From a bacterium (GTDB lineage: Bacteria > CAIWAD01), in contig JAUXWS010000058.1 of NCBI GenBank assembly GCA_030685015.1, positions 1 to 62,538 of the forward strand: a DNA stretch of 62,538 nucleotides, in the 5' to 3' direction. Position 1 is the first letter of the stretch; each line of letters starts with the position of its first letter. The notes below the pieces were generated by a model that saw only the letters and a list, made by a program, of their open reading frames with translations, did no database searches and was not told where the DNA came from. Below, one piece after another: positions 1-62,538 of the stretch. Made by a program: the position numbers and the translations under genes.

Positions 1-251
1 TCATCAATTTTATTCATGGCGAGATCCTTTGCCTTTTCACAACAACCAACCACTTCATATTCTAAATTCCCATCCACAACACCCTTTGCAATCAAAGTCG
101 GGTTCTCTCCGTGGTCAGGGCACTTTACTGAGGATATTGCCTTACTCATATCTTCAATAATTTCACCAATAATAGAATTAATTGACAATGATGCGAAAAA
201 TTGCTCCTTCGTCGCAGTTTTTCCGTCTATTTCGTACGAAATCTTAATCAT
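1..251 (-). CDS. Hypothetical small cysteine/histidine protein, 3' end cut by window
   Basis: The minus strand translates without stops from an ATG at 251 to the window edge, at least 83 residues. The ATG is preceded by AAAGGG with a six-base spacer; an ATG five codons upstream is also in frame but has no ribosome site. The product contains CPDHGENP followed about 20 residues later by EVVGCCEK, a spaced Cys/His pattern suggesting metal binding. I do not recognise a named family. Base composition is AT-rich like the next gene and unlike the GC-rich phage module, so both may be recent arrivals in the element. Confidence 0.6.
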   Translation of the reverse strand, partial: MIKISYEIDGKTATKEQFFASLSINSIIGEIIEDMSKAISSVKCPDHGENPTLIAKGVVDGNLEYEVVGCCEKAKDLAMNKID

Positions 252-296
252 CTCTATCCCTTTCATTTGATAACGAGTAACCTGAACTCAGTGTCT

Positions 297-977
297 TCAC
301 TTACTATTGCCTGAATTGCCAGGCGGTGTCGCTTGCGTTTGCGAAGGCGAAGCTTGGTTAGAGCTCGTACTCCCACCTTCAGAAGGCGGATTCGTAGGTC
401 CAGTCGCGGGAGCTTCACGTGGTAGCCGCTGAACACCTGGGACAGGAGCGCCCTTGGCGATGTCTGAACTCGTTGGCTTCGAGATCTGTGGGATCGGGGC
501 ACCTTCATGTAGGGGCTTTTTTTGATCTGCCATGGGACCCTCCTGATTCATGTTTAGACCGACAAATATCGCCGTAAGAACAATTCCAACGATAAAACAT
601 GATCCTGTTACGTAATTACAGAATTTTGTGGCATTCGCAAATTTATTGACCTCATCTGCTGCGGCATCTTCGCCATCTTCGTAATATTTTCTATTAATTT
701 CGAGTTGTTCTTCAATGCCTTTTTGACTTATCATAAATGATATTATTACTAATATGATGCTGAATACAAATGCAATCCATGATATCAATAACACCCATGT
801 GTGCTCGGCAACTGCCCATTGTCTGGTGTTTCGTATAAACGCGATTGAGAATCCCAAAGCGGCAACAGAATAAGATAGAATCGCTTTATCATAGTTTTCT
901 GAATTCGATAGTTGTCTTTTATAGAGCTCTTCCTTTTCCTTCATCCAGATACTTATGCGTTCAGTCTGATCTGGCAT
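297..977 (-). CDS. Hypothetical membrane protein with long proline/serine-rich C-terminal tail
   Basis: About 226 residues from the ATG at 977. The same frame stays open to a TTG at 1052, so the start is uncertain, and neither start has a clear ribosome site. There are three hydrophobic stretches: a weaker one near residues 33-53 (ILSYSVAALGFSIAFI), a strong one near 58-82, and a third near 124-145. A charged loop lies between the second and third. The last 75 residues are a low-complexity Pro/Ser/Thr/Gln tail that ends GNSGNSK. I recognise no family. The gene is AT-rich and sits directly beside the GC-rich non-coding region at 1053-1502. Confidence 0.55.
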   Translation of the reverse strand: MPDQTERISIWMKEKEELYKRQLSNSENYDKAILSYSVAALGFSIAFIRNTRQWAVAEHTWVLLISWIAFVFSIILVIISFMISQKGIEEQLEINRKYYEDGEDAAADEVNKFANATKFCNYVTGSCFIVGIVLTAIFVGLNMNQEGPMADQKKPLHEGAPIPQISKPTSSDIAKGAPVPGVQRLPREAPATGPTNPPSEGGSTSSNQASPSQTQATPPGNSGNSK

Positions 978-1052
978 TGGTTCACGTAGAATTTGAACTT
1001 CTTGAACGACTAACTCTCTTATGAGAGTAGCATCGGAATGCCTAATGAACAA

Positions 1053-1502
1053 ACCGCCCGCGCGCGGAAGGACCCCTTACAGCCAAGGTGCCCCGGCGGG
1101 GCCCGCCGCTTTGCCGCGGGACACCCCCCCGCCAGCCGCCAGGCCGGGCTAGGCAGACCAGGTTGCGCCATCCAGCCGGCCGGCCGGCGTGCGCCATCCA
1201 CAAGCCCCCATGGCCGGCAGGACCTGCCGGCGCGCGCGCCGTCCCGGCCCGCAGCCGCTGCGCCGTTGGGCCAGCAGGCCGCGTGTCCCGCCTTCAGCGC
1301 CCCGCTCCGCCCTGGGCTGGCCCGTTCACCCCGCCGCTGGGCTGCCGCCCCCGGCAGCTGCAATGTCCGAGAACAGTGATTCTCGGACTCAGTGCCCGGC
1401 GCCTGGCGGGCGATCCCTTTGACACGCAAAGGCCGCCTTGATCTGGGGCGGCATGATCTCGGACTCAGTTTCCGGGTTCTGGGCATTTGGGGCCCCAGAT
1501 GA
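1053..1502. other. GC-rich non-coding region with hairpins and short repeats
   Basis: About 450 bases with no convincing gene; the open frames across it are arginine/proline-rich low-complexity readings on both strands. It holds GC-rich inverted repeats, a perfect 9-bp hairpin (GTCCGAGAA ... TTCTCGGAC, 1364-1390), and two near-copies of a sequence beginning CTCGGACTCAGT (about 1383 and 1458). It marks the change from the AT-rich left-edge genes to the GC-rich replication module. It could hold a terminator or protein-binding sites; nothing more specific can be said. Confidence 0.4.
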
Positions 1503-2195
1503 TCAATCCCCGAAGGGGTCCGCCGTCTGGTCGTCGTCGTCCTGGGGCACCTCCACGCCGGCGCCTGGCGCGCCCATGGCCTCCACGCCCAGGCCACGTG
1601 GCGCGCCGCCGGCCTGCAGGGCCTTCAGTTGGCCCGGGGTCATGGTTGCCCGTACACGTTCCAGCAGGGCGCCCACGCCGGCGGCAGCCGCCAAGGCACC
1701 CAACTGTGCGCCGCCCTTGACGCCGCGCGCCTGGCCATCGGCGATCTCCTTGGGCGTCGCCTTCAGGTTCCGCAGGTGCCTGTCCACAATCTTGGACAGG
1801 AAGTCCAGGGCCTTGGGCTCCATGGTGGCGCAGTCATGGACCAGGCGCACGTAGGCCGCGCCGGCCACCAGAATCTGGCGCAGGTCTGCGCCGGTGTTGA
1901 GCCCGGTGTAGTCCCGGTAGATCTCGGCGACGTAACCCTCCAGGGCCCGCTGGCGATCCTGATCCTTCGGGAAGACCGTCGGCACGACCACGCCGGCCGG
2001 CAGCTCCAGCCTGGCCTCCAGATCGCCGGGCGACACGTCCTGGTGCAGCGCGCAGCGCAGGCCGGCCGCGGGCACATAGACTCGGCAAACCCTGCCGTCG
2101 CCCAGGTCCGTGCCGCAGCGCGGGCCTATCGAGACGGGCCCGGCCTGGTCGCTGGTATCGATCTTCCCTGGCTCCTGCTTCACGCTCACCTCCAT
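1503..2195 (-). CDS. Hypothetical phage-type protein with zinc-binding motif and acidic DPF tip
   Basis: 230 residues from an ATG at 2195. Near residues 27-52 it carries the pattern C-x9-C-x10-C-x2-H (RCGTDL...VCRVY...RCALHQ), resembling the small zinc motif of many phage proteins encoded near terminase or replication genes. The middle (residues 85-165) is helical and charged. The protein ends TADPFGD, an acidic-aromatic tip shared with several other products of this element. It is the last gene of the minus-strand module and lies downstream of a pair of palindromic operator-like sites at 2358-2402. Function unknown. Confidence 0.7.
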   Translation of the reverse strand: MEVSVKQEPGKIDTSDQAGPVSIGPRCGTDLGDGRVCRVYVPAAGLRCALHQDVSPGDLEARLELPAGVVVPTVFPKDQDRQRALEGYVAEIYRDYTGLNTGADLRQILVAGAAYVRLVHDCATMEPKALDFLSKIVDRHLRNLKATPKEIADGQARGVKGGAQLGALAAAAGVGALLERVRATMTPGQLKALQAGGAPRGLGVEAMGAPGAGVEVPQDDDDQTADPFGD

Positions 2196-2214
2196 GGGTT
2201 CCCCTCTGGACCCG

Positions 2215-2232
2215 CCGCCCAGCTTTGGGCGG
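2215..2232 (-). promoter_or_regulatory. Perfect 7-bp hairpin just upstream of a start codon
   Basis: CCGCCCA and TGGGCGG pair across a four-base loop. The hairpin ends 20 bases before the ATG at 2195 on the minus strand. It could shield the ribosome site or be a protein-binding site; there is no T-run, so a terminator is unlikely. Confidence 0.35.
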
Positions 2233-2357
2233 GCGGGCTCACGCGGAAGTCGCGGTCCATTTCCGCGCCCTAAGTGCCTGTCCCATTAAGAGAATCCTCG
2301 CATCCACATACCCCCATTTGCCTTGCCAGCTCTCGAAGCGCCTGCACTTCCCGCGTT

Positions 2358-2402
2358 TTCTCAATTCTGAGAATCCGGGCACCGTTTTCTCATTTCTGAG
2401 AA
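2358..2402. promoter_or_regulatory. Two tandem palindromic operator-like sites
   Basis: Two 16-bp sites, 2358-2373 and 2387-2402, each read TTCTCA-n4-TGAGAA with perfect 6-bp arms, 29 bp centre to centre. They lie in the gap between the RecB/Cas4-like gene (stop 2411) and the start of the next gene (2195). This is the usual arrangement for a dimeric HTH repressor controlling the downstream gene. The XRE-type regulator encoded at 4379-4921 is an obvious candidate to bind them, but that link is inference. Confidence 0.55.
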
Positions 2403-2410
2403 AGTGGCCG

Positions 2411-3781
2411 TCACACTTTGATCCGCCGCTTGACCTTCGGCCTGGGCGCGCGGCGTGGTTTGAGCTCCGGCTCTTCCACCGGGCGTTTGTAGGCCTGGAG
2501 CTTGGGGTTGGGCATGGTCTCGATGAGTGGCGTGATCGCCTCTTGCAGTTCCTTCCAGGCCGTGGCGGTCAGCCGGCCCTGGGCGTCCTTCATGACCGAG
2601 TCGAACTCCGTCTTCGAAATGCGACCGATGCGCCGGAGGACCTGGGCGACGGTGCGGTTGTAGGCGTGTGCGAGCAGGCTGGCCACCTTATGCGGGTCGA
2701 GGAAGGTGGTCTCGTTGGCCGGCGTCGTGCGGAAGAGATGCGTGGGCGTCTCGATCTGCTCGTTTCCGATCAAGTGGATCTTCATGAGGTCGGCCAGCTC
2801 TTCCTTGCGGCCGTAGAGGATCTTGGCGACGCTGGACAGGCGGTCGTATTCGACGGCGATGGCGGAGAGGTCCATCGGTTCGATGTGGGCCTGGGGCAGG
2901 CCGCGTGCGACGACCTCGCGCCAGAGGCTGCAGCGGATCTTGTGGTCGCAGTAGCCGCAGTACTTGTTGAGCTGGGGCTCGAAGCACGTGGAGCGCTCGC
3001 ACCTGCGCACCAGCGTGACGATCTGGTGGAGAGCGAGGCTCAAGTCGGACGGGGTGCGCCTGGTCCGTTGGATGGTTCGGTGCCGGAGCATGATGAAGTC
3101 GAAGTCGACGGGCGTGTCGGGTGTGATGGCGAGGGCCTCGGACTCGCGCACGGCGATCTCGTAGATGGACGACTGCAGGGACTGCCTGAGTTCGTCCTTG
3201 GTGTAGAGCATGCGGTTGGTTTTGTAGTCGCGGATCTTCACGACGCCTTCGGGCGTGACCTCCAAGCGGTCGATGAAGCCGACAAGCAGGATGTCGCCGT
3301 CGGGCTCTTCGAGCACGAGTTCGAAGGGCCACTCGAGTCCGATGATCTGGTCGGCGTAGAAGTCGCCGGCGGCGAGGTATTCGACGAGGATGGCCTGGGC
3401 GTCCTGGAGGAGCTGGCCGCTGGCCTGCGGGTGTTCCAGGAAGGCCTGGGAGAGGCTTTCGAAGAAGAGCTTCTGCTGGTACATGATCCGGCCCTTGTGC
3501 CTGGCCTTGTGGAGAACCTGGCCAGCGAGTTCCAGCGTGCGGTGACACAGGTTGCCGAGGAGAGCAGGGGACATGGGGTCGGGCAGGGGCAGGACGTTGT
3601 CGGCACCGTAGATCTGCGGATCCAGGTATCTGGCCTTGTAGGCGAGTGGGCACCTGGCGTAGGTGTCGAGGCGCGAGAACGACCAGTGCTCGTTGTGGAC
3701 AATGAAGCCCTCGGGAATGGCGGGCTCCAAGAGGGGCGTGTCCTTACGGCACATTGTGTCGAGGCTGCAGGGGCTAAGCAT
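2411..3781 (-). CDS. PD-(D/E)XK nuclease, RecB/Cas4/AddB-like, with Fe-S cysteines
   Basis: 456 residues from the ATG at 3781, preceded by AAGGA; the longer open frame upstream is non-coding palindromic DNA. RecB-family nuclease signatures are in order: NLCH (His80), GFIDR (Asp171) and DYKT (Asp185, Lys187). Cys44 (YARCP) plus C275-x2-C278-x5-C284 matches the four-cysteine iron-sulfur arrangement of Cas4 and AddB nucleases. The C-terminal 80 residues are basic (...KRRIKV). Expected to be a DNA exonuclease acting in phage recombination or end processing together with the helicases and SMC-like ATPase of the same element. No cas genes or CRISPR repeats are nearby, so it is not called Cas4. Confidence 0.85.
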   Translation of the reverse strand: MLSPCSLDTMCRKDTPLLEPAIPEGFIVHNEHWSFSRLDTYARCPLAYKARYLDPQIYGADNVLPLPDPMSPALLGNLCHRTLELAGQVLHKARHKGRIMYQQKLFFESLSQAFLEHPQASGQLLQDAQAILVEYLAAGDFYADQIIGLEWPFELVLEEPDGDILLVGFIDRLEVTPEGVVKIRDYKTNRMLYTKDELRQSLQSSIYEIAVRESEALAITPDTPVDFDFIMLRHRTIQRTRRTPSDLSLALHQIVTLVRRCERSTCFEPQLNKYCGYCDHKIRCSLWREVVARGLPQAHIEPMDLSAIAVEYDRLSSVAKILYGRKEELADLMKIHLIGNEQIETPTHLFRTTPANETTFLDPHKVASLLAHAYNRTVAQVLRRIGRISKTEFDSVMKDAQGRLTATAWKELQEAITPLIETMPNPKLQAYKRPVEEPELKPRRAPRPKVKRRIKV

Positions 3782-4378
3782 GGGCGTGTCCTTCCCGGTG
3801 GTCGGGGAGTGGGGTGAACGTGGCAGGGCGGGGCTGTGTGGCCCAGGACGGGCGCCTGGCGCGGCGCGGGCGTGTGCGGCGCAGCGCGGGCGGAAGCAGG
3901 GGGAACGGCAGTTGCCGGAAAAACAGCGGGGGGAACGGGGGGAACAACACGCGTGGTGCTTGCTGCGTTTTATCCCCGTTAAAAACAAGATGCCCAATGG
4001 ACCGTTGGATCGCTGGAAAAACCATGGAACGGGGTGGTGAAAAAAAGAAAAAGTGGGACGACCGCTGGCTCGCGACCGCACGACGACTTACAATTAAAAA
4101 AGAGCAATTTTCATTCGTCGAGCGGTCACGATCCAGCGGGCAGGATTTTCTTTTTTTTGCACCACCCCTATCTCTGGTATTTTGTTTGGACAGCGGTCCA
4201 GCAAAGCTATTTGGACGCCCGATTGCCCAAAGCAAAATGCCGGAATGCCCCACTGGTCGCGACCATTCGACCAAGCAGGACCTTTGTATCACGATGTCCG
4301 CCTTCGTGGTTTTGGTCGAATGGTCGCGACCAGTCCTTGATTCAGGACCGAATTCTTGGACAGCGGGACAGAGGCCAC
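3782..4378. other. Non-coding region packed with inverted repeats; candidate replication origin or control region
   Basis: About 600 bases with no credible gene between the XRE regulator and the nuclease. It contains a perfect 23-bp inverted repeat with arms 4252-4274 and 4312-4334 (core GGTCGCGACCATTCGACC) and a 37-base spacer. Another pair, 4062-4079 and 4122-4139, matches at 16 of 18 bases. Around this pair the whole stretch from about 4000 to 4215 folds back as a long imperfect palindrome, including matching GGGGTGGTG and poly-A/poly-T blocks. Such structures next to replication genes are seen at phage and plasmid origins, but they could also be a MITE-like insertion or a regulatory region. 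Confidence 0.45.
4252..4334. repeat. Perfect 23-bp inverted repeat
   Basis: Left arm 4252-4274 begins ACTGGTCGCGACC; right arm 4312-4334 is its exact reverse complement. Each arm contains the palindrome GGTCGCGACC. The 37-base spacer shows no gene. The right arm ends about 45 bases beyond the stop codon of the XRE regulator gene on the minus strand, so the RNA hairpin could also act at the 3' end of that transcript. Confidence 0.7.
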
Positions 4379-4921
4379 TCATTTGCGCAGCCCTCGCATC
4401 GCGCGAAACTCCGTCTCGAACACACCTTCCATCTCGTCCACCCACTTCTTCACCCGGTCGTATTCTGCCCCGCGTGGAGCCCAATGCCGGTTCAACCAGT
4501 GAGAAATGGTGTTGGCGTTGACGCCCAATTCGTCCGCCAGCTCCTGCCGGGTGAGACCCAGGTCGATCTTCTTGTGCGCGAGGGCGCGCAGCATGGGGTC
4601 TTCCAGCCGGCCGTCGACGCCCCGTGGCCATCCCCGACCGTTGGGGCGGTATTTGGCAGTTGCGCGCGCCTGTGACGCGTGCTGGTCGATGTGTGCCGCG
4701 ACCTGGCGCCCAAGGGCTTCGATGCGTCTGTTGAGTTCCTTCATCCCATCGATGATTTCGCGTTTGTCGCGCATCTCAGGGGTTTGACGGTAGCTCTCCA
4801 GTGCCTTGCTTGTCATGATGCCGATGTTCTCCGCAAGGCGGCGTTCGCGCGTGGCCAGGTATTCCATGAGCCGCGGGGAGAGCTTGTCCTGGTTGGGGTC
4901 GAGGGTGGGGGTGTCGCCCAT
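4379..4921 (-). CDS. XRE/HTH_3-type DNA-binding regulator
   Basis: 180 residues from the ATG at 4921. The N-terminal two thirds are helical and charged, probably a coiled-coil or dimerisation part. The C-terminal third holds a helix-turn-helix near residues 118-150, with LTRQELADEL, GVNANTISHWL and a final RHWAP. It lies between a hypothetical gene and the palindrome-rich region 3782-4378, and is the best local candidate to bind those palindromes or the TTCTCA-n4-TGAGAA sites. It could act as repressor of the lytic or replicative genes or as an origin-binding factor. Confidence 0.75.
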   Translation of the reverse strand: MGDTPTLDPNQDKLSPRLMEYLATRERRLAENIGIMTSKALESYRQTPEMRDKREIIDGMKELNRRIEALGRQVAAHIDQHASQARATAKYRPNGRGWPRGVDGRLEDPMLRALAHKKIDLGLTRQELADELGVNANTISHWLNRHWAPRGAEYDRVKKWVDEMEGVFETEFRAMRGLRK

Positions 4922-4956
4922 CGGGGGTTGTCTTTCTGTTGGCGATTCTCATTGAC

Positions 4957-5649
4957 TCAGCTTGCGTCGGCGGCGTTTGCGGACACGTCCAGCAGCCCGC
5001 GCTTGGCCGCCAGTGCCTGGTCGCGTTCATCCACCAGCTGCTCGATGCACTGGGCGATGGCGTAGGGGTTGTCTACTCCGTTGTGGGTGGTGTCCGGAAC
5101 GCCAGCCTTGTCCAGGACGCGCCAGGCGTTGAACAGGGCTTCGTGGGCGTGCTCTGGGGAGAGGGTGATGCGCTTCTTTTTCTCCTTGACTGACGCCAGC
5201 AGGATGTTCAGCCAGGCCTTCAGGTAGGTGATCTCCTTGGCCATGTCTGCGATGGCGTGGGGCACGTCGTTGACGATGAAGTTGTCGCCCACCATCTGGT
5301 GCAGATGGCCGGCGTTGGCCAGGGCGATGTTGGCGGCGCGCAGTGCCCCCACGGGATCGCCTTCGACTTGCTTCAGGTTGAAGTCGACGGCCCGCTGGGT
5401 CAGGACCTCGCCCGGCGCCGTCAGGCAAACTTCCTCCGCCAGGGACCTGGCCAGGCTACGGCCACAGTTGCCCGTGGCCCGTTCATATCCGGCGGCGACG
5501 CCCAGGTGGAAGCACTCGCGCTCAATGGTTGTGGCGTAGAGGCTGTTGGCTTTCATGGCAGGGTCTGCCACGTCGCGGCTGATCAGCCCGAGCTGGTGGC
5601 CTTTGGCAAAGGCAGAGCAGATGTCGATTGCTGTCTGTGAGATGTTCAC
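4957..5649 (-). CDS. Hypothetical phage protein
   Basis: 230 residues, starting at a GTG at 5649 preceded by AAAGGA seven bases away. The sequence is mostly helical and has no recognisable motif. It contains three cysteines in the N-terminal third (ICSAF, RECFH, GNCGR) with no metal-site spacing. Codon use and GC content match the neighbouring replication genes. It follows a 170-base gap that holds competing hairpins (5738-5794). Confidence 0.6.
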   Translation of the reverse strand: MNISQTAIDICSAFAKGHQLGLISRDVADPAMKANSLYATTIERECFHLGVAAGYERATGNCGRSLARSLAEEVCLTAPGEVLTQRAVDFNLKQVEGDPVGALRAANIALANAGHLHQMVGDNFIVNDVPHAIADMAKEITYLKAWLNILLASVKEKKKRITLSPEHAHEALFNAWRVLDKAGVPDTTHNGVDNPYAIAQCIEQLVDERDQALAAKRGLLDVSANAADAS

Positions 5650-5737
5650 GGGGACGTCCTTTTCTATTGTTTTTCTTGTCCATCAGGGTGTTCCATCCTG
5701 CCCTGTGTCACATTTGCATTGACCTTCGGCCATGCCA

Positions 5738-5794
5738 CGTGCCGCAATGGGGCACGCCCCAGCGCCAGCGGGTGGCGGCCACCAGGGGCGTGCC
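5738..5794. promoter_or_regulatory. Three-arm alternative hairpin (attenuator-like)
   Basis: Arm CGTGCC (5738-5743) can pair with GGCACG (5751-5756). The longer GGCACGCCCC (5751-5760) can instead pair with GGGGCGTGCC (5785-5794), with a further small CGCC/GGCG stem inside. The two foldings exclude each other, like terminator/antiterminator pairs. The sequence lies between two minus-strand genes. No U-run follows, so transcription termination is not proven; translation control or a protein-binding site is possible. Confidence 0.4.
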
Positions 5795-5821
5795 GACCAT
5801 CAGTTATCACGTGGCCGCGGC

Positions 5822-6295
5822 CTAGCGTCCTCCTCCAGCGCCCCGCCAAAGGCGGGCGCGGCGCAGTGTGTCCACGGGCCGCTTTGTCCAGCACGGGCAG
5901 TGGGTGGCCTGGTGGACCTCCTCGTCCAAGAACTCAGGGCGGTGAATGACGGGCGCGGTCCAGAAGTGTCCCAGGCACGAGTAGTACCACTGACCTTCGT
6001 CGTTGATGTAGAACACGCGCCAGTAGAGATGCGTCCAGGCCGGCAGCGTCCCGGCGAACCGGTAGTGCGTCGTCATCACTTGGACCTGGACCAGGGGATG
6101 CGCCAGCCACGGGTTGTCGGCCACCTGCAATTCCCAGTTGTGGTATCTGGCCTTGGGCAGCCAGGCGAAGCGCGTGCCCGTGGCCGGGACGCAGTGCTGG
6201 CCGTAGGTCGGCGTGACCAGCTCGGGGGCATCCTGGGCGATGGCGCCAAGCGCCAGGACGAGCACCAGGATGAGAGCGATTGCGGACGTCTTCAT
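5822..6295 (-). CDS. Secreted protein with FN3-like fold
   Basis: 157 residues from the ATG at 6295 (MKTSA), preceded by AAGGAG with an 8-base spacer; an ATG two codons earlier is too close to that site. Residues 1-21 form a classical signal peptide (lysine, then ALILVLVLALGAIAQ, cleavage before DAPELV). The mature part follows a fibronectin type III-like pattern: P-T start, FAWLPKARYHNWELQVADN, then HLYWRVFYINDEGQW. Four cysteines could form disulfides. A secreted protein amid replication genes suggests an accessory function acting on the host surface, for example surface alteration or exclusion of other phages; this is inference. Confidence 0.7.
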   Translation of the reverse strand: MKTSAIALILVLVLALGAIAQDAPELVTPTYGQHCVPATGTRFAWLPKARYHNWELQVADNPWLAHPLVQVQVMTTHYRFAGTLPAWTHLYWRVFYINDEGQWYYSCLGHFWTAPVIHRPEFLDEEVHQATHCPCWTKRPVDTLRRARLWRGAGGGR

Positions 6296-6334
6296 GTGCA
6301 TTCTCCTTGGTTGTTGATGGGTCTTGCGGGGTGC

Positions 6335-6628
6335 TTAAGAATTGGCGTCGCCGCCCGTGCTCTTGGCCTTCAGGTAGGCGTGGAGAGCGTCCGTGACGCG
6401 CGTGGTGGCGCTGTGGAGGTGCTGGTGGTCAATCGGGCCGTGGGCATCGACCGCGTACGTCAGGCTACCCAGGATCAGGCCCAAGAGGTCCTCGCGGCGG
6501 ATGGGCCGGCAGCGCAAGGCCACCACGTGAGGAAGCTCGTCCCAGGGCGTGTCGCGTGGGACAATCAGGGCGTCCATGATGCCGGCCAGGACCTCGGCGG
6601 CGCTTGGGTTTTGGCCAAGGGGGCGCAT
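6335..6628 (-). CDS. Hypothetical small protein
   Basis: 97 residues from the ATG at 6628 (MRPLGQNPSAAEVL). The start lies five bases beyond the stop codon of the HU-like gene (6633), implying translational coupling. The sequence is helical (LLGLILGSLTYAVDAHG) with several histidines (PIDHQHLHSATT). No known family recognised. Confidence 0.55.
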   Translation of the reverse strand: MRPLGQNPSAAEVLAGIMDALIVPRDTPWDELPHVVALRCRPIRREDLLGLILGSLTYAVDAHGPIDHQHLHSATTRVTDALHAYLKAKSTGGDANS

Positions 6629-6632
6629 GGGA

Positions 6633-7004
6633 TCATGCCTCCCGCTGCGCAGGCTTCCGCCACCAAGGCGGCCGTGGCAATGCGTCCAGCATGGCCCGCC
6701 GCTCCTTGGCTGCGATGACGCGTGGGTCGTCATCCGGAAGCGGGCGCTGGTAGAACAGAGTGGCCATGGGAATGGACGGCTTGAACCGCAGGTGGTGGTG
6801 GCTCTTCCCAGAAAGGCATGCTTTGGCTTGGGACTCGAATTTCCCGATATGCTCCAGGCCCAGGCTCTCGTCCGTGTCCAGGTCTTCCAGGAGGTCACGC
6901 AGGACGACCAGGAAGTCCCGAACCGTCCGGCGGGCATCGCGGTCCGAGTAGCCGAATGCGGCCCGGAGGCGCAGGGCCAGGTGCTGTTTGTTGAGTGTGC
7001 TCAT
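6633..7004 (-). CDS. HU/IHF-like DNA-bending protein
   Basis: 123 residues. The first 90 follow the HU layout: LNKQHLALRLRAAFGYSDRD and ARRTVRDFLVVLRDLLEDLD match the two N-terminal dimerisation helices, then LEHIGKFE corresponds to the conserved G-F-G-x-F strand turn, and LRFKPSIPM to the strand after the DNA-binding arm. The Pro-containing arm is short (about ten residues, KACLSGKSHH), and a 35-residue C-terminal extension ends in KPAQREA. It probably bends or packages element DNA at replication or recombination sites. The family match is by pattern only. Confidence 0.6.
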   Translation of the reverse strand: MSTLNKQHLALRLRAAFGYSDRDARRTVRDFLVVLRDLLEDLDTDESLGLEHIGKFESQAKACLSGKSHHHLRFKPSIPMATLFYQRPLPDDDPRVIAAKERRAMLDALPRPPWWRKPAQREA

Positions 7005-7059
7005 GGATGTCCTCGCGTGCTCGCCTGGGGCCGCGGGCGCCCCAGGCAGGTCCTGGTTG

Positions 7060-7560
7060 TCAGTCGTCGAAGGGGTCGCCGGGCTCCGCCGTCCTGGGCT
7101 TGGGGTCGCCGGCCGTCACCATCGGCTCGGGCTGGCCGATGCCGCAGGCTTCGCCCTCCAAGTGGATCACGGTCACGCGCCCGCTCAGCTCGTCGAAGTC
7201 GGCGCGGTAGGGATGGTCCTGGAAGAAGAGAGGCCAGCGCTCGCGCATGGCGTTGAGGTCTTCCGCCGGCTGGCGCAGCCTGGCCAGCTGGTTTTCCACA
7301 TAGGCGATGGTGGCCTGGCAGCGGATCACGTCGTTCATCTTCTCGCAGGACTTCAGCGCCTTGGTGGCCGTCACCGAGTCACTCAGCATGCCGCCGAAGA
7401 ACCATGCCCAACTCGGGTCGCTCGTGATGGCCTGGAGTTCGAACACGTGCTTCAGCTGGCGGTCGTAGGCATCCAGGTCCGTCTGTGGCGGGCGCGGCGC
7501 CTTCACCCCTTCCGGGGCAGGCGTGGTCGCGTCCTGGGTGTGTTGCTTGGCTCTCGTCAT
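7060..7560 (-). CDS. Hypothetical protein with acidic DPF tip
   Basis: 166 residues from the ATG at 7560, with AGGAG seven bases upstream. The body is helical and contains FELQAITSDPSWAWFFGGML and a heptad-like stretch (RCQATIAYVENQLARLRQ). The protein ends TAEPGDPFDD, the same kind of acidic-aromatic C-terminus found on other proteins of this element. No family recognised. It sits between the HU-like and the TM/coiled-coil genes. Confidence 0.65.
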   Translation of the reverse strand: MTRAKQHTQDATTPAPEGVKAPRPPQTDLDAYDRQLKHVFELQAITSDPSWAWFFGGMLSDSVTATKALKSCEKMNDVIRCQATIAYVENQLARLRQPAEDLNAMRERWPLFFQDHPYRADFDELSGRVTVIHLEGEACGIGQPEPMVTAGDPKPRTAEPGDPFDD

Positions 7561-7570
7561 GCGCGGGCTC

Positions 7571-8056
7571 CTATGAAGTGGGGTTGGTGACGAGGGTGGG
7601 GAGGCCCTTGCAGGCGCTTTCCGTCGCGTCAAGCAGCGTGATGGCGTCGCCCTGCAGGCCGGTGTCGCGGCGGGTCTCGGGGAGCATGACGCGGATGAGC
7701 TCGCGCGCGCCGGCGAGGCCTTGCAGGGTGGCCGCCAGGCGCATGAGGAGGTCCTGGCGGGAACGTCTGTCGTCGGCCTGGGCGCCAGCCTTGACGCGCT
7801 CCATGAGCACCCTGGATTCCAGCAGTCCCATCTCGCCCGTGCTTTGGATGGCCTCGGCAATCGTGGTGATGGCTTCGCTGGCGGCCTCCGATGCCGCAGC
7901 CGTGGCGGCAGCTGCCTCCGACAGGCCGCGGGCGATCTCCAGGCGCCAAGCGGCGCGGTCCGTGGCCACCTGGCGACGGACGTCGTGGCGGTGCCACAGC
8001 CATGCGAGGGGCAGACAAACGGCGACAATGCCCAGTGCGACAAGCTGGGTGGTCAT
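7571..8056 (-). CDS. Small membrane-anchored coiled-coil protein
   Basis: 161 residues. One N-terminal membrane segment (residues 4-21, LVALGIVAVCLPLAWLW) is followed by HRHDVRRQ and an Ala/Glu-rich region (residues 38-75, SEAAAATAAASEAASEA) predicted as coiled coil. The start codon overlaps the stop of the HTH gene by four bases (ATGA). The layout resembles phage spanin or lysis-accessory proteins or a membrane tether, but no motif decides. Confidence 0.55.
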   Translation of the reverse strand: MTTQLVALGIVAVCLPLAWLWHRHDVRRQVATDRAAWRLEIARGLSEAAAATAAASEAASEAITTIAEAIQSTGEMGLLESRVLMERVKAGAQADDRRSRQDLLMRLAATLQGLAGARELIRVMLPETRRDTGLQGDAITLLDATESACKGLPTLVTNPTS

Positions 8057-8313
8057 GCTTTCTCTCCAGAGGATTTGGTCAGCAGGAATTGGGCGACGTC
8101 GTCAGCCAGGTAGAGGACGACGGCGCCGACTTTTCGCCAGGGGAGGGGCTGGCTGCCGGCGTAGCGCCAGTTGCGGATGTTGGAGCGCTTCTGGTGAAGG
8201 ACGGTGGCGGTTTCGACCTCTGTCAGATAGGCCGGCGGGCGCGCGGGGTCGTGTCCAAGCTCTGTGCGGATGGCCGCCAGGATTCGGCTGGAGTCCTCGG
8301 ACGCGATCTTCAC
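8053..8313 (-). CDS. Excisionase-like winged-HTH protein
   Basis: 86 residues if translation begins at the GTG at 8313, which overlaps the stop of a 24-codon upstream gene as GTGA. An in-frame ATG at 8325 is the alternative. The core PAYLTEVETATVLHQKRSNI followed by RNWRYAGSQPLPWRKVG and VVLYLADDVAQFLL matches the MerR-like/excisionase helix-turn-helix (HTH_17 type). Such proteins act as recombination directionality factors or small repressors. An element with a tyrosine integrase (30444-31607) needs one, so a role in excision is a reasonable guess. Confidence 0.65.
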   Translation of the reverse strand: MKIASEDSSRILAAIRTELGHDPARPPAYLTEVETATVLHQKRSNIRNWRYAGSQPLPWRKVGAVVLYLADDVAQFLLTKSSGEKA

Positions 8314-8384
8314 TTTGCGCCACATCCGTTGGCGCACGTGGGCGCGATGGTGACGCGCTTGGAGGTTTGGATGGGAATGGGCAT
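8310..8384 (-). CDS. 24-residue leader or small protein
   Basis: A short reading frame, MPIPIQTSKRV...CANGCGAK, begins at the ATG at 8384 with GGCGGAGG in the right place. It ends in a TGA that overlaps the GTG start of the next gene. Its ATG stands 19 bases from the 44-bp repeat at 8404-8447. The other copy of that repeat stands 18 bases from an undoubted start codon, which supports this start being used. It contains C-x3-C. It may be a leader that couples translation to the HTH gene. Confidence 0.45.
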   Translation of the reverse strand: MPIPIQTSKRVTIAPTCANGCGAK

Positions 8385-8403
8385 GCCGCCTCCGCCGTTG
8401 GTG

Positions 8404-8447
8404 TTTCCCACCAAAGGGGCGGCGAAAGGGCCGAAATCGGACAGGGG
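8404..8447 (-). promoter_or_regulatory. 44-bp repeated element, copy 1 (candidate promoter/leader)
   Basis: Matches 19113-19156 at 43 of 44 bases. On the minus strand it begins CCCCTGTCCGATTTCGG and ends TTTGGTGGGAAA. Both copies lie directly after a gene's stop and 18-19 bases before the next start codon. Conservation of both sequence and spacing suggests a shared promoter or leader. Copy 2 directly abuts a phage sigma-like gene, so recognition by that sigma is possible but unproven. Confidence 0.6.
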
Positions 8448-8484
8448 GTTCGAAAAAGGTGAGAAAAATGCGGAGGGCACAAGA

Positions 8485-8898
8485 CTAAGCGGGCATGGAA
8501 GAGACCTTCCAGTTCGTGTGCACGATTACGGTTGTGAGCGCGGCCGGCCACCAGAACGCCGCACGTGGCTTCAGTGTGCCCCCCACACCTAGGTCGTCCA
8601 TGAAGTCCGGCAGCAGGACCATGCCTGCCTTGCGGAAGAAGTCGCAGGCGGCGTTCCGGCCCATGGCGCTGTGCCCGGCCCGGTCATGCACCTGGTGTGC
8701 GCGCCGCACCAGGTCCTCCATCCACTGGTCCTCGTCGCTCTTGACGCAGCAGTGCTGCTTGATGGCGTCCAGGTAAGTATGGCCGGTATCGTCTACACCG
8801 AAGGCGGCCAGGAACTCCCAGTTGACCCAGCGGGGATCCGTGTTGATGTCCTCGCGCAGGGGTGCGCCAGGCCGCCGCTTCTTCTTGGGTGTGGCCAT
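8485..8898 (-). CDS. Hypothetical phage protein
   Basis: 137 residues from the ATG at 8898, preceded by GGAGGG. The N-terminus is basic (MATPKKKRRPGAPLRED). The middle contains paired cysteines (KQHCCVKSDED), a histidine-rich RRAHQVHDRAGHS and a further NAACDFF. No family recognised. It follows the 204-residue gene closely and is the last gene before the 44-bp repeat at 8404-8447. Confidence 0.6.
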   Translation of the reverse strand: MATPKKKRRPGAPLREDINTDPRWVNWEFLAAFGVDDTGHTYLDAIKQHCCVKSDEDQWMEDLVRRAHQVHDRAGHSAMGRNAACDFFRKAGMVLLPDFMDDLGVGGTLKPRAAFWWPAALTTVIVHTNWKVSSMPA

Positions 8899-8914
8899 GG
8901 ATGACCCTCCGTGC

Positions 8915-9529
8915 CTACCTGTCCCTTTCGGCCAGAAGCCCGATCGCCAGCTCCAAAGCACGGGTGGTCATGTGGCGCTCGTGAGGCGTTGGCCAGCGGG
9001 CGTGAATGAACCGGCCAGGAGTCAGCGCTTGCAGGCGCGCGATGCCCGCCGCCAGGTCCTCCACGCGCACCTCCATGAGCAATTGCAGCCGCACCGGAAG
9101 CGGCTGCAGGGAACTCGCCAGGGCCAGGACCTGGCGGGCGGATTTGATCCGGTGGCCAACCTTGGCCGGCGGGGAGGCCCGCACCTGCTCCAGGATGGAC
9201 TCGGCCTCTCGCTCAAGTTGCGCGGCCTCTTCCATCGCCTGAGCTTGGCAGAACGCCCGGCGCAGGGCATTCCTGGCGCTGATGCGGTCCGCGCGGCCAC
9301 GGTCCTCCCCGAACACTAGAGTCTCGCGCCGCTGCAGCGCGCCACGTTCCCGGGTCAGGAAGTAGGCTCCGCGGATGTCACGCATTGAATAGGGCGCCAA
9401 TCGCTGCAGCTTCTCATTCATGGACAGGCCGCGGCGATCCAGGAGATGCAGGATCTCCCAGGCTTCCGGGGTCGCGAAGAACAGGGGCTGCGCGCCCCCC
9501 GGCCAGCGATCGATGGCGTCAACCCTCAT
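8915..9529 (-). CDS. Hypothetical phage protein
   Basis: 204 residues. The ATG at 9529 overlaps the end of the SMC-like ATPase gene by 11 bases, so the two are translated together. The N-terminus (EAWEILHLLDRRGLSMNEKL) looks like a small helical or winged-helix fold; the rest is helical with many Arg/Glu pairs. As with SbcC/SbcD or RecF/RecR pairs, a gene overlapping an SMC-like ATPase may encode its partner, but no nuclease motif is visible. Confidence 0.55.
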   Translation of the reverse strand: MRVDAIDRWPGGAQPLFFATPEAWEILHLLDRRGLSMNEKLQRLAPYSMRDIRGAYFLTRERGALQRRETLVFGEDRGRADRISARNALRRAFCQAQAMEEAAQLEREAESILEQVRASPPAKVGHRIKSARQVLALASSLQPLPVRLQLLMEVRVEDLAAGIARLQALTPGRFIHARWPTPHERHMTTRALELAIGLLAERDR

Positions 9530-10910
9530 CGTCGTCCGCGGGGTCGGGTTCGGGCGTCAGGTCTGCAGTCTCGCGGGGATCGCTGCCCGCTCCAGCGACG
9601 CCGCCGTCCACGATGTGGATCCCGATCTCCTGGCTGGTGGCCAGCTCGAAGAGAACCATGAGGTCCTGCTCGGTCGCCCAGGCCTTCACGCGCTCGCGCG
9701 TTCGCTCCGTCATCATCGAGGCCTCGCGCAGGGCCAGGAACTTGAGCTTGGGATGCATGGCCGCGCCCATGGCCAGCGAGACCTCCAGGCGCTCGGCGTC
9801 GCTGGCCTGCGCAAAGGGCTTCCCGCGGTAGAGGATGGTGCCGTCCTCGGTGATGGCCAGACCGTCGATGGGCAGCTTGGCGCTGAGCAGCACCTGGGAG
9901 ATCTCGTCGTTCACCGCGTCGATGCTGGTGGTCAGGGTTTCGCTCTCGCCCTGCAGGCGCGTGACCTCGGCCTCCGTTTCCCGGTACTTCCTGGCCTCGC
10001 GGGCCAGCTCGTTGTCGGCCTCTGCCGTAGTCAGCTTGGCCCGCAGGGCCTCCAGGCCTGACGGCTGCAGGGCATCCACGAGCAGCTTTTTCTCCTTGCC
10101 CTGCGCCACCAGGCTGGTCACACGTTCCCGCGCGGCCGTGAGGGCAATCTCCAGGCGAGCAACCTCGGCCTTGGCCTCGGCATGTTCCTGGTAGAGATCA
10201 TGCAGCGCCTGGCGCGTGGCGGCACCCGCGTCCTCCACCAGCCGCGCGGCGTCCATCTGGCGGGTCAGCTCCGTCAGGCTGACTTCCTCGGGGACACTTG
10301 AGGCCGGCATGTCCAGGGCGTCCAGGCGCAACTGGGCGGCTTTCAGGTCGCGGTTGACGTCCGTCCGCTGATCGTAGACCCCCTGGCGCCGGGTCTTCAG
10401 CGCATCGATGGGCTCCTTCACGCCGGCCAGGTCGATCATGACCTTGCTCTGGTGCTCGGCCTTCATGCGCACAAACTCGCTGGGGTCGAAGCACAGGGTG
10501 TGGTAGAAGGCGTCGAGGATGGCCTGGGGGCTCGGGAAGCTCCCTTTGTCCGGGGTCCAGATCTTCAGGCCCCAGCCGCCCTCGGCCGTGACCGTCCGCG
10601 TCACACGGATGCGCCGCGGGCTGTTCGAGCGGGCGTCGTCCGCCGGCGCCAAGTCCAGCACGATGGTGGCCTTCTCGGCGCCCTCGTGCACGGGCTCGCC
10701 CGGCGTGACCTTGGCGCCGCCCAGGGCCGTCCAGATGGCCTGGATGACACTGGTCTTGCCCTGACCATTCTCGCCGGAGAGATCGACGGCGTGGGCCGCC
10801 GGGTCGAAAGCAATCCGCACGGCCTTCAGGCGCATGAAGTCCTCGGCCTCAAGCCCGACGATGCGGTAGCTGTCCGCCAGCTGGTGGGCCGGCTTGGTGG
10901 TCTTCGCCAT
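9519..10910 (-). CDS. SMC/RecF/SbcC-like ATPase
   Basis: 463 residues. Walker A is at residues 46-53 (GENGQGKTS) after a RecF/AAA_23-like N-terminus (IVGLEAEDFMRLKAVRIAFD). Residues 170-340 form a coiled coil. The C-terminal part, from about 370, contains ASDAERLEVSLAMG, which takes the place of the ABC signature, and LKFLALREASMM as a degenerate Walker B. At under 500 residues the coiled coil is short compared with SbcC. The tail is acidic (DPADDDEG). Probable role: DNA end sensing or recombination control with the RecB-like nuclease. Starts 18 bases after the stop of the upstream AAA+ gene. Confidence 0.75.
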   Translation of the reverse strand: MAKTTKPAHQLADSYRIVGLEAEDFMRLKAVRIAFDPAAHAVDLSGENGQGKTSVIQAIWTALGGAKVTPGEPVHEGAEKATIVLDLAPADDARSNSPRRIRVTRTVTAEGGWGLKIWTPDKGSFPSPQAILDAFYHTLCFDPSEFVRMKAEHQSKVMIDLAGVKEPIDALKTRRQGVYDQRTDVNRDLKAAQLRLDALDMPASSVPEEVSLTELTRQMDAARLVEDAGAATRQALHDLYQEHAEAKAEVARLEIALTAARERVTSLVAQGKEKKLLVDALQPSGLEALRAKLTTAEADNELAREARKYRETEAEVTRLQGESETLTTSIDAVNDEISQVLLSAKLPIDGLAITEDGTILYRGKPFAQASDAERLEVSLAMGAAMHPKLKFLALREASMMTERTRERVKAWATEQDLMVLFELATSQEIGIHIVDGGVAGAGSDPRETADLTPEPDPADDDEG

Positions 10911-10928
10911 GGGGGACTGTCCTTTCTG

Positions 10929-12452
10929 TCAGAAGGGGAGTGGTTCGTCGTCGCTGATGTTGGTCTGGGTGGGCCTTCCTAGCGGCACAGGCGGCTGTGT
11001 GGAGGCTGCTGCCGCTGGCTTGGCATCCTGGCCCACGTCCTCCTCTTCCTGGCCTTGGAGGCGCCGCAAAGCCTCGTTCAGGGTTGCTTCGAGCAGGCGG
11101 AACGCCCGCACACGCTTCCCACCATCCGTGGGGCGGCTGATGTCGCTCTCCGTGATGACGTGGTGGGTCTTCAGCGTGTTGGTCAGGCGGTTGGTGGTCA
11201 GCTTCTTTTCGAAGGGCCACGCGCCATCATCGACGAGCTCGGCGTGAATGGCCTCGGCCAGCTTGTGTGAGAAAAAGACGTGGGGGGCCATCAGGATCTC
11301 GTAGATCTTCCGGTCGTCACCCGTGATCAGGTTCAGCAGCGTCTGCAGGATGAGGATGTCCAGGTTCTCGCGGCGGGCCCGCTCGTCCCGCTCTTTCTCC
11401 TTTTCCTTCTGGGTCTTGAGAAGGATGTCGACCAGGGACTGCGTTTCGTCCAGATTGGATTCTCGGTCCACCTGATGGGCGATGGTGATCAGGGGGAGCC
11501 AGATCTCCCGCTCCCGGCTGATGAGGTCCGGCAGCGCACCCATGAGGTCCACGGTGTAGATCTGGTGCAGCACGAGGAACTTGGTCAGGGCCCAGCAGTG
11601 AAGGCGGTTCCTGAGCGCAATCGTGCGCGCCTCGATCTCCGCCGCGTTCTGGGCGTAGTCCTTGAGCCGCACGTCCTTTTGCTTCTTCAGGCTGTGGATG
11701 ACAACGCAGCGGTTGCCGAAGACATGGTCGATCTCGTTGATGCTGCCCAGGCACTTGGGTCCAAAGGTCTCGAACATCTCCACCATGCCCGTGTCCATGT
11801 TCGTGCGGCTGGCGCTCGCCCCCTTCTTGTAGGCGTCGTTCAACAGCAGGCGGATGGTGGCCTCCATGGTCCCGGGCTTGGGGTGGCTCAGCTTCTCCGC
11901 CTCGTCCAGGATGACGGTGGAGCGGTTGGCGTGCACCAAACGGAAGAGGGCCGGCTCGGTGATGCTGGTGGTCTTGCGGGCGTTGAAGGCCAGGGCGGCG
12001 ATGAAGTCCAGCGAGAGGGACTTGCCCGATCCCGTGATGCCGTTGAAGTGCAGGTAGCCCAGCGTGCCGAAGAGCGGGTAGACGTAGGTCATCATGATCC
12101 AAAGGGCGATGATGTCGAACTCGTGGTCTGCCGGGTACCAAATGAACTCCTTCAAGAGGGCCCGGATGTCTTGGAAGAGCTCGGCGGTATTGGGCGTGTT
12201 GGCGGCCGGGTCCTTCAGGAAGCGCTCGACGCTGAAGGGGATGGCGGATGGGTGGCTCCACCGTGGCAAGTCCGGATCGGGGAAACGCGTGAGTTTGGGG
12301 TCATTCACTTGACGATTTTTGTACGGGACCAGCACCACGTGGATGCCGTCATCCGTGATCGACGATTCGATCACGTAGCGCTCTTTGATGCGCAATCCGT
12401 TGTCGTCGACGTCCATCCATAGACCGATGTTGGCGGTGGGAAAATTGCTCAT
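10929..12452 (-). CDS. AAA+ ATPase, probable replicative helicase or loader
   Basis: 507 residues from the ATG at 12452, with AAAGGA upstream. A 130-residue N-terminal part precedes Walker A (GITGSGKS, 138-145) and Walker B (VILDEAE, 180-186). A conserved Asn/Arg stretch follows (SINEIDHVFGNRC), then a helical region of about 200 residues with many Lys/Glu. The C-terminus ends in SDDEPLPF, very close to the acidic tip of bacterial SSB (DDxPF). Directly downstream of the primase gene, so it probably functions with it at the element's replication fork. A family name is not certain. Confidence 0.7.
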   Translation of the reverse strand: MSNFPTANIGLWMDVDDNGLRIKERYVIESSITDDGIHVVLVPYKNRQVNDPKLTRFPDPDLPRWSHPSAIPFSVERFLKDPAANTPNTAELFQDIRALLKEFIWYPADHEFDIIALWIMMTYVYPLFGTLGYLHFNGITGSGKSLSLDFIAALAFNARKTTSITEPALFRLVHANRSTVILDEAEKLSHPKPGTMEATIRLLLNDAYKKGASASRTNMDTGMVEMFETFGPKCLGSINEIDHVFGNRCVVIHSLKKQKDVRLKDYAQNAAEIEARTIALRNRLHCWALTKFLVLHQIYTVDLMGALPDLISREREIWLPLITIAHQVDRESNLDETQSLVDILLKTQKEKEKERDERARRENLDILILQTLLNLITGDDRKIYEILMAPHVFFSHKLAEAIHAELVDDGAWPFEKKLTTNRLTNTLKTHHVITESDISRPTDGGKRVRAFRLLEATLNEALRRLQGQEEEDVGQDAKPAAAASTQPPVPLGRPTQTNISDDEPLPF

Positions 12453-12457
12453 GCTGC

Positions 12458-13849
12458 TTAAGTCCTTTCCGTTGTGAAGGAGAGAGAGGCGATGTAGGGG
12501 AGTGTGTCTTCGAAGATGAGCTTGCTTGCGGCGCTCGTTTCCATTTGCACAACGGCTTCCTGTGCCCGCGCCCGCTCTGCCTGAGTCGACTTGATCTCTT
12601 TCAGCGACGCGCGAAGGCTGCCCATCTGGAGTCCGCAACGCTTCTTCAGCAGATCCAGATAGACGGCCTGGCGCAGCTCAGACAGGGCTGTCATGGACTC
12701 CAGGACATCCTGCACCGCAGCCTGATCCTCGCGCCGCATTTTCCCGCCGGCCTTTACGTCGGGCAGCTGTTCGATCTGGTATTCGATCAGGTCCGGCGCG
12801 CCATCCAGCAGGGCCTGGAATTCCTCCTTCGTGCCGCCGGCGCGCGCCCAGTCGTTGATGTCCTTCTCGCCCGGCATGTGCAGGATGCGCACCTCGCCGT
12901 CCCGGAGGGCGGCCTGGATGGTGCGCGCGGACCTCACCACGCGTCCACGGCCGGCGGCGTCGTTGTCCCAAACGAGGGTGACGTCCTTCAGGTGGGCGAA
13001 GAGGTGGGCGTTCTTGGCGACTTCCAGGCCCAGGTTGCCGACGGCGGGGATGCCCCAGGTGTCCACCTGCAGGGCGTCCGGGATGCCTTCCGCCAGCACC
13101 AGCTTGCGCTCGGGGTTGTGCAGGGCGTCCACGTTCCAGAGGCCCGCGGCCTGGCCGGCAAGGTGGACGAACTTGCGCCTGTCCTCGGAGTCTGGAAGCG
13201 CGCGGAAGGACATGCCCGTGGCGCGGTGGCGTTTGAGCAAGGGGAAGGAGATGCGGGTGTCGCGGAAGAGCAAGCCGCCCCGCTCCGTGCGAAGCCCAGC
13301 CTCTTCGAAGTCGGCCTGATTGAACTCGCCCAGGATGGGATGCGTGGCCCTGACCTGATAGACCTTGGCCAGATTGACAAGCCCGACCACGTGCTCCTTC
13401 AGGAGTTCCACCACGAAGCCACGGCCTTCCAGATAGGCGCGCGCCTGGCGAGCGGGTTCCGTGTCCGCCATGAGCTGGCCGTGCGCGTAGCGCGCCAGGA
13501 CGCTCAGGGTTTCCTCACGCTTGTGCTTGGCCTCCTCGACCGCCCGTTCTTCTTCCGTGGGCGGCGCCAGGTCCAGGTGCATGAGCTCGGCTGCGTAGCG
13601 CACGGCCCCCTTGAAGTCGAGGCCCTTGTCCGCCATGATGAAGTCAATGGGGCTGCCACCACACGGGGTCGTCTGGTGGCTGGGGCACCACCAGGAGTTG
13701 GTCTCGCTGTAAACGATGAACGATCCGTTTTTATCCGCGTGGCCAGGAAGCGGGCAGCGGATGGGCTTTCGTCCCGTGTGATGCGGAACGAGCTTGTCCA
13801 TGGTCAGCTCGCGCTTGATGCGCTCAGCGAGATCTAGGTAGTGCCCCAC
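12458..13849 (-). CDS. DnaG-type DNA primase (CHC2 zinc finger plus TOPRIM)
   Basis: 463 residues from a GTG at 13849, preceded by AAGGAG that overlaps the stop of the upstream gene. The CHC2 zinc finger spans residues 32-63 (RCPLPGH, WWCPSHQ, CGGSPIDF). The TOPRIM domain carries the catalytic glutamate in LAEGIPDAL (E254) and the metal pair in VWDNDAAG (D295, D297). It would lay RNA primers for replication of the element. The C-terminal 100 residues are helical and replace the usual helicase-binding domain. It lies between the helicase/resolvase fusion and the AAA+ ATPase. Confidence 0.9.
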   Translation of the reverse strand: MGHYLDLAERIKRELTMDKLVPHHTGRKPIRCPLPGHADKNGSFIVYSETNSWWCPSHQTTPCGGSPIDFIMADKGLDFKGAVRYAAELMHLDLAPPTEEERAVEEAKHKREETLSVLARYAHGQLMADTEPARQARAYLEGRGFVVELLKEHVVGLVNLAKVYQVRATHPILGEFNQADFEEAGLRTERGGLLFRDTRISFPLLKRHRATGMSFRALPDSEDRRKFVHLAGQAAGLWNVDALHNPERKLVLAEGIPDALQVDTWGIPAVGNLGLEVAKNAHLFAHLKDVTLVWDNDAAGRGRVVRSARTIQAALRDGEVRILHMPGEKDINDWARAGGTKEEFQALLDGAPDLIEYQIEQLPDVKAGGKMRREDQAAVQDVLESMTALSELRQAVYLDLLKKRCGLQMGSLRASLKEIKSTQAERARAQEAVVQMETSAASKLIFEDTLPYIASLSFTTERT

Positions 13850-13858
13850 ATGGGCTCC

Positions 13859-15910
13859 TTATCGCATGGCCGCCATGAAGAGGTCTTCGTGACGCGCGGC
13901 CAGGATGGCCGCCGCGGCGTCGTACTGGTGCTCGCTTCGGTCCTTGGTGGCGTCCCAGCCTGCCCCGGCCCACTGGCGGCCGTCATGGGTCAGAACAGCT
14001 CGCACCACGTCGGCCACACGGGCCTTCGTCGCAGTCAGGCCGCCGCCCACGCGCTCTTTGATTTCGCCCGGCAAGAGCCAGATGGTGGGCACTTCGTGAT
14101 AGACGCGCGCCGCCACCAGCAGGGCTTTGGCATAGGCCAGGCCCTTCAAGGCCGCGGCGCTCTGCGCGCCACTGGACGGCGTCTCGCAGCAGAGGATGAC
14201 CGGCGGGTAAGCCAGGAGGAAGTCGCGGATCCCGGTGGCCAGGATCTCCAGTCGGCGGCCATCGTCGTCGGCCTTGCGCAGGCCGAGTTTCTTGTCGCTG
14301 GGCTGGGTCGTGAGGGTGGTCATGGCCACAGGCCACCAGGTGGCCAGGTCGACGGCCACCAGGGCGAAGTGCGTGAAGGACGGGTCCATGCCGACGGCGG
14401 TGCGGGCGGGCCCGCCGGGCCGAACGATGATGGCGGGGGCTGCCAGGATGGTCGCCGGCGCCGCTTCGAGTTGCTGCGCCTGGCTGGCCGGCTGGGTCTT
14501 CACGATCGTCGCCATGAGCTTCTTGTAGGCGGCCTTCCTGCTGGCATACTGGCGCAGCAGGGGCTTCGTGTCGTTGTCCACGTTCGTGACGGCGCTGTCG
14601 ATGAAGTCAAAGACCTCGCCTCGGATCTTGCCTGGCGACGCGCGCATCACGCGCCCCACGCGCTGCTCAACGCGTCCCTCGGCCTTGGCGGGGAAGGTCA
14701 GCAGCAGGGTGTTGAGCTCGGGGATGTTGAGGCCCTCGTCGGCGACGGTCGAGGCGAAGAGCACGCGCACATGTCCGGACCGAACCGCGTGCCGGATCAG
14801 GCGCCGGGTGTCCTTCTTCACCTTCCCGGCCAGCAGCTCGCCAACGATGCCTCGTGCCTTTGCCGCCTGGAAAAGGGGCACCAGGTGGTCCTCCACGCGG
14901 CCGGAAAGCACCAGAATCGCGCGCTCCTCGTCCTGGTGGAGGGCTTCCAGCGTGTCCAGCACCAGGGCACGGCGCGCCTCGTCCTTGGCCAGGGCGTCGG
15001 TCAGCGCCTGCCAGTCGCCGGCGCCGCGGTAGGGAAACGTGAAGGCCGTGTGGACCTCGTGGACGATGGCTGGAACCAGGTAGCCGCCTTGTAGCAGGTC
15101 CGCCTGGTGGGTCTCATGGAGGATGGGGCCAAAGGTGTGGTAGAGCTTCTGGGTCAGCCCATCCTCGCGCTCGGGCGTGGCCGTCAGCGCCAAACGCCAC
15201 TTGGCCGGGCAGGCATTCACGACGCGGTCGAAGGTGCTGGCTGGGGAGTGGTGGCCCTCGTCCAGGATGAGGCACCCGTACTGCCCCAGCTCGCGCGTGA
15301 GGGCGCCGGTCTCCAGTCGGGTCAAGGTTTGCACCGTGGCCACGGTGATGGGCGGGCTGGTCCGCAGGTCCAGCGCGCCTGGCAGGAACCCGAAATGCTC
15401 CTCGATCTCCTCCCGCCACTGTTCCAGCAGATCCAGCGTGTGGACGAGGATCAGCGTGCGCTGCCCAATCTCGGCCAGGGCCGCCAGGGCCGTGAAGGTC
15501 TTGCCGCCGCCGGCGGGGATGACCACCACGCCCTGCTGGCGCTGGACCATGGCGGTCTTGGCCGCCACCTGGTAGGTCCGCAGCGGGGGATGGAAGGGAG
15601 GGATGGCCGCCTCCCACGTCGCCCGGTGGTCTTGGGCGCCCGGCCAGGGGACCAGCACCTCCTTCAGAAGGGCGATCGCTCCGCGTGGGGCACACCAGTG
15701 GTGATGCGGGTCAACGTGGAAGCCCTCCAGCCGCTTGGGGATCTCCCGCCAGCGGCCGTCCACTTTCTCTTTGGGCACTTGGATCCCGCGCTTCTTGGCC
15801 GCCACGTAGGCGGGGTTTGCGTAGGACAGCGCCCTTTCCAGTTGCTCGCGGGCGCGGGCCGGCAGCTCGGCCAGAGGGATGCGAATCACGCTGGCGACGT
15901 GGATGCTCAT
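13859..15910 (-). CDS. SF2 helicase fused to RuvC-like Holliday-junction resolvase
   Basis: 683 residues in one uninterrupted frame. The N-terminal 450 residues are an SF2 helicase of the XPB/UvsW type: motif I AGGGKT (133-138), motif II DEGH (217-220), motif III TATPER (243-248), motif VI QRVGRVMR. After an Ala/Pro-rich linker (about 470-502) the last 180 residues have the RuvC fold signature: GMDPS (Asp509), ILCCETP (Glu576), and EHQYDAAAAILAA (Glu660, Asp664). The two activities would couple branch migration to junction cutting, normally done by RuvAB and RuvC. The start codon overlaps the DinG gene stop by four bases. Confidence 0.85.
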   Translation of the reverse strand: MSIHVASVIRIPLAELPARAREQLERALSYANPAYVAAKKRGIQVPKEKVDGRWREIPKRLEGFHVDPHHHWCAPRGAIALLKEVLVPWPGAQDHRATWEAAIPPFHPPLRTYQVAAKTAMVQRQQGVVVIPAGGGKTFTALAALAEIGQRTLILVHTLDLLEQWREEIEEHFGFLPGALDLRTSPPITVATVQTLTRLETGALTRELGQYGCLILDEGHHSPASTFDRVVNACPAKWRLALTATPEREDGLTQKLYHTFGPILHETHQADLLQGGYLVPAIVHEVHTAFTFPYRGAGDWQALTDALAKDEARRALVLDTLEALHQDEERAILVLSGRVEDHLVPLFQAAKARGIVGELLAGKVKKDTRRLIRHAVRSGHVRVLFASTVADEGLNIPELNTLLLTFPAKAEGRVEQRVGRVMRASPGKIRGEVFDFIDSAVTNVDNDTKPLLRQYASRKAAYKKLMATIVKTQPASQAQQLEAAPATILAAPAIIVRPGGPARTAVGMDPSFTHFALVAVDLATWWPVAMTTLTTQPSDKKLGLRKADDDGRRLEILATGIRDFLLAYPPVILCCETPSSGAQSAAALKGLAYAKALLVAARVYHEVPTIWLLPGEIKERVGGGLTATKARVADVVRAVLTHDGRQWAGAGWDATKDRSEHQYDAAAAILAARHEDLFMAAMR

Positions 15911-17916
15911 TCGAAGGGGTCCTCGCTGGTGGAGAGGAAGCTCTTGATGGACGCCACCTCGTGGCTCATGCGCCCGCCCGGGATGGCCTTCAGGAACTGG
16001 CGCCCGTACTTCTTGGTGGTGACCCGGCCGTCCAAAAGCAGGACCACGCCGCGGTCATCGTGCCGGCGGATCAGGCGTCCGAAGATTTGCTTCCACGTGA
16101 TCAGGGCGACGGGCAGGCTGTGGTGAAAGAACCAGCCCTTCGCATCGTGCTCGGCGATGTAGTCCATGACGGGATCCGCCGGCGAGGGAAAGGGCAGGCG
16201 GTCGAGGGCGACCAGGGACAAGCTCTCCCCAGGCACATCGATGCCCTGGAAGAAGGTCCTGGTGGCGAAAAGCACGCTGTGCACGTCCTCCTGAAACTGC
16301 TTGATGAGGAGGGTGGAGGGGGCGCTACCCTGGCGTAGGCAGCGGTAGCCGGCCCGCTCGAATTCCGGCGCCACCAGATCATGCGCGGCCCGCATTCCCT
16401 GGCTGGAGGTGAAGAGGAGCAGGGCCCGCCCCTGGGAGAGCAGCACGGCCTCGTGCAAGAGGTTGTGGACGCGGTCCCGGAACTCCGGCGCGTTCGGCTC
16501 GGGCAGGCCGGCCGGAACCACCAACAGGGCCGCCCGGTCGAAGTCAAAGGGGCTGGGCAGGATCACCTGCCGCGTTTCCACGGACAGGCCGATGCGCTCG
16601 CGGATGAAGGAGAAGTCGCTTCGCGTGGTGGTCAACGTGGCGCTGGTGGCGATGAAACTTGACACCCAGGGCAGCAGGGACTGGCGTACGAAGGCCGCGA
16701 TCGAGACCGGCTTGCCGCAGAGCTTCCACGTCTCGCCGGACGCGGACTCCACGCGTTCAGTCCAGTAAACCCACTCCGCGTGTTCCTGCCAGATGAGGGC
16801 CTTGACACGCCTGGCCAGCTGGCAGCATTGCTCTTCCTGGCGCTCCAGCTGCTTGAACTCCTTTGAGTCTTCCAGGTGCTGGCGCCTCAAGGCCTTCAGC
16901 TCGCGCAGAGCGTCGCGTAGGGCGTCCAGGATGGGGCCCTCATCAATCAAGCCCGCTTCCTTGATGCGGCCGCTGCCCGGGGCGCCGTGCGTGAAGCTCA
17001 TCTGCTTGATGGCGCGCGCGAGGTTCTCCGCCGCTTGGTCCAGGGCTTGGAATCCGCTCTGGGACAGGTGTCGCTTGAATCCGCGGAAGCTCCAGCGACC
17101 GATCTGCTCGCCGGCGAAGTCGCTGCCGATGTCCGGGATCTCGTGGGCCTCGTCGCAGATGAGGACATCGAAGGGCGGGACGACGCCGGCATTGCCGGCC
17201 GTGGCCTGCTGGACCATCAGGTGGGCGAAGAGCAGGTGATAATTGCAGACCACCACCTGCGCGTCCTCCGCTTCCGTCACGGCCGCCCGGTGGAAGCAGA
17301 GAAGCTTACAGCCGGCGCACTCGCTGGTGTCGGCCACGGAAAAGTGACGCCAGACGCGCGGGGAAACCCTGAAGGGGATCTCATTGGTGTCGCCCGTTGA
17401 TGTCGTGCCGGCCCAGGCCAGCACCTGGTCGAACTCGTCTTGGTCCTCGTCCGACACGGCGCCGGCGAAGAGCTGGCTCTTGTGCTCGTCGTGGCGGTCC
17501 TTGCATAAAAAGTTCGACCGGCCTTTGAGCAGGGTGAACTGGAACGGCTCGGGCAGGATGCCCGCCAGGAAAGGCAGGTCCTTCTGCACCAGCTGCTCCT
17601 GCAGGGCGATATTGGCCGTGGCGATGAGCACGCGCTGGCCCGTGGCCAGGGCGTGTTGGATGGCGGGCGCACAGTACGCCATGCCTTTCCCAGTCCCCGT
17701 CGGCGCCTCCACCAGCAGGTTGCTGCCGGTCGCCAGTGCCGCGGCCACCTCGCGCGCCATGATGAGCTGGCTCTCGCGTAGCATGTAGCCGGGGAGCTGC
17801 TGGGCCATCAGTCCACCTGGGCCGAAGATCTCGTCCATCGTGAGGGTCGGCTTCGGTTGGGCAGGCGGTGCTGATGCTTCAAGCAAGGCCGAGTAGTCCG
17901 TCGCGTCTTGGGGCAT
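15907..17916 (-). CDS. DinG/XPD-type Fe-S DNA helicase with acidic DPF tip
   Basis: 669 residues. Walker A is APTGTGKG (71-78) and the DEAH box is at 255-258. Four cysteines between them (C138, C200, C203, C207; SECAGCKLLC) form the iron-sulfur cluster site of the XPD/DinG family. Helicase motifs continue to FGRLIRRHDDRG near residue 620. The protein ends STSEDPFE. Likely unwinds forked DNA or R-loops in replication or recombination. Upstream, an unusually strong hairpin separates it from the ssDNA-binding protein gene. Confidence 0.9.
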   Translation of the reverse strand: MPQDATDYSALLEASAPPAQPKPTLTMDEIFGPGGLMAQQLPGYMLRESQLIMAREVAAALATGSNLLVEAPTGTGKGMAYCAPAIQHALATGQRVLIATANIALQEQLVQKDLPFLAGILPEPFQFTLLKGRSNFLCKDRHDEHKSQLFAGAVSDEDQDEFDQVLAWAGTTSTGDTNEIPFRVSPRVWRHFSVADTSECAGCKLLCFHRAAVTEAEDAQVVVCNYHLLFAHLMVQQATAGNAGVVPPFDVLICDEAHEIPDIGSDFAGEQIGRWSFRGFKRHLSQSGFQALDQAAENLARAIKQMSFTHGAPGSGRIKEAGLIDEGPILDALRDALRELKALRRQHLEDSKEFKQLERQEEQCCQLARRVKALIWQEHAEWVYWTERVESASGETWKLCGKPVSIAAFVRQSLLPWVSSFIATSATLTTTRSDFSFIRERIGLSVETRQVILPSPFDFDRAALLVVPAGLPEPNAPEFRDRVHNLLHEAVLLSQGRALLLFTSSQGMRAAHDLVAPEFERAGYRCLRQGSAPSTLLIKQFQEDVHSVLFATRTFFQGIDVPGESLSLVALDRLPFPSPADPVMDYIAEHDAKGWFFHHSLPVALITWKQIFGRLIRRHDDRGVVLLLDGRVTTKKYGRQFLKAIPGGRMSHEVASIKSFLSTSEDPFE

Positions 17917-17946
17917 GATTTCTCACTGGCATTCGTGGCGTGGAGT

Positions 17947-17987
17947 GGGCCCGGCCGGCATGAGATGCGCGTGTGCCGACCGGGCCC
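17947..17987 (-). other. Strong GC hairpin between ssDNA-binding protein and DinG genes
   Basis: GGGCCCGGCCGGCA (17947-17960) and TGCCGACCGGGCCC (17974-17987) pair at 13 of 14 positions across a 13-base loop. No T-run follows on the minus strand, so it is more likely an RNA-stability or processing element, for example protecting the upstream highly needed ssDNA-binding mRNA, than a full terminator. Confidence 0.5.
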
Positions 17988-18008
17988 GGGACGTGGGGGC
18001 TGCAGGGA

Positions 18009-18758
18009 CTAGTTGAAGGGGTCTTCATCGCCCGGCGCGCCGCCACCATCCGCCGCCGCGTGGCGCGCGGCCTCTTCCTCCTGCGTGACCCAGCTCTGGG
18101 CCGCCGCGAGGTGTTTGGCGGGGAGGTCGCGGATCTTGGCGATGGAGAACTTGGCCAGGAAGTCGCCCATCATCTGGCCGCCCTGGGCGTCGCCCAGCGT
18201 GGCCTTCAGCGCCTTGAGGCGGGCGATGAGCGCGTCGCCATCTGTCTGGGTGAGGATGGCCGCGGGCTCGGGCTTGGTGGACTTGGCGCCATCATCGCTG
18301 CCGTCCGACGTCAGGTCGAAGAGGTCCAAGGCGTCGAGCTGGACGCGCAGGGCGGGGGTGATGGTGGCCTCGGGCAAGACAGTGTAGCTCGTGTCCTTGG
18401 CCTTCGTGCCGGTGCGTTCGATCTCGAAGATCTGGCTGTCGACGCCGTACTTGGTGTCCATCTTGGACACCTGCTTGTAGAAGGTCTTCGAGTTCTCCAG
18501 GACCTTCACGGCCTTGAGGATGTAGGCGCCGTTCTTGTTCTCCAGCACGGCCACGTTCATGCTGGTCTTGAGCGTCTTCTCCTTCCCGCAGCCTTCCGTC
18601 CAGGGGTGGTAAGTCGTGCCATCCCAATAGACCTCGCGGATGTGGGGCTCGCCCAGGAAGGCGACCAGGTGCTTGTCACCGTCCTCAAACTTGAGGTAGC
18701 GCCCGCTCTGCAGGTCGTGCTCCTCGTAGCTCTTGTTCATGCCATCGAACCGGCCCAT
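18009..18758 (-). CDS. Probable phage single-stranded DNA-binding protein
   Basis: 249 residues from the ATG at 18758, with AAGGAGG seven bases upstream. The N-terminal half looks like phage ssDNA-binding proteins: aromatic and basic residues in YLKFEDGDKHLVAFL, then EVYWDGTTYHPWTEG. It is followed by a helical Ala/Lys-rich part. The C-terminus is acidic and ends GDEDPFN, comparable to the partner-recruiting tail of SSB and T7 gp2.5. Position between the early small gene and the helicases supports a role in replication. The exact family is not certain. Confidence 0.6.
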   Translation of the reverse strand: MGRFDGMNKSYEEHDLQSGRYLKFEDGDKHLVAFLGEPHIREVYWDGTTYHPWTEGCGKEKTLKTSMNVAVLENKNGAYILKAVKVLENSKTFYKQVSKMDTKYGVDSQIFEIERTGTKAKDTSYTVLPEATITPALRVQLDALDLFDLTSDGSDDGAKSTKPEPAAILTQTDGDALIARLKALKATLGDAQGGQMMGDFLAKFSIAKIRDLPAKHLAAAQSWVTQEEEAARHAAADGGGAPGDEDPFN

Positions 18759-18782
18759 GATGGGTCCTCCTTGTGGTGTGGA

Positions 18783-19094
18783 TTAGTGCTTGAGCTCGTG
18801 TCTGGACTTCGTCTCGATGACGGAGAGGAGGTGCAGGATGGCCGGGTGCCGGCGCAGGTTGATCACGGTGGGCTTGGGCTCGTCGGCGCCGCTCTCGCGC
18901 AGGTCGGCCAGTGGCGCCATGCAGGAGCGGTAGGCCTTTTCCACGGAGCGGCTGATGGCGAACACGACCGGGTCCCGGGTCGGGTGCTCGGCGACGATGC
19001 CGCCGACGGTCAGGGCCAGCTCCAGGAAGGCGCCGCGCACGCGGGCTTCGATCTGGTCGACCTTGGTGGCGTCTGTGGGTGTGGGCTCGGACAT
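18783..19094 (-). CDS. Hypothetical small protein
   Basis: 103 residues from the ATG at 19094, preceded by GAAGGAGAG. Helical, with VDQIEARVRGAFLELALTVG near the N-terminus and INLRRHPAILHLLSVIETK near the C-terminus. No family recognised. It is the first gene behind copy 2 of the 44-bp repeat and just upstream of the ssDNA-binding protein gene. Confidence 0.6.
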   Translation of the reverse strand: MSEPTPTDATKVDQIEARVRGAFLELALTVGGIVAEHPTRDPVVFAISRSVEKAYRSCMAPLADLRESGADEPKPTVINLRRHPAILHLLSVIETKSRHELKH

Positions 19095-19112
19095 CCTGTC
19101 TCTCCTTCGTCC

Positions 19113-19156
19113 TTTCCCACCAAAGGGGCGGCGAAAAGGCCGAAATCGGACAGGGG
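19113..19156 (-). promoter_or_regulatory. 44-bp repeated element, copy 2 (candidate promoter/leader)
   Basis: Differs from 8404-8447 at one base. It begins at the base after the stop codon of the sigma-like gene (19157) and ends 18 bases before the ATG at 19094. The minus-strand sequence starts CCCCTGTCCGATTTCGG. See copy 1 for the shared spacing argument. Confidence 0.6.
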
Positions 19157-19864
19157 TCAGGAGATTCTCTCTCCTTTTTGACGCAACCGTTTCAGCAGCC
19201 TGTTGTGGCGTTTCTGCGTGGTGTCGTAGGCTTCGCCCAACATGGATGCCATCTCTTGCAGCGAGTACCCGTAGACGTAGAGACCGACCAGCAGGCCACG
19301 TTCGGCATCGGTGAGAGGCATGTCCTGGATCAGGTCCTGAAGGGATTGGTAGGCGTCGACGCGCTCATCCGGGACATGATCTTGCATGACGACTTCGTCG
19401 GGCGCGACGTTCACCTTCGCCACACGCTGGTAGTCCCTCAGCCCAAGGGCCACGCGAAGTCTCAGCTTCGTGTCGCGCAAGAGCTCATGCGCCAAACACG
19501 GGTCCGTCAGGCGCCCTTCCCCCAGTCCCATCAGGGTTTCCAGAAACGCCATGATCACGGAGCTCTCGGTCTCTTCCAGGCTGCTGCCCGTCATGCGATA
19601 GCGACCAGCCAAGGCCTGCAGTGCCGGGGCGTAGGAGACGAGCAGCCAGAGTTGGATGCTGGCGGCTTCCGGCATGCCCGCCTGCAGGTGGCGAATGCAG
19701 GCGGAAAGGGCCGCGTGACGAGCCTGTTGTTGAGTCTTGGCTGCTGGTCCCAGCAGAGCCAGGAAGTCCGACAACGTGGGCGGCAAAGCCGGCTCGCGAG
19801 CCGCGAGGGCGAGGTAGTTGGTGGTGGACGCGGGTGTGAAGGCGTCTTGTCTGGTGGGCAGCAT
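19157..19864 (-). CDS. Phage-encoded sigma-70-like transcription factor
   Basis: 235 residues from the ATG at 19864. A sigma region 4-like helix-turn-helix lies near residues 172-230: IQDMPLTDAERGLLVGLYVY, GYSLQEMASMLG, then TQKRHNRLLKRLRQKG. A region 2-like stretch lies near 70-115 (LWLLVSYAPALQALAGRYRM). The spacing fits the short two-domain (ECF-like) sigma factors. It heads the replication module, and a repeated element begins at the base after its stop codon. It could redirect host RNA polymerase to element promoters. A sigma-like protein of another phage class (for example a DNA packaging HTH protein) is less likely. Confidence 0.65.
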   Translation of the reverse strand: MLPTRQDAFTPASTTNYLALAAREPALPPTLSDFLALLGPAAKTQQQARHAALSACIRHLQAGMPEAASIQLWLLVSYAPALQALAGRYRMTGSSLEETESSVIMAFLETLMGLGEGRLTDPCLAHELLRDTKLRLRVALGLRDYQRVAKVNVAPDEVVMQDHVPDERVDAYQSLQDLIQDMPLTDAERGLLVGLYVYGYSLQEMASMLGEAYDTTQKRHNRLLKRLRQKGERIS

Positions 19865-20451
19865 GATGGCTCCAGCGCTGGGTCAGCGCCGGCGCGTAGC
19901 CGCCAGGAGGCATGATCAAGACCCGGGCGCTGGTGCGCGCCGGGCCGACAGAGTTGTGGGTGTGGACAGAGTCCGCCCAGGAGACCCACAGACATGGATC
20001 ACCCGACCCGTGCATTTCACGGGAATGGATTGGGCATGAGGAAGCCCGGGCGGACAAGTCCCTGCTTAAGCCTGGTAATCAGCCAGGCCTTGACTGTCGG
20101 TCCGGGTTAGAAGAGGATCAGCAGAACGGATCGGGAGAGGGCGCAATGATGAACGCGCCGATGATCGGCGGGGGGCTGGAATCTATTCGGGCAAGACATG
20201 ATTGGCTCCAGGCGTGCGGCTCGTGTGAGGCTACGGGAGCCAAGATACGAGGGGGTGAAACACGAACCGGAGGCCCCGTTGATGGACGGGGGCTTCCGAG
20301 GCAAGTCTTCTGCAAACCGTGCTCGGTATGGCCTACAGCCCGCTCCAGCAGCGGCTGCGCGGTTTTCGAGAAGCCAATTTTCAATGTGATCAAGTGCTTA
20401 GGCGAACGCTGCGGCTTTGTACGTCAGCACTGAAGGAGAAGTTGGCGAGGA
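19865..20451. other. Non-coding region between sigma gene and cassette array
   Basis: About 590 bases. No frame looks like a gene on either strand; open frames are short and lack ribosome sites. It should contain the promoter of the sigma-led module on the minus strand, but I cannot point to -35/-10 boxes. Its right end passes into a degenerate attC edge where the expected TAACGGTGG core is replaced by unrelated bases, so this may be the scar where the cassette array joins the phage module. Confidence 0.4.
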
Positions 20452-20572
20452 CATTGGCTCCGCAGCATCAGCCGCGACGCGCCTGGCGCGACGCTTGTCC
20501 TTTCCTACCGACGTTTCTTATCCCTTCCGACTGCAAGCGCCGTGACAGGCGCAAAGTCGGCTGCAAGCAGTG
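20452..20572 (-). repeat. attC site, left portion, split by the IS
   Basis: Shares the CAGCCGCGACGCG, GCAAGCGCCGTGACAGG and GTCGGCTGCAAGCAGTG blocks of the other attC sites. The outer core at the left is lost (degenerate). At 20572 the site stops at AGTG, and the remainder (TTAGATC) resumes at 22181 on the other side of the IS. Together they form the attC of the cassette carrying the HEPN gene at 22201-23475. Confidence 0.8.
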
Positions 20573-20647
20573 ATCTTCATAGAGGTCTCCTCCCTGCGCG
20601 CATCACCCGATACGCGTGGGGTATCCCAACCCAGAAAGGAGGAGACC

Positions 20648-21691
20648 ATGCGATTCTACCCAGGCCAGCACACGTTCACCTGCGGAGTCGACTTGCACGC
20701 CAGCACCATGTATCTCTGCATGCTGGACTCGGCCGGTGAAATCCGCTTGCACCAGAATCTGCCCGCCGACCCGGCGGCCTTCCTGGACGCCATCGCGCCC
20801 TTTCGTGACGACCTCGTCGTCGGCGCCGAGTGCATGTTCACATGGTACTGGCTGGCGGATCTCTGCCACGCCGAAGGCATCGCCTTTGTTCTCGGCCACG
20901 CCCTCTACATGAAAGCCATCCACGGTGCCAAAGCCAAGAACGACAAGCTGGACGCCAGGAAACTCGCCGTCCTCTTGAGAAGCGGGGCCTTTCCCATGGC
21001 CTACGCCTACCCCGCCGGCATGCGCTCCACGCGCGATCTCTTGCGCCGCCGCACCAACCTGGTCCGCTTCCGCGCCGACCTCTTGGCCCATGTCGCCAAC
21101 ACCAACAGCCAGGCCAACCTCTCGGCCCTGGCCTTGAGCGGCAGACGCCGCGCCGCCGCGCCTCAGGTGATCGAGCGCCTTCACGATCCCATGACCCGCC
21201 GCGCCGTGGAGCTGGACATTGACATCATCCAATTCCTGGACCAGCAGATCACCACCTTGGAGCGCGAACTTCTGGTCAAGGCGCAGGCCGATCAACCCCG
21301 CACGCTGGACCTCTTGCGCACCGTCCCCGGCATCGGTCCCATCCTGGCCATGACCATCATGTACGAGATCCATGACCTGACCCGCTTTCCCCGCGTCCAG
21401 GACTTCGTCTCTTATGCCCGGCTCGTGGCCTGTGCCCATGAATCCGGCGGAAAGAGGAGCGGGTCCGGCGGCCGCAAGATCGGCAACCCCTTCTTGAAGT
21501 GGGCCTTCTCCGAAGCCGCCGTCAGCCAGCTGCGCCTCGATGCCGGAATCCGCACCTACCGAAACCGCTTGGTCAAGAAGCATGGCAAGGGCAAGTCCCT
21601 GTCCATCCTGGCCCATCGAATTGGAAGGACCGTCTACCACATGTTGAAACGCAGCGAAACCTTCGATCGGGCCCGCTTCCTGGCGGCGTGA
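20648..21691 (+). CDS. IS110-family DEDD transposase
   Basis: 347 residues from the ATG at 20648 with an excellent ribosome site (AAAGGAGGAG). N-terminal RuvC-like DEDD domain: GVDLH (Asp near 15), GAECMFTWY (Glu), KNDKLDARK (Asp pair). The central helical region is followed by the Tnp_20 domain with VPGIGPILAMTI and the serine-containing ESGGKRSGSGGRKIGNP, which carries the catalytic Ser of the family. Acts with an RNA guide in characterised family members. Intact, with no frameshift, so the element may be active. Confidence 0.92.
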   Translation: MRFYPGQHTFTCGVDLHASTMYLCMLDSAGEIRLHQNLPADPAAFLDAIAPFRDDLVVGAECMFTWYWLADLCHAEGIAFVLGHALYMKAIHGAKAKNDKLDARKLAVLLRSGAFPMAYAYPAGMRSTRDLLRRRTNLVRFRADLLAHVANTNSQANLSALALSGRRRAAAPQVIERLHDPMTRRAVELDIDIIQFLDQQITTLERELLVKAQADQPRTLDLLRTVPGIGPILAMTIMYEIHDLTRFPRVQDFVSYARLVACAHESGGKRSGSGGRKIGNPFLKWAFSEAAVSQLRLDAGIRTYRNRLVKKHGKGKSLSILAHRIGRTVYHMLKRSETFDRARFLAA

Positions 21692-22164
21692 TCGATCTCG
21701 GGCGGCCCAGCCCGACGTCTAACTGGACGACAAGGGGCGAACCGGCGACGACCGCCGATCCGATTCCTGGAGAACCGGATCGACAACCCTGGGGCCACGA
21801 CCCCGACCGCGGTCTTCGGACACAAGGCCCCGAGCCCCAGCAGTGATTGGCGGGCCACCCGATCCAAAGCCGGAAGGGATTGAGGAAAGGATCCTGCCCC
21901 ATCCCCGAGCCTGCAACAAACTGGACGGCAACCGCCGAGCCCAAGCAGTGACAAGGCCGGTACGTGGGCACCGATGGATTTCTAGGGCGCCAAGAGCACG
22001 GCTCTTGCCGGATCGGCACTGCCGATTCGTGACCCTCAATAGGTGTTTGGTGCAGGATTCCCACCCTGTGCCTGCCAATGAAACCAAGTCGGGATTCGCC
22101 TCAATCCCTTCGCATCAAAGAACCGAAGAAAAGTCGGAAGGGGCCCTTGCGCGCCCTTGACTCT
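21692..22164 (+). ncRNA. Candidate bridge RNA region of the IS
   Basis: 470 non-coding bases between the transposase stop and the right inverted repeat, the position where IS1111-type elements encode their guide RNA. The region contains related blocks ending CGAGCCCcAGCAGTGA (to 21846) and CGAGCCCaAGCAGTGA (to 21951). Their AGCAGTGAT and AAGCAGTGA parts match the left insertion junction (attC AAGCAGTG joined to the IS start ATC). Near 21718 it also has TCTAAC, complementary to the right flank GTTAGA. These are plausible guide segments; folding and boundaries were not computed. Confidence 0.5.
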
Positions 22165-22200
22165 GGAGACCTCATAAGTGTTAGATCTTTTTGAAATGTG

Positions 22201-23475
22201 TCATTCATATTTTTTCGCATTTAATTGAAGGCAGAATGCTTCATGCAAAACATAAACAGTTTCATCATTTATAACCGCCAAAAGTGCGTAGATAGCGAGC
22301 CTTTCTAACTCTAAATGATCTGAACGTTCAATGCTTGTGTAGGCGGCGTGCACTATCCTAGATCGTAAGTCATACAATCTTCTCGCTGATTTGGCAATTT
22401 GCATACGCTGATCTTTGTTATTGCCTATTAATAATGCCAATCTATCTGAAAAGCGTTCCACGGTAGATTCACTTCCGTCCGGTATCAACAATCTCTCAAT
22501 TGCAATGGCACAACCGAGAAAGGCTTGATCCAGTCTAGGAGCAACTACTGATCTTCCGAGGGAAATAGCGGCACTTAGAGTTGCCGATTCTAGAGAATTC
22601 CAGGTTTTTCTTACTCTCGATAGTGGAGCAACTAATTTGCTAATATTTATAACTTTACACAATCTAGCGTAAACATCCTTGTCAAAAACAAATGGCCGCT
22701 CAAATCCATGCAATTCGTTTGTCGTATTGAAGGACCCACTTGGTGTACCAATTGAAATTGTCCATGACCGATTTGAACTAACCTCTTCAGGTAAGCCGAA
22801 AATCCTCTTCTCAGAGTAATTATAGAACATTGATGAAAATGCACGAACAGCATTGATTATATATTCGACCATTATTTTAGAGTGATTAATGCACTGCTGC
22901 TTGTGAGCTCGCACAACCACCCTGGCGTAGCAATTGCCGTTCCCTATTGCCATATGTATGCATCTTAGCCCTAGTCCTCTTTGAGATTCCTGATCGTCAG
23001 CCTCTCCAGGGAATGCATAACTCATCACGCATCTTGTTGATTCAGCTAAAGCCATCTCTAGCGGCAAGAAACGAATGGCACCTATCTCAAATGCACCTTT
23101 CATGTCCAGATTTATTATGGGGTGAAATACGATCCAGTCTCCAATATCTTCTTTGACTCTTTTGATAATGCTCGTTTTTATCTCTTCACGATCAATTGTG
23201 CGATTATCACTAAAATACTTAGCGATCACCAATTTTTTCACTTCGTTTTCTATTGCTTCTTGTCCCACAAGTTCTGCGAGGTCTTCATCTTTTAATAGCT
23301 CATGAACAGCTTCATTAAACAAGATACATCCATTGTCCCTGATTGTAATTGATCCGTGGTCTTGAGAAGAAATAACTCGCAAATTGGTTTTCGGATCGGA
23401 CAAGTTCATGCCCGGTTCAGCAAACTGTTGAGACTCCGTTAGTGCTCTTGCGACTTTACTCAGATCGTAGCTCAT
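22201..23475 (-). CDS. Cassette gene: ApeA-like HEPN protein
   Basis: 424 residues from the ATG at 23475. The C-terminal third has the HEPN ribonuclease motif R-x4-H (RSRIVHAAY, residues 371-376), preceded by CAIAIERLLIPDGSESTVER and FSDRLALLIG, the pattern of ApeA-like HEPN domains. The N-terminal 250 residues have no recognised domain. HEPN proteins of this kind usually cut RNA and serve in abortive infection. AT-rich relative to the host; its downstream attC is the one interrupted by the IS. Confidence 0.7.
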   Translation of the reverse strand: MSYDLSKVARALTESQQFAEPGMNLSDPKTNLRVISSQDHGSITIRDNGCILFNEAVHELLKDEDLAELVGQEAIENEVKKLVIAKYFSDNRTIDREEIKTSIIKRVKEDIGDWIVFHPIINLDMKGAFEIGAIRFLPLEMALAESTRCVMSYAFPGEADDQESQRGLGLRCIHMAIGNGNCYARVVVRAHKQQCINHSKIMVEYIINAVRAFSSMFYNYSEKRIFGLPEEVSSNRSWTISIGTPSGSFNTTNELHGFERPFVFDKDVYARLCKVINISKLVAPLSRVRKTWNSLESATLSAAISLGRSVVAPRLDQAFLGCAIAIERLLIPDGSESTVERFSDRLALLIGNNKDQRMQIAKSARRLYDLRSRIVHAAYTSIERSDHLELERLAIYALLAVINDETVYVLHEAFCLQLNAKKYE

Positions 23476-23497
23476 GAGCTTTCCGTAGTTTTGATAG

Positions 23498-23623
23498 ACC
23501 TAACGGTGGCTTCAGCCGCGACGCGTTTGGCGCGGCGCTTGCCTTCTCCCACCAGCGCTTCGTTATCCCTTCCGACTGCAAGCGCCGTGACAGGCGCAAA
23601 GTCGGCTGCAAGCAGTGTTAGGC
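23498..23623 (-). repeat. attC site
   Basis: 126 bp bounded by ACCTAAC and GTTAGGC, both fitting the integron core-site consensus (RYYYAAC/GTTRRRY), with long imperfect complementary arms including GGCTTCAGCCGCGAC and GTCGGCTGCAAGC. Orientation follows the minus-strand gene upstream (TIR gene), whose TAA stop lies inside the core. Confidence 0.9.
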
Positions 23624-24547
23624 TGGTTCACGCACCTCGAGACCGACCGCATTCATTTCTCGCACAAGTTCTGATTTCCACCTATTACTATCATCAAATT
23701 CGACAAATATGACTCCGCTGAAGTCATTAGGGAGTTCGACTCCGTTTCTTTTCAAGGCTACAACACGACTTCGACCTAGTTTAGCCGTAAAGAACCCATG
23801 CTCAAATACTACATTTTGCCTAGCTCTCAAATTCAGATTCAGACTGAAGTACCTTGCTCCCATATCACACGGCGTGTATAATATTACAGCAAATATAACG
23901 TCAGCATTCGCCTCCAATTTCTCAATAATCGTCATGCCAGCGCTCGCCTGAGCCTGCATTATTACAGGATCTAATCCAATCGCTACCAAAAAGTTCTTCA
24001 CATCAAGTTTGGCGATCTCGTCTTGGCCGTGGACCAGAAATACTCTTCTTCTTTGAAGAGGTTCTGCTTCACCTGTGATCGCTGCTCTGGTCGGCTCAAA
24101 ATAGTATGATCTGAAAACATTTGACGAACGTGCTACCTCTTCACTTATTATCTCATTTTGAATTAAGACACTCACCAAATCCACATTTTTGACGGCCCAA
24201 TGAGTTCTGTAGAGTTCCCATCGACCAATATCAAGACTTGCTCTTACTCTGTCAATAGTGCCAACATCTAAGGCCGGAATCGACTCGTCCATTTCGAATC
24301 TGATAGTAACTCTTTGTCCAGCGGTTACTATACTCAAGATTTTACCTATATGAGAGGCCCCTTCTTCGCGCTCTATCATGAAAAGAGTAGGGAAGTTCTG
24401 CAGTTCTTCAATTGCGGTAGCATCTAGCTCTCTATATCGCTCACTGAGCTCATTCGAAGTGTATTCAATCGCCACTCTGCCTCTTTCGAAAGTATATTCT
24501 CCGTTTTCCCAGCTATCTATAGTTCCCGAAACTAGAATATTGAACAT
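23618..24547 (-). CDS. Cassette gene: CAP12/Pycsar-effector-like TIR protein
   Basis: 309 residues. The C-terminal domain, about residues 168-305, is a TIR-like domain of the CAP12/Pycsar-effector type: RRVFLVHGQDEIAK, then AGMTIIEKLEANADVIFAV, and RARQNVVFEHGFF with the conserved catalytic glutamate (E249). Such domains cleave NAD+ when triggered. The N-terminal 165 residues are an unrecognised beta-rich region that may be the sensor. Its stop codon lies within the attC core. Probable abortive-infection defence effector carried as a gene cassette. Confidence 0.8.
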   Translation of the reverse strand: MFNILVSGTIDSWENGEYTFERGRVAIEYTSNELSERYRELDATAIEELQNFPTLFMIEREEGASHIGKILSIVTAGQRVTIRFEMDESIPALDVGTIDRVRASLDIGRWELYRTHWAVKNVDLVSVLIQNEIISEEVARSSNVFRSYYFEPTRAAITGEAEPLQRRRVFLVHGQDEIAKLDVKNFLVAIGLDPVIMQAQASAGMTIIEKLEANADVIFAVILYTPCDMGARYFSLNLNLRARQNVVFEHGFFTAKLGRSRVVALKRNGVELPNDFSGVIFVEFDDSNRWKSELVREMNAVGLEVREPA

Positions 24548-24588
24548 CGTGAGCTCCCTGATGGTGATAATTGACTCAGCCTAACGGT

Positions 24589-24704
24589 GGCACCAGCCGC
24601 GACGCGCCTGGCGCGGCGCTTGCCTGTTCCCCTCTGACGTTCCATCAAGTCCAGCTCGCAAGCGCCGTGACCAAGCGCAAAGTCGGCTGCAAGCAATGTT
24701 AGCC
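24589..24704 (-). repeat. attC site
   Basis: 116 bp from GCCTAAC to GTTAGCC with the same inner blocks as its neighbours (CAGCCGCGACGCGCC, AAAGTCGGCTGCAAGCAATG). Follows the 137-residue cassette gene, whose TAA stop is in the core. Confidence 0.9.
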
Positions 24705-25112
24705 ATTTGCAAATTTTAATGTTATCAATGAAATTATGATGCCCATAATGATGGCCAATATGCTTACCCTAATCACCCATCTGTGCTTATCATCCGGATG
24801 ATTCAATTGACCGATGAACGAACTTACTGGCAAGAGCTTGACAATCTCCCTCCCACAATTCTTAACTAATCCAAGCTCAGATAATCCATCGTAATCCAAT
24901 TCAATTGTATCTGCTGATAGACCCGAAACATTTCCGCCTCCATAACATTGGCGATAGATTCTGCGATTAGAGTTAGAGATTTTCAGCCACTTTCCTCGGC
25001 CACCTAACTCCTGTAATACAGTATTTGCAACTCGAACGATCTTCCTTTTGTCCTTCCTGTCCTCAGCTTTAGAAAGCGTACGCACATATGCAATTTCAAT
25101 CGCACTCGACAT
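24699..25112 (-). CDS. Cassette gene: small protein with C-terminal membrane anchor
   Basis: 137 residues from the ATG at 25112. A soluble basic N-terminal part (SKAEDRKDKRKIVRVANTVL) and a middle with a glycine/tyrosine stretch (YGGGNVSGL) precede a single C-terminal hydrophobic segment (VSILAIIMGIIISLITL). The protein ends four residues later. No family recognised. Membrane-anchored small proteins often accompany defence genes as effectors, but there is no direct evidence here. Confidence 0.6.
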   Translation of the reverse strand: MSSAIEIAYVRTLSKAEDRKDKRKIVRVANTVLQELGGRGKWLKISNSNRRIYRQCYGGGNVSGLSADTIELDYDGLSELGLVKNCGREIVKLLPVSSFIGQLNHPDDKHRWVIRVSILAIIMGIIISLITLKFANG

Positions 25113-25181
25113 GATGGCTCCACAAGTTCACTGTCCATCCGAAGTTTTTCCGAATCATTTGTGTCAGAGGGTTTCTGATAT

Positions 25182-25306
25182 GGCTAGCGGTGGCTTCAGC
25201 CGCGACGCGCCTGGCGCGGCGCTTGCCTTTCTCCTACCGACGTTTGCTTCAATTCCGACTGCAAGCGCCGTGACAGGCGCAAAGTCGGCTGCAAGCGATG
25301 TTAGGT
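25182..25306 (-). repeat. attC site
   Basis: 125 bp. The left core reads GGCTAGC, one base away from the consensus TAAC, and the right core GTTAGGT is intact. Inner arms are as in the other sites. Belongs to the cassette at 25313-26002. Confidence 0.85.
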
Positions 25307-25312
25307 TGCATG

Positions 25313-26002
25313 TTACACAGCAGACCACGCTCGTGCAATTTCCTCACAAGCAGCCTCTATGTCTGTTCGCTTGCGCTTGAATGATCTCGGTGCGACGTAG
25401 ATCTCGCGCGCAAACAGATCCAGAACGATGCAGGCGCTTGGTTCAAGAAGGGCGGCAGGACGAAGACAATCTGTAAGGTACTGATGAACTACAGTAGCCA
25501 CATAATGTCCAGCATCAATGCCGAGTGGCGAGTTCTTCGCAATGCAAAGCTTGATCGCGCCAGCAGTTGAGTTACCATCAGGGCGTGTTCCCTGTAGAAG
25601 AAGCTCAGGCCTGACGCTTACTGATACACCCGCGATCGTCAGTTGAGGCGCGTCACCTTCGGTCGCAGTAGCTCTGAAATTTGCCAGATCAAGGCTGTCG
25701 CTGAGATCAATGAAAGCTTCGATCGCCTCGATCGAAAGCTGACGGTCCTGCTCCTGCCACTCGCTTGTTGTGCTTGCTGTCTCAAGTCGTGAAATCGCAC
25801 GATCGAGAGAGGAGAAATCTGCACCGCCGCTGACCAGAAACTCACGGATGGCAGTGTAAGCATCGCTGTACCGTGCCACGATGAAATCACGCGGTCGCTT
25901 CTGATCGCGAACAAGGCCGCGCCGTCTTGCAGCTGACGCTACCATGTACTCGCCAAGCTTGTTCACTGAAATTCTAGGATTGGAACGGACTCTATCGTTC
26001 AT
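25313..26002 (-). CDS. Cassette gene: hypothetical protein
   Basis: 229 residues from the ATG at 26002, which has GGAGG four bases upstream; an ATG nine codons earlier lacks a ribosome site. The N-terminus is basic (RSNPRISVNKLGEYMVASAA). The C-terminal region has ACIVLDLFAREIYVAPRSF then KRKRTDIEAACEEIARAW. The beta-strand pattern LDLFAREIY recalls a nuclease-like core, but no catalytic set can be assigned. Function unknown. Confidence 0.55.
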   Translation of the reverse strand: MNDRVRSNPRISVNKLGEYMVASAARRRGLVRDQKRPRDFIVARYSDAYTAIREFLVSGGADFSSLDRAISRLETASTTSEWQEQDRQLSIEAIEAFIDLSDSLDLANFRATATEGDAPQLTIAGVSVSVRPELLLQGTRPDGNSTAGAIKLCIAKNSPLGIDAGHYVATVVHQYLTDCLRPAALLEPSACIVLDLFAREIYVAPRSFKRKRTDIEAACEEIARAWSAV

Positions 26003-26033
26003 GGATCCTCCGAGAGTGTAATTGCTCATTGCA

Positions 26034-26158
26034 ACCTAACGGTGGCTTCAGCCGCGACGCACCTGGCGCGGCGCTTGCCTTTTCAAACCGACGTTTACTT
26101 TCGCTTCCGACTGCAAGCGCCGTGACAGGTGCAAAGTCGGCTTTAAGCAGTGTTATAC
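26034..26158 (-). repeat. attC site
   Basis: 125 bp from ACCTAAC to GTTATAC with the shared inner blocks; the right core deviates (GTTATAC), as is common in chromosomal integron sites. Belongs to the HEPN/zinc-ribbon cassette. Confidence 0.88.
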
Positions 26159-26162
26159 GCTT

Positions 26163-26927
26163 TTACTTCGCCCATCTTCTTTCTTCACAATTGGCGCATA
26201 TCTCATAACTTTCAAGTTCTTTGAATCCTACATATTTTTCGCAAATTGGACATTGCTCCATCGATTTCTCTTCTCTACACAAAAAGCAATAATCACCTCT
26301 CGATGATCCAATAACAATTGTTTCATTGCCGCAATCTGGACAAGTGCCACATGGAGGCATAGATACTAGATCGTCTTTAGATTTTGGAGTAGTCTCAAGT
26401 GCAACTTCTCTTAATGCCTCGCACAGTTGTTCTTCATAATCAAATATCTCCTGACTGACTTTATTATATATATCCTCTTCAGAAAGAACATCTTCAAGTT
26501 CGGTTCCTAGATGATCACGCAAGAAATAATATATGAACTTCAACGCCTTTCCAACGGATAACTTGTGGCTTGGGTCAACTTTAAAAATGTGATGCTCAAT
26601 ACGATTACGACGCCTCTTTAAATCTCTTAATGTCTTTATGTCATCATCTGACAATACAATACCTAAATTGAAAAATCTCGCCAACACATCCTCGAGACCA
26701 ACGGTGTTTGATTCATCCGAAATTGGCTTATCGATATTTTTGTAGATTAGTAAATAATGTACGCGAAACAAACGTTCTTTGAGAAGAAGCTCAACGGCGT
26801 GAAATATGTTCAGAATCGCATGCTTTGGCGCCGTTTCGTATTCGCCATGTAACCAGATGCCAATTCCGAACTCCAGCGAATCAACTGCATTATCGAGTAT
26901 TTCGCTCACTGCCTCGCTCTCCATCAT
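26163..26927 (-). CDS. Cassette gene: HEPN protein with C-terminal zinc ribbons
   Basis: 254 residues from the ATG at 26927, five bases from the neighbouring attC core; the upstream open frame is attC sequence. A HEPN domain contains RRRNRIEHH with the R-x4-H motif (Arg107, His112), preceded by ILNIFHAVELLLKERLF. The C-terminus carries three Cys-pair knuckles (CGTCPDCGN, YCFLC, QCPICEK, ICANCEE) forming zinc ribbons that probably bind nucleic acid. Likely an RNA-cleaving defence or toxin protein. The start is uncertain by one codon and has no ribosome site, as in many cassettes. Confidence 0.7.
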   Translation of the reverse strand: MMESEAVSEILDNAVDSLEFGIGIWLHGEYETAPKHAILNIFHAVELLLKERLFRVHYLLIYKNIDKPISDESNTVGLEDVLARFFNLGIVLSDDDIKTLRDLKRRRNRIEHHIFKVDPSHKLSVGKALKFIYYFLRDHLGTELEDVLSEEDIYNKVSQEIFDYEEQLCEALREVALETTPKSKDDLVSMPPCGTCPDCGNETIVIGSSRGDYCFLCREEKSMEQCPICEKYVGFKELESYEICANCEERRWAK

Positions 26928-26929
26928 GC

Positions 26930-27052
26930 GTATAACGGTGGCTTCAGCCGCGACGCGCATGGCGCGGCGCTTGCCATTTCCTACCGACGTTTGTCTCAAG
27001 TCTGACTGCAAGCGCCGTGACGGGCGTAAAGTTGGCTGAGAGCAATGATTCC
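26930..27052 (-). repeat. attC site with degenerate outer core
   Basis: About 123 bp. The left core GTATAAC is intact; the right end reads AATGATTCC in place of GTTRRRY, and the inner arm is changed (GTTGGCTGAGAGC). Such a site would recombine poorly, fixing this cassette in place. Confidence 0.8.
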
Positions 27053-27067
27053 AAGTGATGATCATCC

Positions 27068-27718
27068 CTAATCAATTCTTATGGAATTATCATGTGCAAA
27101 TTTAGTCCATTTATGTTTGAAAAAACAAAATAGAAACATATCCAAAGTTATACTCAGAATAGAAATAAAAAGCGATATTGACATCAATACAGTGAATGTG
27201 CAAGAACATGGCTGTGTCATACTACCGAATACAACCCCGGTAATGAGAAACGGTTTTAGCAAGAAGAGAAATAAAAAGAAGATGAATTGGAAGCCCGGAA
27301 CCCAAGAAATTAGGCCAGTATGTTTTGAAGGATTGAATGAGGCGAGAAAATATGTAGTATCTATGCAATTGGTCATCGCCTTAGCTCTTTTTCTGATTAA
27401 ACAAGTCGCAAGTTGATCTCTACGGAAATTATATCCCATATTTAACACAAGCGCCATCCCAAGTGTAAGAATGGCACTCGATATAAGAAGGAAGAAATAT
27501 ATTGTCTCAACAATGAAATTAAAAGATTTATCATCTATTAATTTAGAGTACAAATATCCGTTTCCAGCAAATATGGTTAGTAAGAGCGTGAGAAGTTGTA
27601 AAAATATTGTTTGATGGTGATTTTGGTTCTCCGCAAATTGACTGTGAAAGGATTTGGCTAGTTCAAAGCTGTGACTATCGGGATCTTGTCCAAGTGAGTC
27701 CTGAGGATTCTGACCCAT
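27068..27718 (-). CDS. Cassette gene: multi-pass membrane protein
   Basis: 216 residues from the ATG at 27718, preceded by GGAGAGAG. Four hydrophobic segments: about residues 40-55 (LQLLTLLLTIFAGNG), 70-93, 139-160 (FFLFLFLLKPFLITGVV) and 176-200. The N-terminus is soluble and His/Gln-rich. No family recognised. A membrane cassette gene beside HEPN, TIR and OLD genes could be a defence effector, but this is inference from context only. Confidence 0.6.
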   Translation of the reverse strand: MGQNPQDSLGQDPDSHSFELAKSFHSQFAENQNHHQTIFLQLLTLLLTIFAGNGYLYSKLIDDKSFNFIVETIYFFLLISSAILTLGMALVLNMGYNFRRDQLATCLIRKRAKAMTNCIDTTYFLASFNPSKHTGLISWVPGFQFIFFLFLFLLKPFLITGVVFGSMTQPCSCTFTVLMSISLFISILSITLDMFLFCFFKHKWTKFAHDNSIRID

Positions 27719-27731
27719 TCTCTCTCCGTGA

Positions 27732-27793
27732 ATCTAACGCTCCGGTTCAGTGGCGGCGCTCAGCGCCATCCGCTACAACCGGTTTTGGGACAC
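27732..27793 (-). repeat. attC site of a second, shorter family
   Basis: About 62 bp, unrelated to the long sites. One end is ATCTAAC; the arms CGGTTCAGTGGCGGCGC and GCGCCATCCGCTACAACCG pair with a three-base loop. The far core is degenerate (GTTTTGG). It resembles the short attC sites common in mobile integrons. It lies between the OLD gene and the next cassette, in minus-strand orientation. Confidence 0.7.
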
Positions 27794-27839
27794 CCGCGCG
27801 TATGACGATAACGCGAACGTCCCAGTCATTCCACCGCCC

Positions 27840-29849
27840 CTACTTGAGAGCCTTGTTTATTGCCTCGATCAGTTTCTTCCACTGAGTGCGCTCTTCCTCG
27901 GTTAGGTCGGACGCCTCGTGTTCCCGTGTCCAGCGCAAAAACGCCTTGGCGAGCTTGTATTTCGAGAAGCCACTGATCTTATCCGCGAAGATGTCCGCAA
28001 TTGGGCGAACATCTTGCGACGCGGCAGTCGCCTTGACATCCCAGCCCAGATCATCGAAAGCGATCTTCACTAAGGTCTCCCGGAGCAAATCCTCGATCTC
28101 CGGCTTAGTGACCTTTCCCGTGTATGTATCCTTCGTCCGGAGAATCTTCTTGTTTCCCAGCGTGTGAACGAGCGTATCTTGCTGCGCCGCTTGATCACCA
28201 GCCGCGTCAGAGTCCAGCAGAGCTGCGACCTTCAATTTGTGGGCGTGCAGGATGGTCGCGTAGTACACGACCTTCCCTGCGCTGTTGGCGAAGATGAGCG
28301 CGATCTTCTCGTCGAGGTCCACTGCACCCGCGCCGCGAAGGAGCTGCGCAACGGCATCCAAGTACCAGTAGTCCGTCAGGCCCTCCAGGACGAGATTCCT
28401 CGTCTGAGAGAAGAGGCTCTGCGCAAGGTCGTAGCCGAGGGCCTCCTGGAGCGGCAACAGCGCGGCCGGATCGCCCGACGATAGCGTATCATGGACCCTG
28501 GTTCCGACCTTGCGGTCCGGCATGTCCACCACGCGCACCATGTCAAGCTCGCCCGGGCCGACGAGGAACGGCGAGTGTGTTGTGTAGAGTGTCTGATTCT
28601 TATCGGCGAGGCGGGAGATGGTCTCTCGGAAGTCCCGCTGCTTGAGCCCGTGCAGGTGCAGACCTGGCTCATCGAGTAGCAGGATCGCGTTCTGGTGCCT
28701 GTCTGCGGCTTCCGCGAAGAACACAACGAAGAACGATACGAGCCACTGAAAGCCTTCGGACCGTTGATCCAGCTCGATCTCAACGCCCAGCTCATCCTCG
28801 ACCACGACCTTGAGGTATTGACCGTCCGCCTTGATCCGGAGTTTGCTTGCTTCCGGGCGGTCCGGATTCGGATTCCAAGCCGAGACGATTTCTTCGGTGA
28901 GTTGAACGCTCGCTGCGTTGAGTTGATAGTCGCGCTTGTCGAGGTTGTCCTGGTACGCTTGGAGCGCTGCCGCATCTCCGGGAGCGGGTTTCGGGGCGTT
29001 CCCGAGGTCAGCAAGCTCCTTCGCGGTGAACCCGAGCAGCTTGAGCAGGCACAGATTCCCGTAGTCGTACTGTTTGTCATCAAGTACGCCACTCTGCAAG
29101 CGCTGTGCGAGGTGTTCCAAGTGAATACGGGGGCGCACGCGGAAGTAGTTGTTGAACAGGATGAACAGGGGCAGGCGTCCAGCCAAGTGTTTGAGTGCCA
29201 CCGCGCGTTCATCCGCCACCTTGCACGACCTTAAAAGGCGGTCGTAGCGCTCCTCCTCAGGCTGGTCCTGTTCGTCGATCAACGAAAGCGCGCCCTCCAG
29301 CCATGCCTTGAGCTTCGCCGCGCGATCACCCTCCATGCTCGTGGTGTCGGTCCATTCCTTTACGAGTTCAGTGAGCGCCGCGCTGGGCGCAGGGTCGGCG
29401 GCGCCCTTGCGCTTATCGATGTGCGCACCCAGCCGCGTTAGGTCCTTCGATAACGCGCCATAGTTGGGGACAGCTGGCCCTCCGTCGATCTTGTGCCAAG
29501 AGTTGTTGTCAAGCTTGCGGCCGCAGACGAAGGTGCATCCCTCGTAGCCATCCGGAAGGCCATCCAGGTCGCTCGGCTCCAGCGTGAAGTGACCTTCGAC
29601 GACTGTGATTGCGGATGGATCGGTAGCCCCGCGGCCGATGTCTTTGTTGTACTCGGATCGCGGATAGTCACGAAGCGGTTCGAATCTCTCGCTCCCTTTC
29701 GGCGCGTTCAGTTGCTGAAGCGCCTGGAGGATTACCGTCTTCCCAGCTTCATTCGGTCCGACGAGGATCGTCTTCCCCGTCTCGATCTCGAACTCGCCGG
29801 TGTCACGGATGCTACGGTACTTGCAGATGCGAGCTTTGCTGAGTCTCAT
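27840..29849 (-). CDS. OLD-family ATPase/TOPRIM nuclease
   Basis: 669 residues from the ATG at 29849, preceded by GGGAG. Walker A is GPNEAGKT (31-38). The ABC-type ATPase core continues to LLLDEPGLHLH. A TOPRIM nuclease domain follows: NLVLEGLTDYWYLDAV with the catalytic Glu, then VAALLDSDAAGD with the Asp pair. This is the layout of OLD nucleases and GajA. No UvrD-like GajB gene is adjacent, so it looks like a stand-alone OLD. Ends just before a short attC, so it may itself be a large cassette. Probable antiviral nuclease. Confidence 0.85.
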   Translation of the reverse strand: MRLSKARICKYRSIRDTGEFEIETGKTILVGPNEAGKTVILQALQQLNAPKGSERFEPLRDYPRSEYNKDIGRGATDPSAITVVEGHFTLEPSDLDGLPDGYEGCTFVCGRKLDNNSWHKIDGGPAVPNYGALSKDLTRLGAHIDKRKGAADPAPSAALTELVKEWTDTTSMEGDRAAKLKAWLEGALSLIDEQDQPEEERYDRLLRSCKVADERAVALKHLAGRLPLFILFNNYFRVRPRIHLEHLAQRLQSGVLDDKQYDYGNLCLLKLLGFTAKELADLGNAPKPAPGDAAALQAYQDNLDKRDYQLNAASVQLTEEIVSAWNPNPDRPEASKLRIKADGQYLKVVVEDELGVEIELDQRSEGFQWLVSFFVVFFAEAADRHQNAILLLDEPGLHLHGLKQRDFRETISRLADKNQTLYTTHSPFLVGPGELDMVRVVDMPDRKVGTRVHDTLSSGDPAALLPLQEALGYDLAQSLFSQTRNLVLEGLTDYWYLDAVAQLLRGAGAVDLDEKIALIFANSAGKVVYYATILHAHKLKVAALLDSDAAGDQAAQQDTLVHTLGNKKILRTKDTYTGKVTKPEIEDLLRETLVKIAFDDLGWDVKATAASQDVRPIADIFADKISGFSKYKLAKAFLRWTREHEASDLTEEERTQWKKLIEAINKALK

Positions 29850-30229
29850 CGTGAATGCTCCCTGTTCATCCGAGCTGTCCCGCGCCAAGTGCAAATGGAC
29901 CACGTCTGCTTGGTTGGCTAAGGATTGAACAGTCTCGAAAAGCCCCCTCGGGACCTTTTTCGACTAGGACATCCCCCTGATCCGCCCGAGAGAAGGTGCG
30001 CAAAGGTGGCATGAGAGGAAGGGCTTTACACGATATGTGCAGACTCGCCGTCGTGACGGATGGAGGGGAAGGCCTGGTTAAGACCTGCGCTGTCATAATC
30101 CGCCTTTGCCTGAGGGGCGCGCACGGACCGGCAAGAACTCAGAGTTTACTTCAGGGCAATAAAACATGCGCCATGTTGAATGGTAGGCGTTTGATATGAA
30201 GCGCCCTGCCAGTCAAGCTACTACTGCTG
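29850..30229. other. Non-coding region between OLD gene and integrase remnant
   Basis: 380 bases with no convincing gene. It contains the promoter region of the OLD gene and a weak inverted repeat (TCGAAAA ... TTTTTCGA, about 29935-29962). I looked for an attI-like core here, since this is where the start of a cassette array would be, and found none that fits. Confidence 0.35.
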
Positions 30230-30415
30230 TGGTTTCAAAGTCTTTTCCTTCGCCCGCTCCAGGCTAACCCGTACAGGCTCCAGCGGCATCCTAGCGTAGA
30301 TCTCCGACGTCACTTTTGACTCATGGCCCAGAGTCTTTTTGATCACCTCCAGCGGCGTGCCGGTGTCGTCTGGAAGGACGCAAGGCTGCAGCGCAGGTTA
30401 TGCATGTTGATATCC
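30230..30415 (-). pseudogene. Decayed 3' fragment of a second tyrosine integrase
   Basis: The minus strand encodes MHNLRCSLASFQ, then after a one-base frameshift DTGTPLEVIKKTLGHESKV and SEIYARMPLEPVRVSLERAK before a stop. This matches the last 60 residues of the intact integrase beside it (HMHDLRRSLASFQIDTGSPL, GHESKTTTEIYAR). It is a remnant of a related integrase gene, probably left by an earlier integration at the same tRNA or a recombination between two elements. Confidence 0.8.
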
Positions 30416-30443
30416 GTGATACAAGTCGGCAGCATTTCGATGG

Positions 30444-31607
30444 CTACTTCGTCTCGGACTTCAAGATCTCTTCCATGGCCCGCTCCAGACTCACCCGCAC
30501 GGGATCCAGGGCCAGCCTGGCGTAGATCTCGGTCGTGGTCTTGGACTCATGCCCCAGCGTTTTTTGGATGATCTCCAGCGGTGACCCTGTGTCGATCTGG
30601 AAGGAGGCGAGGCTGCGCCGCAGGTCGTGCATGTGCAGGCCTTGAAGTCCGGCCCTCTCGCAGATCCGCATCCAGCCGATCTTGGGATCCATCATGTGCG
30701 GCACGCCGCGGCGCCCTGGGAAGACGTAGAGGCCCTGGGTGTTGGCAAGACGGGCGCGCAGGATCTCCACCACGCGTTCGGTCAGGACCACGTCCAGCTC
30801 CTTGCTGTTCTTCGAGTCCCCGGCTGGCACCACCCAGAGCCCTCGGTCCAGTGAGACATCCTGCCAACGCATCGTGAGCACGTTGGACTTGCGCGCGCCC
30901 GTGAAGAAGGCAATGAGCACGAAATCGCGGATGTCCTCATTCGGCTCATCACGTACGGCCTGGAAAAAGGCCGGGAGCTCCTCGGGCATCAGTCGCCTGG
31001 ACCGACGGTCCTCTCGGTAGAACGTGATGGCGTTCGCCGGGTTGGGAATGTCCAGCTCGTGCTCGCGGATGGAGCGGTTGATGATGGCGCGCAAGAAGGC
31101 GACCACGCGGTTGGCAAGGTGGTGGCCGTTGTGCTCGCCAACCTCCTGATGCAGCTCGACGACCTCGCGCCTGCGGACCTCTCGCATGGCGCGCTTGCCG
31201 GCCCAAGGCTTCAAGTGCTTCATCCACAGCCGCTCGTATTGCGCGATGGAATTCGCCTTGCGGTGGTGCTCCAGGTAGCGGTGGTATTCCTCGTAGGCAT
31301 CTTCAAGGGTGTGCGCAGCAACGCGCACCGCCCTCTTCTTCGGGGCCCCGACCACTTCCCCAGCCGCCATCTTCAAGAGGGTCTCAGCGGCCATCCGCCT
31401 AGCCGCTGGGATCGGGATTTCATTTGCGGATCCGATGCGAACGAAGTTCCGTTTCCCTTCCCGTGTCTTGACGACGTAGAAGGACTTCCCGCCGCTCTTG
31501 GTGATCATCAGCGCAAGCAATGGGACCTGCTCATCATAGATCCACTCCCGCGGGAGGTCCGTTTTGAGCTCTTCCAGGGCCTTTTGGGTAAACCGAATTC
31601 GCCGCAC
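30444..31607 (-). CDS. int: Tyrosine site-specific integrase (P4/phage type)
   Basis: 387 residues from a GTG at 31607 behind GGGGGA; a TTG at 31634 is the alternative start. The N-terminal 85 residues are an arm-binding domain (QVPLLALMITKSGGKSFYVV, KTREGKRNFVRIG), then a core-binding SAM-like domain. The catalytic part has GARKSNVLTMRW (Arg), HMHDLRRSLAS (His-x-x-Arg), GHESKTTTEIYAR (His and Tyr nucleophile). It lacks the extra patch typical of integron IntI. It sits 220 bases from the tRNA-Asn attachment site and should integrate this element there. Confidence 0.9.
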   Translation of the reverse strand: MRRIRFTQKALEELKTDLPREWIYDEQVPLLALMITKSGGKSFYVVKTREGKRNFVRIGSANEIPIPAARRMAAETLLKMAAGEVVGAPKKRAVRVAAHTLEDAYEEYHRYLEHHRKANSIAQYERLWMKHLKPWAGKRAMREVRRREVVELHQEVGEHNGHHLANRVVAFLRAIINRSIREHELDIPNPANAITFYREDRRSRRLMPEELPAFFQAVRDEPNEDIRDFVLIAFFTGARKSNVLTMRWQDVSLDRGLWVVPAGDSKNSKELDVVLTERVVEILRARLANTQGLYVFPGRRGVPHMMDPKIGWMRICERAGLQGLHMHDLRRSLASFQIDTGSPLEIIQKTLGHESKTTTEIYARLALDPVRVSLERAMEEILKSETK

Positions 31608-31630
31608 TGTGTCCCCCGATCCTGGCCGTT

Positions 31631-31671
31631 TCAACCGTTTAATTATTCGAGGAGACGAACCAAACGGTTGA
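31631..31671. promoter_or_regulatory. 10-bp inverted repeat at integrase start
   Basis: TCAACCGTTT (31631-31640) and AAACGGTTGA (31662-31671) are perfect inverted copies with a 21-base spacer, directly upstream of the integrase coding region. Candidate integrase arm-type site or operator controlling int. Confidence 0.5.
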
Positions 31672-31811
31672 CCCTGTCTCCTTCCTGTCTCCTTTTCTAG
31701 CCTGCATGAGTATGGATAACTTGCGTTCTCTTAACAAGTCGCCAGAGGCGAAGTCTTTGATATGATTGATAATTATGGAGAAGGCTGGACGAGTCTGGAG
31801 GAGTCAAACCG

Positions 31812-31866
31812 AGTGGTTTCTTATCTGTTAACCACTAGGTTGGGGGTTCAAGTCCCTCCTCAGGAG
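31812..31866 (+). other. attR: 3' half of tRNA-Asn(GTT) at element boundary
   Basis: From 31825 the sequence reads as the 3' half of tRNA-Asn: anticodon loop CTGTTAA, stem CCACT, variable AGGTT, T-arm GGGGG-TTCAAGT-CCCTC, acceptor strand CTCAGGA and G. The sequence to the left does not supply a pairing acceptor or D-arm. AGTGGTT (31812-31818) and AACCACT (31830-31836) form a perfect inverted repeat around an 11-base centre, the layout of an integrase core site. The 5' half, or a restored gene, should be at the element's other end. Confidence 0.75.
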
Positions 31867-31877
31867 TTTGAAGGTCA

Positions 31878-31915
31878 AAGGGTTCCGCCGCGAGGCGGAT
31901 CCCTTTTTGATTTCA
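31878..31915 (+). terminator. Rho-independent terminator after the tRNA-Asn remnant
   Basis: AAAGGGTTCCGCC and GGCGGATCCCTTT pair across GCGA with one mismatch, followed by a T-run. It lies about 12 bases after the tRNA 3' end, as expected for the terminator of the original tRNA gene. Confidence 0.8.
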
Positions 31916-32110
31916 TTCCCACCCAGGTCCCACCTGGCCGACGGTACCACCGTTGGGCCTTCCCCATGCGCCATCAGCGTGAAACTGCGGGCTTCATGCG
32001 GGCTTCAGATGGAGCGTGCAACCAGCGCCAGTCCAAATCCGCCCCGAAGGTGCGCCGGGAGGAGATGATCCTGGGCTCGTGGGATATTAAAGCAAGAATC
32101 GATTTGATTT

Positions 32111-32129
32111 AATAGCATCGTTTGCTATT
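32111..32129. promoter_or_regulatory. Palindrome upstream of fic gene
   Basis: AATAGCA and TGCTATT are perfect 7-bp arms with a 5-base spacer, 30 bases before the fic start codon and in an AT-rich stretch. The Fic protein carries its own C-terminal winged helix, so this may be an autoregulatory operator. Confidence 0.45.
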
Positions 32130-32158
32130 CAAGCGAGCGTGATCAGGAGGACAACCCG

Positions 32159-33322
32159 ATGCATCGTGGATTGACCGGTCACTATGAGTCCACCGCCGTC
32201 GCAGGTGAGCAGGTTCAAGCCTTCGTGCCCGCTCCGCTTCCGCCCGAACAGCCCATCGATCTCACCGGCCTGCGCCAGCGCCGGCTGGAACAAGCCCAGC
32301 TCGCCTGTGGAAGGCTCGATGGCATTGCTGCCTTGCTACCTGACCCTGACCTGTTTCTCTACGCCTATGTGCGGCGAGAAGCCGTGCTCTCCTCCCAGAT
32401 CGAGGGCACGCAGTCCTCGCTCTCCGAGCTTCTCCTCTTCGAGCTGGAGGAAGCCCCGGGCGTGCCCATTGATGATGTGGTGGACGTGTCCAACTACGTC
32501 GCGGCGCTGGAGCACGGGTTGATGCGTCTGGGCGATGGGTTTCCGCTCTCCAGCCGCCTGCTGCGCGAGGTCCACGGCGTGCTCCTCGCTCGCGGGCGTG
32601 GGGCCGACAAGATGCCGGGTGAGTATCGCCGCAGCCAGAACTGGATCGGCGGCACGCGCCCCGGCAACGCCCGCTACGTGCCGCCACCTGCCAACCGGGT
32701 CGAGGACTGTGTGGCGGCGCTGGAACGCTTCATTCACGAGGAAGCAAGCGGCCTGCCCATCCTCGTGAAGGTGGCCCTGACCCATGTGCAGTTCGAGACC
32801 ATCCACCCCTTCCTGGACGGCAACGGCCGCGTGGGCCGCCTGCTCATCGCGCTGATGCTGCACGATGCCCAGGTGCTGCGGCAGCCGCTCCTCTACCTGA
32901 GTCTCTTCTTCAAGCAGCACCGCGCCGAGTATTACCGGCTGCTGGACGCCGTGCGGCTGGATGGAGACTGGGAGGCCTGGCTGGACTTCTTCATCGAAGG
33001 CACGGAGCAGACTGCCAGTGGCGCCGTGGAGACGGCACATCGCTTGCTGGCCCTCTTTCAGGAGGACACCGCCCGTGTCCGCGGCCTGGGCCGCCAAGCC
33101 GCCGGCACCCTGCGGGTCTTCGACGCCCTGCGCGCACGGCCTGTGGTCACAGTCAGTGATTTGGCCGCTCGCACGGGCGTCACCTACCCGACGGCTGCCA
33201 AGCAAATCGATGCGTTGGGGAAACTGGGCATCCTGCGTGAACTCACGGGCCGTCGACGCGACCGGGTGTTCGCTTACAGCCGGTACTTGGCGATACTGAA
33301 CGAGGGAACAGAGCCGCTGTGA
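32159..33322 (+). CDS. Fic-domain adenylyltransferase with C-terminal winged helix
   Basis: 387 residues from the ATG at 32159, with AGGAGG eight bases upstream. The Fic motif is HPFLDGNGRVGR. The N-terminal SSQIEGT matches the inhibitory (S/T)xxxE(G/N) helix, which makes this a class II, self-inhibited enzyme. The last 65 residues form a winged helix-turn-helix (VVTVSDLAARTGVTYPTAAK). It would transfer AMP or another nucleotide to a target protein. It is the first gene beyond the element boundary, on the chromosome side. Confidence 0.9.
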   Translation: MHRGLTGHYESTAVAGEQVQAFVPAPLPPEQPIDLTGLRQRRLEQAQLACGRLDGIAALLPDPDLFLYAYVRREAVLSSQIEGTQSSLSELLLFELEEAPGVPIDDVVDVSNYVAALEHGLMRLGDGFPLSSRLLREVHGVLLARGRGADKMPGEYRRSQNWIGGTRPGNARYVPPPANRVEDCVAALERFIHEEASGLPILVKVALTHVQFETIHPFLDGNGRVGRLLIALMLHDAQVLRQPLLYLSLFFKQHRAEYYRLLDAVRLDGDWEAWLDFFIEGTEQTASGAVETAHRLLALFQEDTARVRGLGRQAAGTLRVFDALRARPVVTVSDLAARTGVTYPTAAKQIDALGKLGILRELTGRRRDRVFAYSRYLAILNEGTEPL

Positions 33323-33593
33323 GACGTGAGGATCGTGATTGCCGCTGTCTGAGCAACACGAAATTCAGATTTTGTCACGCTAGGTTGTGAGGGCAACAGA
33401 AGTACCGATGGGCATTTGGGGGAGCAATGAGAGAATTCGAAATGGAAGCTCCAGTTGGACTCACGGTATTTGCACAGGGCACGGTGCCAGATCATGACGA
33501 CAAATACCAGTTGCTGGCTGACAATGAGCGTCCTGATCGTCCCGGCTTACATCAAGTCCCATTGCCGTGTTCGCGGTCAAGGCCGGACGCGCC
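33323..33593. other. Intergenic region between fic and the histidine kinase gene
   Basis: 270 bases between convergent genes. A short plus-strand frame starting at 33427 has a fair ribosome site (GGGGGAG) but runs into the kinase gene on the opposite strand and looks non-coding. No clear terminator was seen. Confidence 0.3.
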
Positions 33594-35588
33594 TCATGCG
33601 CCCGTCGGCGCCTCGTCCAGGGCCTGTCGCACGGCCGTGCTGAATTGTTGCAAGGAGAAGGGCTTCTGCAGGAAGCGGCAGCCTGACACCGACCCCAGGT
33701 TGGCCGTCAGGACATCCGCCGAGTAGCCAGACATGAAGAGGCAGCGCAGCTTCGGATGAGTGGCGTGCAGCTTGTCGGCCAGCTCACGCCCGTTCATCTC
33801 CGGCATCATCACATCCGTGACCAGCAGGTGCAGGTGTCCGTTGTGCTCCTGGGCCAGGCGGAGCGCCTCGCCGGGCGTTCCCGCCGCCAGCACGCGGCAG
33901 CCCATGCCATCCAGCAGTCGCCGGCACATGGCGAGCAGGCGCGGCTCATCCTCCACCAGCAGCACCATCGCACCCTGGTTCCGGGCACTGCCCGGCGGCG
34001 GGTCCGAAGCCGGATCCACTTTCCCTTCCGGCGCGTGGCGCGGCAGGTGGACATCCACGCAGGTGCCCTGTCCGGGCGCGCTCTTCACGACGATGAAGCC
34101 CTTGTTCTGCCGGACGATGCCATAGACGGTGGCCAGGCCCATGCCCGTCCCCCGTCCCAGCTCCTTGGTCGTGAAGAAGGGTTCGAAGAGGTGCTGCAGC
34201 ACTTCGGGCGACATGCCCTCGCCCTCGTCGCACACCCTCAGCCGCACATAATCGCCGGGCTGGGCATCGGGCATCGCGGCGCAGGCGGCCGGGTCCAGGT
34301 GCAGGTTGGCCGCCTCCAGCTCGATGCGGCCGTTGCCGCCCAGGGCATCCCGCGCGTTGACGCAGAGGTTGGTGAGAACCTGGTTCACCTGGGTGATGTC
34401 CAGCCTGACCGGCCAGAGATCCTCGTCCGCGGTCCAGGAGAGGTGGATGCGCGGGCCGATGAGGCGCCCCAGCAGCCCCAGCATGCCGTCCACCGTCAGG
34501 CGCAGGTCCAGCACGCGGGGCATGACGGGCTGCTTGCGGGCAAAGGCCAGCAGCTGGCGGGTCAACTCCGCCGAGCGTTGGGCGGCGCTGCGGATCTCCT
34601 CGATCTCGTGCCGGGTGGGCGCTCCCGGCGGCACCTGGGAGAGAAGGAGATCGGTGAAGCCGATGATGACCCCCAACATGTTGTTGAAGTCATGGGCGAC
34701 GCCGCCGGCCAGGCGTCCCACCGATTCCATCTTGCGCGACTGCAGAAGCTGGTCCTGGAGCTGGCGGCGCTCCTCCTCCAAACTTCTCCTCGCGGTGGCG
34801 TCGCGGAAGAGGCCCACCAGGTGCGGGCGCCCCCCCAGTTGCATTGTCTGGGCATTGATGTCGGTGAAGAACCGGCTGCCGTCACGGCGAAGCAGGGGAA
34901 TGTCCACCGCCACCCGCTGGCTGCCGCGGGCCTGGTCGGCCAGCACCTCCCGGATGGCGGGCAAAGCCTCCGGCGGATGGATGTCCTCCACCCCCAGGTG
35001 GGGCAGATCGTCCTGGCCGCAGCCCAGCATTTGGCAGATGCGGGCGTTGCCGGAGACGAAGCGGCCCGTCTCCAGGTCCAGCACGAGGATGCCGTCGGGG
35101 GATGCGTCGTAGATGCTGCTCAGGCGGCCTTCGGACTCCTCCAAGCGCCGCTGGGCCTGGCGCCGTTCGTCGATCTCGCGCAGCAGGCCGGTCCGGTTGT
35201 GGTCGAACTCGTCCACCATGCGGTTCCGGCTCTCGATGGCCCGCTTCAACTCCAACTGGAGCAGGGTTTGCTCATCGGCGCTTTCCCGCAGCTTCTCCAG
35301 CAGGTGGAGGACCGGCCGCACGACCGGGGCCAAGTGGGGCAGCGCATCGGCGCTCACCTGGAAATGGAAGAAGTGGTCATGCCAGGCGGTCCAGGCCGGC
35401 TCGACCCCCACCGTGACCACGATGCCGCTCAGTTTGGGCAGCAGATCACCCAGGAAGACCCGCCCGTCCTTCTCTGTTCTCACCAGCAGGGCGAAGGGGC
35501 TGGTGCGGAACTCCCGCCGGACGAACTCGTGGCAGATGGCGAAGCCGGGCGGGGGTGGCATCACCAGGCTGAACAGGCGCCCGTCCAT
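33594..35588 (-). CDS. Hybrid sensor histidine kinase with receiver domain
   Basis: 664 residues; the ATG at 35588 stands two bases after the stop of the FIST gene. An N-terminal sensor-like region leads to a coiled coil (about 115-165), then a PAS domain (IYDASPDGILVLDLETGRF) with PAC-like end. HisKA has VAHDFNNMLG (His about 310). HATPase has NLCVNARDALGG, DEGEGM and GTGMGLATVYG. The C-terminal receiver has the phospho-acceptor in VTDVMMPEMNG and Lys in LQKPF. It probably senses the ligand of its FIST partner and relays a phosphate. Confidence 0.9.
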   Translation of the reverse strand: MDGRLFSLVMPPPPGFAICHEFVRREFRTSPFALLVRTEKDGRVFLGDLLPKLSGIVVTVGVEPAWTAWHDHFFHFQVSADALPHLAPVVRPVLHLLEKLRESADEQTLLQLELKRAIESRNRMVDEFDHNRTGLLREIDERRQAQRRLEESEGRLSSIYDASPDGILVLDLETGRFVSGNARICQMLGCGQDDLPHLGVEDIHPPEALPAIREVLADQARGSQRVAVDIPLLRRDGSRFFTDINAQTMQLGGRPHLVGLFRDATARRSLEEERRQLQDQLLQSRKMESVGRLAGGVAHDFNNMLGVIIGFTDLLLSQVPPGAPTRHEIEEIRSAAQRSAELTRQLLAFARKQPVMPRVLDLRLTVDGMLGLLGRLIGPRIHLSWTADEDLWPVRLDITQVNQVLTNLCVNARDALGGNGRIELEAANLHLDPAACAAMPDAQPGDYVRLRVCDEGEGMSPEVLQHLFEPFFTTKELGRGTGMGLATVYGIVRQNKGFIVVKSAPGQGTCVDVHLPRHAPEGKVDPASDPPPGSARNQGAMVLLVEDEPRLLAMCRRLLDGMGCRVLAAGTPGEALRLAQEHNGHLHLLVTDVMMPEMNGRELADKLHATHPKLRCLFMSGYSADVLTANLGSVSGCRFLQKPFSLQQFSTAVRQALDEAPTGA

Positions 35589-35590
35589 CC

Positions 35591-36760
35591 TCAGGCTCCC
35601 AGCAGGCAGAGAACGAAGGTGACGTTGTGGAAGCAAGGGGGCGTGGTGCGGCCGTCAGCCAGGCGGAAGGGTCCGATCTCGCCGAAGGAGGGGATGCCGA
35701 CCAGGGGCAGGTCCAGGCCCAGGCTTTGCTGGAAGGCTTCCAACTCCCGGCGGCCCGTGTCCTCCAAGTACCACTTCCGTCCGGCGCAGCTGATCAGCAC
35801 GGCGGCGCCCGGCTGGAAACCGCTGGGCCAGGGTTTCAGGCTCGCCACCGCCTCCCGCACGCCGTCCAGCACCTCCTCGCGCGAGGCGGCGCAGACCTTC
35901 ACCCGGATGCCGGCCGGCAGGCTGCCAAAGAGGGTGGTGGAGCCGTCCCCCTCGTCCAGCCCGGCCGAGGAGCGCAGGAAGAAGCGCCCCTGTTGCTCGT
36001 CCGTGTACACGGCCAAGGGCATCACGCCCAGATCGGTGGCGCCCATCACGCGGCCGATCTGCTGCGAGATGTAGTCCCGCACGGGCCGCCCCGAGATGCG
36101 GCCCAAGCGCCGGCCCGCCACCTCCTCGACCACCCCCTCCTCGCCCATGGGGGTCCAGCCGCTGGCCGCCTGCAGGAGGAAGGGCAGCGGACCCGAACCC
36201 AGCAGCACCACCACGGCGTCCTCGTGCTCCCTCCCCCCATGGAAGATGCGGCTGCGCGTGAAGTTGCGATCATCGCCGCTCAAGCCGCCGAAGAAGGGGA
36301 TCGCCAGGATCTCGCGCAGGCCGGCGACCACCTCCGTGCCGTCGGCCTGCAGTCCATCCGCCAGGACGAAGCAGAAGGCAGGATCGCCGTCCAGCCCCGC
36401 CGCCGCCTCGCGGGCGGCCTCCCGGGAGGCGCTGCGGGAGTCTCCACCCACGCCGCGCCTCAGGGCCGTCGACCAGCGCACGGCGCCCCCCGAGTTCATG
36501 CCCAGGGCACACACCCCGTAATCCGCGGCCAGGTTGCGCTCGAAGATGCCGTCCCCCGTGCCCCCCACGATCAGCGGGGAACGTCCTTCCAGGGCGTCCT
36601 GCAGGCCGGAGAAGAACTCGGAGAAATCCGGGTCGTAGCTGATGGAGGCGAAGAGCAGAATCACTTCTGGATCCACACTGCGCAAAGCGTCGCCAATCTG
36701 GATTCCAGCCCGGTAGGGATCGGGATTGAGGGTGGAGGCTGACCGGTACTGCATGGCCAT
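35591..36760 (-). CDS. FIST-domain sensory protein
   Basis: 389 residues. The FIST N domain spans roughly 20-215 (VILLFASISYDPDFSEFF, PLIVGGTGDGIFE) and the FIST C domain 215-380 (GEIGPFRLADGRTTPPCFHN, typical end of FIST C). FIST domains are proposed to bind small ligands such as amino acids. Its gene ends two bases before the kinase start, so sensor and kinase are translated together. No signal peptide; cytoplasmic. Confidence 0.85.
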   Translation of the reverse strand: MAMQYRSASTLNPDPYRAGIQIGDALRSVDPEVILLFASISYDPDFSEFFSGLQDALEGRSPLIVGGTGDGIFERNLAADYGVCALGMNSGGAVRWSTALRRGVGGDSRSASREAAREAAAGLDGDPAFCFVLADGLQADGTEVVAGLREILAIPFFGGLSGDDRNFTRSRIFHGGREHEDAVVVLLGSGPLPFLLQAASGWTPMGEEGVVEEVAGRRLGRISGRPVRDYISQQIGRVMGATDLGVMPLAVYTDEQQGRFFLRSSAGLDEGDGSTTLFGSLPAGIRVKVCAASREEVLDGVREAVASLKPWPSGFQPGAAVLISCAGRKWYLEDTGRRELEAFQQSLGLDLPLVGIPSFGEIGPFRLADGRTTPPCFHNVTFVLCLLGA

Positions 36761-36898
36761 GTCCTTCCGATCTGCGTCCAGACCGTGGCCTTGGCGGGAA
36801 CGTCATGTGACGTGAACCTGATGGACGCGCCAGGGAATATCGTCAACCGGCCCCCATGAATGAAGCACGGCGACAGTGGAAAAGCCGGGGGATCGGCC

Positions 36899-37594
36899 TC
36901 AGGCCAGGTCGAAGAGCAGCACCTGGCTGGCGGTCTCCCGGCCCACCAGCGTGACGCCCCCCTCTTCGCCATGGGCCCCGTCGCCGGCGGCCAGCTCCTG
37001 GCCGTCCAGCTCCAGGCGGCCGGCCGCCACCTGGAGCCACAGCCCGCGCCCCGGCGCGGGCGGCCACCGCAGGCTTTGCCCCGCGGCCAGGTCGCCCACC
37101 AGGATGCGGGCGTCGGCCTGGATCGTCACCGCCGCGCCTTCGCCAGCCGGAGCCGCCAGGAGACGCCAGCCGTCACTGCGCGGGCCGCCCAGGGGACGCT
37201 GCTCATAACCCGGCGGCAACCCCCGGCGCGCCGGCAGCAGCCAGATCTGCAGAAGATGGACCTCCTCCGTGGAGGAGGGGTTGGTCTCGCTGTGCAGGAT
37301 GCCTGTGCCGGCGCTCATGCGCTGAGCCTCGCCCGGCCGGATGTCGAAGCGGTTGCCCAGCGAATCCTCGTGGCGCAGGGTGCCGGCCAGCACCCAGGTG
37401 ACGATCTCCATGTCCCGGTGCGGATGCAGGCCGAAGCCCCGCCCGGGCGCCACCCGGTCCTCGTTGAGCACGCGCAGGGCGCGATAGCCCATCCAGGCTG
37501 GATCGATGTAATCGGCGAAGGAGAAGCTGTGCCAGCTGTCCAGCCAGCCGTGGTCGGCGTGGCCCCGCTGGCCGGCGGGTCGGATCGACATCAT
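36899..37594 (-). CDS. Pirin-family protein (YhhW-like quercetin dioxygenase type)
   Basis: 231 residues. Two cupin halves. Metal-binding histidines are in FGLHPHRDMEIVTWVLAGTL (two His and Glu) and SAGTGILHSE. WHSFSFADY and RVLNEDRVAPGRGFG are characteristic of the family. Probably a metal-dependent dioxygenase or redox sensor. It starts two bases from the htpX gene stop, so the two are cotranscribed. Confidence 0.88.
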   Translation of the reverse strand: MMSIRPAGQRGHADHGWLDSWHSFSFADYIDPAWMGYRALRVLNEDRVAPGRGFGLHPHRDMEIVTWVLAGTLRHEDSLGNRFDIRPGEAQRMSAGTGILHSETNPSSTEEVHLLQIWLLPARRGLPPGYEQRPLGGPRSDGWRLLAAPAGEGAAVTIQADARILVGDLAAGQSLRWPPAPGRGLWLQVAAGRLELDGQELAAGDGAHGEEGGVTLVGRETASQVLLFDLA

Positions 37595-37595
37595 C

Positions 37596-38498
37596 TCAGG
37601 CCTCCGGGAGCAGGGTCATCTGACGCAGCCGACGCACCCGCTCCTCCACCGCCGGATGCGTGGAGAAGAGGGTGGCGAGGCGGCGCCCGCCGCCCAGCGG
37701 GTTCATGATGAAGAGGCTGGCCGTGGCCGGAGCCTGCTCGCGCGGATGCAGCTCGGCCCCCCGGCGCAGCTTCTCCAGGGCGGAGGCCAGTCCCGCGGGA
37801 TCCCCCGTCAGGCGGGCGGCGCCGGCATCGGCCAGGTACTCGCGGGAGCGGGAGATGCCCAACTGGATCAGGGTGGCGGCGATGGGAGCCACGATCATCA
37901 GCAGGAGGGCGCCCAGCGGGTTGCCCTCCTCTTCATCGTCGCGACCGCCGAAGAGCATGGCGAAGTGGCCCACCTGGGCGATCATCGCCACGGCGGCGGC
38001 GATGGTGGCCGCCACGGAAGCCACCAGGATGTCCCGGTGGCGGATGTGGGCCAGCTCATGGGCGATGACGCCCTTCAGCTCGCGCTCGTTCATCAGGGCC
38101 ATGAGGCTGGTGGTGACCGCCACCACGCCGTGCTCCGGGTTGCGTCCCGTGGCGAAGGCGTTGGGCTGGGAATCGTGGATGACGAAGAGGCGCGGCAGGG
38201 GCAGGCCGGCCCGCGCGGCCAGCTCCCCCACCATGCGGCGCAGAGCGGGCAGTTCGTGCTCAGGCAGCTCGCGCGCCCCGTTCATGCGCAGCACCAGCTT
38301 GTCCGAGAAGTATTAGGCGCCCACGTTCATGGCCACGGCCAGGCCGGTGAAGAGCCACAGATAAGCTTTGCCCAGGGCGCCGCCGATGAGCACCAGCACC
38401 ACCGAGAGGGCTCCCAGCAGGAGGACGGTGCGCAGCTGGTTGGCGAATCCCCCCGGCGTCCGCGGGAGGCTTGCGGCACGTCCAGGTGTCGCGTCCAT
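37596..38498 (-). pseudogene. htpX: HtpX-type M48 membrane protease, interrupted by an in-frame stop
   Basis: The frame runs from the ATG at 38498 (GGAG upstream) to 37596, 301 codons, but has a TAA at 38315-38313, codon 62. On either side the HtpX sequence continues in the same frame: MNVGA before, YFSDKLVLRMNGARELPE after. The usual residue here is Tyr, so a TAC/TAT to TAA change explains it. The zinc site HELAHIRH and the third ligand (REYLADAGAA) are intact. The downstream part could restart at the ATG at 38294 without the first membrane segments. Assembly error, read-through or recent loss are all possible. Confidence 0.8.
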
Positions 38499-38576
38499 GG
38501 GTGTCTCCAATTTTGTTGATGCTATCAAAGGACGGCGCAAACGCCGCATCCCCGCCTCCAGGTTCCCACCTGGCCG

Positions 38577-39230
38577 TCAGGCCGCGAAGACGGCCAGGTG
38601 GAAGGCCTTGCCGCTGGCCAGGGACAGGCGCCGCTCTTCCAGGCAGCGGAGGCCGGCGGCGGCCGCCTCAGTCGCCAGGCGGCGGGGATCCACCAGACGC
38701 ATGGCATCCTCCAGCACGCGCAGGGTGGTGAAGGGCGTCGCCGTGACCGCCTGCTGGCCGGCGGCGGGCAGTTGCAGGACCACGTGCAGGCGGCCCTGCG
38801 CGGCCAGGGCGTCCGCCATGCGCCGCAGGAAGGAAGCGCTGTCCAGGTATTCCAGGAGGAGGGCGCACCAGATCAGGTCGTAGGCCCCGGCCTCCGGCCG
38901 CCATTCCTCCAGGTCGGCCTGGACCAGTTCCAGGGTCGGCAGGGCGGCGGCGTGGCGGGCGCGGGCCAGATCCAGGTAGTCGGGCTGCAGGTCCACGGCG
39001 GTGATCCGCTCCAGGTTCCGGCCGGTCAGGACCTCCAGGCCGTTGCCCGTGGCGCAGCCGCAGAGCAGCCGCCGCCGGGGTCCTTGCCGGGACACGGCTT
39101 CCGCCAGGAGCCCGGCCAGCACGGCGGACTGTCCTACGGCGGGGTGCGCCATGTGGGCCTCGTAGTCGGCGGCGGGCACGTGCAGCCAAGCGGCGTCGCG
39201 CCGCGCGGAGGGGGGCGGCTCCCGTCTCAT
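38577..39230 (-). CDS. Class I SAM-dependent methyltransferase
   Basis: 217 residues from the ATG at 39230 behind a GGGGGG run. SAM-binding motif I is RLLCGCATGNGLEVL, followed by ITAVDLQPDYLDLAR (acidic end of strand 2) and ELVQADLEEW. Substrate unknown; the closest pattern is to the ubiquinone/biotin-type small-molecule methyltransferases. Divergent from the Ste24-like gene with a 128-base shared promoter region. Confidence 0.8.
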   Translation of the reverse strand: MRREPPPSARRDAAWLHVPAADYEAHMAHPAVGQSAVLAGLLAEAVSRQGPRRRLLCGCATGNGLEVLTGRNLERITAVDLQPDYLDLARARHAAALPTLELVQADLEEWRPEAGAYDLIWCALLLEYLDSASFLRRMADALAAQGRLHVVLQLPAAGQQAVTATPFTTLRVLEDAMRLVDPRRLATEAAAAGLRCLEERRLSLASGKAFHLAVFAA

Positions 39231-39358
39231 CCGTCCCCCCCCGGCTGGTCGCCGGCCTCCCTCCCCGTCTGCATTCGCGCCGCACATGCTTTCCTCCTCT
39301 CGCCCTGGTTCGCCATCATGCTGTCGGCAATTCAGGTATCAACCGGCTGGGAGTTGTC

Positions 39359-40594
39359 ATGACAAGCTATCTGCTCCTCATCATCGCCATCCTGGTGCTG
39401 GACTACCTGCTCAGCACGACCTCCATCATCCTGGACTGGAAGGGCCTGTCCCTGAAGCTACCAGCCGAGATGGAAGGCTCCCATGACGCGGACAGCTATG
39501 CCAAGAGCCAGCTCTACACCAAGGCGACCAATCGCCTTTCACTGGTCCGATCCACCATCATGCTGCCGCTCACGCTGGGTTTCCTGCTCTTGGGCGGCTT
39601 CAATCTGGTCGACGAGGTGGCCCGCACTCCCGGCTGGCCGCCCCTGGCCACCGGCCTGCTCTTCTTCGCCGTCCTGATGCTCCTCCTCACCATCATCGAC
39701 CTGCCCTTCGCCCTCATCCGCACCTTCGTCATCGAGGAGCGCTTCGGCTTCAACCGCAGCACGGTCCGGACCTTTGTCGTCGACCAGCTCAAGGGCCTCC
39801 TGCTGGCGGTCATCCTGGGCGGTCTCGTCCTCTCGGCCGTCATCTGGCTCTTCCAGACCTATGGCGCGACGGCCTGGCTGCTGGTCTGGCTGGCCATCAT
39901 CGGCTTCAGCCTGCTCATGATCTTCGTCGCGCCGGTGACCATCCTGCCCCTCTTCAACAAGTTCGTCCCCCTGCCGGAGGGCGAGCTGAGATCCGCTATC
40001 GAGCGCTTCGCCCACCAGCACGCCTTCAAGATGAAAGGCATCTACACCATCGACGGCTCGCGCCGCTCCACCAAGGGCAACGCCTACTTCACCGGCTTCG
40101 GCCGCTTCCGCCGCATCGCCCTCTACGACACGATCCTGGCCCGCCTCGACGTGGGCGAGCTGCTCGCCGTCCTGGCCCACGAGATCGGGCACCACAAGCG
40201 TCACCACGTCTGGATGAGGATCGCCACCTCCTTCCTCACCCTGGGCTTCTGGTGCTGGCTCTGCACGTTCTTCCTGGACAATGAGGGACTCTTCGCCGCC
40301 TTCCGCATGGAGCAGCGGTCGATCCACGCCGGCCTCGTTTTCTTCGCCCTGCTCGTCTCCCCCCTGGCCACGCTGATCGGCGTGGCGATCCAGGCCCTGG
40401 CCCGGCGCCAGGAGCTGGAGGCGGACGCCTTTGCCGCCGCCACGGCCAAGCCCGACGAGATGATCACGGCGCTGAAGAAGCTGGCGGTGCAGAACCTGAG
40501 CAACCTGACCCCCCATCCCTTCACAGTCTGGCTCCACCACAGCCACCCCCCGCTCCTGGACAGGATCGCCGCCTTGCGGCGGCGGATGATCTGA
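39359..40594 (+). CDS. M48 family Ste24-type membrane endopeptidase
   Basis: 411 residues. Several membrane segments surround the zinc motif HEIGHHKRHH (about residue 274) and the third ligand in ELEADAFAA. N-terminal SIILDWKGLSLKLPAEMEGS and GFNRSTVRTFVVDQLKG are signatures of the CAAX-prenyl-protease-1 family. In bacteria such proteins probably take part in membrane protein quality control. Together with the interrupted HtpX this locus has two M48 proteases. Confidence 0.92.
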   Translation: MTSYLLLIIAILVLDYLLSTTSIILDWKGLSLKLPAEMEGSHDADSYAKSQLYTKATNRLSLVRSTIMLPLTLGFLLLGGFNLVDEVARTPGWPPLATGLLFFAVLMLLLTIIDLPFALIRTFVIEERFGFNRSTVRTFVVDQLKGLLLAVILGGLVLSAVIWLFQTYGATAWLLVWLAIIGFSLLMIFVAPVTILPLFNKFVPLPEGELRSAIERFAHQHAFKMKGIYTIDGSRRSTKGNAYFTGFGRFRRIALYDTILARLDVGELLAVLAHEIGHHKRHHVWMRIATSFLTLGFWCWLCTFFLDNEGLFAAFRMEQRSIHAGLVFFALLVSPLATLIGVAIQALARRQELEADAFAAATAKPDEMITALKKLAVQNLSNLTPHPFTVWLHHSHPPLLDRIAALRRRMI

Positions 40595-40713
40595 GCGGAA
40601 AGGATGGGTGCGGGCGGACAGCCTGCCCCGTCGGCGCTGGGGGGAATACCGGCGGACCCGGCAGCCGCTCGGACATGGTGTGTATCCCATCGAAGGCCCA
40701 ACCAGGCAGGCGG

Positions 40714-42111
40714 CTAGAGATCGATGCGGTCGCCCTGCCGGGGCACCTGCACATGGGCGATGCCGAACTCCTTCGCCAGGTGGGCGCCAAAGGCGATGGC
40801 CCCCTCCTCCTCGCCGTGGACGACAAAGGCGTGGGCCGGCTTCTTGGCCATGCAGCCCACCCACTCGTCCAGCTCCTCCTGGTCGGCGTGGCCGCTGAAG
40901 CCGGTCAGCTCGCGGATGCGGCAGCGCACGGGGAAGGGCTCGCCGTGGATGAAGACCGTGTCCGTCCCCTGCAGGAGCAGACGGCCCAGGGTGTGGGGCG
41001 CCTGCCAGCCAGTGATGAGCAGGACCGTCTCCTCCTTCATGATGCGGTTGCGCAGGTGGTGCAGGATGCGGCCATGCTCGATCATGCCGCTGGAGGCGAT
41101 GATGATGGCCGGGCCGGACAGGTCGTTGAGGCGCTGGGAGTCCTGCACCGAGCGGGTGTAGCGCAGGGCGCGGAAGCTGAAGGGATTGCCCGGCCGGTGA
41201 AGGGCCTCCAGCGTCTCCTCGTCGTAGGTCTCGGGATGCAGGCGGAAAACGCCGGTGACGTCGGTGGCCAGCGGACTGTCCACGAAGATGGGCATGCCGG
41301 GGATGGCGCCCCGGTCGTGCAGGCGGTGGAGGGCCACCACCAGCTGCTGGGTGCGTCCCACGGCGAAGGCCGGGATGAGCACGACGCTGCGCGCGGCGTG
41401 GGCCTCCAGGATGATGTGCTCCAGTTCCGCCTCCGACTCCGGGTAGGGCGGGTGGTGGCGACCGGCGTAGGTGCTCTCGATGAGCAGGATGTCGGCGCCC
41501 TCCACCGGCAGCTCTGGATCGCGGATGATGGGGATGTCGCGGCGGCCGATGTCGCCGCTGAACAGCAGGGTGCGGGGCGGACCGCCCTCCTCCGTGATCT
41601 CAAGCCAGACGTGGGCGCTGCCCAGCATGTGGCCGGCGTCGGTGAAGCGCAGGCGGATCCCCGGCGCGATCTGCCGCCAGCGGCCGTAGACGAGGCCGCG
41701 GAAGAGGGTCATCGTCTCCCGGGCGTCCTCCGGCGTGTAGAGCGGCTCGAAGGGGGCGCGGCCCTGGCGGCGGCGCACCTTGTTGACGAAGGCCACGTCG
41801 CCCACCTGGATGTGGGCGCTGTCCTGCAGCATGAGGGTGCACAAGTCCCGGGTGGCGGGGGTGGCCCAGATCTCCCCGGCGTAGCCGTCCTTGACCAGGC
41901 TGGGCAGATTGCCCGAATGGTCGATGTGGGCGTGGGAAAGCACGATGATGTCGGGATGGCCGCCGGGCAAGGGGCGCCGGTTCTCCGCGAAGGCATCCTT
42001 GCGCTTGCCCTGCATCAGGCCGCAGTCGAGCAGGATGCGCCGGCCGCAGGCCTCGATCAGGTGGCGGGAACCGGTCACCGTGCGGGCGGCGCCATGAAAG
42101 GAGATTCTCAT
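40714..42111 (-). CDS. MBL-fold/beta-CASP RNA nuclease
   Basis: 465 residues from the ATG at 42111 (GGAGGA six bases upstream), overlapping the pyruvate kinase stop as ATGA. Metallo-beta-lactamase motif 2 is SHAHIDHSG; later metal ligands are in DAGHMLGSAH and FSGDIGRRD. The beta-CASP insert contains PAFAVGRTQQL and SSGMIEHGRILHH, and the end has GFSGHADQEEL and FVVHGEEEGA. Family members act like CPSF73 on RNA 3' ends. Stands in one operon with pyruvate kinase. Confidence 0.9.
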   Translation of the reverse strand: MRISFHGAARTVTGSRHLIEACGRRILLDCGLMQGKRKDAFAENRRPLPGGHPDIIVLSHAHIDHSGNLPSLVKDGYAGEIWATPATRDLCTLMLQDSAHIQVGDVAFVNKVRRRQGRAPFEPLYTPEDARETMTLFRGLVYGRWRQIAPGIRLRFTDAGHMLGSAHVWLEITEEGGPPRTLLFSGDIGRRDIPIIRDPELPVEGADILLIESTYAGRHHPPYPESEAELEHIILEAHAARSVVLIPAFAVGRTQQLVVALHRLHDRGAIPGMPIFVDSPLATDVTGVFRLHPETYDEETLEALHRPGNPFSFRALRYTRSVQDSQRLNDLSGPAIIIASSGMIEHGRILHHLRNRIMKEETVLLITGWQAPHTLGRLLLQGTDTVFIHGEPFPVRCRIRELTGFSGHADQEELDEWVGCMAKKPAHAFVVHGEEEGAIAFGAHLAKEFGIAHVQVPRQGDRIDL

Positions 42112-43538
42112 GCTGGATCCTCCAGGGGACAGAGATCGACGCGGATGAGATTGGTCGTGCCCGGCTGGCGGAAGGGGTGGCCGGCCGTGACGACGACGGG
42201 ATCCCCCGGACCCACCAGACCGGCGGCCCGGGCCGCCGCCTCGGCGGCGGCGATCAGTTCGTCCAGCCCCGCCTCGGGGCGGGTGCGCAGCGGCACGCAG
42301 CCCCAGCAGAGGGCCAGGCGCCGCCAGGTGCCCTCGTCCGGGGTGGCGGCCAGGATCAATTGGGCCGGCCGGTAACGCGCCACGTGGCGGGCCGTGCCGC
42401 CGCTCATGGTGCAGGTGAGGATGGCCGCCGCGCCAATGCGCCAGGCCAGGTCGCAGGCGGCGTGGGCCACGGCCTGGGGCGGGTCGCAGATCCCCTCCGG
42501 GTAGAAGCGGCGCATCCACAAGCGGTGGGGGAAGTCCCGCTCGGTGGCCCGCGCCACACGGTCCATCATCTCGAGGGCCACCACCGGCCAGGCGCCGGCC
42601 GCCGTCTCCTCCGAGAGCATGACCGCGTCCGTGCCGTCCAGAATGGCGTTGGCCACGTCCGCCACCTCGGCCCGGGTGGGGCGGGGGGATTCCACCATGG
42701 AGCGCAGCATCTGGGTGGCGGTGATGACCGGCTTGCCGGCGCGGTTGGCCTTCTCGATGAGCAGCTTCTGCACCCGGGGCACCTCCTCCAGGGGGATGTC
42801 GACGCCCAGGTCGCCCCGCGCCACCATCAGGCCCTCCACCGCGGCCAGGATGGCATCGATCTCGGCCAGGGCCTCGTGCTTCTCGATCTTGGCGATGAGG
42901 GGACAGGCGCCGCCCAACCCCTCCATCACGGCCCGCGCCTCCTCCACATCGGCGGCGCTGCGCACGAAGGAGAGGGCGACGTAATCCACCCCCTGCTCCA
43001 GGCCGAAGGCCAGATCCCGCCGGTCCTGCTCCGACAGGATGGGGGCGCGGATGCTGCGCGACGGCAGGTTGATCCCCTTGCGCGAGCCCAGCTCCCCGCC
43101 GGTGACGACCCGGCAGCGGATGTCCTCCCCCGTGCTCGCCAGCACCTTCAGCTCCAGGGCGCCGTCGGCCAGGAGCAGCGTGTCGCCGGCCTCGACATCG
43201 TGGGCCAGGCCCTTGTAGCCCAGCGAGACCTCGTGCACATCGCCCGGCACCTCGCGGGCGGTGAGGGTGAACTCGTCGCCGGGGCGCAAGGTGACGGAGC
43301 CCTCCGCGAAGGTGCCGATGCGGACCTTGGGACCCGCCAGATCCTGCAGGATGGCCACCGGCCGCCCCGCCAGCGCGGCCAGGCGGCGGATGTGGCGGAT
43401 CTTGGCGGCATGGGAGGCGTGGTCGCCGTGCGAGAAGTTGAGGCGGGCGACATCCATGCCCGCCGCCACCAGTCGTTCCAGGATATCGGGCGATTCCGAG
43501 GCGGGTCCGATGGTGCAGACGATCTTGGTCCGGCGCAT
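42108..43538 (-). CDS. pyk: Pyruvate kinase
   Basis: 476 residues from the ATG at 43538 (GGGAG upstream). N-terminal RRTKIVCTIGPASES and MDVARLNFSHGDH; catalytic-loop ICPL-type IAKIEKHEALAEIDAI; MVARGDLGVDIPLEEVP; substrate site ITATQMLRSMVESPRPTRAE and VANAILDGTDAVMLSEETAAG. Last step of glycolysis, PEP plus ADP to pyruvate plus ATP. Normal length. Divergent from the UbiA gene with a 94-base gap. Confidence 0.97.
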   Translation of the reverse strand: MRRTKIVCTIGPASESPDILERLVAAGMDVARLNFSHGDHASHAAKIRHIRRLAALAGRPVAILQDLAGPKVRIGTFAEGSVTLRPGDEFTLTAREVPGDVHEVSLGYKGLAHDVEAGDTLLLADGALELKVLASTGEDIRCRVVTGGELGSRKGINLPSRSIRAPILSEQDRRDLAFGLEQGVDYVALSFVRSAADVEEARAVMEGLGGACPLIAKIEKHEALAEIDAILAAVEGLMVARGDLGVDIPLEEVPRVQKLLIEKANRAGKPVITATQMLRSMVESPRPTRAEVADVANAILDGTDAVMLSEETAAGAWPVVALEMMDRVARATERDFPHRLWMRRFYPEGICDPPQAVAHAACDLAWRIGAAAILTCTMSGGTARHVARYRPAQLILAATPDEGTWRRLALCWGCVPLRTRPEAGLDELIAAAEAAARAAGLVGPGDPVVVTAGHPFRQPGTTNLIRVDLCPLEDPA

Positions 43539-43632
43539 GCAAGCTCCCGGCGTTGGTAGGAACCAGGGCCAAGGTAGGACTTCCCCGCGTCGGCCTCCTG
43601 GCGAGCCCGGCGCGCCCTTGGTACCTTCCCCC

Positions 43633-44469
43633 ATGGCGTGGCTTCAGCTCATCCGCATCCATCAGTGGCCGAAAAATCTCTTCGTGCTGGCCGGCCTCTT
43701 TTTCGGCGCCCGCTGGAGTGATCCCACCGCCTGGCAGGCGGCCCTGGCCGCTTTCGCCCTGTTCTGCCTTGCCTCCAGCCTGGTCTACCTCTTCAACGAC
43801 CTGCGCGACCGTGAGTCCGACCGCCAGCACCCGCGCAAGCGGACGCGCCCCCTCGCCTCCGGCGTGATCACGCCGGCCGCGGCCTGGCGCGCGCTGGTCC
43901 TCGGCGCCATCCTGCTGTGCCTGTTGGCCATCTGGTGGCGCCCGCCCGGCGTCGGCCTGCTGGCCCTCTACCTCGCCCTCAACCTGGGCTACTCGCTCGG
44001 TCTCAAACACCTGCCGGTCCTTGACCTGCTGCTCGTCACGGCGGGTTTCGTCATCCGCGTGCTGGCCGGCACCCAAGCGGTGCAGGTGCCCGCCTCGAGC
44101 TGGATCCTGCTCTGCTCGGGCGCCCTCGCCTTCTTCCTGGCCGTGGCCAAGCGCCGCCTGGACCTGCCCGACGCCGGCGGCGGGGACCCCACCTTCCGCG
44201 GTCACGCCCCGGCCTTCCTTGACCAGTTGCTCGCCTTGGGGGCGGCCTGCACCATTGTCTTCTACGGACTCTACGCCATCGAACTGAACCTGGCGGCCGT
44301 GGCCCGCCACGACTTCCTCTGGACCCTGTCCTTCGTCGTCTTTGGCGTGCTCCATTACCTGGGCCAGGTCCATCGGCACCAGGGCAGCGGCCGCGGCCTG
44401 CTCCTGGACACACCCTTGGCCGCCACCGTGGCCGGCTGGCTGCTCACCTGCTGGATCCTGCTGCGGTGA
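43633..44469 (+). CDS. UbiA-family prenyltransferase, decaprenyl-phosphate phosphoribosyltransferase type
   Basis: 278 residues from the ATG at 43633. Eight or nine membrane segments. The first Asp-rich motif is NDLRDRESDRQHPRKRTRP, the second lies in VAKRRLDLPD. The N-terminal LIRIHQWPKNLFVLAGLFFG is characteristic of the phosphoribosyl-decaprenyl-phosphate synthase branch. It would attach phosphoribose to a polyprenyl phosphate. Its stop overlaps the GTG start of the FAD oxidase (GTGA), and the next two genes encode the matching epimerase pair. Confidence 0.85.
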   Translation: MAWLQLIRIHQWPKNLFVLAGLFFGARWSDPTAWQAALAAFALFCLASSLVYLFNDLRDRESDRQHPRKRTRPLASGVITPAAAWRALVLGAILLCLLAIWWRPPGVGLLALYLALNLGYSLGLKHLPVLDLLLVTAGFVIRVLAGTQAVQVPASSWILLCSGALAFFLAVAKRRLDLPDAGGGDPTFRGHAPAFLDQLLALGAACTIVFYGLYAIELNLAAVARHDFLWTLSFVVFGVLHYLGQVHRHQGSGRGLLLDTPLAATVAGWLLTCWILLR

Positions 44470-45803
44470 AGGAGCAGCGCCGCCGCCTCGCCGGCTGGGG
44501 CGGTCTGCCCCGCCCGCCCGCCCGCCTGCTGCGACCGTCCGGCGCCGAGGACTTCGCCCAATGGCTGCGGGCGGAACCCGGCACGCTGGTCGGGCTCCGC
44601 GGCTTGGGACGCAGTTACGGGGACGCCGCCACCGGTGATCTGATGCTGGATACCACCCGGCTGCGCGGGCGCTTCGAACTGGACGTGGAGCGCGGCTGCT
44701 TGACCGCCTCGGCCGGCTGGAGCCTGGGCGAGGTGCTGGCCCGCACCCTCCCCGCCGGCTGGGCGCCCGCCGTGCTCCCGGGAACGCGCCACGTCACGCT
44801 GGGCGGCGCCGTGGCCGCCGACGTCCACGGCAAGAACCACCACGTGGCGGGGGCCTTCTGCCGGCACGTGGAGCATCTGCGTGTCCTGCTGGCCGATGGC
44901 CGCGTGGTGGACTGCGACCGCGGCAGGGAGGCCGGCCTTTTCCAGGCCTGCTGCGGAGGCATGGGCCTGACCGGCGCCATCCTGGAGGTGGGCCTGCGTC
45001 TGGCGCCGCGGCGGGGCGGACGCTTCCTTCGCCGCACCGTCGCCTGCCCTGATCTCGAGCTGGCCCTGCGCGTCCTCGGCGAGAGTCCCCAGAGCCACAC
45101 GGTCGCCTGGGTGGATGCCGCCGCGTCTGGACCGGGTCTGGGCCGCGCCCTCGTCTATCTGGGAGATCCCCTGGACGAGGTCGAGGCGCCGCGCCGGGCG
45201 CCCGGCGCCCGCCTGGGCCTGCCCGGCCGACCGCCAGTCAATCTGGTGCGGCCGGCCCTGGTGCGCGCCTTCAACGAGCTGGTCTGGCGGGGCGGCCGCC
45301 GGCAGCACGGACTGAGCGATGTCCAGGCCCACGGCGCCTTCTTCTGGCCCCTGGACGCGGTGGCCGGGTGGAACCGCGCCTACGGCCCCCACGGCTTCCA
45401 CCAGTTCCAGTGCCTGCTGCCGGCCGAACTCATCCAAGCGCGGGGGGCGGCCCCCTTTCAGCGCCTGCTCGAGCTTTTCCTGCCGGCGGGCGGTGGCAGT
45501 CTGGCCGTGATGAAGACGATGGGAGAGCGTGACGAGGGAACGGCCCCCATCGCTTTTCCGGGGGCGGGCGCCACCCTGGCCCTCGACTTGCCGGCGGGCG
45601 AAGCCGCCCGGGCCGCGCTCAAACAGGCGCATCGCCTCGTGGCGGACTGGGGCGGCCGCGTCTACCTGGCCAAGGACGCCGTGCTGGAGGCGGCGCTCTT
45701 CGCCGCCATGACCCCCGGCCTGGCCGCCTGGCGGATCCTGCGCGACCAGTGGGATCCCCGGCGCCGCTGGACAACGGACCTGTCAAGGCGATTGGAGCTG
45801 TGA
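44466..45803 (+). CDS. DprE1-like FAD-dependent polyprenyl-phosphoribose oxidase
   Basis: 445 residues, GTG start overlapping the UbiA stop. FAD_binding_4 domain: LRGLGRSYGDAA, PGTRHVTLGGAVAADVHGKN, and CGGMGLTGAILEVGL, all DprE1-like. The C-terminal substrate domain has HGFHQFQCLLP and YLAKDAVLEAALF. It would oxidise the 2'-OH of polyprenylphosphoryl ribose to the keto form, the first half of ribose-to-arabinose epimerisation. The DprE1 cysteine region (GKNHHVAGAFCRHV) is present. Confidence 0.85.
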   Translation: MKEQRRRLAGWGGLPRPPARLLRPSGAEDFAQWLRAEPGTLVGLRGLGRSYGDAATGDLMLDTTRLRGRFELDVERGCLTASAGWSLGEVLARTLPAGWAPAVLPGTRHVTLGGAVAADVHGKNHHVAGAFCRHVEHLRVLLADGRVVDCDRGREAGLFQACCGGMGLTGAILEVGLRLAPRRGGRFLRRTVACPDLELALRVLGESPQSHTVAWVDAAASGPGLGRALVYLGDPLDEVEAPRRAPGARLGLPGRPPVNLVRPALVRAFNELVWRGGRRQHGLSDVQAHGAFFWPLDAVAGWNRAYGPHGFHQFQCLLPAELIQARGAAPFQRLLELFLPAGGGSLAVMKTMGERDEGTAPIAFPGAGATLALDLPAGEAARAALKQAHRLVADWGGRVYLAKDAVLEAALFAAMTPGLAAWRILRDQWDPRRRWTTDLSRRLEL

Positions 45804-46528
45804 TGGATGGACTGGTGCTGGGGGCCGGCTCGGGCATCGCCCGCGCCGTGCTGCGCCAGGCGTGGCGCGAAGAGGATGGGAAGGCGCGCTGGGTGCTGGC
45901 CTCGCGCTCGGGTGAGGCCTTGCCGGACCTCGCCGCGGCAGCGGGCGGACGCCGCCTGCAATGGGCCCGCGCCGAGGCCCGGGAGAATCCCGCTCCCTGG
46001 CTGGCCAGGGTCGGGGCCGATGGCTGGCGTCCCCAGTTGATCCTGGTGGCTTGGGGCATCCTCGTGCCGGAGGGGCGCGGCACGGCCGCCGAACTGGCCC
46101 ACATGCGGGAGGTCAACGGCGCCGCCACCCTGCGCTGGCTGGAGGAGCTGGCCGGCTGGCTGGGGGAGGCACGCTCCGCCGAAGCGCCGCGCATCGCCGT
46201 GCTGGGCAGCGTGGCGGGAGACAGGCCCCGGCGGCGCCAGTGGGAGTACAGCCTGAGCAAGCAGGAACTGGAACGGGGCATCGACCGCCTGCGCCGCCGC
46301 ACACCCTGGGTGCGTTACGTGCTGGTCAAGCCCGGTCCCGTGGCGACGCCCATGACCGCCCATCTCCCGCCCGGGCCTCTCCTGTCAAGGCCCGAGGCGA
46401 TCGCGCCACGCATCTGGAGCGCCTGGCGGGCGGGCCGCCCCGCGGTCTACGCCCCCGCCTGGTGGGGAGCCATCTCGCGCTTGCTCTCCCTCGTGCCCGA
46501 GCCTCTCTGGAAGCACGTCCCTTTCTGA
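45803..46528 (+). CDS. DprE2-like SDR reductase
   Basis: 241 residues; the ATG at 45803 overlaps the stop of the oxidase gene (TGATG). Short-chain dehydrogenase fold: nucleotide site VLGAGSGIARAV (residues 5-16), NAG-like turn in MREVNGAA, catalytic Ser in IAVLGSVAGDR and YSLSKQEL (Tyr-x3-Lys). It would reduce the keto intermediate from the DprE1-like enzyme to polyprenylphosphoryl arabinose. Last gene of the three-gene operon. Confidence 0.83.
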   Translation: MDGLVLGAGSGIARAVLRQAWREEDGKARWVLASRSGEALPDLAAAAGGRRLQWARAEARENPAPWLARVGADGWRPQLILVAWGILVPEGRGTAAELAHMREVNGAATLRWLEELAGWLGEARSAEAPRIAVLGSVAGDRPRRRQWEYSLSKQELERGIDRLRRRTPWVRYVLVKPGPVATPMTAHLPPGPLLSRPEAIAPRIWSAWRAGRPAVYAPAWWGAISRLLSLVPEPLWKHVPF

Positions 46529-46582
46529 GCGCGACCGCGGCCCGGCGTGGGGCGGGCAGGTCCGTTGATCGGGCTGCGGGGA

Positions 46583-49408
46583 TCAGGTCTCCGGCCGGAG
46601 TTCCAGCTCCAGCGTGAGGATCTCCGCCGGCCCCAGGTCCACGTGCAGGTCACGCTCCGTCACGGGCAGATCCGCGAGGCGCTCCTCGAGCAGGCTGCAA
46701 CGCCACGCGCCCCGCAGCGGCGCCCCGCAGCGCAGAGTCTCCCGCACAGGGTCTCGATCCAGGTTGCAGAGGCGCACGATGAGCGTGCCGCGCTCCGCCT
46801 GCCGTTTCAGCGCCGAGATCTCCACCACCTCCGGCCGCATCTGCTCCACCAGCGCGGGCGGCTCCGGCCGGCGCCCCTCCGCCACGCCCTGCCGCAGCAG
46901 GGGAGGAATACGCCAGCGGCGGCTCCAGGCGCGCACGCCGGCCTCCCGCCAGCCCCCGCTGTAGGGCATGACCGCCAGCCGCGCCCGCCGAAGACCCAGG
47001 CATTGCGCCTCCGGGGTGTGCAGAGTGGGGCCGGCGTTCTGGCGGCGGGTGGAGAGGTCGTCGCGGCTCAGCCAGTCCACCCCGCGCATCAGAGTGAGCG
47101 CCAGGGTGACGTCCCCCTCCTCCGTTCGCCACCCCTCGATCTCGGGCAGGCCCTGATTGAAGAGGGCGAGGCCCGCCCCTCCCGCCTCCACCAGGCTGAA
47201 CTCCTGTTGCGGCACTGTCCCCAGCGGGGGCTGGACCCAGGCGCTGCCGTCCGGCAGTTCCAGGCCGCGCTCCCTCAGCTCGAAGTGGCCGTGCGAGACG
47301 ATGGCCGGCGCCGCCAGGCCCGTGGGCAGCAAAAGGCGCAGGCGGTGGTCGCGGATGCGGTTGTCCACCTGCAGCTCCACTTCAAGGAGGGGTGACCCCG
47401 CCGCCAGGCGCAGGAGGATGGACAGGGGCACGGGCACGAGCTCCGCCGAGCGCCCGCCGCGATCAGGCGCCAGGGCAGCGGGCAAGGGCCACTCCAGCTC
47501 GCAGCGCAGGGCGGCGCTGAATCCCCCGTCCTCCTGCGGGTGGATGAGGCCACGCAGCCCCGCGCTGGTCTCGCGACCCGTCCGCGGGGCCGGCGCCCAG
47601 TCGTACTCGTCGCCCGCGTCCTCCTGGTCCTCGAGCAGGCCCAGCCCCTGCCAGCGTCGTCCGCTGGCCTTGTGCAGCAGGTCGAAACGCCCGTCGGGTC
47701 GCAGCCAGGCCTTGATCAGCTCATTTTCCAGCCAGGCGCCCTCCGGCGAGAGGAGGACGGCGCGGGCCTCGCCGGTGGCGGCGAAAGGATCTCCGGGCAG
47801 CGGCGCCGACCTGCGGGGGCGCAGGTGGAAATGCCGCCAGGCCAGGGCGGGCAGCTCGGGCTGGAACTCGATGAGGAGGAACTGGTCGGTGAGGCCGGGA
47901 TCCCCCGGCTGGCGCACGATGCGGTCGCCGTAGCGCTCCAGATAGGTGCGCAGCAGGGTGTCCTGCTCGCGCCAGTCCAGGCAGGAGCGGTAGTCGATGC
48001 CCCAGAAGCGCTCCAGCCAATGGCGCTCCAGCACGCGAAAGGGCAGGGGCCGTCCCCGCTCGTCCACCAGTTCGAGGTCCTCGGCGGGACGGTCCTCGGG
48101 CAGCAGGATCACCCAGCGGCGCAGGCGGTCGCGGCGGGGAAAAGGGAGCGAATTGAAGGCGGACAGGCAGGTGGCGGTGTCCCCTTTCCGCTGTGGGGCG
48201 AATAGCGGCGTGACGGCGCCCATCACCTGGCGCAGGCCCTCCTCGCCGGCCTGGATCACCTGGGCGAAGCGGTTCTCCATCTCGCGGTGCACCTCGTCCG
48301 TGGAGCAGCCGCAGATCGAGTCGTGGGGGTGGTTGCGCAGGAGCAGGCCCCAACACTGGCGCAGCAGGCCGGGGGGCAGTCCGCCGCCTCCCGCCTGGCC
48401 GGCCAGCAGGTCCAGCGGCTCGAGGATCTCCGCCAGCAGGCGCTGGCAGCGGTCGTTCTCCTGTTTCAGGTAGAGGCGGGCCGACCACACGCCGCTGAGC
48501 AGGTGGGCCTGGCGTCCGCCGCGCAGCTCGCCCGCCCAGATCCGCGGCTCCAGATCCTGGGCGGCCACATCGCGCAGAAAGGCCGCGTGGCTGGAATGAA
48601 GCAGGACAAGACCCGGCGCCAGCCGGCGGACCAGCTGGAGAATGGCCGGCAGTTCGGGCTGGGGCGGGTGGTGGTCGCAACCGTTGTTCATCAGCCAGAC
48701 CCGCCCCCGCGCCGCTTCGGCCACCCTGGCCAGCCGCTCGAGGAACTGGCGGGCCCCCCGCTCGAGGTCGGGCCGCCGCCCCACGTTGATCTCCCAGATC
48801 TCCTCGTAGCCCAGGGCCGAGGCGTCACAGTATCCGGCGGGCAGATTGACGGCCTGCACGCGGCTGCCGTCCGGGGCCTCCCAGGTCCACTCGCTGCCCA
48901 GGGCGCCGATCTCGTCGCCGTGGCCGCGCCAATAGATGAAGGAAGCGATGCCGGCCCGCCGCAGCAGCTGGGGCATCTGGGCGATGTGGCCGAAACTGTC
49001 CGGCATGTAGCCCACCGCCGCCGCGCCGCCCAGCCCGGCGCAGATGCGGGCGCCCTCCAGCAGGTTGCGCACGGTGGCCTCGCCCGAGACGAGGAACTCG
49101 TCGGGGAGGACGGCCCAGGGTCCGATGGCCAGTCGCCCCTCCTCCACCAGCCGGCGCAGGCGCGGAGCCGCCTCGGGACGGATCTCCAGGTAATCCTCCA
49201 GGGCCACGGCCTGGCCGTCCAGCGCGAAATGCCGGTAGTCCGGATCGCGCTCGAGCAGGTCCAGCACCTGGTCCACCACGCGGACGAGGCGCAGGCGGAA
49301 GGTCTGGTAGGACAGGTACCATTCGCGGTCCCAGTGGGTGTGGGACACCACATGCACGGTTCCCTGCAGTGTGCGGGGATCAGGGACGGAGTCGTCGACG
49401 CTCTTCAT
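46583..49408 (-). CDS. GH38 alpha-mannosidase (MngB-like)
   Basis: 941 residues. Zinc site HTHWDREW (23-30) and nucleophile Asp137 in GYMPDSFGH mark glycoside hydrolase family 38. The domain order is catalytic barrel, three-helix middle (near SHAAFL to NHPHDSICGC), and long beta-sandwich C-terminal half, as in mannosylglycerate hydrolase. No signal peptide, so cytoplasmic. It cleaves alpha-mannosides imported by the neighbouring symporter. Last gene of the minus-strand mannoside cluster, separated by about 310 bases from it. Confidence 0.93.
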   Translation of the reverse strand: MKSVDDSVPDPRTLQGTVHVVSHTHWDREWYLSYQTFRLRLVRVVDQVLDLLERDPDYRHFALDGQAVALEDYLEIRPEAAPRLRRLVEEGRLAIGPWAVLPDEFLVSGEATVRNLLEGARICAGLGGAAAVGYMPDSFGHIAQMPQLLRRAGIASFIYWRGHGDEIGALGSEWTWEAPDGSRVQAVNLPAGYCDASALGYEEIWEINVGRRPDLERGARQFLERLARVAEAARGRVWLMNNGCDHHPPQPELPAILQLVRRLAPGLVLLHSSHAAFLRDVAAQDLEPRIWAGELRGGRQAHLLSGVWSARLYLKQENDRCQRLLAEILEPLDLLAGQAGGGGLPPGLLRQCWGLLLRNHPHDSICGCSTDEVHREMENRFAQVIQAGEEGLRQVMGAVTPLFAPQRKGDTATCLSAFNSLPFPRRDRLRRWVILLPEDRPAEDLELVDERGRPLPFRVLERHWLERFWGIDYRSCLDWREQDTLLRTYLERYGDRIVRQPGDPGLTDQFLLIEFQPELPALAWRHFHLRPRRSAPLPGDPFAATGEARAVLLSPEGAWLENELIKAWLRPDGRFDLLHKASGRRWQGLGLLEDQEDAGDEYDWAPAPRTGRETSAGLRGLIHPQEDGGFSAALRCELEWPLPAALAPDRGGRSAELVPVPLSILLRLAAGSPLLEVELQVDNRIRDHRLRLLLPTGLAAPAIVSHGHFELRERGLELPDGSAWVQPPLGTVPQQEFSLVEAGGAGLALFNQGLPEIEGWRTEEGDVTLALTLMRGVDWLSRDDLSTRRQNAGPTLHTPEAQCLGLRRARLAVMPYSGGWREAGVRAWSRRWRIPPLLRQGVAEGRRPEPPALVEQMRPEVVEISALKRQAERGTLIVRLCNLDRDPVRETLRCGAPLRGAWRCSLLEERLADLPVTERDLHVDLGPAEILTLELELRPET

Positions 49409-49720
49409 GGTGTCTGCCTGTGTATCATCCTGGGATCCTCCCGCCGCGCATGGTCACGCATTCTGCTCGACTCATTCAGTTTGGGCTGAACGACGGTTCG
49501 CCCTCCCACCACCCCCCTCCCGCCCGGGGCACTGGGCAATCCTCAAAATGATCCCCGTACATGCCGCGTTCCGCGAACTTTCTCACGCGGGCGATCCCTG
49601 CCGGTGACACCCGCCCCTTGCGGCAGCGCCCATGGCCCCTGGCTGTTCCATCCGATGGACGATCATCTGACCCGCCCCTCGTCAGCCCGCCCAGCCTCTT
49701 GCCGGAAACCACCCACCGCC
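49409..49720. other. Intergenic region between symporter and GH38 genes
   Basis: About 310 bases, no gene seen. The left part contains TTCAGTTTGGGC-type AT-richer sequence just upstream of the GH38 start, which could hold its promoter, but no confident boxes were found. Confidence 0.3.
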
Positions 49721-51649
49721 TCAGCCCCGCTCCTCCTCGCGCACAAAGCCATCGTCCTCGCAGTCGCGGTCCGTCCGGCGCAGCTTGGCGAACATCTCCC
49801 GCAGGTCGCGCAGGCCGCCCACGCCGAAGATCACCAGCACGCCCACCGCCACCACCACATAGAGCCAGACATAAGCCCGCCAGAAGCCCATCCAGCCCGC
49901 ATCGGTGGTGCCGCGCAGGAAATGGTAGAGGGTGCCCACCCCGAAGATGCCGCCCCAGAGGAAGGTCCAGGCGTAGGTGGCGATGTAGAGCGCCTTGTCG
50001 CGTCGGGTGAACTCCCGCCCCATGCCGAAGACGCGCCACCAGAGCGTGGGTCGCGGCCCCGCGGGAGCCGCCTCGCTGGCCCAGCGACCCCGGTGCAGAA
50101 GGCGGTCCAGGTCCGTCTCGCGACTGCCCGCCAGGGAGACGAGGACGTAGATGACCGAGCTGGCGGCCATGGCCAGGGCCCAGAACTGCTGGCCGTTGAG
50201 GAAGAAGTCCGGGTCCATCTGGCGGATGAAGATGCCGCCCACGGCGATGCTGGAGCCGGTGATCATGCTGCTCCAGGCCGCGGCGGTGGTGCCCCGCTTC
50301 CAGTAGAGGCCGCCGATGATGACCGCCCCGCTGCCGCCGGCGAAGATGGCGCCGGTGATGGCGAAGAACATGGCGATGTACTCGTAGTTGGGCGGGAACC
50401 ACAGGCTGAAGAAGAAAATGAAGAGCGCCACGAACATGATGGAAAGGCGCAGGGCCAGCAGATGGAAGGCCGGCGTGAACGGCCTCCCCCTGAGCGGCAG
50501 GATCACGTCCTGCACCAGCATGCTGCCCCAGGAGTGGAGATAGGTCTCGTCGGTGGAAATCTGGGCTGCCAGCATGAGGGCGGCAAAGGCCCCCAGCAGC
50601 CCCGGCGGCAGCAGGTGCGAGAGGACGAGGGGCACGCGCATCTGGTTGCGCACCGTCTCCGTGTCCATGCCGGCGAGGGCGCCCTCCACGCTGCCGCGCA
50701 GGGCGGCGTAGGCCTCATGGTGCATGACCGTGTAGGCGACGATGGGCAACAGCAGCAGGGCCACCGACATGCCGTGCCCGCGCCAGGTGCCCAGCACGCC
50801 GCCCATTTTAGCCTCGTGCGCGCTCTTGGCCGAGGAGTTGTAGGCGGCCGTCCCCTGCCAGGACATGGCGCTGTAGATGACGCCGAAGACCCCAATGAGG
50901 AAGTACCAGAAGTTGAAGTCCTCCAGGTGCGAGGTCTTGAAGGGGTTGATCTTGGAGGCGTCGGCCGGCGCCACGGCCATCGCCTCGCTCACGTGGTCCC
51001 AGCTGATGTGGGTCATCACGAAGAGGATGAGCAGGACGAAGACCGTGTTGACGAAGAGCCCCTGGAAGAAGTCGCTCACCATGACCGAGACCTGGCCGCC
51101 CAGGAAGACGAAGGTCACGGCGCAGCCGAGGATGAGGGCCATCACAACGGGAAAGGTGGACAGTTCCAGTCCGCCCACGGTGAACTGGGCGGGCAGGCCG
51201 CAGTAATGGATGAAGAAACGCGCACCCACGCTGGGGAAGATGCCGAAGTTGATGAGGCCCGAGATGTAGGCGATGAGGCCGGCGAAGACGCGGAAATTGC
51301 GGCTGTAGCGCATCTCGAAGAACTGGGGCAGGGTCAGGGCGCGCGTCTGCCGGAAGCGGTAGTTGACCCAGCCGCTGACGGTGAGGGCCAGCACGACGAG
51401 GCCCATGGTGAAACCCCACCAGGTCTGGGTGAAGCCCGCCTGGTAGTTCATCTCCAGCATGTTGACGACTGTGATGGCGCCCAGGCCCGCCGCCCCCGCC
51501 GAAACGGTCAGCAGGTAGCGGCCGCCCGTGCGGCCGGCGGCGAGGAAGTCCGCCACGCTGCGCATGTAGCCCCGGCTGAGCAGCACGCTGGCGAGGATGA
51601 CCAGGAAGATGAAGAGGACGATGGACCAGTCGTACCAGGCCAGGTTCAT
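49721..51649 (-). CDS. Sodium:solute symporter (SSS family)
   Basis: 642 residues from the ATG at 51649 (GGAGG seven bases upstream), overlapping the upstream gene by four bases. At least 13 membrane segments. SSS signatures: FLAAGRTGGRYLLTVSAG with unwound TM1, QFFEMRYSRNFRVFAG, and the end-of-core LAAQISTDETYLHSWGSMLVQ. The C-terminal 80 residues are cytoplasmic and charged. It would import a sugar or glycoside with sodium. Context points to a mannose-containing substrate. Confidence 0.9.
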   Translation of the reverse strand: MNLAWYDWSIVLFIFLVILASVLLSRGYMRSVADFLAAGRTGGRYLLTVSAGAAGLGAITVVNMLEMNYQAGFTQTWWGFTMGLVVLALTVSGWVNYRFRQTRALTLPQFFEMRYSRNFRVFAGLIAYISGLINFGIFPSVGARFFIHYCGLPAQFTVGGLELSTFPVVMALILGCAVTFVFLGGQVSVMVSDFFQGLFVNTVFVLLILFVMTHISWDHVSEAMAVAPADASKINPFKTSHLEDFNFWYFLIGVFGVIYSAMSWQGTAAYNSSAKSAHEAKMGGVLGTWRGHGMSVALLLLPIVAYTVMHHEAYAALRGSVEGALAGMDTETVRNQMRVPLVLSHLLPPGLLGAFAALMLAAQISTDETYLHSWGSMLVQDVILPLRGRPFTPAFHLLALRLSIMFVALFIFFFSLWFPPNYEYIAMFFAITGAIFAGGSGAVIIGGLYWKRGTTAAAWSSMITGSSIAVGGIFIRQMDPDFFLNGQQFWALAMAASSVIYVLVSLAGSRETDLDRLLHRGRWASEAAPAGPRPTLWWRVFGMGREFTRRDKALYIATYAWTFLWGGIFGVGTLYHFLRGTTDAGWMGFWRAYVWLYVVVAVGVLVIFGVGGLRDLREMFAKLRRTDRDCEDDGFVREEERG

Positions 51650-52734
51650 TGTCCCGCCTCCGCCGGCCGCCGCCGGCGCAGGCGTCCCGTCTCGTCCACG
51701 GCCAGGCGCAGGCCGTCCTCCCGCTCCGTGCGGGCCGTGAAGCGCTCGCCGCAGGCCTCCACCGTCACGATTGTCCAACCAGGCGCCGGCGCCGCTTCCG
51801 CGCCCGTCAGCGGCGCCGGTCCGGCTCCGCCCTCCGCCCGGTCTTGGCGAAAGGCGTAGTAGACCTGCATCAGCGCCTCGCCGGCAGCCAGCTCATCGGG
51901 CGACCACTCGGGCTGAAGGGGCGGGGGCAGGTCCGCCTTTGTGAAGCGGAGGACGCCCCAGCGCTCCGGGTAGTGCATGGCGACCAGGCCCTGGGGCGAC
52001 CACACCCAGTTCTCCTCGGGCAGCACGGCGCCCGTGGCGGCGTCCCGGCGCTTGACGTAGGCGCCGTCCAGCACCTCCAGGTGCCACTGCACGCGGCTGA
52101 AGTTGAGTCGCCAGGCATCACCCGGGCGGGGCGGGGCGGGGCGATGCGCCGCCTGGCCCAGCACCGCCCAGGGCAGGGCCAGCTCCACGGACCAACCATG
52201 GTCCATGTCGCCCGGGTTGTTGAGGGTGCCCTTCAACTGCACGGCGCTGCGCAGCCCGGCGATCTCCCAGGCGTTGACGGCTGTCCCCTCGTCGCGGTAG
52301 GGCCGCGTCAGGAAAAGGTCCCAGACCGTGCCCAGGGCGTTGATCTCCAGCTCGTAGTAGTCGTGGTTGTCGCCGTCCGGATCGAGGAACAACTCGAAGT
52401 CGTGCTCATGATAGATGACGTCGTCATGCCCCGTGTACGTGGCCCACAGGTCCGTCTCGCGCAGCTCGGCGGCGACGTAAAGGGCCTCGTCATCCCAGAG
52501 CAGCCGCACCCGGGTGCGCAGGGGAGGAGTCGGCCAGCCGGCGCCGCGGATGTCCTGGAAGTCCTCGCTCCAGGGCGCCGCCTCCCAGGCCTCCTCCCCC
52601 GGGTCCCCGTCCACGATGGGCGGCCGGGCCGTCCAGGGGCAGGCAATCTCGCGCGGGGCGAAGGGTGCGGCCGGCACGGGGAAAGTGGCCCCCGCCGGCA
52701 GCGCGGCCAGCAGCACGAGCATCACGGCGTTCAT
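51646..52734 (-). CDS. Secreted CBM9-like carbohydrate-binding protein
   Basis: 362 residues from the ATG at 52734 (GGGAGGAG upstream). Short signal peptide (MNAVMLVLLAALPAGA). A CBM9-like domain covers about 30-250: PPIVDGDPGEEAWEAAPW at its start, LLWDDEALYVAAEL, VIYHEHDFELFLDPDGDNHD and NFSRVQWH. The last 90 residues are a separate tail. It probably holds polysaccharide at the cell surface or in the periplasm for the cluster's enzymes. Overlaps the symporter start and the GH38-like stop by four bases each. Confidence 0.85.
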   Translation of the reverse strand: MNAVMLVLLAALPAGATFPVPAAPFAPREIACPWTARPPIVDGDPGEEAWEAAPWSEDFQDIRGAGWPTPPLRTRVRLLWDDEALYVAAELRETDLWATYTGHDDVIYHEHDFELFLDPDGDNHDYYELEINALGTVWDLFLTRPYRDEGTAVNAWEIAGLRSAVQLKGTLNNPGDMDHGWSVELALPWAVLGQAAHRPAPPRPGDAWRLNFSRVQWHLEVLDGAYVKRRDAATGAVLPEENWVWSPQGLVAMHYPERWGVLRFTKADLPPPLQPEWSPDELAAGEALMQVYYAFRQDRAEGGAGPAPLTGAEAAPAPGWTIVTVEACGERFTARTEREDGLRLAVDETGRLRRRRPAEAGQ

Positions 52735-55166
52735 GCGTCTCCTCCCTGCGTGTCCCCCGTCCGCAGCACGAGCATGTCCTCCCAGGCTTGCCGGGCGACG
52801 ACCAGGGCGCTGGCGGCGTCGGCGCAGGCGCGGCCCCAATGCAGGCTGAAGCGGAAGGCATGGAAGCCGCCCAACTCGGCAGCGAAGTTGGTTTCCCAGT
52901 AGTTGGTCATCAGCCAGGCGAAGAGGGGCCCGGCCGGAGGCGCGGGCGGCTCGGCCAGGCGGCGCGGGCCGTGGGCGAGCGGCCCCATTTGGAGCAGGTG
53001 CTGGTCGGGCATGGCCACAGCCAGGCCGCGACCTTCCGCCACCAGGGCATAGCCCGCCTGCACACTGGTGTAGTCCAGCAGGGTGCCCGGCAACTGGTCG
53101 ATGCCGGGGCGCAGGGGACCGCCCGCCTTGTCCACCCACAGCACGCCGGCCGGACGGGGCAGGCTGAGGAACAGGTTCTCCGCCTCCCAGCGGCTTTCCT
53201 TGTGCAGGCGCAGCTCCACATCCAGCCGGGGGTGGGAGTGGTGGAGACGGAGCAGCAGCACCGCCCACGGGCAGCCAGGAGCCGCCAGTTCCACCTCGAG
53301 CTCCTCGCAAACCGCTCCGCTCTCCCGCCGCAGCAGGCGCCGCCAGCGGGACTCGGCGCGCTCCACGGCCTCGCCCTTGCGGTTGCGGCCCATCACCGCG
53401 CGGCTGGCGCAGGCCTCCTCCGGCAGCCGGCACGGGGTGAGCTCATGGACCAGGGTGAAGGGCGGACGCGGATCCCGCTCCTCGATCAGGGAGCGTCCCT
53501 CCTCGTCCAGGAGCGAGACCACGCCCTGCGGCGGCCGCCAGTCCAGGCGTCCCCAGGCCGTCGCCAGGACATTCTCCCGGCCCTGCCAAGTGGGGGCCGC
53601 CGCGTGGGCGGCCAGATCCGCCACCCCATCGGCCGGCCAGCCTCCGTCCGGCCGCAGGCTGCCCGGCGGTTCGGGCGGCGCGGGGCGCAGGCGCAGCTCC
53701 AACCCTTCCCGCGGCGCCAGGCGCACCCAGCTGAGGAATCCCTCCGGCACACGCTGGCAGGGCCGCTCCGCTCCGGTCGCGTCCTCCAGGCCTTGCGGCC
53801 GGTCCAGACCCAGCTCGTGCAACTCGTGCCACTGGACGGGCAGCAGCACAGGTCCGGCCCAGGGCTCCCCGCCCAGGTTCTCCACCCGCCAGCGCGGGGC
53901 CAGGCCGGGGGCGGGCAGGGCTTCGCCCAGCAGCTGCCGCAGCTCCGCCACGCGGCGGGCGCAGGCGTCCAGGGCCAGCGCGGCCTGGGCCTCCTTGGCG
54001 GCGGCGATGCGCTGGACACCCGTGTGCCAGGGCTGCGACAGGCTGGCGGCATGGCTGAAAGTGTGCTCGGCGAAGAGTCCCAGGCGCGTCTCCAGCTCCT
54101 CCTCCCAGGCCTGTTGGCGATCCAGCTCCGGGGCGGGGAGGGCCGCCCGGTCGGCCAGTTGTCGGCAGAAGCGCCTTTCGCGCAGGGCCTGGCGAAACTG
54201 GCGCACGGCCGCCGGGCGCGAGGCGGCGCCGTCCGACCACCAGTCCGGCCAGTCGCCGCGGTGCACGGGCCAGTCCCCGCGGGCCGCCTCCAGCTCCGCC
54301 AGCACCTCCTCCAGGGTGGCCAGCCGGATGGCGATGGCGGGATCGCCCTCCCGCGCCCAGCGCTCCACCTGCTCCAGGACGGCGGCGGAGGGCGGGCTGT
54401 TGTCCGTGCGCAGGCCGCTGATCATGAGCGGGGCGAAGGCGAGGGGGTGGCCGGCCGCCTCCAGGGCCTCCAGATAGCGGGGAATGCGGCGGAGCGCCAC
54501 GGGCCAGGCGTCGCCGAAGATCTCCTCCGCCCGGCACTCGTCCTTGATCAAATAGGAGGAGAGAGCGCCGGGGGCCAGGCCCAGCTCATTGCCCAGGTGA
54601 TAATGCTCCCCGTTGTAGACGAGCAGGCGCCGCCCGTCGGGCGCCTCCCACCAGAAGGGCTGGTGGCGGCGGAAAAGGGGAGGCAGGCCGTGGTGGCTGT
54701 GGATGCAGGTGAAGAGCAGGCGCACGCCCTGGTCAAGCAGGGCCGTGGCCGTTCCCCAGGAATGGCCGTTGATGTCGGCGCTCATGGCGCAGGACACGGT
54801 CAGGCCCTGGGTGGCGGCCCAGCGGGCGGCCCGCCCGCACAGCTCGTCCAACAGCGTCTGGTCGGGCAGCTCGGTCAGGTTGAGCCAGGAGGCGGAGAGG
54901 CCGATCCGCCCGGCGCGGACCTGTTTGACGAAGCGGTCCCGCCAGGCCGCGTCCGCCCTCTCCAGGAAGCGCTCCACGCCCCAGAAGCCCTCGCAGGTCC
55001 AGCGGAAGGCTGGCCGCGACTCGGCCAGGCTGATGGCGGCGCGCAGCCAGTCGGATTGCCAGGCGGCCACGACGCCGGGCGGGGCCGTGTAGCCGACATC
55101 GGTGTGGGTGTGGTGGATGAGCAGGATGCGGCGCACGCGGCGCGGGCCGGGGCGGGCTTCAGGCAC
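52731..55166 (-). CDS. GH38-like glycosidase (DUF5054-type)
   Basis: 811 residues. The N-terminus has HHTHTDVGYT, a variant of the GH38 zinc motif, and DINGHSWG in the region of the nucleophile. The C-terminal half is beta-sandwich, as in mannosidases. No signal peptide. The substrate is probably an alpha-linked sugar, but the changed motifs make the specificity unclear. Overlaps the genes on both sides (ATGA at 52731; eight bases with the ROK gene). Confidence 0.8.
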   Translation of the reverse strand: MPEARPGPRRVRRILLIHHTHTDVGYTAPPGVVAAWQSDWLRAAISLAESRPAFRWTCEGFWGVERFLERADAAWRDRFVKQVRAGRIGLSASWLNLTELPDQTLLDELCGRAARWAATQGLTVSCAMSADINGHSWGTATALLDQGVRLLFTCIHSHHGLPPLFRRHQPFWWEAPDGRRLLVYNGEHYHLGNELGLAPGALSSYLIKDECRAEEIFGDAWPVALRRIPRYLEALEAAGHPLAFAPLMISGLRTDNSPPSAAVLEQVERWAREGDPAIAIRLATLEEVLAELEAARGDWPVHRGDWPDWWSDGAASRPAAVRQFRQALRERRFCRQLADRAALPAPELDRQQAWEEELETRLGLFAEHTFSHAASLSQPWHTGVQRIAAAKEAQAALALDACARRVAELRQLLGEALPAPGLAPRWRVENLGGEPWAGPVLLPVQWHELHELGLDRPQGLEDATGAERPCQRVPEGFLSWVRLAPREGLELRLRPAPPEPPGSLRPDGGWPADGVADLAAHAAAPTWQGRENVLATAWGRLDWRPPQGVVSLLDEEGRSLIEERDPRPPFTLVHELTPCRLPEEACASRAVMGRNRKGEAVERAESRWRRLLRRESGAVCEELEVELAAPGCPWAVLLLRLHHSHPRLDVELRLHKESRWEAENLFLSLPRPAGVLWVDKAGGPLRPGIDQLPGTLLDYTSVQAGYALVAEGRGLAVAMPDQHLLQMGPLAHGPRRLAEPPAPPAGPLFAWLMTNYWETNFAAELGGFHAFRFSLHWGRACADAASALVVARQAWEDMLVLRTGDTQGGDA

Positions 55167-56124
55167 GGTTCGCCTCCCGCCGCGCCAGACCGTGCCGGGC
55201 CCAGACGGCCGCTCCCAGCACGCCGGCCAGGTCGGGGTCCAGGCGGCTGCGCTCCACCGTCACCGTGGGGCGGAAGGGCTCCATCAGCAGGTCGGGCAGC
55301 AGGGCGCGCACCGGTTCCAGCAGCCAATCCCCGGCCCGCATGATCCCGCCGCCCAGCACGATGCGGCCCGGGCTGGTCAGATGGACAGCGGCGGCCAAGC
55401 CGCGCGCCAGCATTTCGGCCGTGTGCCGGAAGACGCGGGCGGCGCGCAGGTTCCCCTCCTCGGCCGCCCGATGCAGGTGGAGCGGCGCGGGGCTTTCACC
55501 CGGCCGGCACCAGGGTCGCAGGTCCAGGCCCGACTCGGCGGCCGTGCGCAGCATGCCGCCCGCGCTGACCCAGGTCTCCAGGCAGCCGCGCAGGCCGCAG
55601 GAGCAGCAGCGTCCCTCCGGCTCCACGCAGAGGTGGCCCAGCTCGCCGGCGTGGCCGCTGGCGCCGTGCAGCAGTTCGCCCCCCACGATCAGGCCGCTGC
55701 CCAGGCCGGTGCCGATCGTGATCACAAGCAGGTCCTGGACTCCGGCGCCGGCGCCCCACCACCATTCGCCCAGGGCGGCGGCATTGGCGTCGTTGGTCAC
55801 GAAGACGGGCAGCCTGAGACGCAGGGCCAGTTCGCCGGCCAGGTCGGCCCGTCCCCAACTGACGTTGGGCGGCGACTCCACCCAGCCGGTAAGGGCATTG
55901 GCGTTGGGCGCTCCCACGCCCACGGCCAGCGGCGGCTCCTTCTCCCCGGCCCGTGCCAGCACCTGCTCGATCTGGTTGACCAGCCGGTCCAGCAGGTCGG
56001 AGAGGGGACGGCCGCCCTCGGTCGGGATGAGTCCCTGCGCCGGGGTGCGGCCTTGCGCATCCACCAGGGCGAAAGGTGTGTTGGTCCCACCGATGTCGAT
56101 GCCGATGACGAGGCCACTGCTCAT
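55159..56124 (-). CDS. ROK-family sugar kinase
   Basis: 321 residues. ATP-binding GIDIGGTNTPFALVD (residues 8-22), sugar site VTNDANAAALGEWWWGAG, GTGLGSGLIVGGEL, and the ROK zinc motif CSCGLRGCLETW. It phosphorylates a hexose, probably glucose, mannose or a related product of the cluster. Gene order fits conversion of released sugar to sugar phosphate. Confidence 0.9.
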   Translation of the reverse strand: MSSGLVIGIDIGGTNTPFALVDAQGRTPAQGLIPTEGGRPLSDLLDRLVNQIEQVLARAGEKEPPLAVGVGAPNANALTGWVESPPNVSWGRADLAGELALRLRLPVFVTNDANAAALGEWWWGAGAGVQDLLVITIGTGLGSGLIVGGELLHGASGHAGELGHLCVEPEGRCCSCGLRGCLETWVSAGGMLRTAAESGLDLRPWCRPGESPAPLHLHRAAEEGNLRAARVFRHTAEMLARGLAAAVHLTSPGRIVLGGGIMRAGDWLLEPVRALLPDLLMEPFRPTVTVERSRLDPDLAGVLGAAVWARHGLARREANRA

Positions 56125-56181
56125 CCCGATCCTCCATGCGCCAGTTGAGGCCGGCCGACCCTCCCACCGCGGGAAGGGTGC

Positions 56182-57159
56182 TCAGGCCCGATTGCCGTCC
56201 AGGGCCGCCGCCAACAGGTCCGCCACCCGGCCGGTGGCCAGGCCCACGCAGGTGTCCGCCGCGCCGTAATAGAGCCGGAAGTCGGCGGCGGGGGAGGCAA
56301 GGCCGCGCCCGTCCAGGTCCAGGCAGAGGCCGCTGGGAAAGACCACGCCCGGGACCTGTCCCGCAAGTTCCCAGGGCTCGCGCGGCTCCAGGATGTTGAG
56401 GCGGCAACGTCCCAGCAGCCGGGCGGGATCGTGGCGGTCAAGCAGCAGCACGCCCGCCTGGTAGATGTTGGCGGCGGCGAAGTGGGTGGCCACCCCGTGA
56501 TAGACACAGAGCCAGCCTGCCTCCGTCTCCACGGGGGGTGGTCCGGGTCCGATCAACTCGTCCCAGCGGCGCGGCCGGCCGCGGGCGACGCAGGCCACGG
56601 GCCGCCAGTCCAGCAGGTCGCGGGAGCGCTCCAGCCAGATCTCGCTGCCGCTGGGTGGGTCGCCGGGCGAGGCGGCGGGCAGGTTGGGGCGGGTGAGGCG
56701 CAGGGCATCGCCCTGGAAGCGGCGGGGGAAGAGCACGCCGTTGCGCTCGCCGCGCTGGCCGGCCAGGCCCAGCCACTCGAGGGGGCCGAAGTCGGGCCAA
56801 CGGCCCACAAGCAGTCGGCAGCCCTCGTCCAGGTCGGCGGCGGCCAGCACATGGCAGACGCCATCGAGCAGGGTCAGGCGGGCGTCGTAGACATGGTGCA
56901 GTCGGTGTCCGGGCAAGCAGCCGGGAGGGGGAACCAGGTCGCGGCCCTCCACCTGGATGGACCCATCGTCGGCGCGACGCGCCGGAAGCAGGTGGCTGCC
57001 CCGCCCGCGATCCTGGACACGCAGCAGCAGATGGTCGAAGCGGCCAAGGCGGAGGGCGCCGGGGTTGAACACGCCGCTGACATCCGCCAGGTCGGGTTGA
57101 AAGGGAGGAATGTCGTTGCGCGTGATGATCGGTTGGGGCAAGCGGCGAAGACCCGTCGA
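56182..57159 (-). CDS. GH130-family mannoside phosphorylase
   Basis: 325 residues from the ATG at 57159; other in-frame ATGs lie just upstream. GH130 pattern: ITRNDIPPFQPDLADVSGVF, FNPGALR, HVYDARLTLLDG (acid site), NGVLFPRRFQG, GPGPPPVET, YHGVATH, VVFPSGLCLD and YYGAADTCVGLAT. Family members phosphorolyse beta-mannosides to mannose-1-phosphate. First gene of the mannoside cluster. Confidence 0.9.
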   Translation of the reverse strand, partial: STGLRRLPQPIITRNDIPPFQPDLADVSGVFNPGALRLGRFDHLLLRVQDRGRGSHLLPARRADDGSIQVEGRDLVPPPGCLPGHRLHHVYDARLTLLDGVCHVLAAADLDEGCRLLVGRWPDFGPLEWLGLAGQRGERNGVLFPRRFQGDALRLTRPNLPAASPGDPPSGSEIWLERSRDLLDWRPVACVARGRPRRWDELIGPGPPPVETEAGWLCVYHGVATHFAAANIYQAGVLLLDRHDPARLLGRCRLNILEPREPWELAGQVPGVVFPSGLCLDLDGRGLASPAADFRLYYGAADTCVGLATGRVADLLAAALDGNRA

Positions 57160-57266
57160 CATGATGGTCGTGCTTCCTGCGCTGGATGAGACCAAGCGGC
57201 GACGCCTCCCGGGGTCGGCCGCACACGGTCACAAGGTAGGGTTAGGATCAGGATTGCCGGAGCGGG

Positions 57267-58748
57267 TCAGGGGCGCAGGTGCAGCTCGCAGACCTTGCGG
57301 AAGTGGTGGCCGTAGATGGCCAGGGTGACGGCCATCTGCAGGGCGCGTGGCCGGTGCAAGAGCGTCCATTGCAGCAGGCGCCAGTACTGGAAGCGCTCCC
57401 GCCCCAGCACGCCCAGCCGCCACATGCTGCGCAGCAAGGCCGCCAGCCGGTCCCGGTCGAGGGGCGCCCTCACGCCGGCCGGTCGGTACTCGCGGAGGAA
57501 GGTGCGGATGCGGGCGTAGTAGGCGGATGGCGAGTAGAGATGCCCCATCAGCGCCCGATAGCCCTCGCGCAGGGAGTCCAGATTCATGGAGGGGATGATG
57601 TTGGTCAGGCCGTCCGCGTTGTCCCCCCATTCCTGGGCCGTGATCCGTCCCGCCTCCCGCAGACGTTGGAAGAGGCGCGTGCCGGGGGGCGCCTGCAACA
57701 GGCCCACCATGGCCGTGACGATGCCGCTCTGCTGGATGAGATCGATTTGGCGCTGGAAGACGCGCGGTGTGTCGTGGTCGAAGCCGACGATGAATCCTCC
57801 CTGGACCTGCAGGCCGGCCCGCTGGATGCGGCGCGTGTCCGCCACGAGGTCGCGCCCCAGGTTCTGCCTCTTGCGGCATTCGGCCAGACTGGCCTCCTCC
57901 GGCGTCTCGATCCCGATGAAGACCGTGTCGAATCCCGCCCGCACCATCATGGCCATCAGCTCCGCCTCGTCGGACAGGTTGATGCTGACCTGCGTGTTGA
58001 AGGGCATGCCCCGCCGACCCTTTCGCCAGTCGATGAGGGCGGGCAGCAGGTCCGTCGCCAGGCGGCGACGGTCGCCGATGAAGTTGTCGTCCACGAAGAA
58101 GACGCCCTTGCGCCAGCCCCTGTCCCACAGATCGTTCAACTCGCGCACCACCTGTTCCGACGACTTCTGGCGCGGCCGCCGGCCCAGCAGGGCCGTGACG
58201 TTGCAGAAGTCGCAGTCGAAGGGACAGCCCCGCGAGTATTGCAGGGCGGCCGTCATGTAGTGCTGCAGACCGGCCATTTCCCAAAGGGGCATGGGCGAAC
58301 GGGACAGGTCGGCGTGACCCTCAGGGTGGTAGAGCCGGGCGGGACGGCCGGCGGCCAGGTCGGCCAGGAAGAGCGGCAGGGCCAGTTCCGCCTCGCCCAG
58401 CACCAGGTGGTCCACCTGGGGGAACAGCTCGGGCTCCACGGTGAAGAGCGGGCCGCCCGCCACCACGGGCAGGCCGGCCACCTGGCAGCGGCGGATCGCC
58501 TCTTCGGCGGAGGCGCGCTGCACGGACATGCCGCCGATGAAGACCATCTCCGCCCAGGCCAGATCCGCCTCCTCCAGCCGTCGCACGTTCAGGTCGACCA
58601 TTCGCTTGGGCCAGTCGCCGGGCAGGATGGCCGCCATGGTGAGAAGACCCAGAGGCGGCAGGGCGGCCTGGCGGCGGGTGAAGGTGAGGGCGTGGCGGAA
58701 GCTCCAGAAAGTGTCCGGAAACTCGGGGTTGATGAGCAGGCAGCGCAT
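57267..58748 (-). CDS. B12-binding radical SAM protein (DUF4070 type)
   Basis: 493 residues from the ATG at 58748, with AGGAGG seven bases upstream. N-terminal cobalamin-binding-like Rossmann domain (about 1-150), radical SAM domain with C-x3-C-x2-C in SRGCPFDCDFCN, FVDDNFIGDRR and FIGIETPEEASL, and a C-terminal DUF4070-like part (YSPSAYYARIRTFLREY). Members methylate or rearrange lipids and other unactivated carbons. It is 108 bases upstream of the GH130 gene and may be transcribed separately. Confidence 0.9.
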   Translation of the reverse strand: MRCLLINPEFPDTFWSFRHALTFTRRQAALPPLGLLTMAAILPGDWPKRMVDLNVRRLEEADLAWAEMVFIGGMSVQRASAEEAIRRCQVAGLPVVAGGPLFTVEPELFPQVDHLVLGEAELALPLFLADLAAGRPARLYHPEGHADLSRSPMPLWEMAGLQHYMTAALQYSRGCPFDCDFCNVTALLGRRPRQKSSEQVVRELNDLWDRGWRKGVFFVDDNFIGDRRRLATDLLPALIDWRKGRRGMPFNTQVSINLSDEAELMAMMVRAGFDTVFIGIETPEEASLAECRKRQNLGRDLVADTRRIQRAGLQVQGGFIVGFDHDTPRVFQRQIDLIQQSGIVTAMVGLLQAPPGTRLFQRLREAGRITAQEWGDNADGLTNIIPSMNLDSLREGYRALMGHLYSPSAYYARIRTFLREYRPAGVRAPLDRDRLAALLRSMWRLGVLGRERFQYWRLLQWTLLHRPRALQMAVTLAIYGHHFRKVCELHLRP

Positions 58749-59057
58749 GGAACATCCTCCTGGGCCGACCCGCCACGCACGGCGCGCGGCGAACCGGACG
58801 GCCCGGCACACGGACCAGCGCCTCAATCCTGGGGAACACACAGGGGATTCAACAGGGAGAGGAGTTGTCGCGGCAACAAGATGATTGCGACCGTTTCATT
58901 TAACTATGATTTTTTTCTATTCGGCAATAATATGAGCAGGTAGGGACTGGATGTTTCAGCCCGCCGGTGGCGCCCCCCTGCCCAGGGCACGGGATGCCAC
59001 CTGGAGCCGAGGACGCTGTCGAAAACCTGCTGCCGGGTTTCACAAGCGGAGGTCGCC
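58749..59057. other. Divergent intergenic region with AT-rich block
   Basis: 310 bases between the radical SAM gene and the secreted nuclease. The AT-rich block around 58900-58935 (ATGATTTTTTTCTATTCGGC) stands out in this GC-rich area and is a likely promoter position. No terminator or RNA gene was recognised. Confidence 0.4.
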
Positions 59058-60227
59058 ATGGATCGACACCCCTGCGCCTTGTTCCGTCCCATTCCGCTGG
59101 CATGGGCGGTCCTCCTGCTCCTGCTGGCGGCCACCCCTGCCGCCGGCTTGCGCGTCGTGACCTACAATATCCAGGGGATGCGCCCGGACAGCAACTGGCA
59201 GGTTCGCATGTACTTCATCGTGCAGCGGCTGATCGAGCTGGATCCTGACATCATCTGCCTGCAGGAGGTGTGCGAGACCCTGGGCGGCGGCGGGGCGGAC
59301 AATCAGGCCCGCACCATCGCCACGGCACTGGGCAGCCACTTCGGGCAGGAGTACACCTGGTCCTTCTGCCAGACCCACATCGGATGGGACCAGTTCAACG
59401 AAGGGGTCGGCCTGGTGAGCCGCCACCCGGTCCTCGCCAGCGCCTGCCGCCAGCTGCCCACCGGCACTTTCCCGCGCAAGGTGGCCTGGCATCGTGTCCA
59501 GACACCGCTGGGCGAGGTGCAGGTCCTCTCCACCCACCTGGAGCACAACGACGCCCAAAGCGCCGTGCGCCTGCAACAGGCGATCCAGGCGCGCAACTAC
59601 GCCCTTGAGAAACTGGCGGCCCACCCTGGCAGCGTCGCCATCCTGGGCGGCGACTTCAACGCCACGCCCCAAAGCGCGCCGGTCCTGGCCTTCACGGCGG
59701 CCGGCCCCGACAGTTCCTTCAGCGATGCCTGGGCCGGGCTGCACCCGGGCGAGGACGGCTTCACCATGCCGGCGGGCGCGCCGACGGCGCGCATCGACTA
59801 CCTCTTCTCCCGCGGCGGGGACCAAGCCCTGTCGCCGGACAGCTGCCGCCTGGTGTTCACCGCGACCTACGACGCCAGCCATTATCCCAGCGACCATTAC
59901 GGCGTGCTCGCCGTGTATGACCTGGAGCTCGCCGTGCCGGGAGGCGACAGGCCGCGTCCGGAGGTTCCCCGCCTGCTCCCGCCGCATCCAAACCCATTCA
60001 ACCCCTCGACCAGCCTGGAACTGGAGCTGCCCGCACCCACATCCGCCGTGCGCCTGGCCGTCGTCGACCTGCGTGGCCGCGAGCTTGCCCTCCTCCACGA
60101 TGGCCCGCTGGCCGCCGGACGGCACATTTTCTCCTGGCGACCGGACGGCGCCGCGGCAGGGCTTTATCTGGCCGTGCTGCGCCAGAGGGACCGCAGCGAG
60201 ACAGCGCGCTTGCTCTATCTCCCCTGA
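59058..60227 (+). CDS. Secreted endonuclease/exonuclease/phosphatase with sorting domain
   Basis: 389 residues. Signal peptide 1-30 (PLAWAVLLLLLAATPAAG). EEP domain about 31-290: VVTYNIQG, CLQEV (Glu ligand), LGGDFNATP (Asp, Asn), and SDHYGV (catalytic Asp-His). The C-terminal 80 residues have HPNPFNPSTSLELEL and GRHIFSWRPDGAAAGLYL, a FlgD-like/T9SS sorting domain. Likely a DNase or phosphodiesterase displayed or secreted through type IX secretion. Marks the host as FCB-like. Confidence 0.9.
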   Translation: MDRHPCALFRPIPLAWAVLLLLLAATPAAGLRVVTYNIQGMRPDSNWQVRMYFIVQRLIELDPDIICLQEVCETLGGGGADNQARTIATALGSHFGQEYTWSFCQTHIGWDQFNEGVGLVSRHPVLASACRQLPTGTFPRKVAWHRVQTPLGEVQVLSTHLEHNDAQSAVRLQQAIQARNYALEKLAAHPGSVAILGGDFNATPQSAPVLAFTAAGPDSSFSDAWAGLHPGEDGFTMPAGAPTARIDYLFSRGGDQALSPDSCRLVFTATYDASHYPSDHYGVLAVYDLELAVPGGDRPRPEVPRLLPPHPNPFNPSTSLELELPAPTSAVRLAVVDLRGRELALLHDGPLAAGRHIFSWRPDGAAAGLYLAVLRQRDRSETARLLYLP

Positions 60228-60338
60228 AATCCCTGGTCGCGACAGAAAGAGCCCCGACCCGCCGAGGCTGACCGGGACCATTTGAGTGCCACACCCCACG
60301 AGACGATGCCGCGCTCCACCTCCGCCCTGGGCGCGGAG

Positions 60339-61814
60339 TCACCAGGTCCGCGCCGCCTCCAGGTCCACCTCCAGCCGGCCGGCCATCAGCCGGGTGGGGT
60401 CGCGCTGGAGATCCAGCTCCCTCAGCATCAGGTGGGCGTCAGGTGTCACCGTGCGGCGCAGGATCTCCCGTCCCTCCAGGAGGACGGTCACCTCGCGCCC
60501 AAGATCGATGCGGTCCGGGTCCAGGTGGAGGACGATGCGGCCCGGATCCGAGGCGCGCAGGTCGAAGCGGTTGTCCGCGAGCGAGGCCTCCACGCGCAGC
60601 GAAGGCCGGCCGCGGTCATGCAGCCAGCCATGCTGGGGCGGGTTGAGGCGGTCGCTCAGCTTGATCCGCTTGCCCTCCCTGAGAATCTCCATCTGGCAGG
60701 GGTGGCCGGCCTGACAGGAGCGGATCGCGGCGCGGAAGTCGTCGTAGCTGTCCACCTCCCGGTCGCCCAGCCCGGTGATCTGGTCGCCGGCCTGCAGGCC
60801 GATGTGCGCCGCGGGCAGCGCCGGGTCGTCCACCACCGAGGACACGCGACAGCCCCTGCCCTCGTAGGTGTTGTTGGGCATGAAGCCCACGACGACGCGG
60901 TCGCTCACGGTGCGCGAGTTCCAATCGGTCCATGCGCCCGGAAAGCGGCCGCCCGCTCCCACTTCCAGGATCTCCAGCCAGTCGCAGCGCACGGGGTCGG
61001 CGCCCTCGAGCGTGATTCGAGGGCGCATGGGGTCGCGGGTGGTCCGGTCGAGGAGGTCGCCCATCCGGTCGCGCTCGTCAACCTGCTCCCAGTAGTCCGG
61101 GTTGTGGCCCAAGTCGGGGTGGCTGATGAAGCGCAGGTCGGCGCCCGCCTCCCAGGCCGGCAGCAGGTACTGGCGGATCCGTTCCACCGGGTAGAGGCCG
61201 TCCTGGCCGTTGTTGATGGCGTAGACGGGCCGGTTGCGCAGGTTGACGAAGTAGGCCTGGCGCTTGGGTTCCCCCCAGTTGTCGCAGCCGGGATGGCCGC
61301 ACTTGGGCAGGAAGGCGGCGAAGTCGGTGGGCTGGAACTGGGCGAGGAACCAGCAGCAGCCGCCGCCGTCCGAAAAGCCGGTGACGAAGACGCGCTCATG
61401 GTCCACGGCCAGCCGTGACTTGAGGGCGCGCAGGATGTCCAGGAGGTGCCGCGCCCCCACCTCGTCCCACCAGGTGGCGCGCGACTGGGCCGTGGGCACG
61501 ACCACGATCATGCCCCGGTCGGTGGCCCACTGCGTCAGGAAGCCCTCTGGGAAATCCCCGTCGCCGGTGTCCGGCAGCGCCTCGCGGGACACGCCGCCGT
61601 GCAGGTAGAGCAGCAGTGGCGCCGGCGGGCTGTAGTCCGCGGGCAGGCGGAAGAAGAAGTGGCGGCTCCCGCCGTCCAGGCAGCCCAGCGTGGCGCGGAT
61701 CCAGACGCCGCGCTCCGGGCACGCCGCAGGACGCCAGGCCCGGGCCGCCGTCCGGATCTCCCGCCAGTCGGGCAGGACTTCCGGCAGGGGGCAGCCGCCC
61801 ACGGGCGCAGCCAT
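60339..61814 (-). CDS. Alpha/beta hydrolase (esterase/depolymerase type) with C-terminal PDZ domain
   Basis: 491 residues from an ATG at 61814 that overlaps the stop of a signal-peptide frame (TGATG). Hydrolase part: FFFRLPADYSPPAPLLLYLHGG (oxyanion), VFVTGFSDGGGCCW with nucleophile Ser, GHNPDYWEQ. PDZ part, about residue 370-430: LPAAHIGLQAGDQITGLGDREVDSYDDF. The protein alone lacks a signal peptide. The upstream frame supplies one, so the gene is probably broken by a frameshift or coupled. Confidence 0.8.
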   Translation of the reverse strand: MAAPVGGCPLPEVLPDWREIRTAARAWRPAACPERGVWIRATLGCLDGGSRHFFFRLPADYSPPAPLLLYLHGGVSREALPDTGDGDFPEGFLTQWATDRGMIVVVPTAQSRATWWDEVGARHLLDILRALKSRLAVDHERVFVTGFSDGGGCCWFLAQFQPTDFAAFLPKCGHPGCDNWGEPKRQAYFVNLRNRPVYAINNGQDGLYPVERIRQYLLPAWEAGADLRFISHPDLGHNPDYWEQVDERDRMGDLLDRTTRDPMRPRITLEGADPVRCDWLEILEVGAGGRFPGAWTDWNSRTVSDRVVVGFMPNNTYEGRGCRVSSVVDDPALPAAHIGLQAGDQITGLGDREVDSYDDFRAAIRSCQAGHPCQMEILREGKRIKLSDRLNPPQHGWLHDRGRPSLRVEASLADNRFDLRASDPGRIVLHLDPDRIDLGREVTVLLEGREILRRTVTPDAHLMLRELDLQRDPTRLMAGRLEVDLEAARTW

Positions 61815-61963
61815 CAGTTGGGCACCAACAGGGAGGCGGGATCCCCGCCGCTCCTCTCCTCCACGACCGCGGCCGGCCGGCTGGCGAGCAAAACCAGACA
61901 TGCCAGGATGGGCGGGACCAGACGGCGGAATCCCCATCGACCTGGATGCCATGATGTGCGCAT
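61814..61963 (-). CDS. Signal-peptide fragment in a different frame from the hydrolase
   Basis: 49 residues: MRTSWHPGRWGFRRLVPPIL then ACLVLLASRPAAV and a short acidic end. A basic N-region, 15-residue hydrophobic core and Ala-rich end look like a signal peptide. The frame stops in TGATG exactly where the hydrolase frame begins. A single base indel would fuse them. Most likely the true 5' end of the hydrolase gene separated by a frameshift or sequencing error. Confidence 0.6.
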   Translation of the reverse strand: MRTSWHPGRWGFRRLVPPILACLVLLASRPAAVVEERSGGDPASLLVPN

Positions 61964-62191
61964 GGCGTGCTCCTGCGTGGTGACTGGGGCGCGTCGACAC
62001 GCCGTCAGCGCCGGTCTCCCGGGTCCCCGGCCTGGGGTCTGTAACCACCGGACAAAGTTGGGTTCGATGCCGGGGATGGCAAGCCTTCCGCCTGGCGGCC
62101 AAGAGGTGGCGCAAGGGCGACGGCAGGTGGAGCCGCGGAATGCGACCTTTCCCGCCGCAACCAAGTCAAGCGGCCACCGCCGGAGCCCCGC

Positions 62192-62538
62192 ATGCATCCC
62201 TTGACCCTGCGCCCGCCCGCCCCCAAAGCTGTCATCCTGGTGTTCATGGCGCTGTTGGCGCTGGCGCCACGACCCCTGCCCGCGGCCGAACCTGTGGACC
62301 ACTGCGAAGCGGGCAGCTTCCGCAATGTCATCCTGATGGTGCCCGACGGCTGCGACGCGGAGCTGCAGACCCTGGCGCGCTGGTTCCAGGGTGGCCGCCT
62401 CCAGTTGGACGACATGGGCCAGGCGGCGGTGGCCACCTCCATGGCGAACTCCGTGATCACCGAATCGGCGGCGGCGGCCACGGCCTTTGCCACCGGCCAC
62501 AAGACCACCATGCGCCACCTGGGGGTCGGGCCGCGCCG
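62192..62538 (+). CDS. Alkaline phosphatase, 3' end outside window
   Basis: At least 115 residues from the ATG at 62192 (GGAG upstream). Signal peptide 1-32 (VILVFMALLALAPRPLPAAE). The first metal site is NVILMVPDGCD, and the nucleophile Ser is in ITESAAAATAFATGHKT, the alkaline phosphatase pattern with Glu instead of the usual Asp before Ser. The remaining metal and arginine residues lie beyond the window. Periplasmic phosphate release. Confidence 0.85.
   Translation, partial: MHPLTLRPPAPKAVILVFMALLALAPRPLPAAEPVDHCEAGSFRNVILMVPDGCDAELQTLARWFQGGRLQLDDMGQAAVATSMANSVITESAAAATAFATGHKTTMRHLGVGPR

Follow-up and report, generated by a model that had tools for sequence, protein, structure and literature searches.

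A helicase–RuvC fusion gene in prophages of a little-studied bacterial lineage: a candidate single-chain enzyme for branched DNA

Background

Moving a DNA junction and cutting it are two jobs normally done by separate proteins, and the coupling of branch migration to junction cutting has mostly been studied in multi-protein complexes. The locus described here raises the question whether prophages of a little-studied bacterial lineage have joined both jobs in one polypeptide. The gene lies at 13859-15910 of the window, i.e. the whole stretch of 62,538 nucleotides that was analysed, which is the complete contig C58 of the 3.6-Mb MAG G000. An earlier note, made from the sequence alone, had read it as a helicase fused to a RuvC-like resolvase. 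With motor and nuclease in one chain, their coupling, the order of the steps and the stoichiometry would be accessible to measurement in a single purified protein and its point mutants.

Results and discussion

Frame and motifs of the fused gene

The gene (13859..15910, minus strand; protein P0001) is a single ATG-initiated frame of 683 residues with no internal stop. It was delimited from the frame itself, Pfam and PHROGs, and complete copies were found at loci L002, L008, L033 and L046. The plus-strand translation of the same interval is interrupted by a stop, and codon-usage gene calling selects the same 683-codon frame, within a series of minus-strand genes. The earlier note had described an uninterrupted frame of this length at these coordinates, which we recovered and found open in further loci; it had given no strand, and the gene is now placed on the minus strand.

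Residues 1-105 (15596..15910, minus strand, as for all parts of the gene) form an N-terminal domain common to standalone members of the motor's helicase family: a helicase profile built from 11 sequences includes it from the start of the profile onwards, and plasmid homologues align from residue 1. Residues 106-472 (14495..15595) form the SF2 motor, assigned to the XPB/UvsW/D10 type by Pfam, PHROGs, PDB sequence search and Foldseek. They are followed by a variable linker at residues 473-503 (14402..14494), predicted to be disordered from its low identity and low pLDDT, and by a RuvC-type nuclease domain at residues 504-683 (13862..14401), recognised by PHROGs, PDB profile, Foldseek and alignment with phage RuvC proteins. 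The motor carries a Walker A motif (P132-AGGGKT138; GGGKT at residues 134-138, 15497..15511), a Walker B DEGH at residues 217-220 (15251..15262), both placed by alignment, LTATPER at 242-248, motif V VADEGLNIP at 389-397 and motif VI EQRVGRVMR at 415-423.

The motor domain

Over residues 110-451, Pfam detected ResIII (5.7e-23), Helicase_C (8.9e-12) and ERCC3_RAD25_C (1.1e-5), and PHROGs matched the motor to the DNA helicase family phrog_16 (1.3e-65). In a sequence search of the PDB the nearest protein was archaeal XPB (XPBII) at 5e-31, T4 UvsW being a weaker match at 1.4e-5. Helicases of T5-like phages align with the fused protein at about 1e-25. XPB chains also rank first in Foldseek with the full-length AlphaFold model; both models made are weak (mean pLDDT 57 for the full length and 54 for the C-terminal domain). 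XPB and UvsW are the closest characterised homologues of the T5 helicase D10 (PMC5180179), matching our PDB search, and both T4 UvsW and T5 D10 move Holliday junctions in vitro (PMC4872236, PMC5180179). Judged by its sequence, the motor is an SF2 helicase of the XPB/UvsW/T5-D10 type. The earlier assignment to the XPB/UvsW type was thus borne out, all motifs being present and XPB/UvsW coming best in the PDB search.

The nuclease domain and its catalytic residues

The C-terminal part was matched by PHROGs to phrog_159, the RuvC-like Holliday junction resolvases, at 1.5e-20 over residues 445-677. The Pfam RuvC model matched residues 548-641 at 0.022, under the Pfam cut-off, and reports no fused copies in the G000 genome, so that automated annotation probably misses the nuclease. 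In the PDB search with the whole protein, E. coli RuvC matched residues 546-646 at 0.001. A profile of the six available C-terminal domains retrieved two PDB entries only, both of them RuvC (1hjr at 1e-5 and 6s16 at 0.7). Consistently, the top twelve Foldseek matches of the C-terminal domain model (pLDDT 54) are all RuvC chains (4ep4, 1.4e-5), with yeast Ydc2 and RuvX ranking below them. RuvC is therefore the best relative both by sequence profile and by predicted fold, as the earlier note had claimed. No other RNase-H family fitted better, the PDB profile finding RuvC only and RuvC leading in Foldseek; in view of these twelve matches, a non-RuvC RNase-H family was rejected.

The predicted catalytic residues are Asp509 (in GMDPS, 14384..14386), invariant also in the aligned phage and cellular RuvC proteins, Glu576 (in CCETP, 14183..14185), invariant in the alignment, and the motif Glu660-His661-x-x-Asp664 (EHQ[YF]D, 13919..13933), whose E, H and D are invariant across fused and standalone phage RuvC. 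All five residues are unchanged in the six sequences (6/6) that cover the domain, and they align with those of standalone phage RuvC. Known catalytic sets are D7/E66/D138/D141 in E. coli, D7/E70/H143/D146 in Thermus and D8/E71/D145/D149 in phage bIL67, whose RuvC resolves junctions in vivo (PMC3864405). The third catalytic position may be either E660 or H661, since the former has the spacing of bIL67 D145/D149 and the latter that of Thermus H143/D146. From the set first proposed, Asp509, Glu576 and Asp664 stand, while Glu660 is possible with His661 as an equal candidate. The domain is thus predicted to be of RuvC type, with the four-residue catalytic pattern (D, E, D/H, D) present.

Origin of the nuclease

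The window protein was recovered at 3e-15 with a profile built from four phage resolvases (Meara, Cyrano, PB119 and P184); conversely, a profile of the fused domains matches these four proteins at 9e-14 to 1.3e-9. Among the cellular RuvC proteins tested, most gave no match with E under 1 to this second profile, and the strongest, an Ignavibacteria RuvC (4.2e-8), ranks below all four phage proteins. In a maximum-likelihood tree the fused and phage domains are split from cellular RuvC with support 100/99, a split to be read with care because long branches meet there, and the fused domains cluster together (96/96). Capture of a cellular RuvC was rejected as the source of the nuclease, the domain grouping with phage RuvC in both tree and profiles.

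Copies of the fusion and selection on its parts

The fusion was found at six loci, in two MAGs of two genera: five copies are complete, and a sixth is partial but extends across the junction. The other copies are 63-80% identical to that of the window and contain no stops. In G000, contig C100 (locus L002) carries a complete fusion, 80% identical, and the C22 copy (77%) starts within the motor and continues through linker and nuclease. End fragments are present at the edges of contigs C23, C93 and C7, and C22 and C23 may be two pieces of one locus. The MAG G003 (JAUIFJ01, 'bacterium isolate 8_bin.8'), of the same family as G000, carries complete fusions in three loci (63-64%). As the same fusion stays open at several loci of two MAGs, it is neither a frameshift nor a chimera; the possibility of a frameshift between two separate genes, which the earlier note had left to be checked, is refuted by these complete open copies.

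Rates of substitution were calculated per domain for most copy pairs with the Nei-Gojobori method and Jukes-Cantor correction. Between the window and C100 copies, dN and dS were 0.135 and 0.49 for the motor, 0.107 and 0.51 for the nuclease, and 0.407 and 0.70 for the linker. Purifying selection acts on both domains and is relaxed in the linker. Between lineages 19-58% of linker positions are identical, compared with 66-86% in the RuvC part; at the level of genera the values are 19-29% for the linker and 66-68% for the nuclease. In the full-length AlphaFold model the linker has a pLDDT of about 24-39, and the segment 473-514 lies below 50. Two constrained domains joined by a free linker are the pattern that would be expected of a working fusion.

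Distribution of the fusion

Searching 386 genomes with the fused-domain alignment gave matches in G000 and G003 only. With the full-length alignment, G003 was the sole fused MAG, the other matches being unfused helicases and one cellular RuvC; phrog_159, which separates fusions poorly, matched mostly cellular RuvC in a search of 386 genomes. The single-protein scans of IMG/VR and of GTDB genomes gave no matches, nor did the scans with the RuvC-domain alignment alone or with the helicase of G002. Using tblastn with the whole protein, 3,267 of 50,697 phage records and 1,181 of 72,556 plasmid records were matched; none covers 80% of the query and, among the matches listed, the motor alone is aligned. 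The C-terminal domain alone matched 21 phage records, and the four inspected (4/4) hold it as a separate gene.

No fusion was found among the 159 nearest viral RuvC ORFs of IMG/VR, whose longest stop-to-stop frame is 270 aa, and no D10-like helicase was detected in the flanks of these loci (up to 6 kb a side) with a helicase profile that does work, since it found 64 ORFs among other loci. The fusion is likewise absent from every helicase relative examined outside the G000/G003 lineage. Full-length relatives of the motor mostly stop near the motor end there, and the longer ones of Neorhizobium and Acinetobacter have N-terminal extensions. One motor relative (G033, L050:7557-10118) is fused to an N-terminal TOTE-type archaeo-eukaryotic primase domain.

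The same fusion, sought in other phages as the earlier note had suggested, was thus recovered in prophages of G003 and at other G000 loci but nowhere else in the collections searched. That note had called the architecture possibly undescribed, and we agree within the limits of the collections and open-access papers searched: both modules are known, and their covalent combination was found in none of these collections or papers outside this lineage, although an earlier mention is possible.

Neighbourhoods of unfused helicase relatives

Neighbourhoods of unfused relatives were chosen by similarity of the helicase and not by content, and part of the neighbour proteins were scanned. RusA lies near the motor relative of G002 C48, from the genus of the host (1.6e-12), and immediately after the helicase of Mycobacterium phage Agent47 (1.4e-36); a RusA-like gene lies two genes from that of vB_BpsS-140 (2.6e-4). 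A resolvase of the Hjc/RecU type was found near the helicase of IMG/VR locus L082, and a resolvase gene overlaps that of Bacillus phage vB_BboS-125 (phrog_843, 4.6e-22). In Summit a RuvC lies about 3 kb downstream of the helicase. No recognised resolvase was found within two genes of the helicase in G002 C39, Kamaji, Alicyclobacillus, Parageobacillus, Neorhizobium and Acinetobacter. Counted without a control for chance adjacency, the resolvases near the helicase in 5/12 neighbourhoods are suggestive only. The phages of the G000/G003 lineage have joined to a phage RuvC a D10/UvsW-type motor that elsewhere sometimes sits beside several unrelated resolvases.

Prophage setting

Upstream of the fusion, a DinG/XPD-like SF2 helicase is encoded at 15907..17838 (minus strand; Helicase_C_2 2.9e-32, phrog_2488 2e-53). 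Its stop and the start of the fusion overlap by 4 nt (ATGA), so that the two genes are probably translationally coupled. Pfam and PHROGs further identified a Toprim/zinc-ribbon DNA primase (12458..13849, minus strand), which is followed by a P-loop protein (10929..12452, minus strand), and an SbcC/AAA_23-like ATPase (phrog_1499; 9519..10910, minus strand). Domain searches added a PD-(D/E)XK exonuclease (phrog_69; 2411..3781, minus strand), and a possible ssDNA-binding protein gave a weak match (phrog_1192, 0.0077; 18009..18758, minus strand). The tyrosine recombinase, or integrase, of the prophage lies at 30444..31607 (minus strand); its homologues in C100, C7 and G003 C63 are close to the module. 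Primase, P-loop protein, SbcC-like ATPase, exonuclease and recombinase of C58 all have one orientation. The C100 contig that carries the fusion also encodes terminase, portal, tape measure, tail sheath and baseplate. Together, the replication and integrase genes of C58 and the phage structural genes of C100 identify the element as a prophage; the phage probably has a contractile tail. Host genes for RuvC and RuvB lie near each other on C95.

Proposed function and competing explanations

We propose, with a probability of roughly 0.64, that the gene encodes a single-chain prophage enzyme which would combine branch migration with cutting of junctions or forks, for the processing of phage replication and recombination intermediates. 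The XPB/UvsW/D10-type motor would bind branched DNA (a Holliday junction, a regressed fork or a D-loop) and spend ATP to shift the branch point. The RuvC-type domain, on a flexible tether of about 30-45 residues that would couple it physically to the motor, would cleave strands at the branch point, using metal ions bound by Asp509, Glu576, Glu660/His661 and Asp664. RuvC acts as a dimer, so that two fused chains would put two motors around one junction, in a smaller version of the RuvAB-RuvC machinery; the AlphaFold models are of too low confidence to predict how the domains pack or dimerise. The enzyme may serve recombination-dependent replication and the debranching of phage DNA ahead of packaging, independently of the host ruvB and ruvC.

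A more specific form of this proposal, which we advance tentatively and at somewhat less than even odds, is a single-chain resolvasome: dimerised RuvC domains would hold the junction, two tethered SF2 motors would drive it to a cleavable sequence and the motor would gate cutting. If true, it would be an independent solution to the RuvABC task on an unrelated motor. The cellular RuvAB-RuvC system likewise joins branch migration to RuvC-type cutting, but in three proteins and with an AAA+ ring motor that works with RuvA; neither RuvA nor the AAA+ RuvB motor has a counterpart in the fusion, whose SF2 motor is unrelated. T5 D10 and T4 UvsW are phage-encoded and of the same SF2 motor family, but without a nuclease domain, full-length unfused relatives ending near the motor end. 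The standalone phage RuvC proteins (Schitoviridae, e.g. P184 and PB119; Meara; Cyrano; phrog_159) consist of the same domain, with DPS near the start and EHxxDA near the end, but are encoded by separate ORFs.

Judged from sequence alone, the substrate may be a Holliday junction, a fork or a bubble. The protein could be, like archaeal Hef, a fork- or branch-specific nuclease-translocase, with a motor that acts on stalled forks by regression or unwinding and a RuvC domain that introduces nicks at three-way junctions, Holliday junctions being minor substrates. For the bIL67 RuvC, forks are bound and cleaved with an efficiency close to that for X junctions (PMC3864405); forks and Y junctions are also substrates of UvsW and D10 (PMC4872236, PMC5180179), and Hef unites active helicase and structure-specific nuclease domains of one chain in fork processing, but with a FANCM-type helicase and an XPF-type nuclease where the fusion has a RuvC-type one (PMC3905845). 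We consider this reading unlikely, although a serious one: Holliday junction resolution is the defining activity of the nuclease family, and several other phages have, next to the helicase, a gene annotated or predicted as a resolvase.

Bubbles or lesions would be the substrate of an excision-like repair machine, in which XPB and a tethered nuclease act as in archaeal XPB-Bax1, together with the adjacent XPD/DinG-like helicase. Archaeal XPB, XPB-Bax1 complexes included, is the nearest solved relative of the motor, and the XPD/DinG-like gene overlaps the fusion by 4 nt, as described above. Yet XPB-Bax1, an excision repair system, is made of two polypeptides, and the Bax1 nuclease domain resembles VRR-Nuc and not RNase-H/RuvC (PMC7293015); the gene moreover sits in a phage replication operon and the T5 relative of its motor is a branch-migration enzyme, which makes this explanation improbable.

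We give still less credence to an attack enzyme that would cut host replication forks to stop the host, with repair of phage DNA as a secondary role. Highly expressed bIL67 RuvC does break host chromosomes at forks (PMC3864405), but the gene belongs to the conserved replication module of an integrated prophage, and a motor would be superfluous if forks were merely nicked. Finally, an assembly chimera, or a sequencing error joining two genes, is barely credible: gene boundaries do vary nearby, where the primase/P-loop pair is split in the window and fused elsewhere, but C100 and three G003 loci carry the fusion intact and C22 carries it across the junction, all free of stops and 63-80% identical to the window copy, and selection maintains both domains.

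Other features of the prophages

The primase and P-loop genes (10929-13849) are two genes in the window, a TAA being followed by an ATG a few bases later; in C100, C22 and C76 they form one protein of 959-991 aa. The DinG/XPD-like helicase (15907-17838) matches the PADLOC model of the type IV CRISPR-associated DinG at 1.4e-114, and no CRISPR genes were recognised among the window proteins scanned. In C100, a gene called from its sequence as DNA methyltransferase-like (L002:3561-4796) lies between the DinG-like helicase and the fusion.

The G000 bin holds at least 4 divergent copies of one prophage replication module (C58, C100, C22/C23, C93 and C7); either the genome is unusually rich in related prophages or several strains were binned together. 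About 10 kb of the window between the replication module and the integrase (20100-30250) has no counterpart in the prophages of C100 and C7, where about 0.9-2.5 kb separates the two. This block encodes an IS110 transposase (20648-21691), a CAP12/Pycsar-type TIR protein (23618-24547), a DUF3644-like gene (26163-27065) and an OLD/GajA-like ATPase (27840-29903), and is probably a swappable site for anti-phage cargo.
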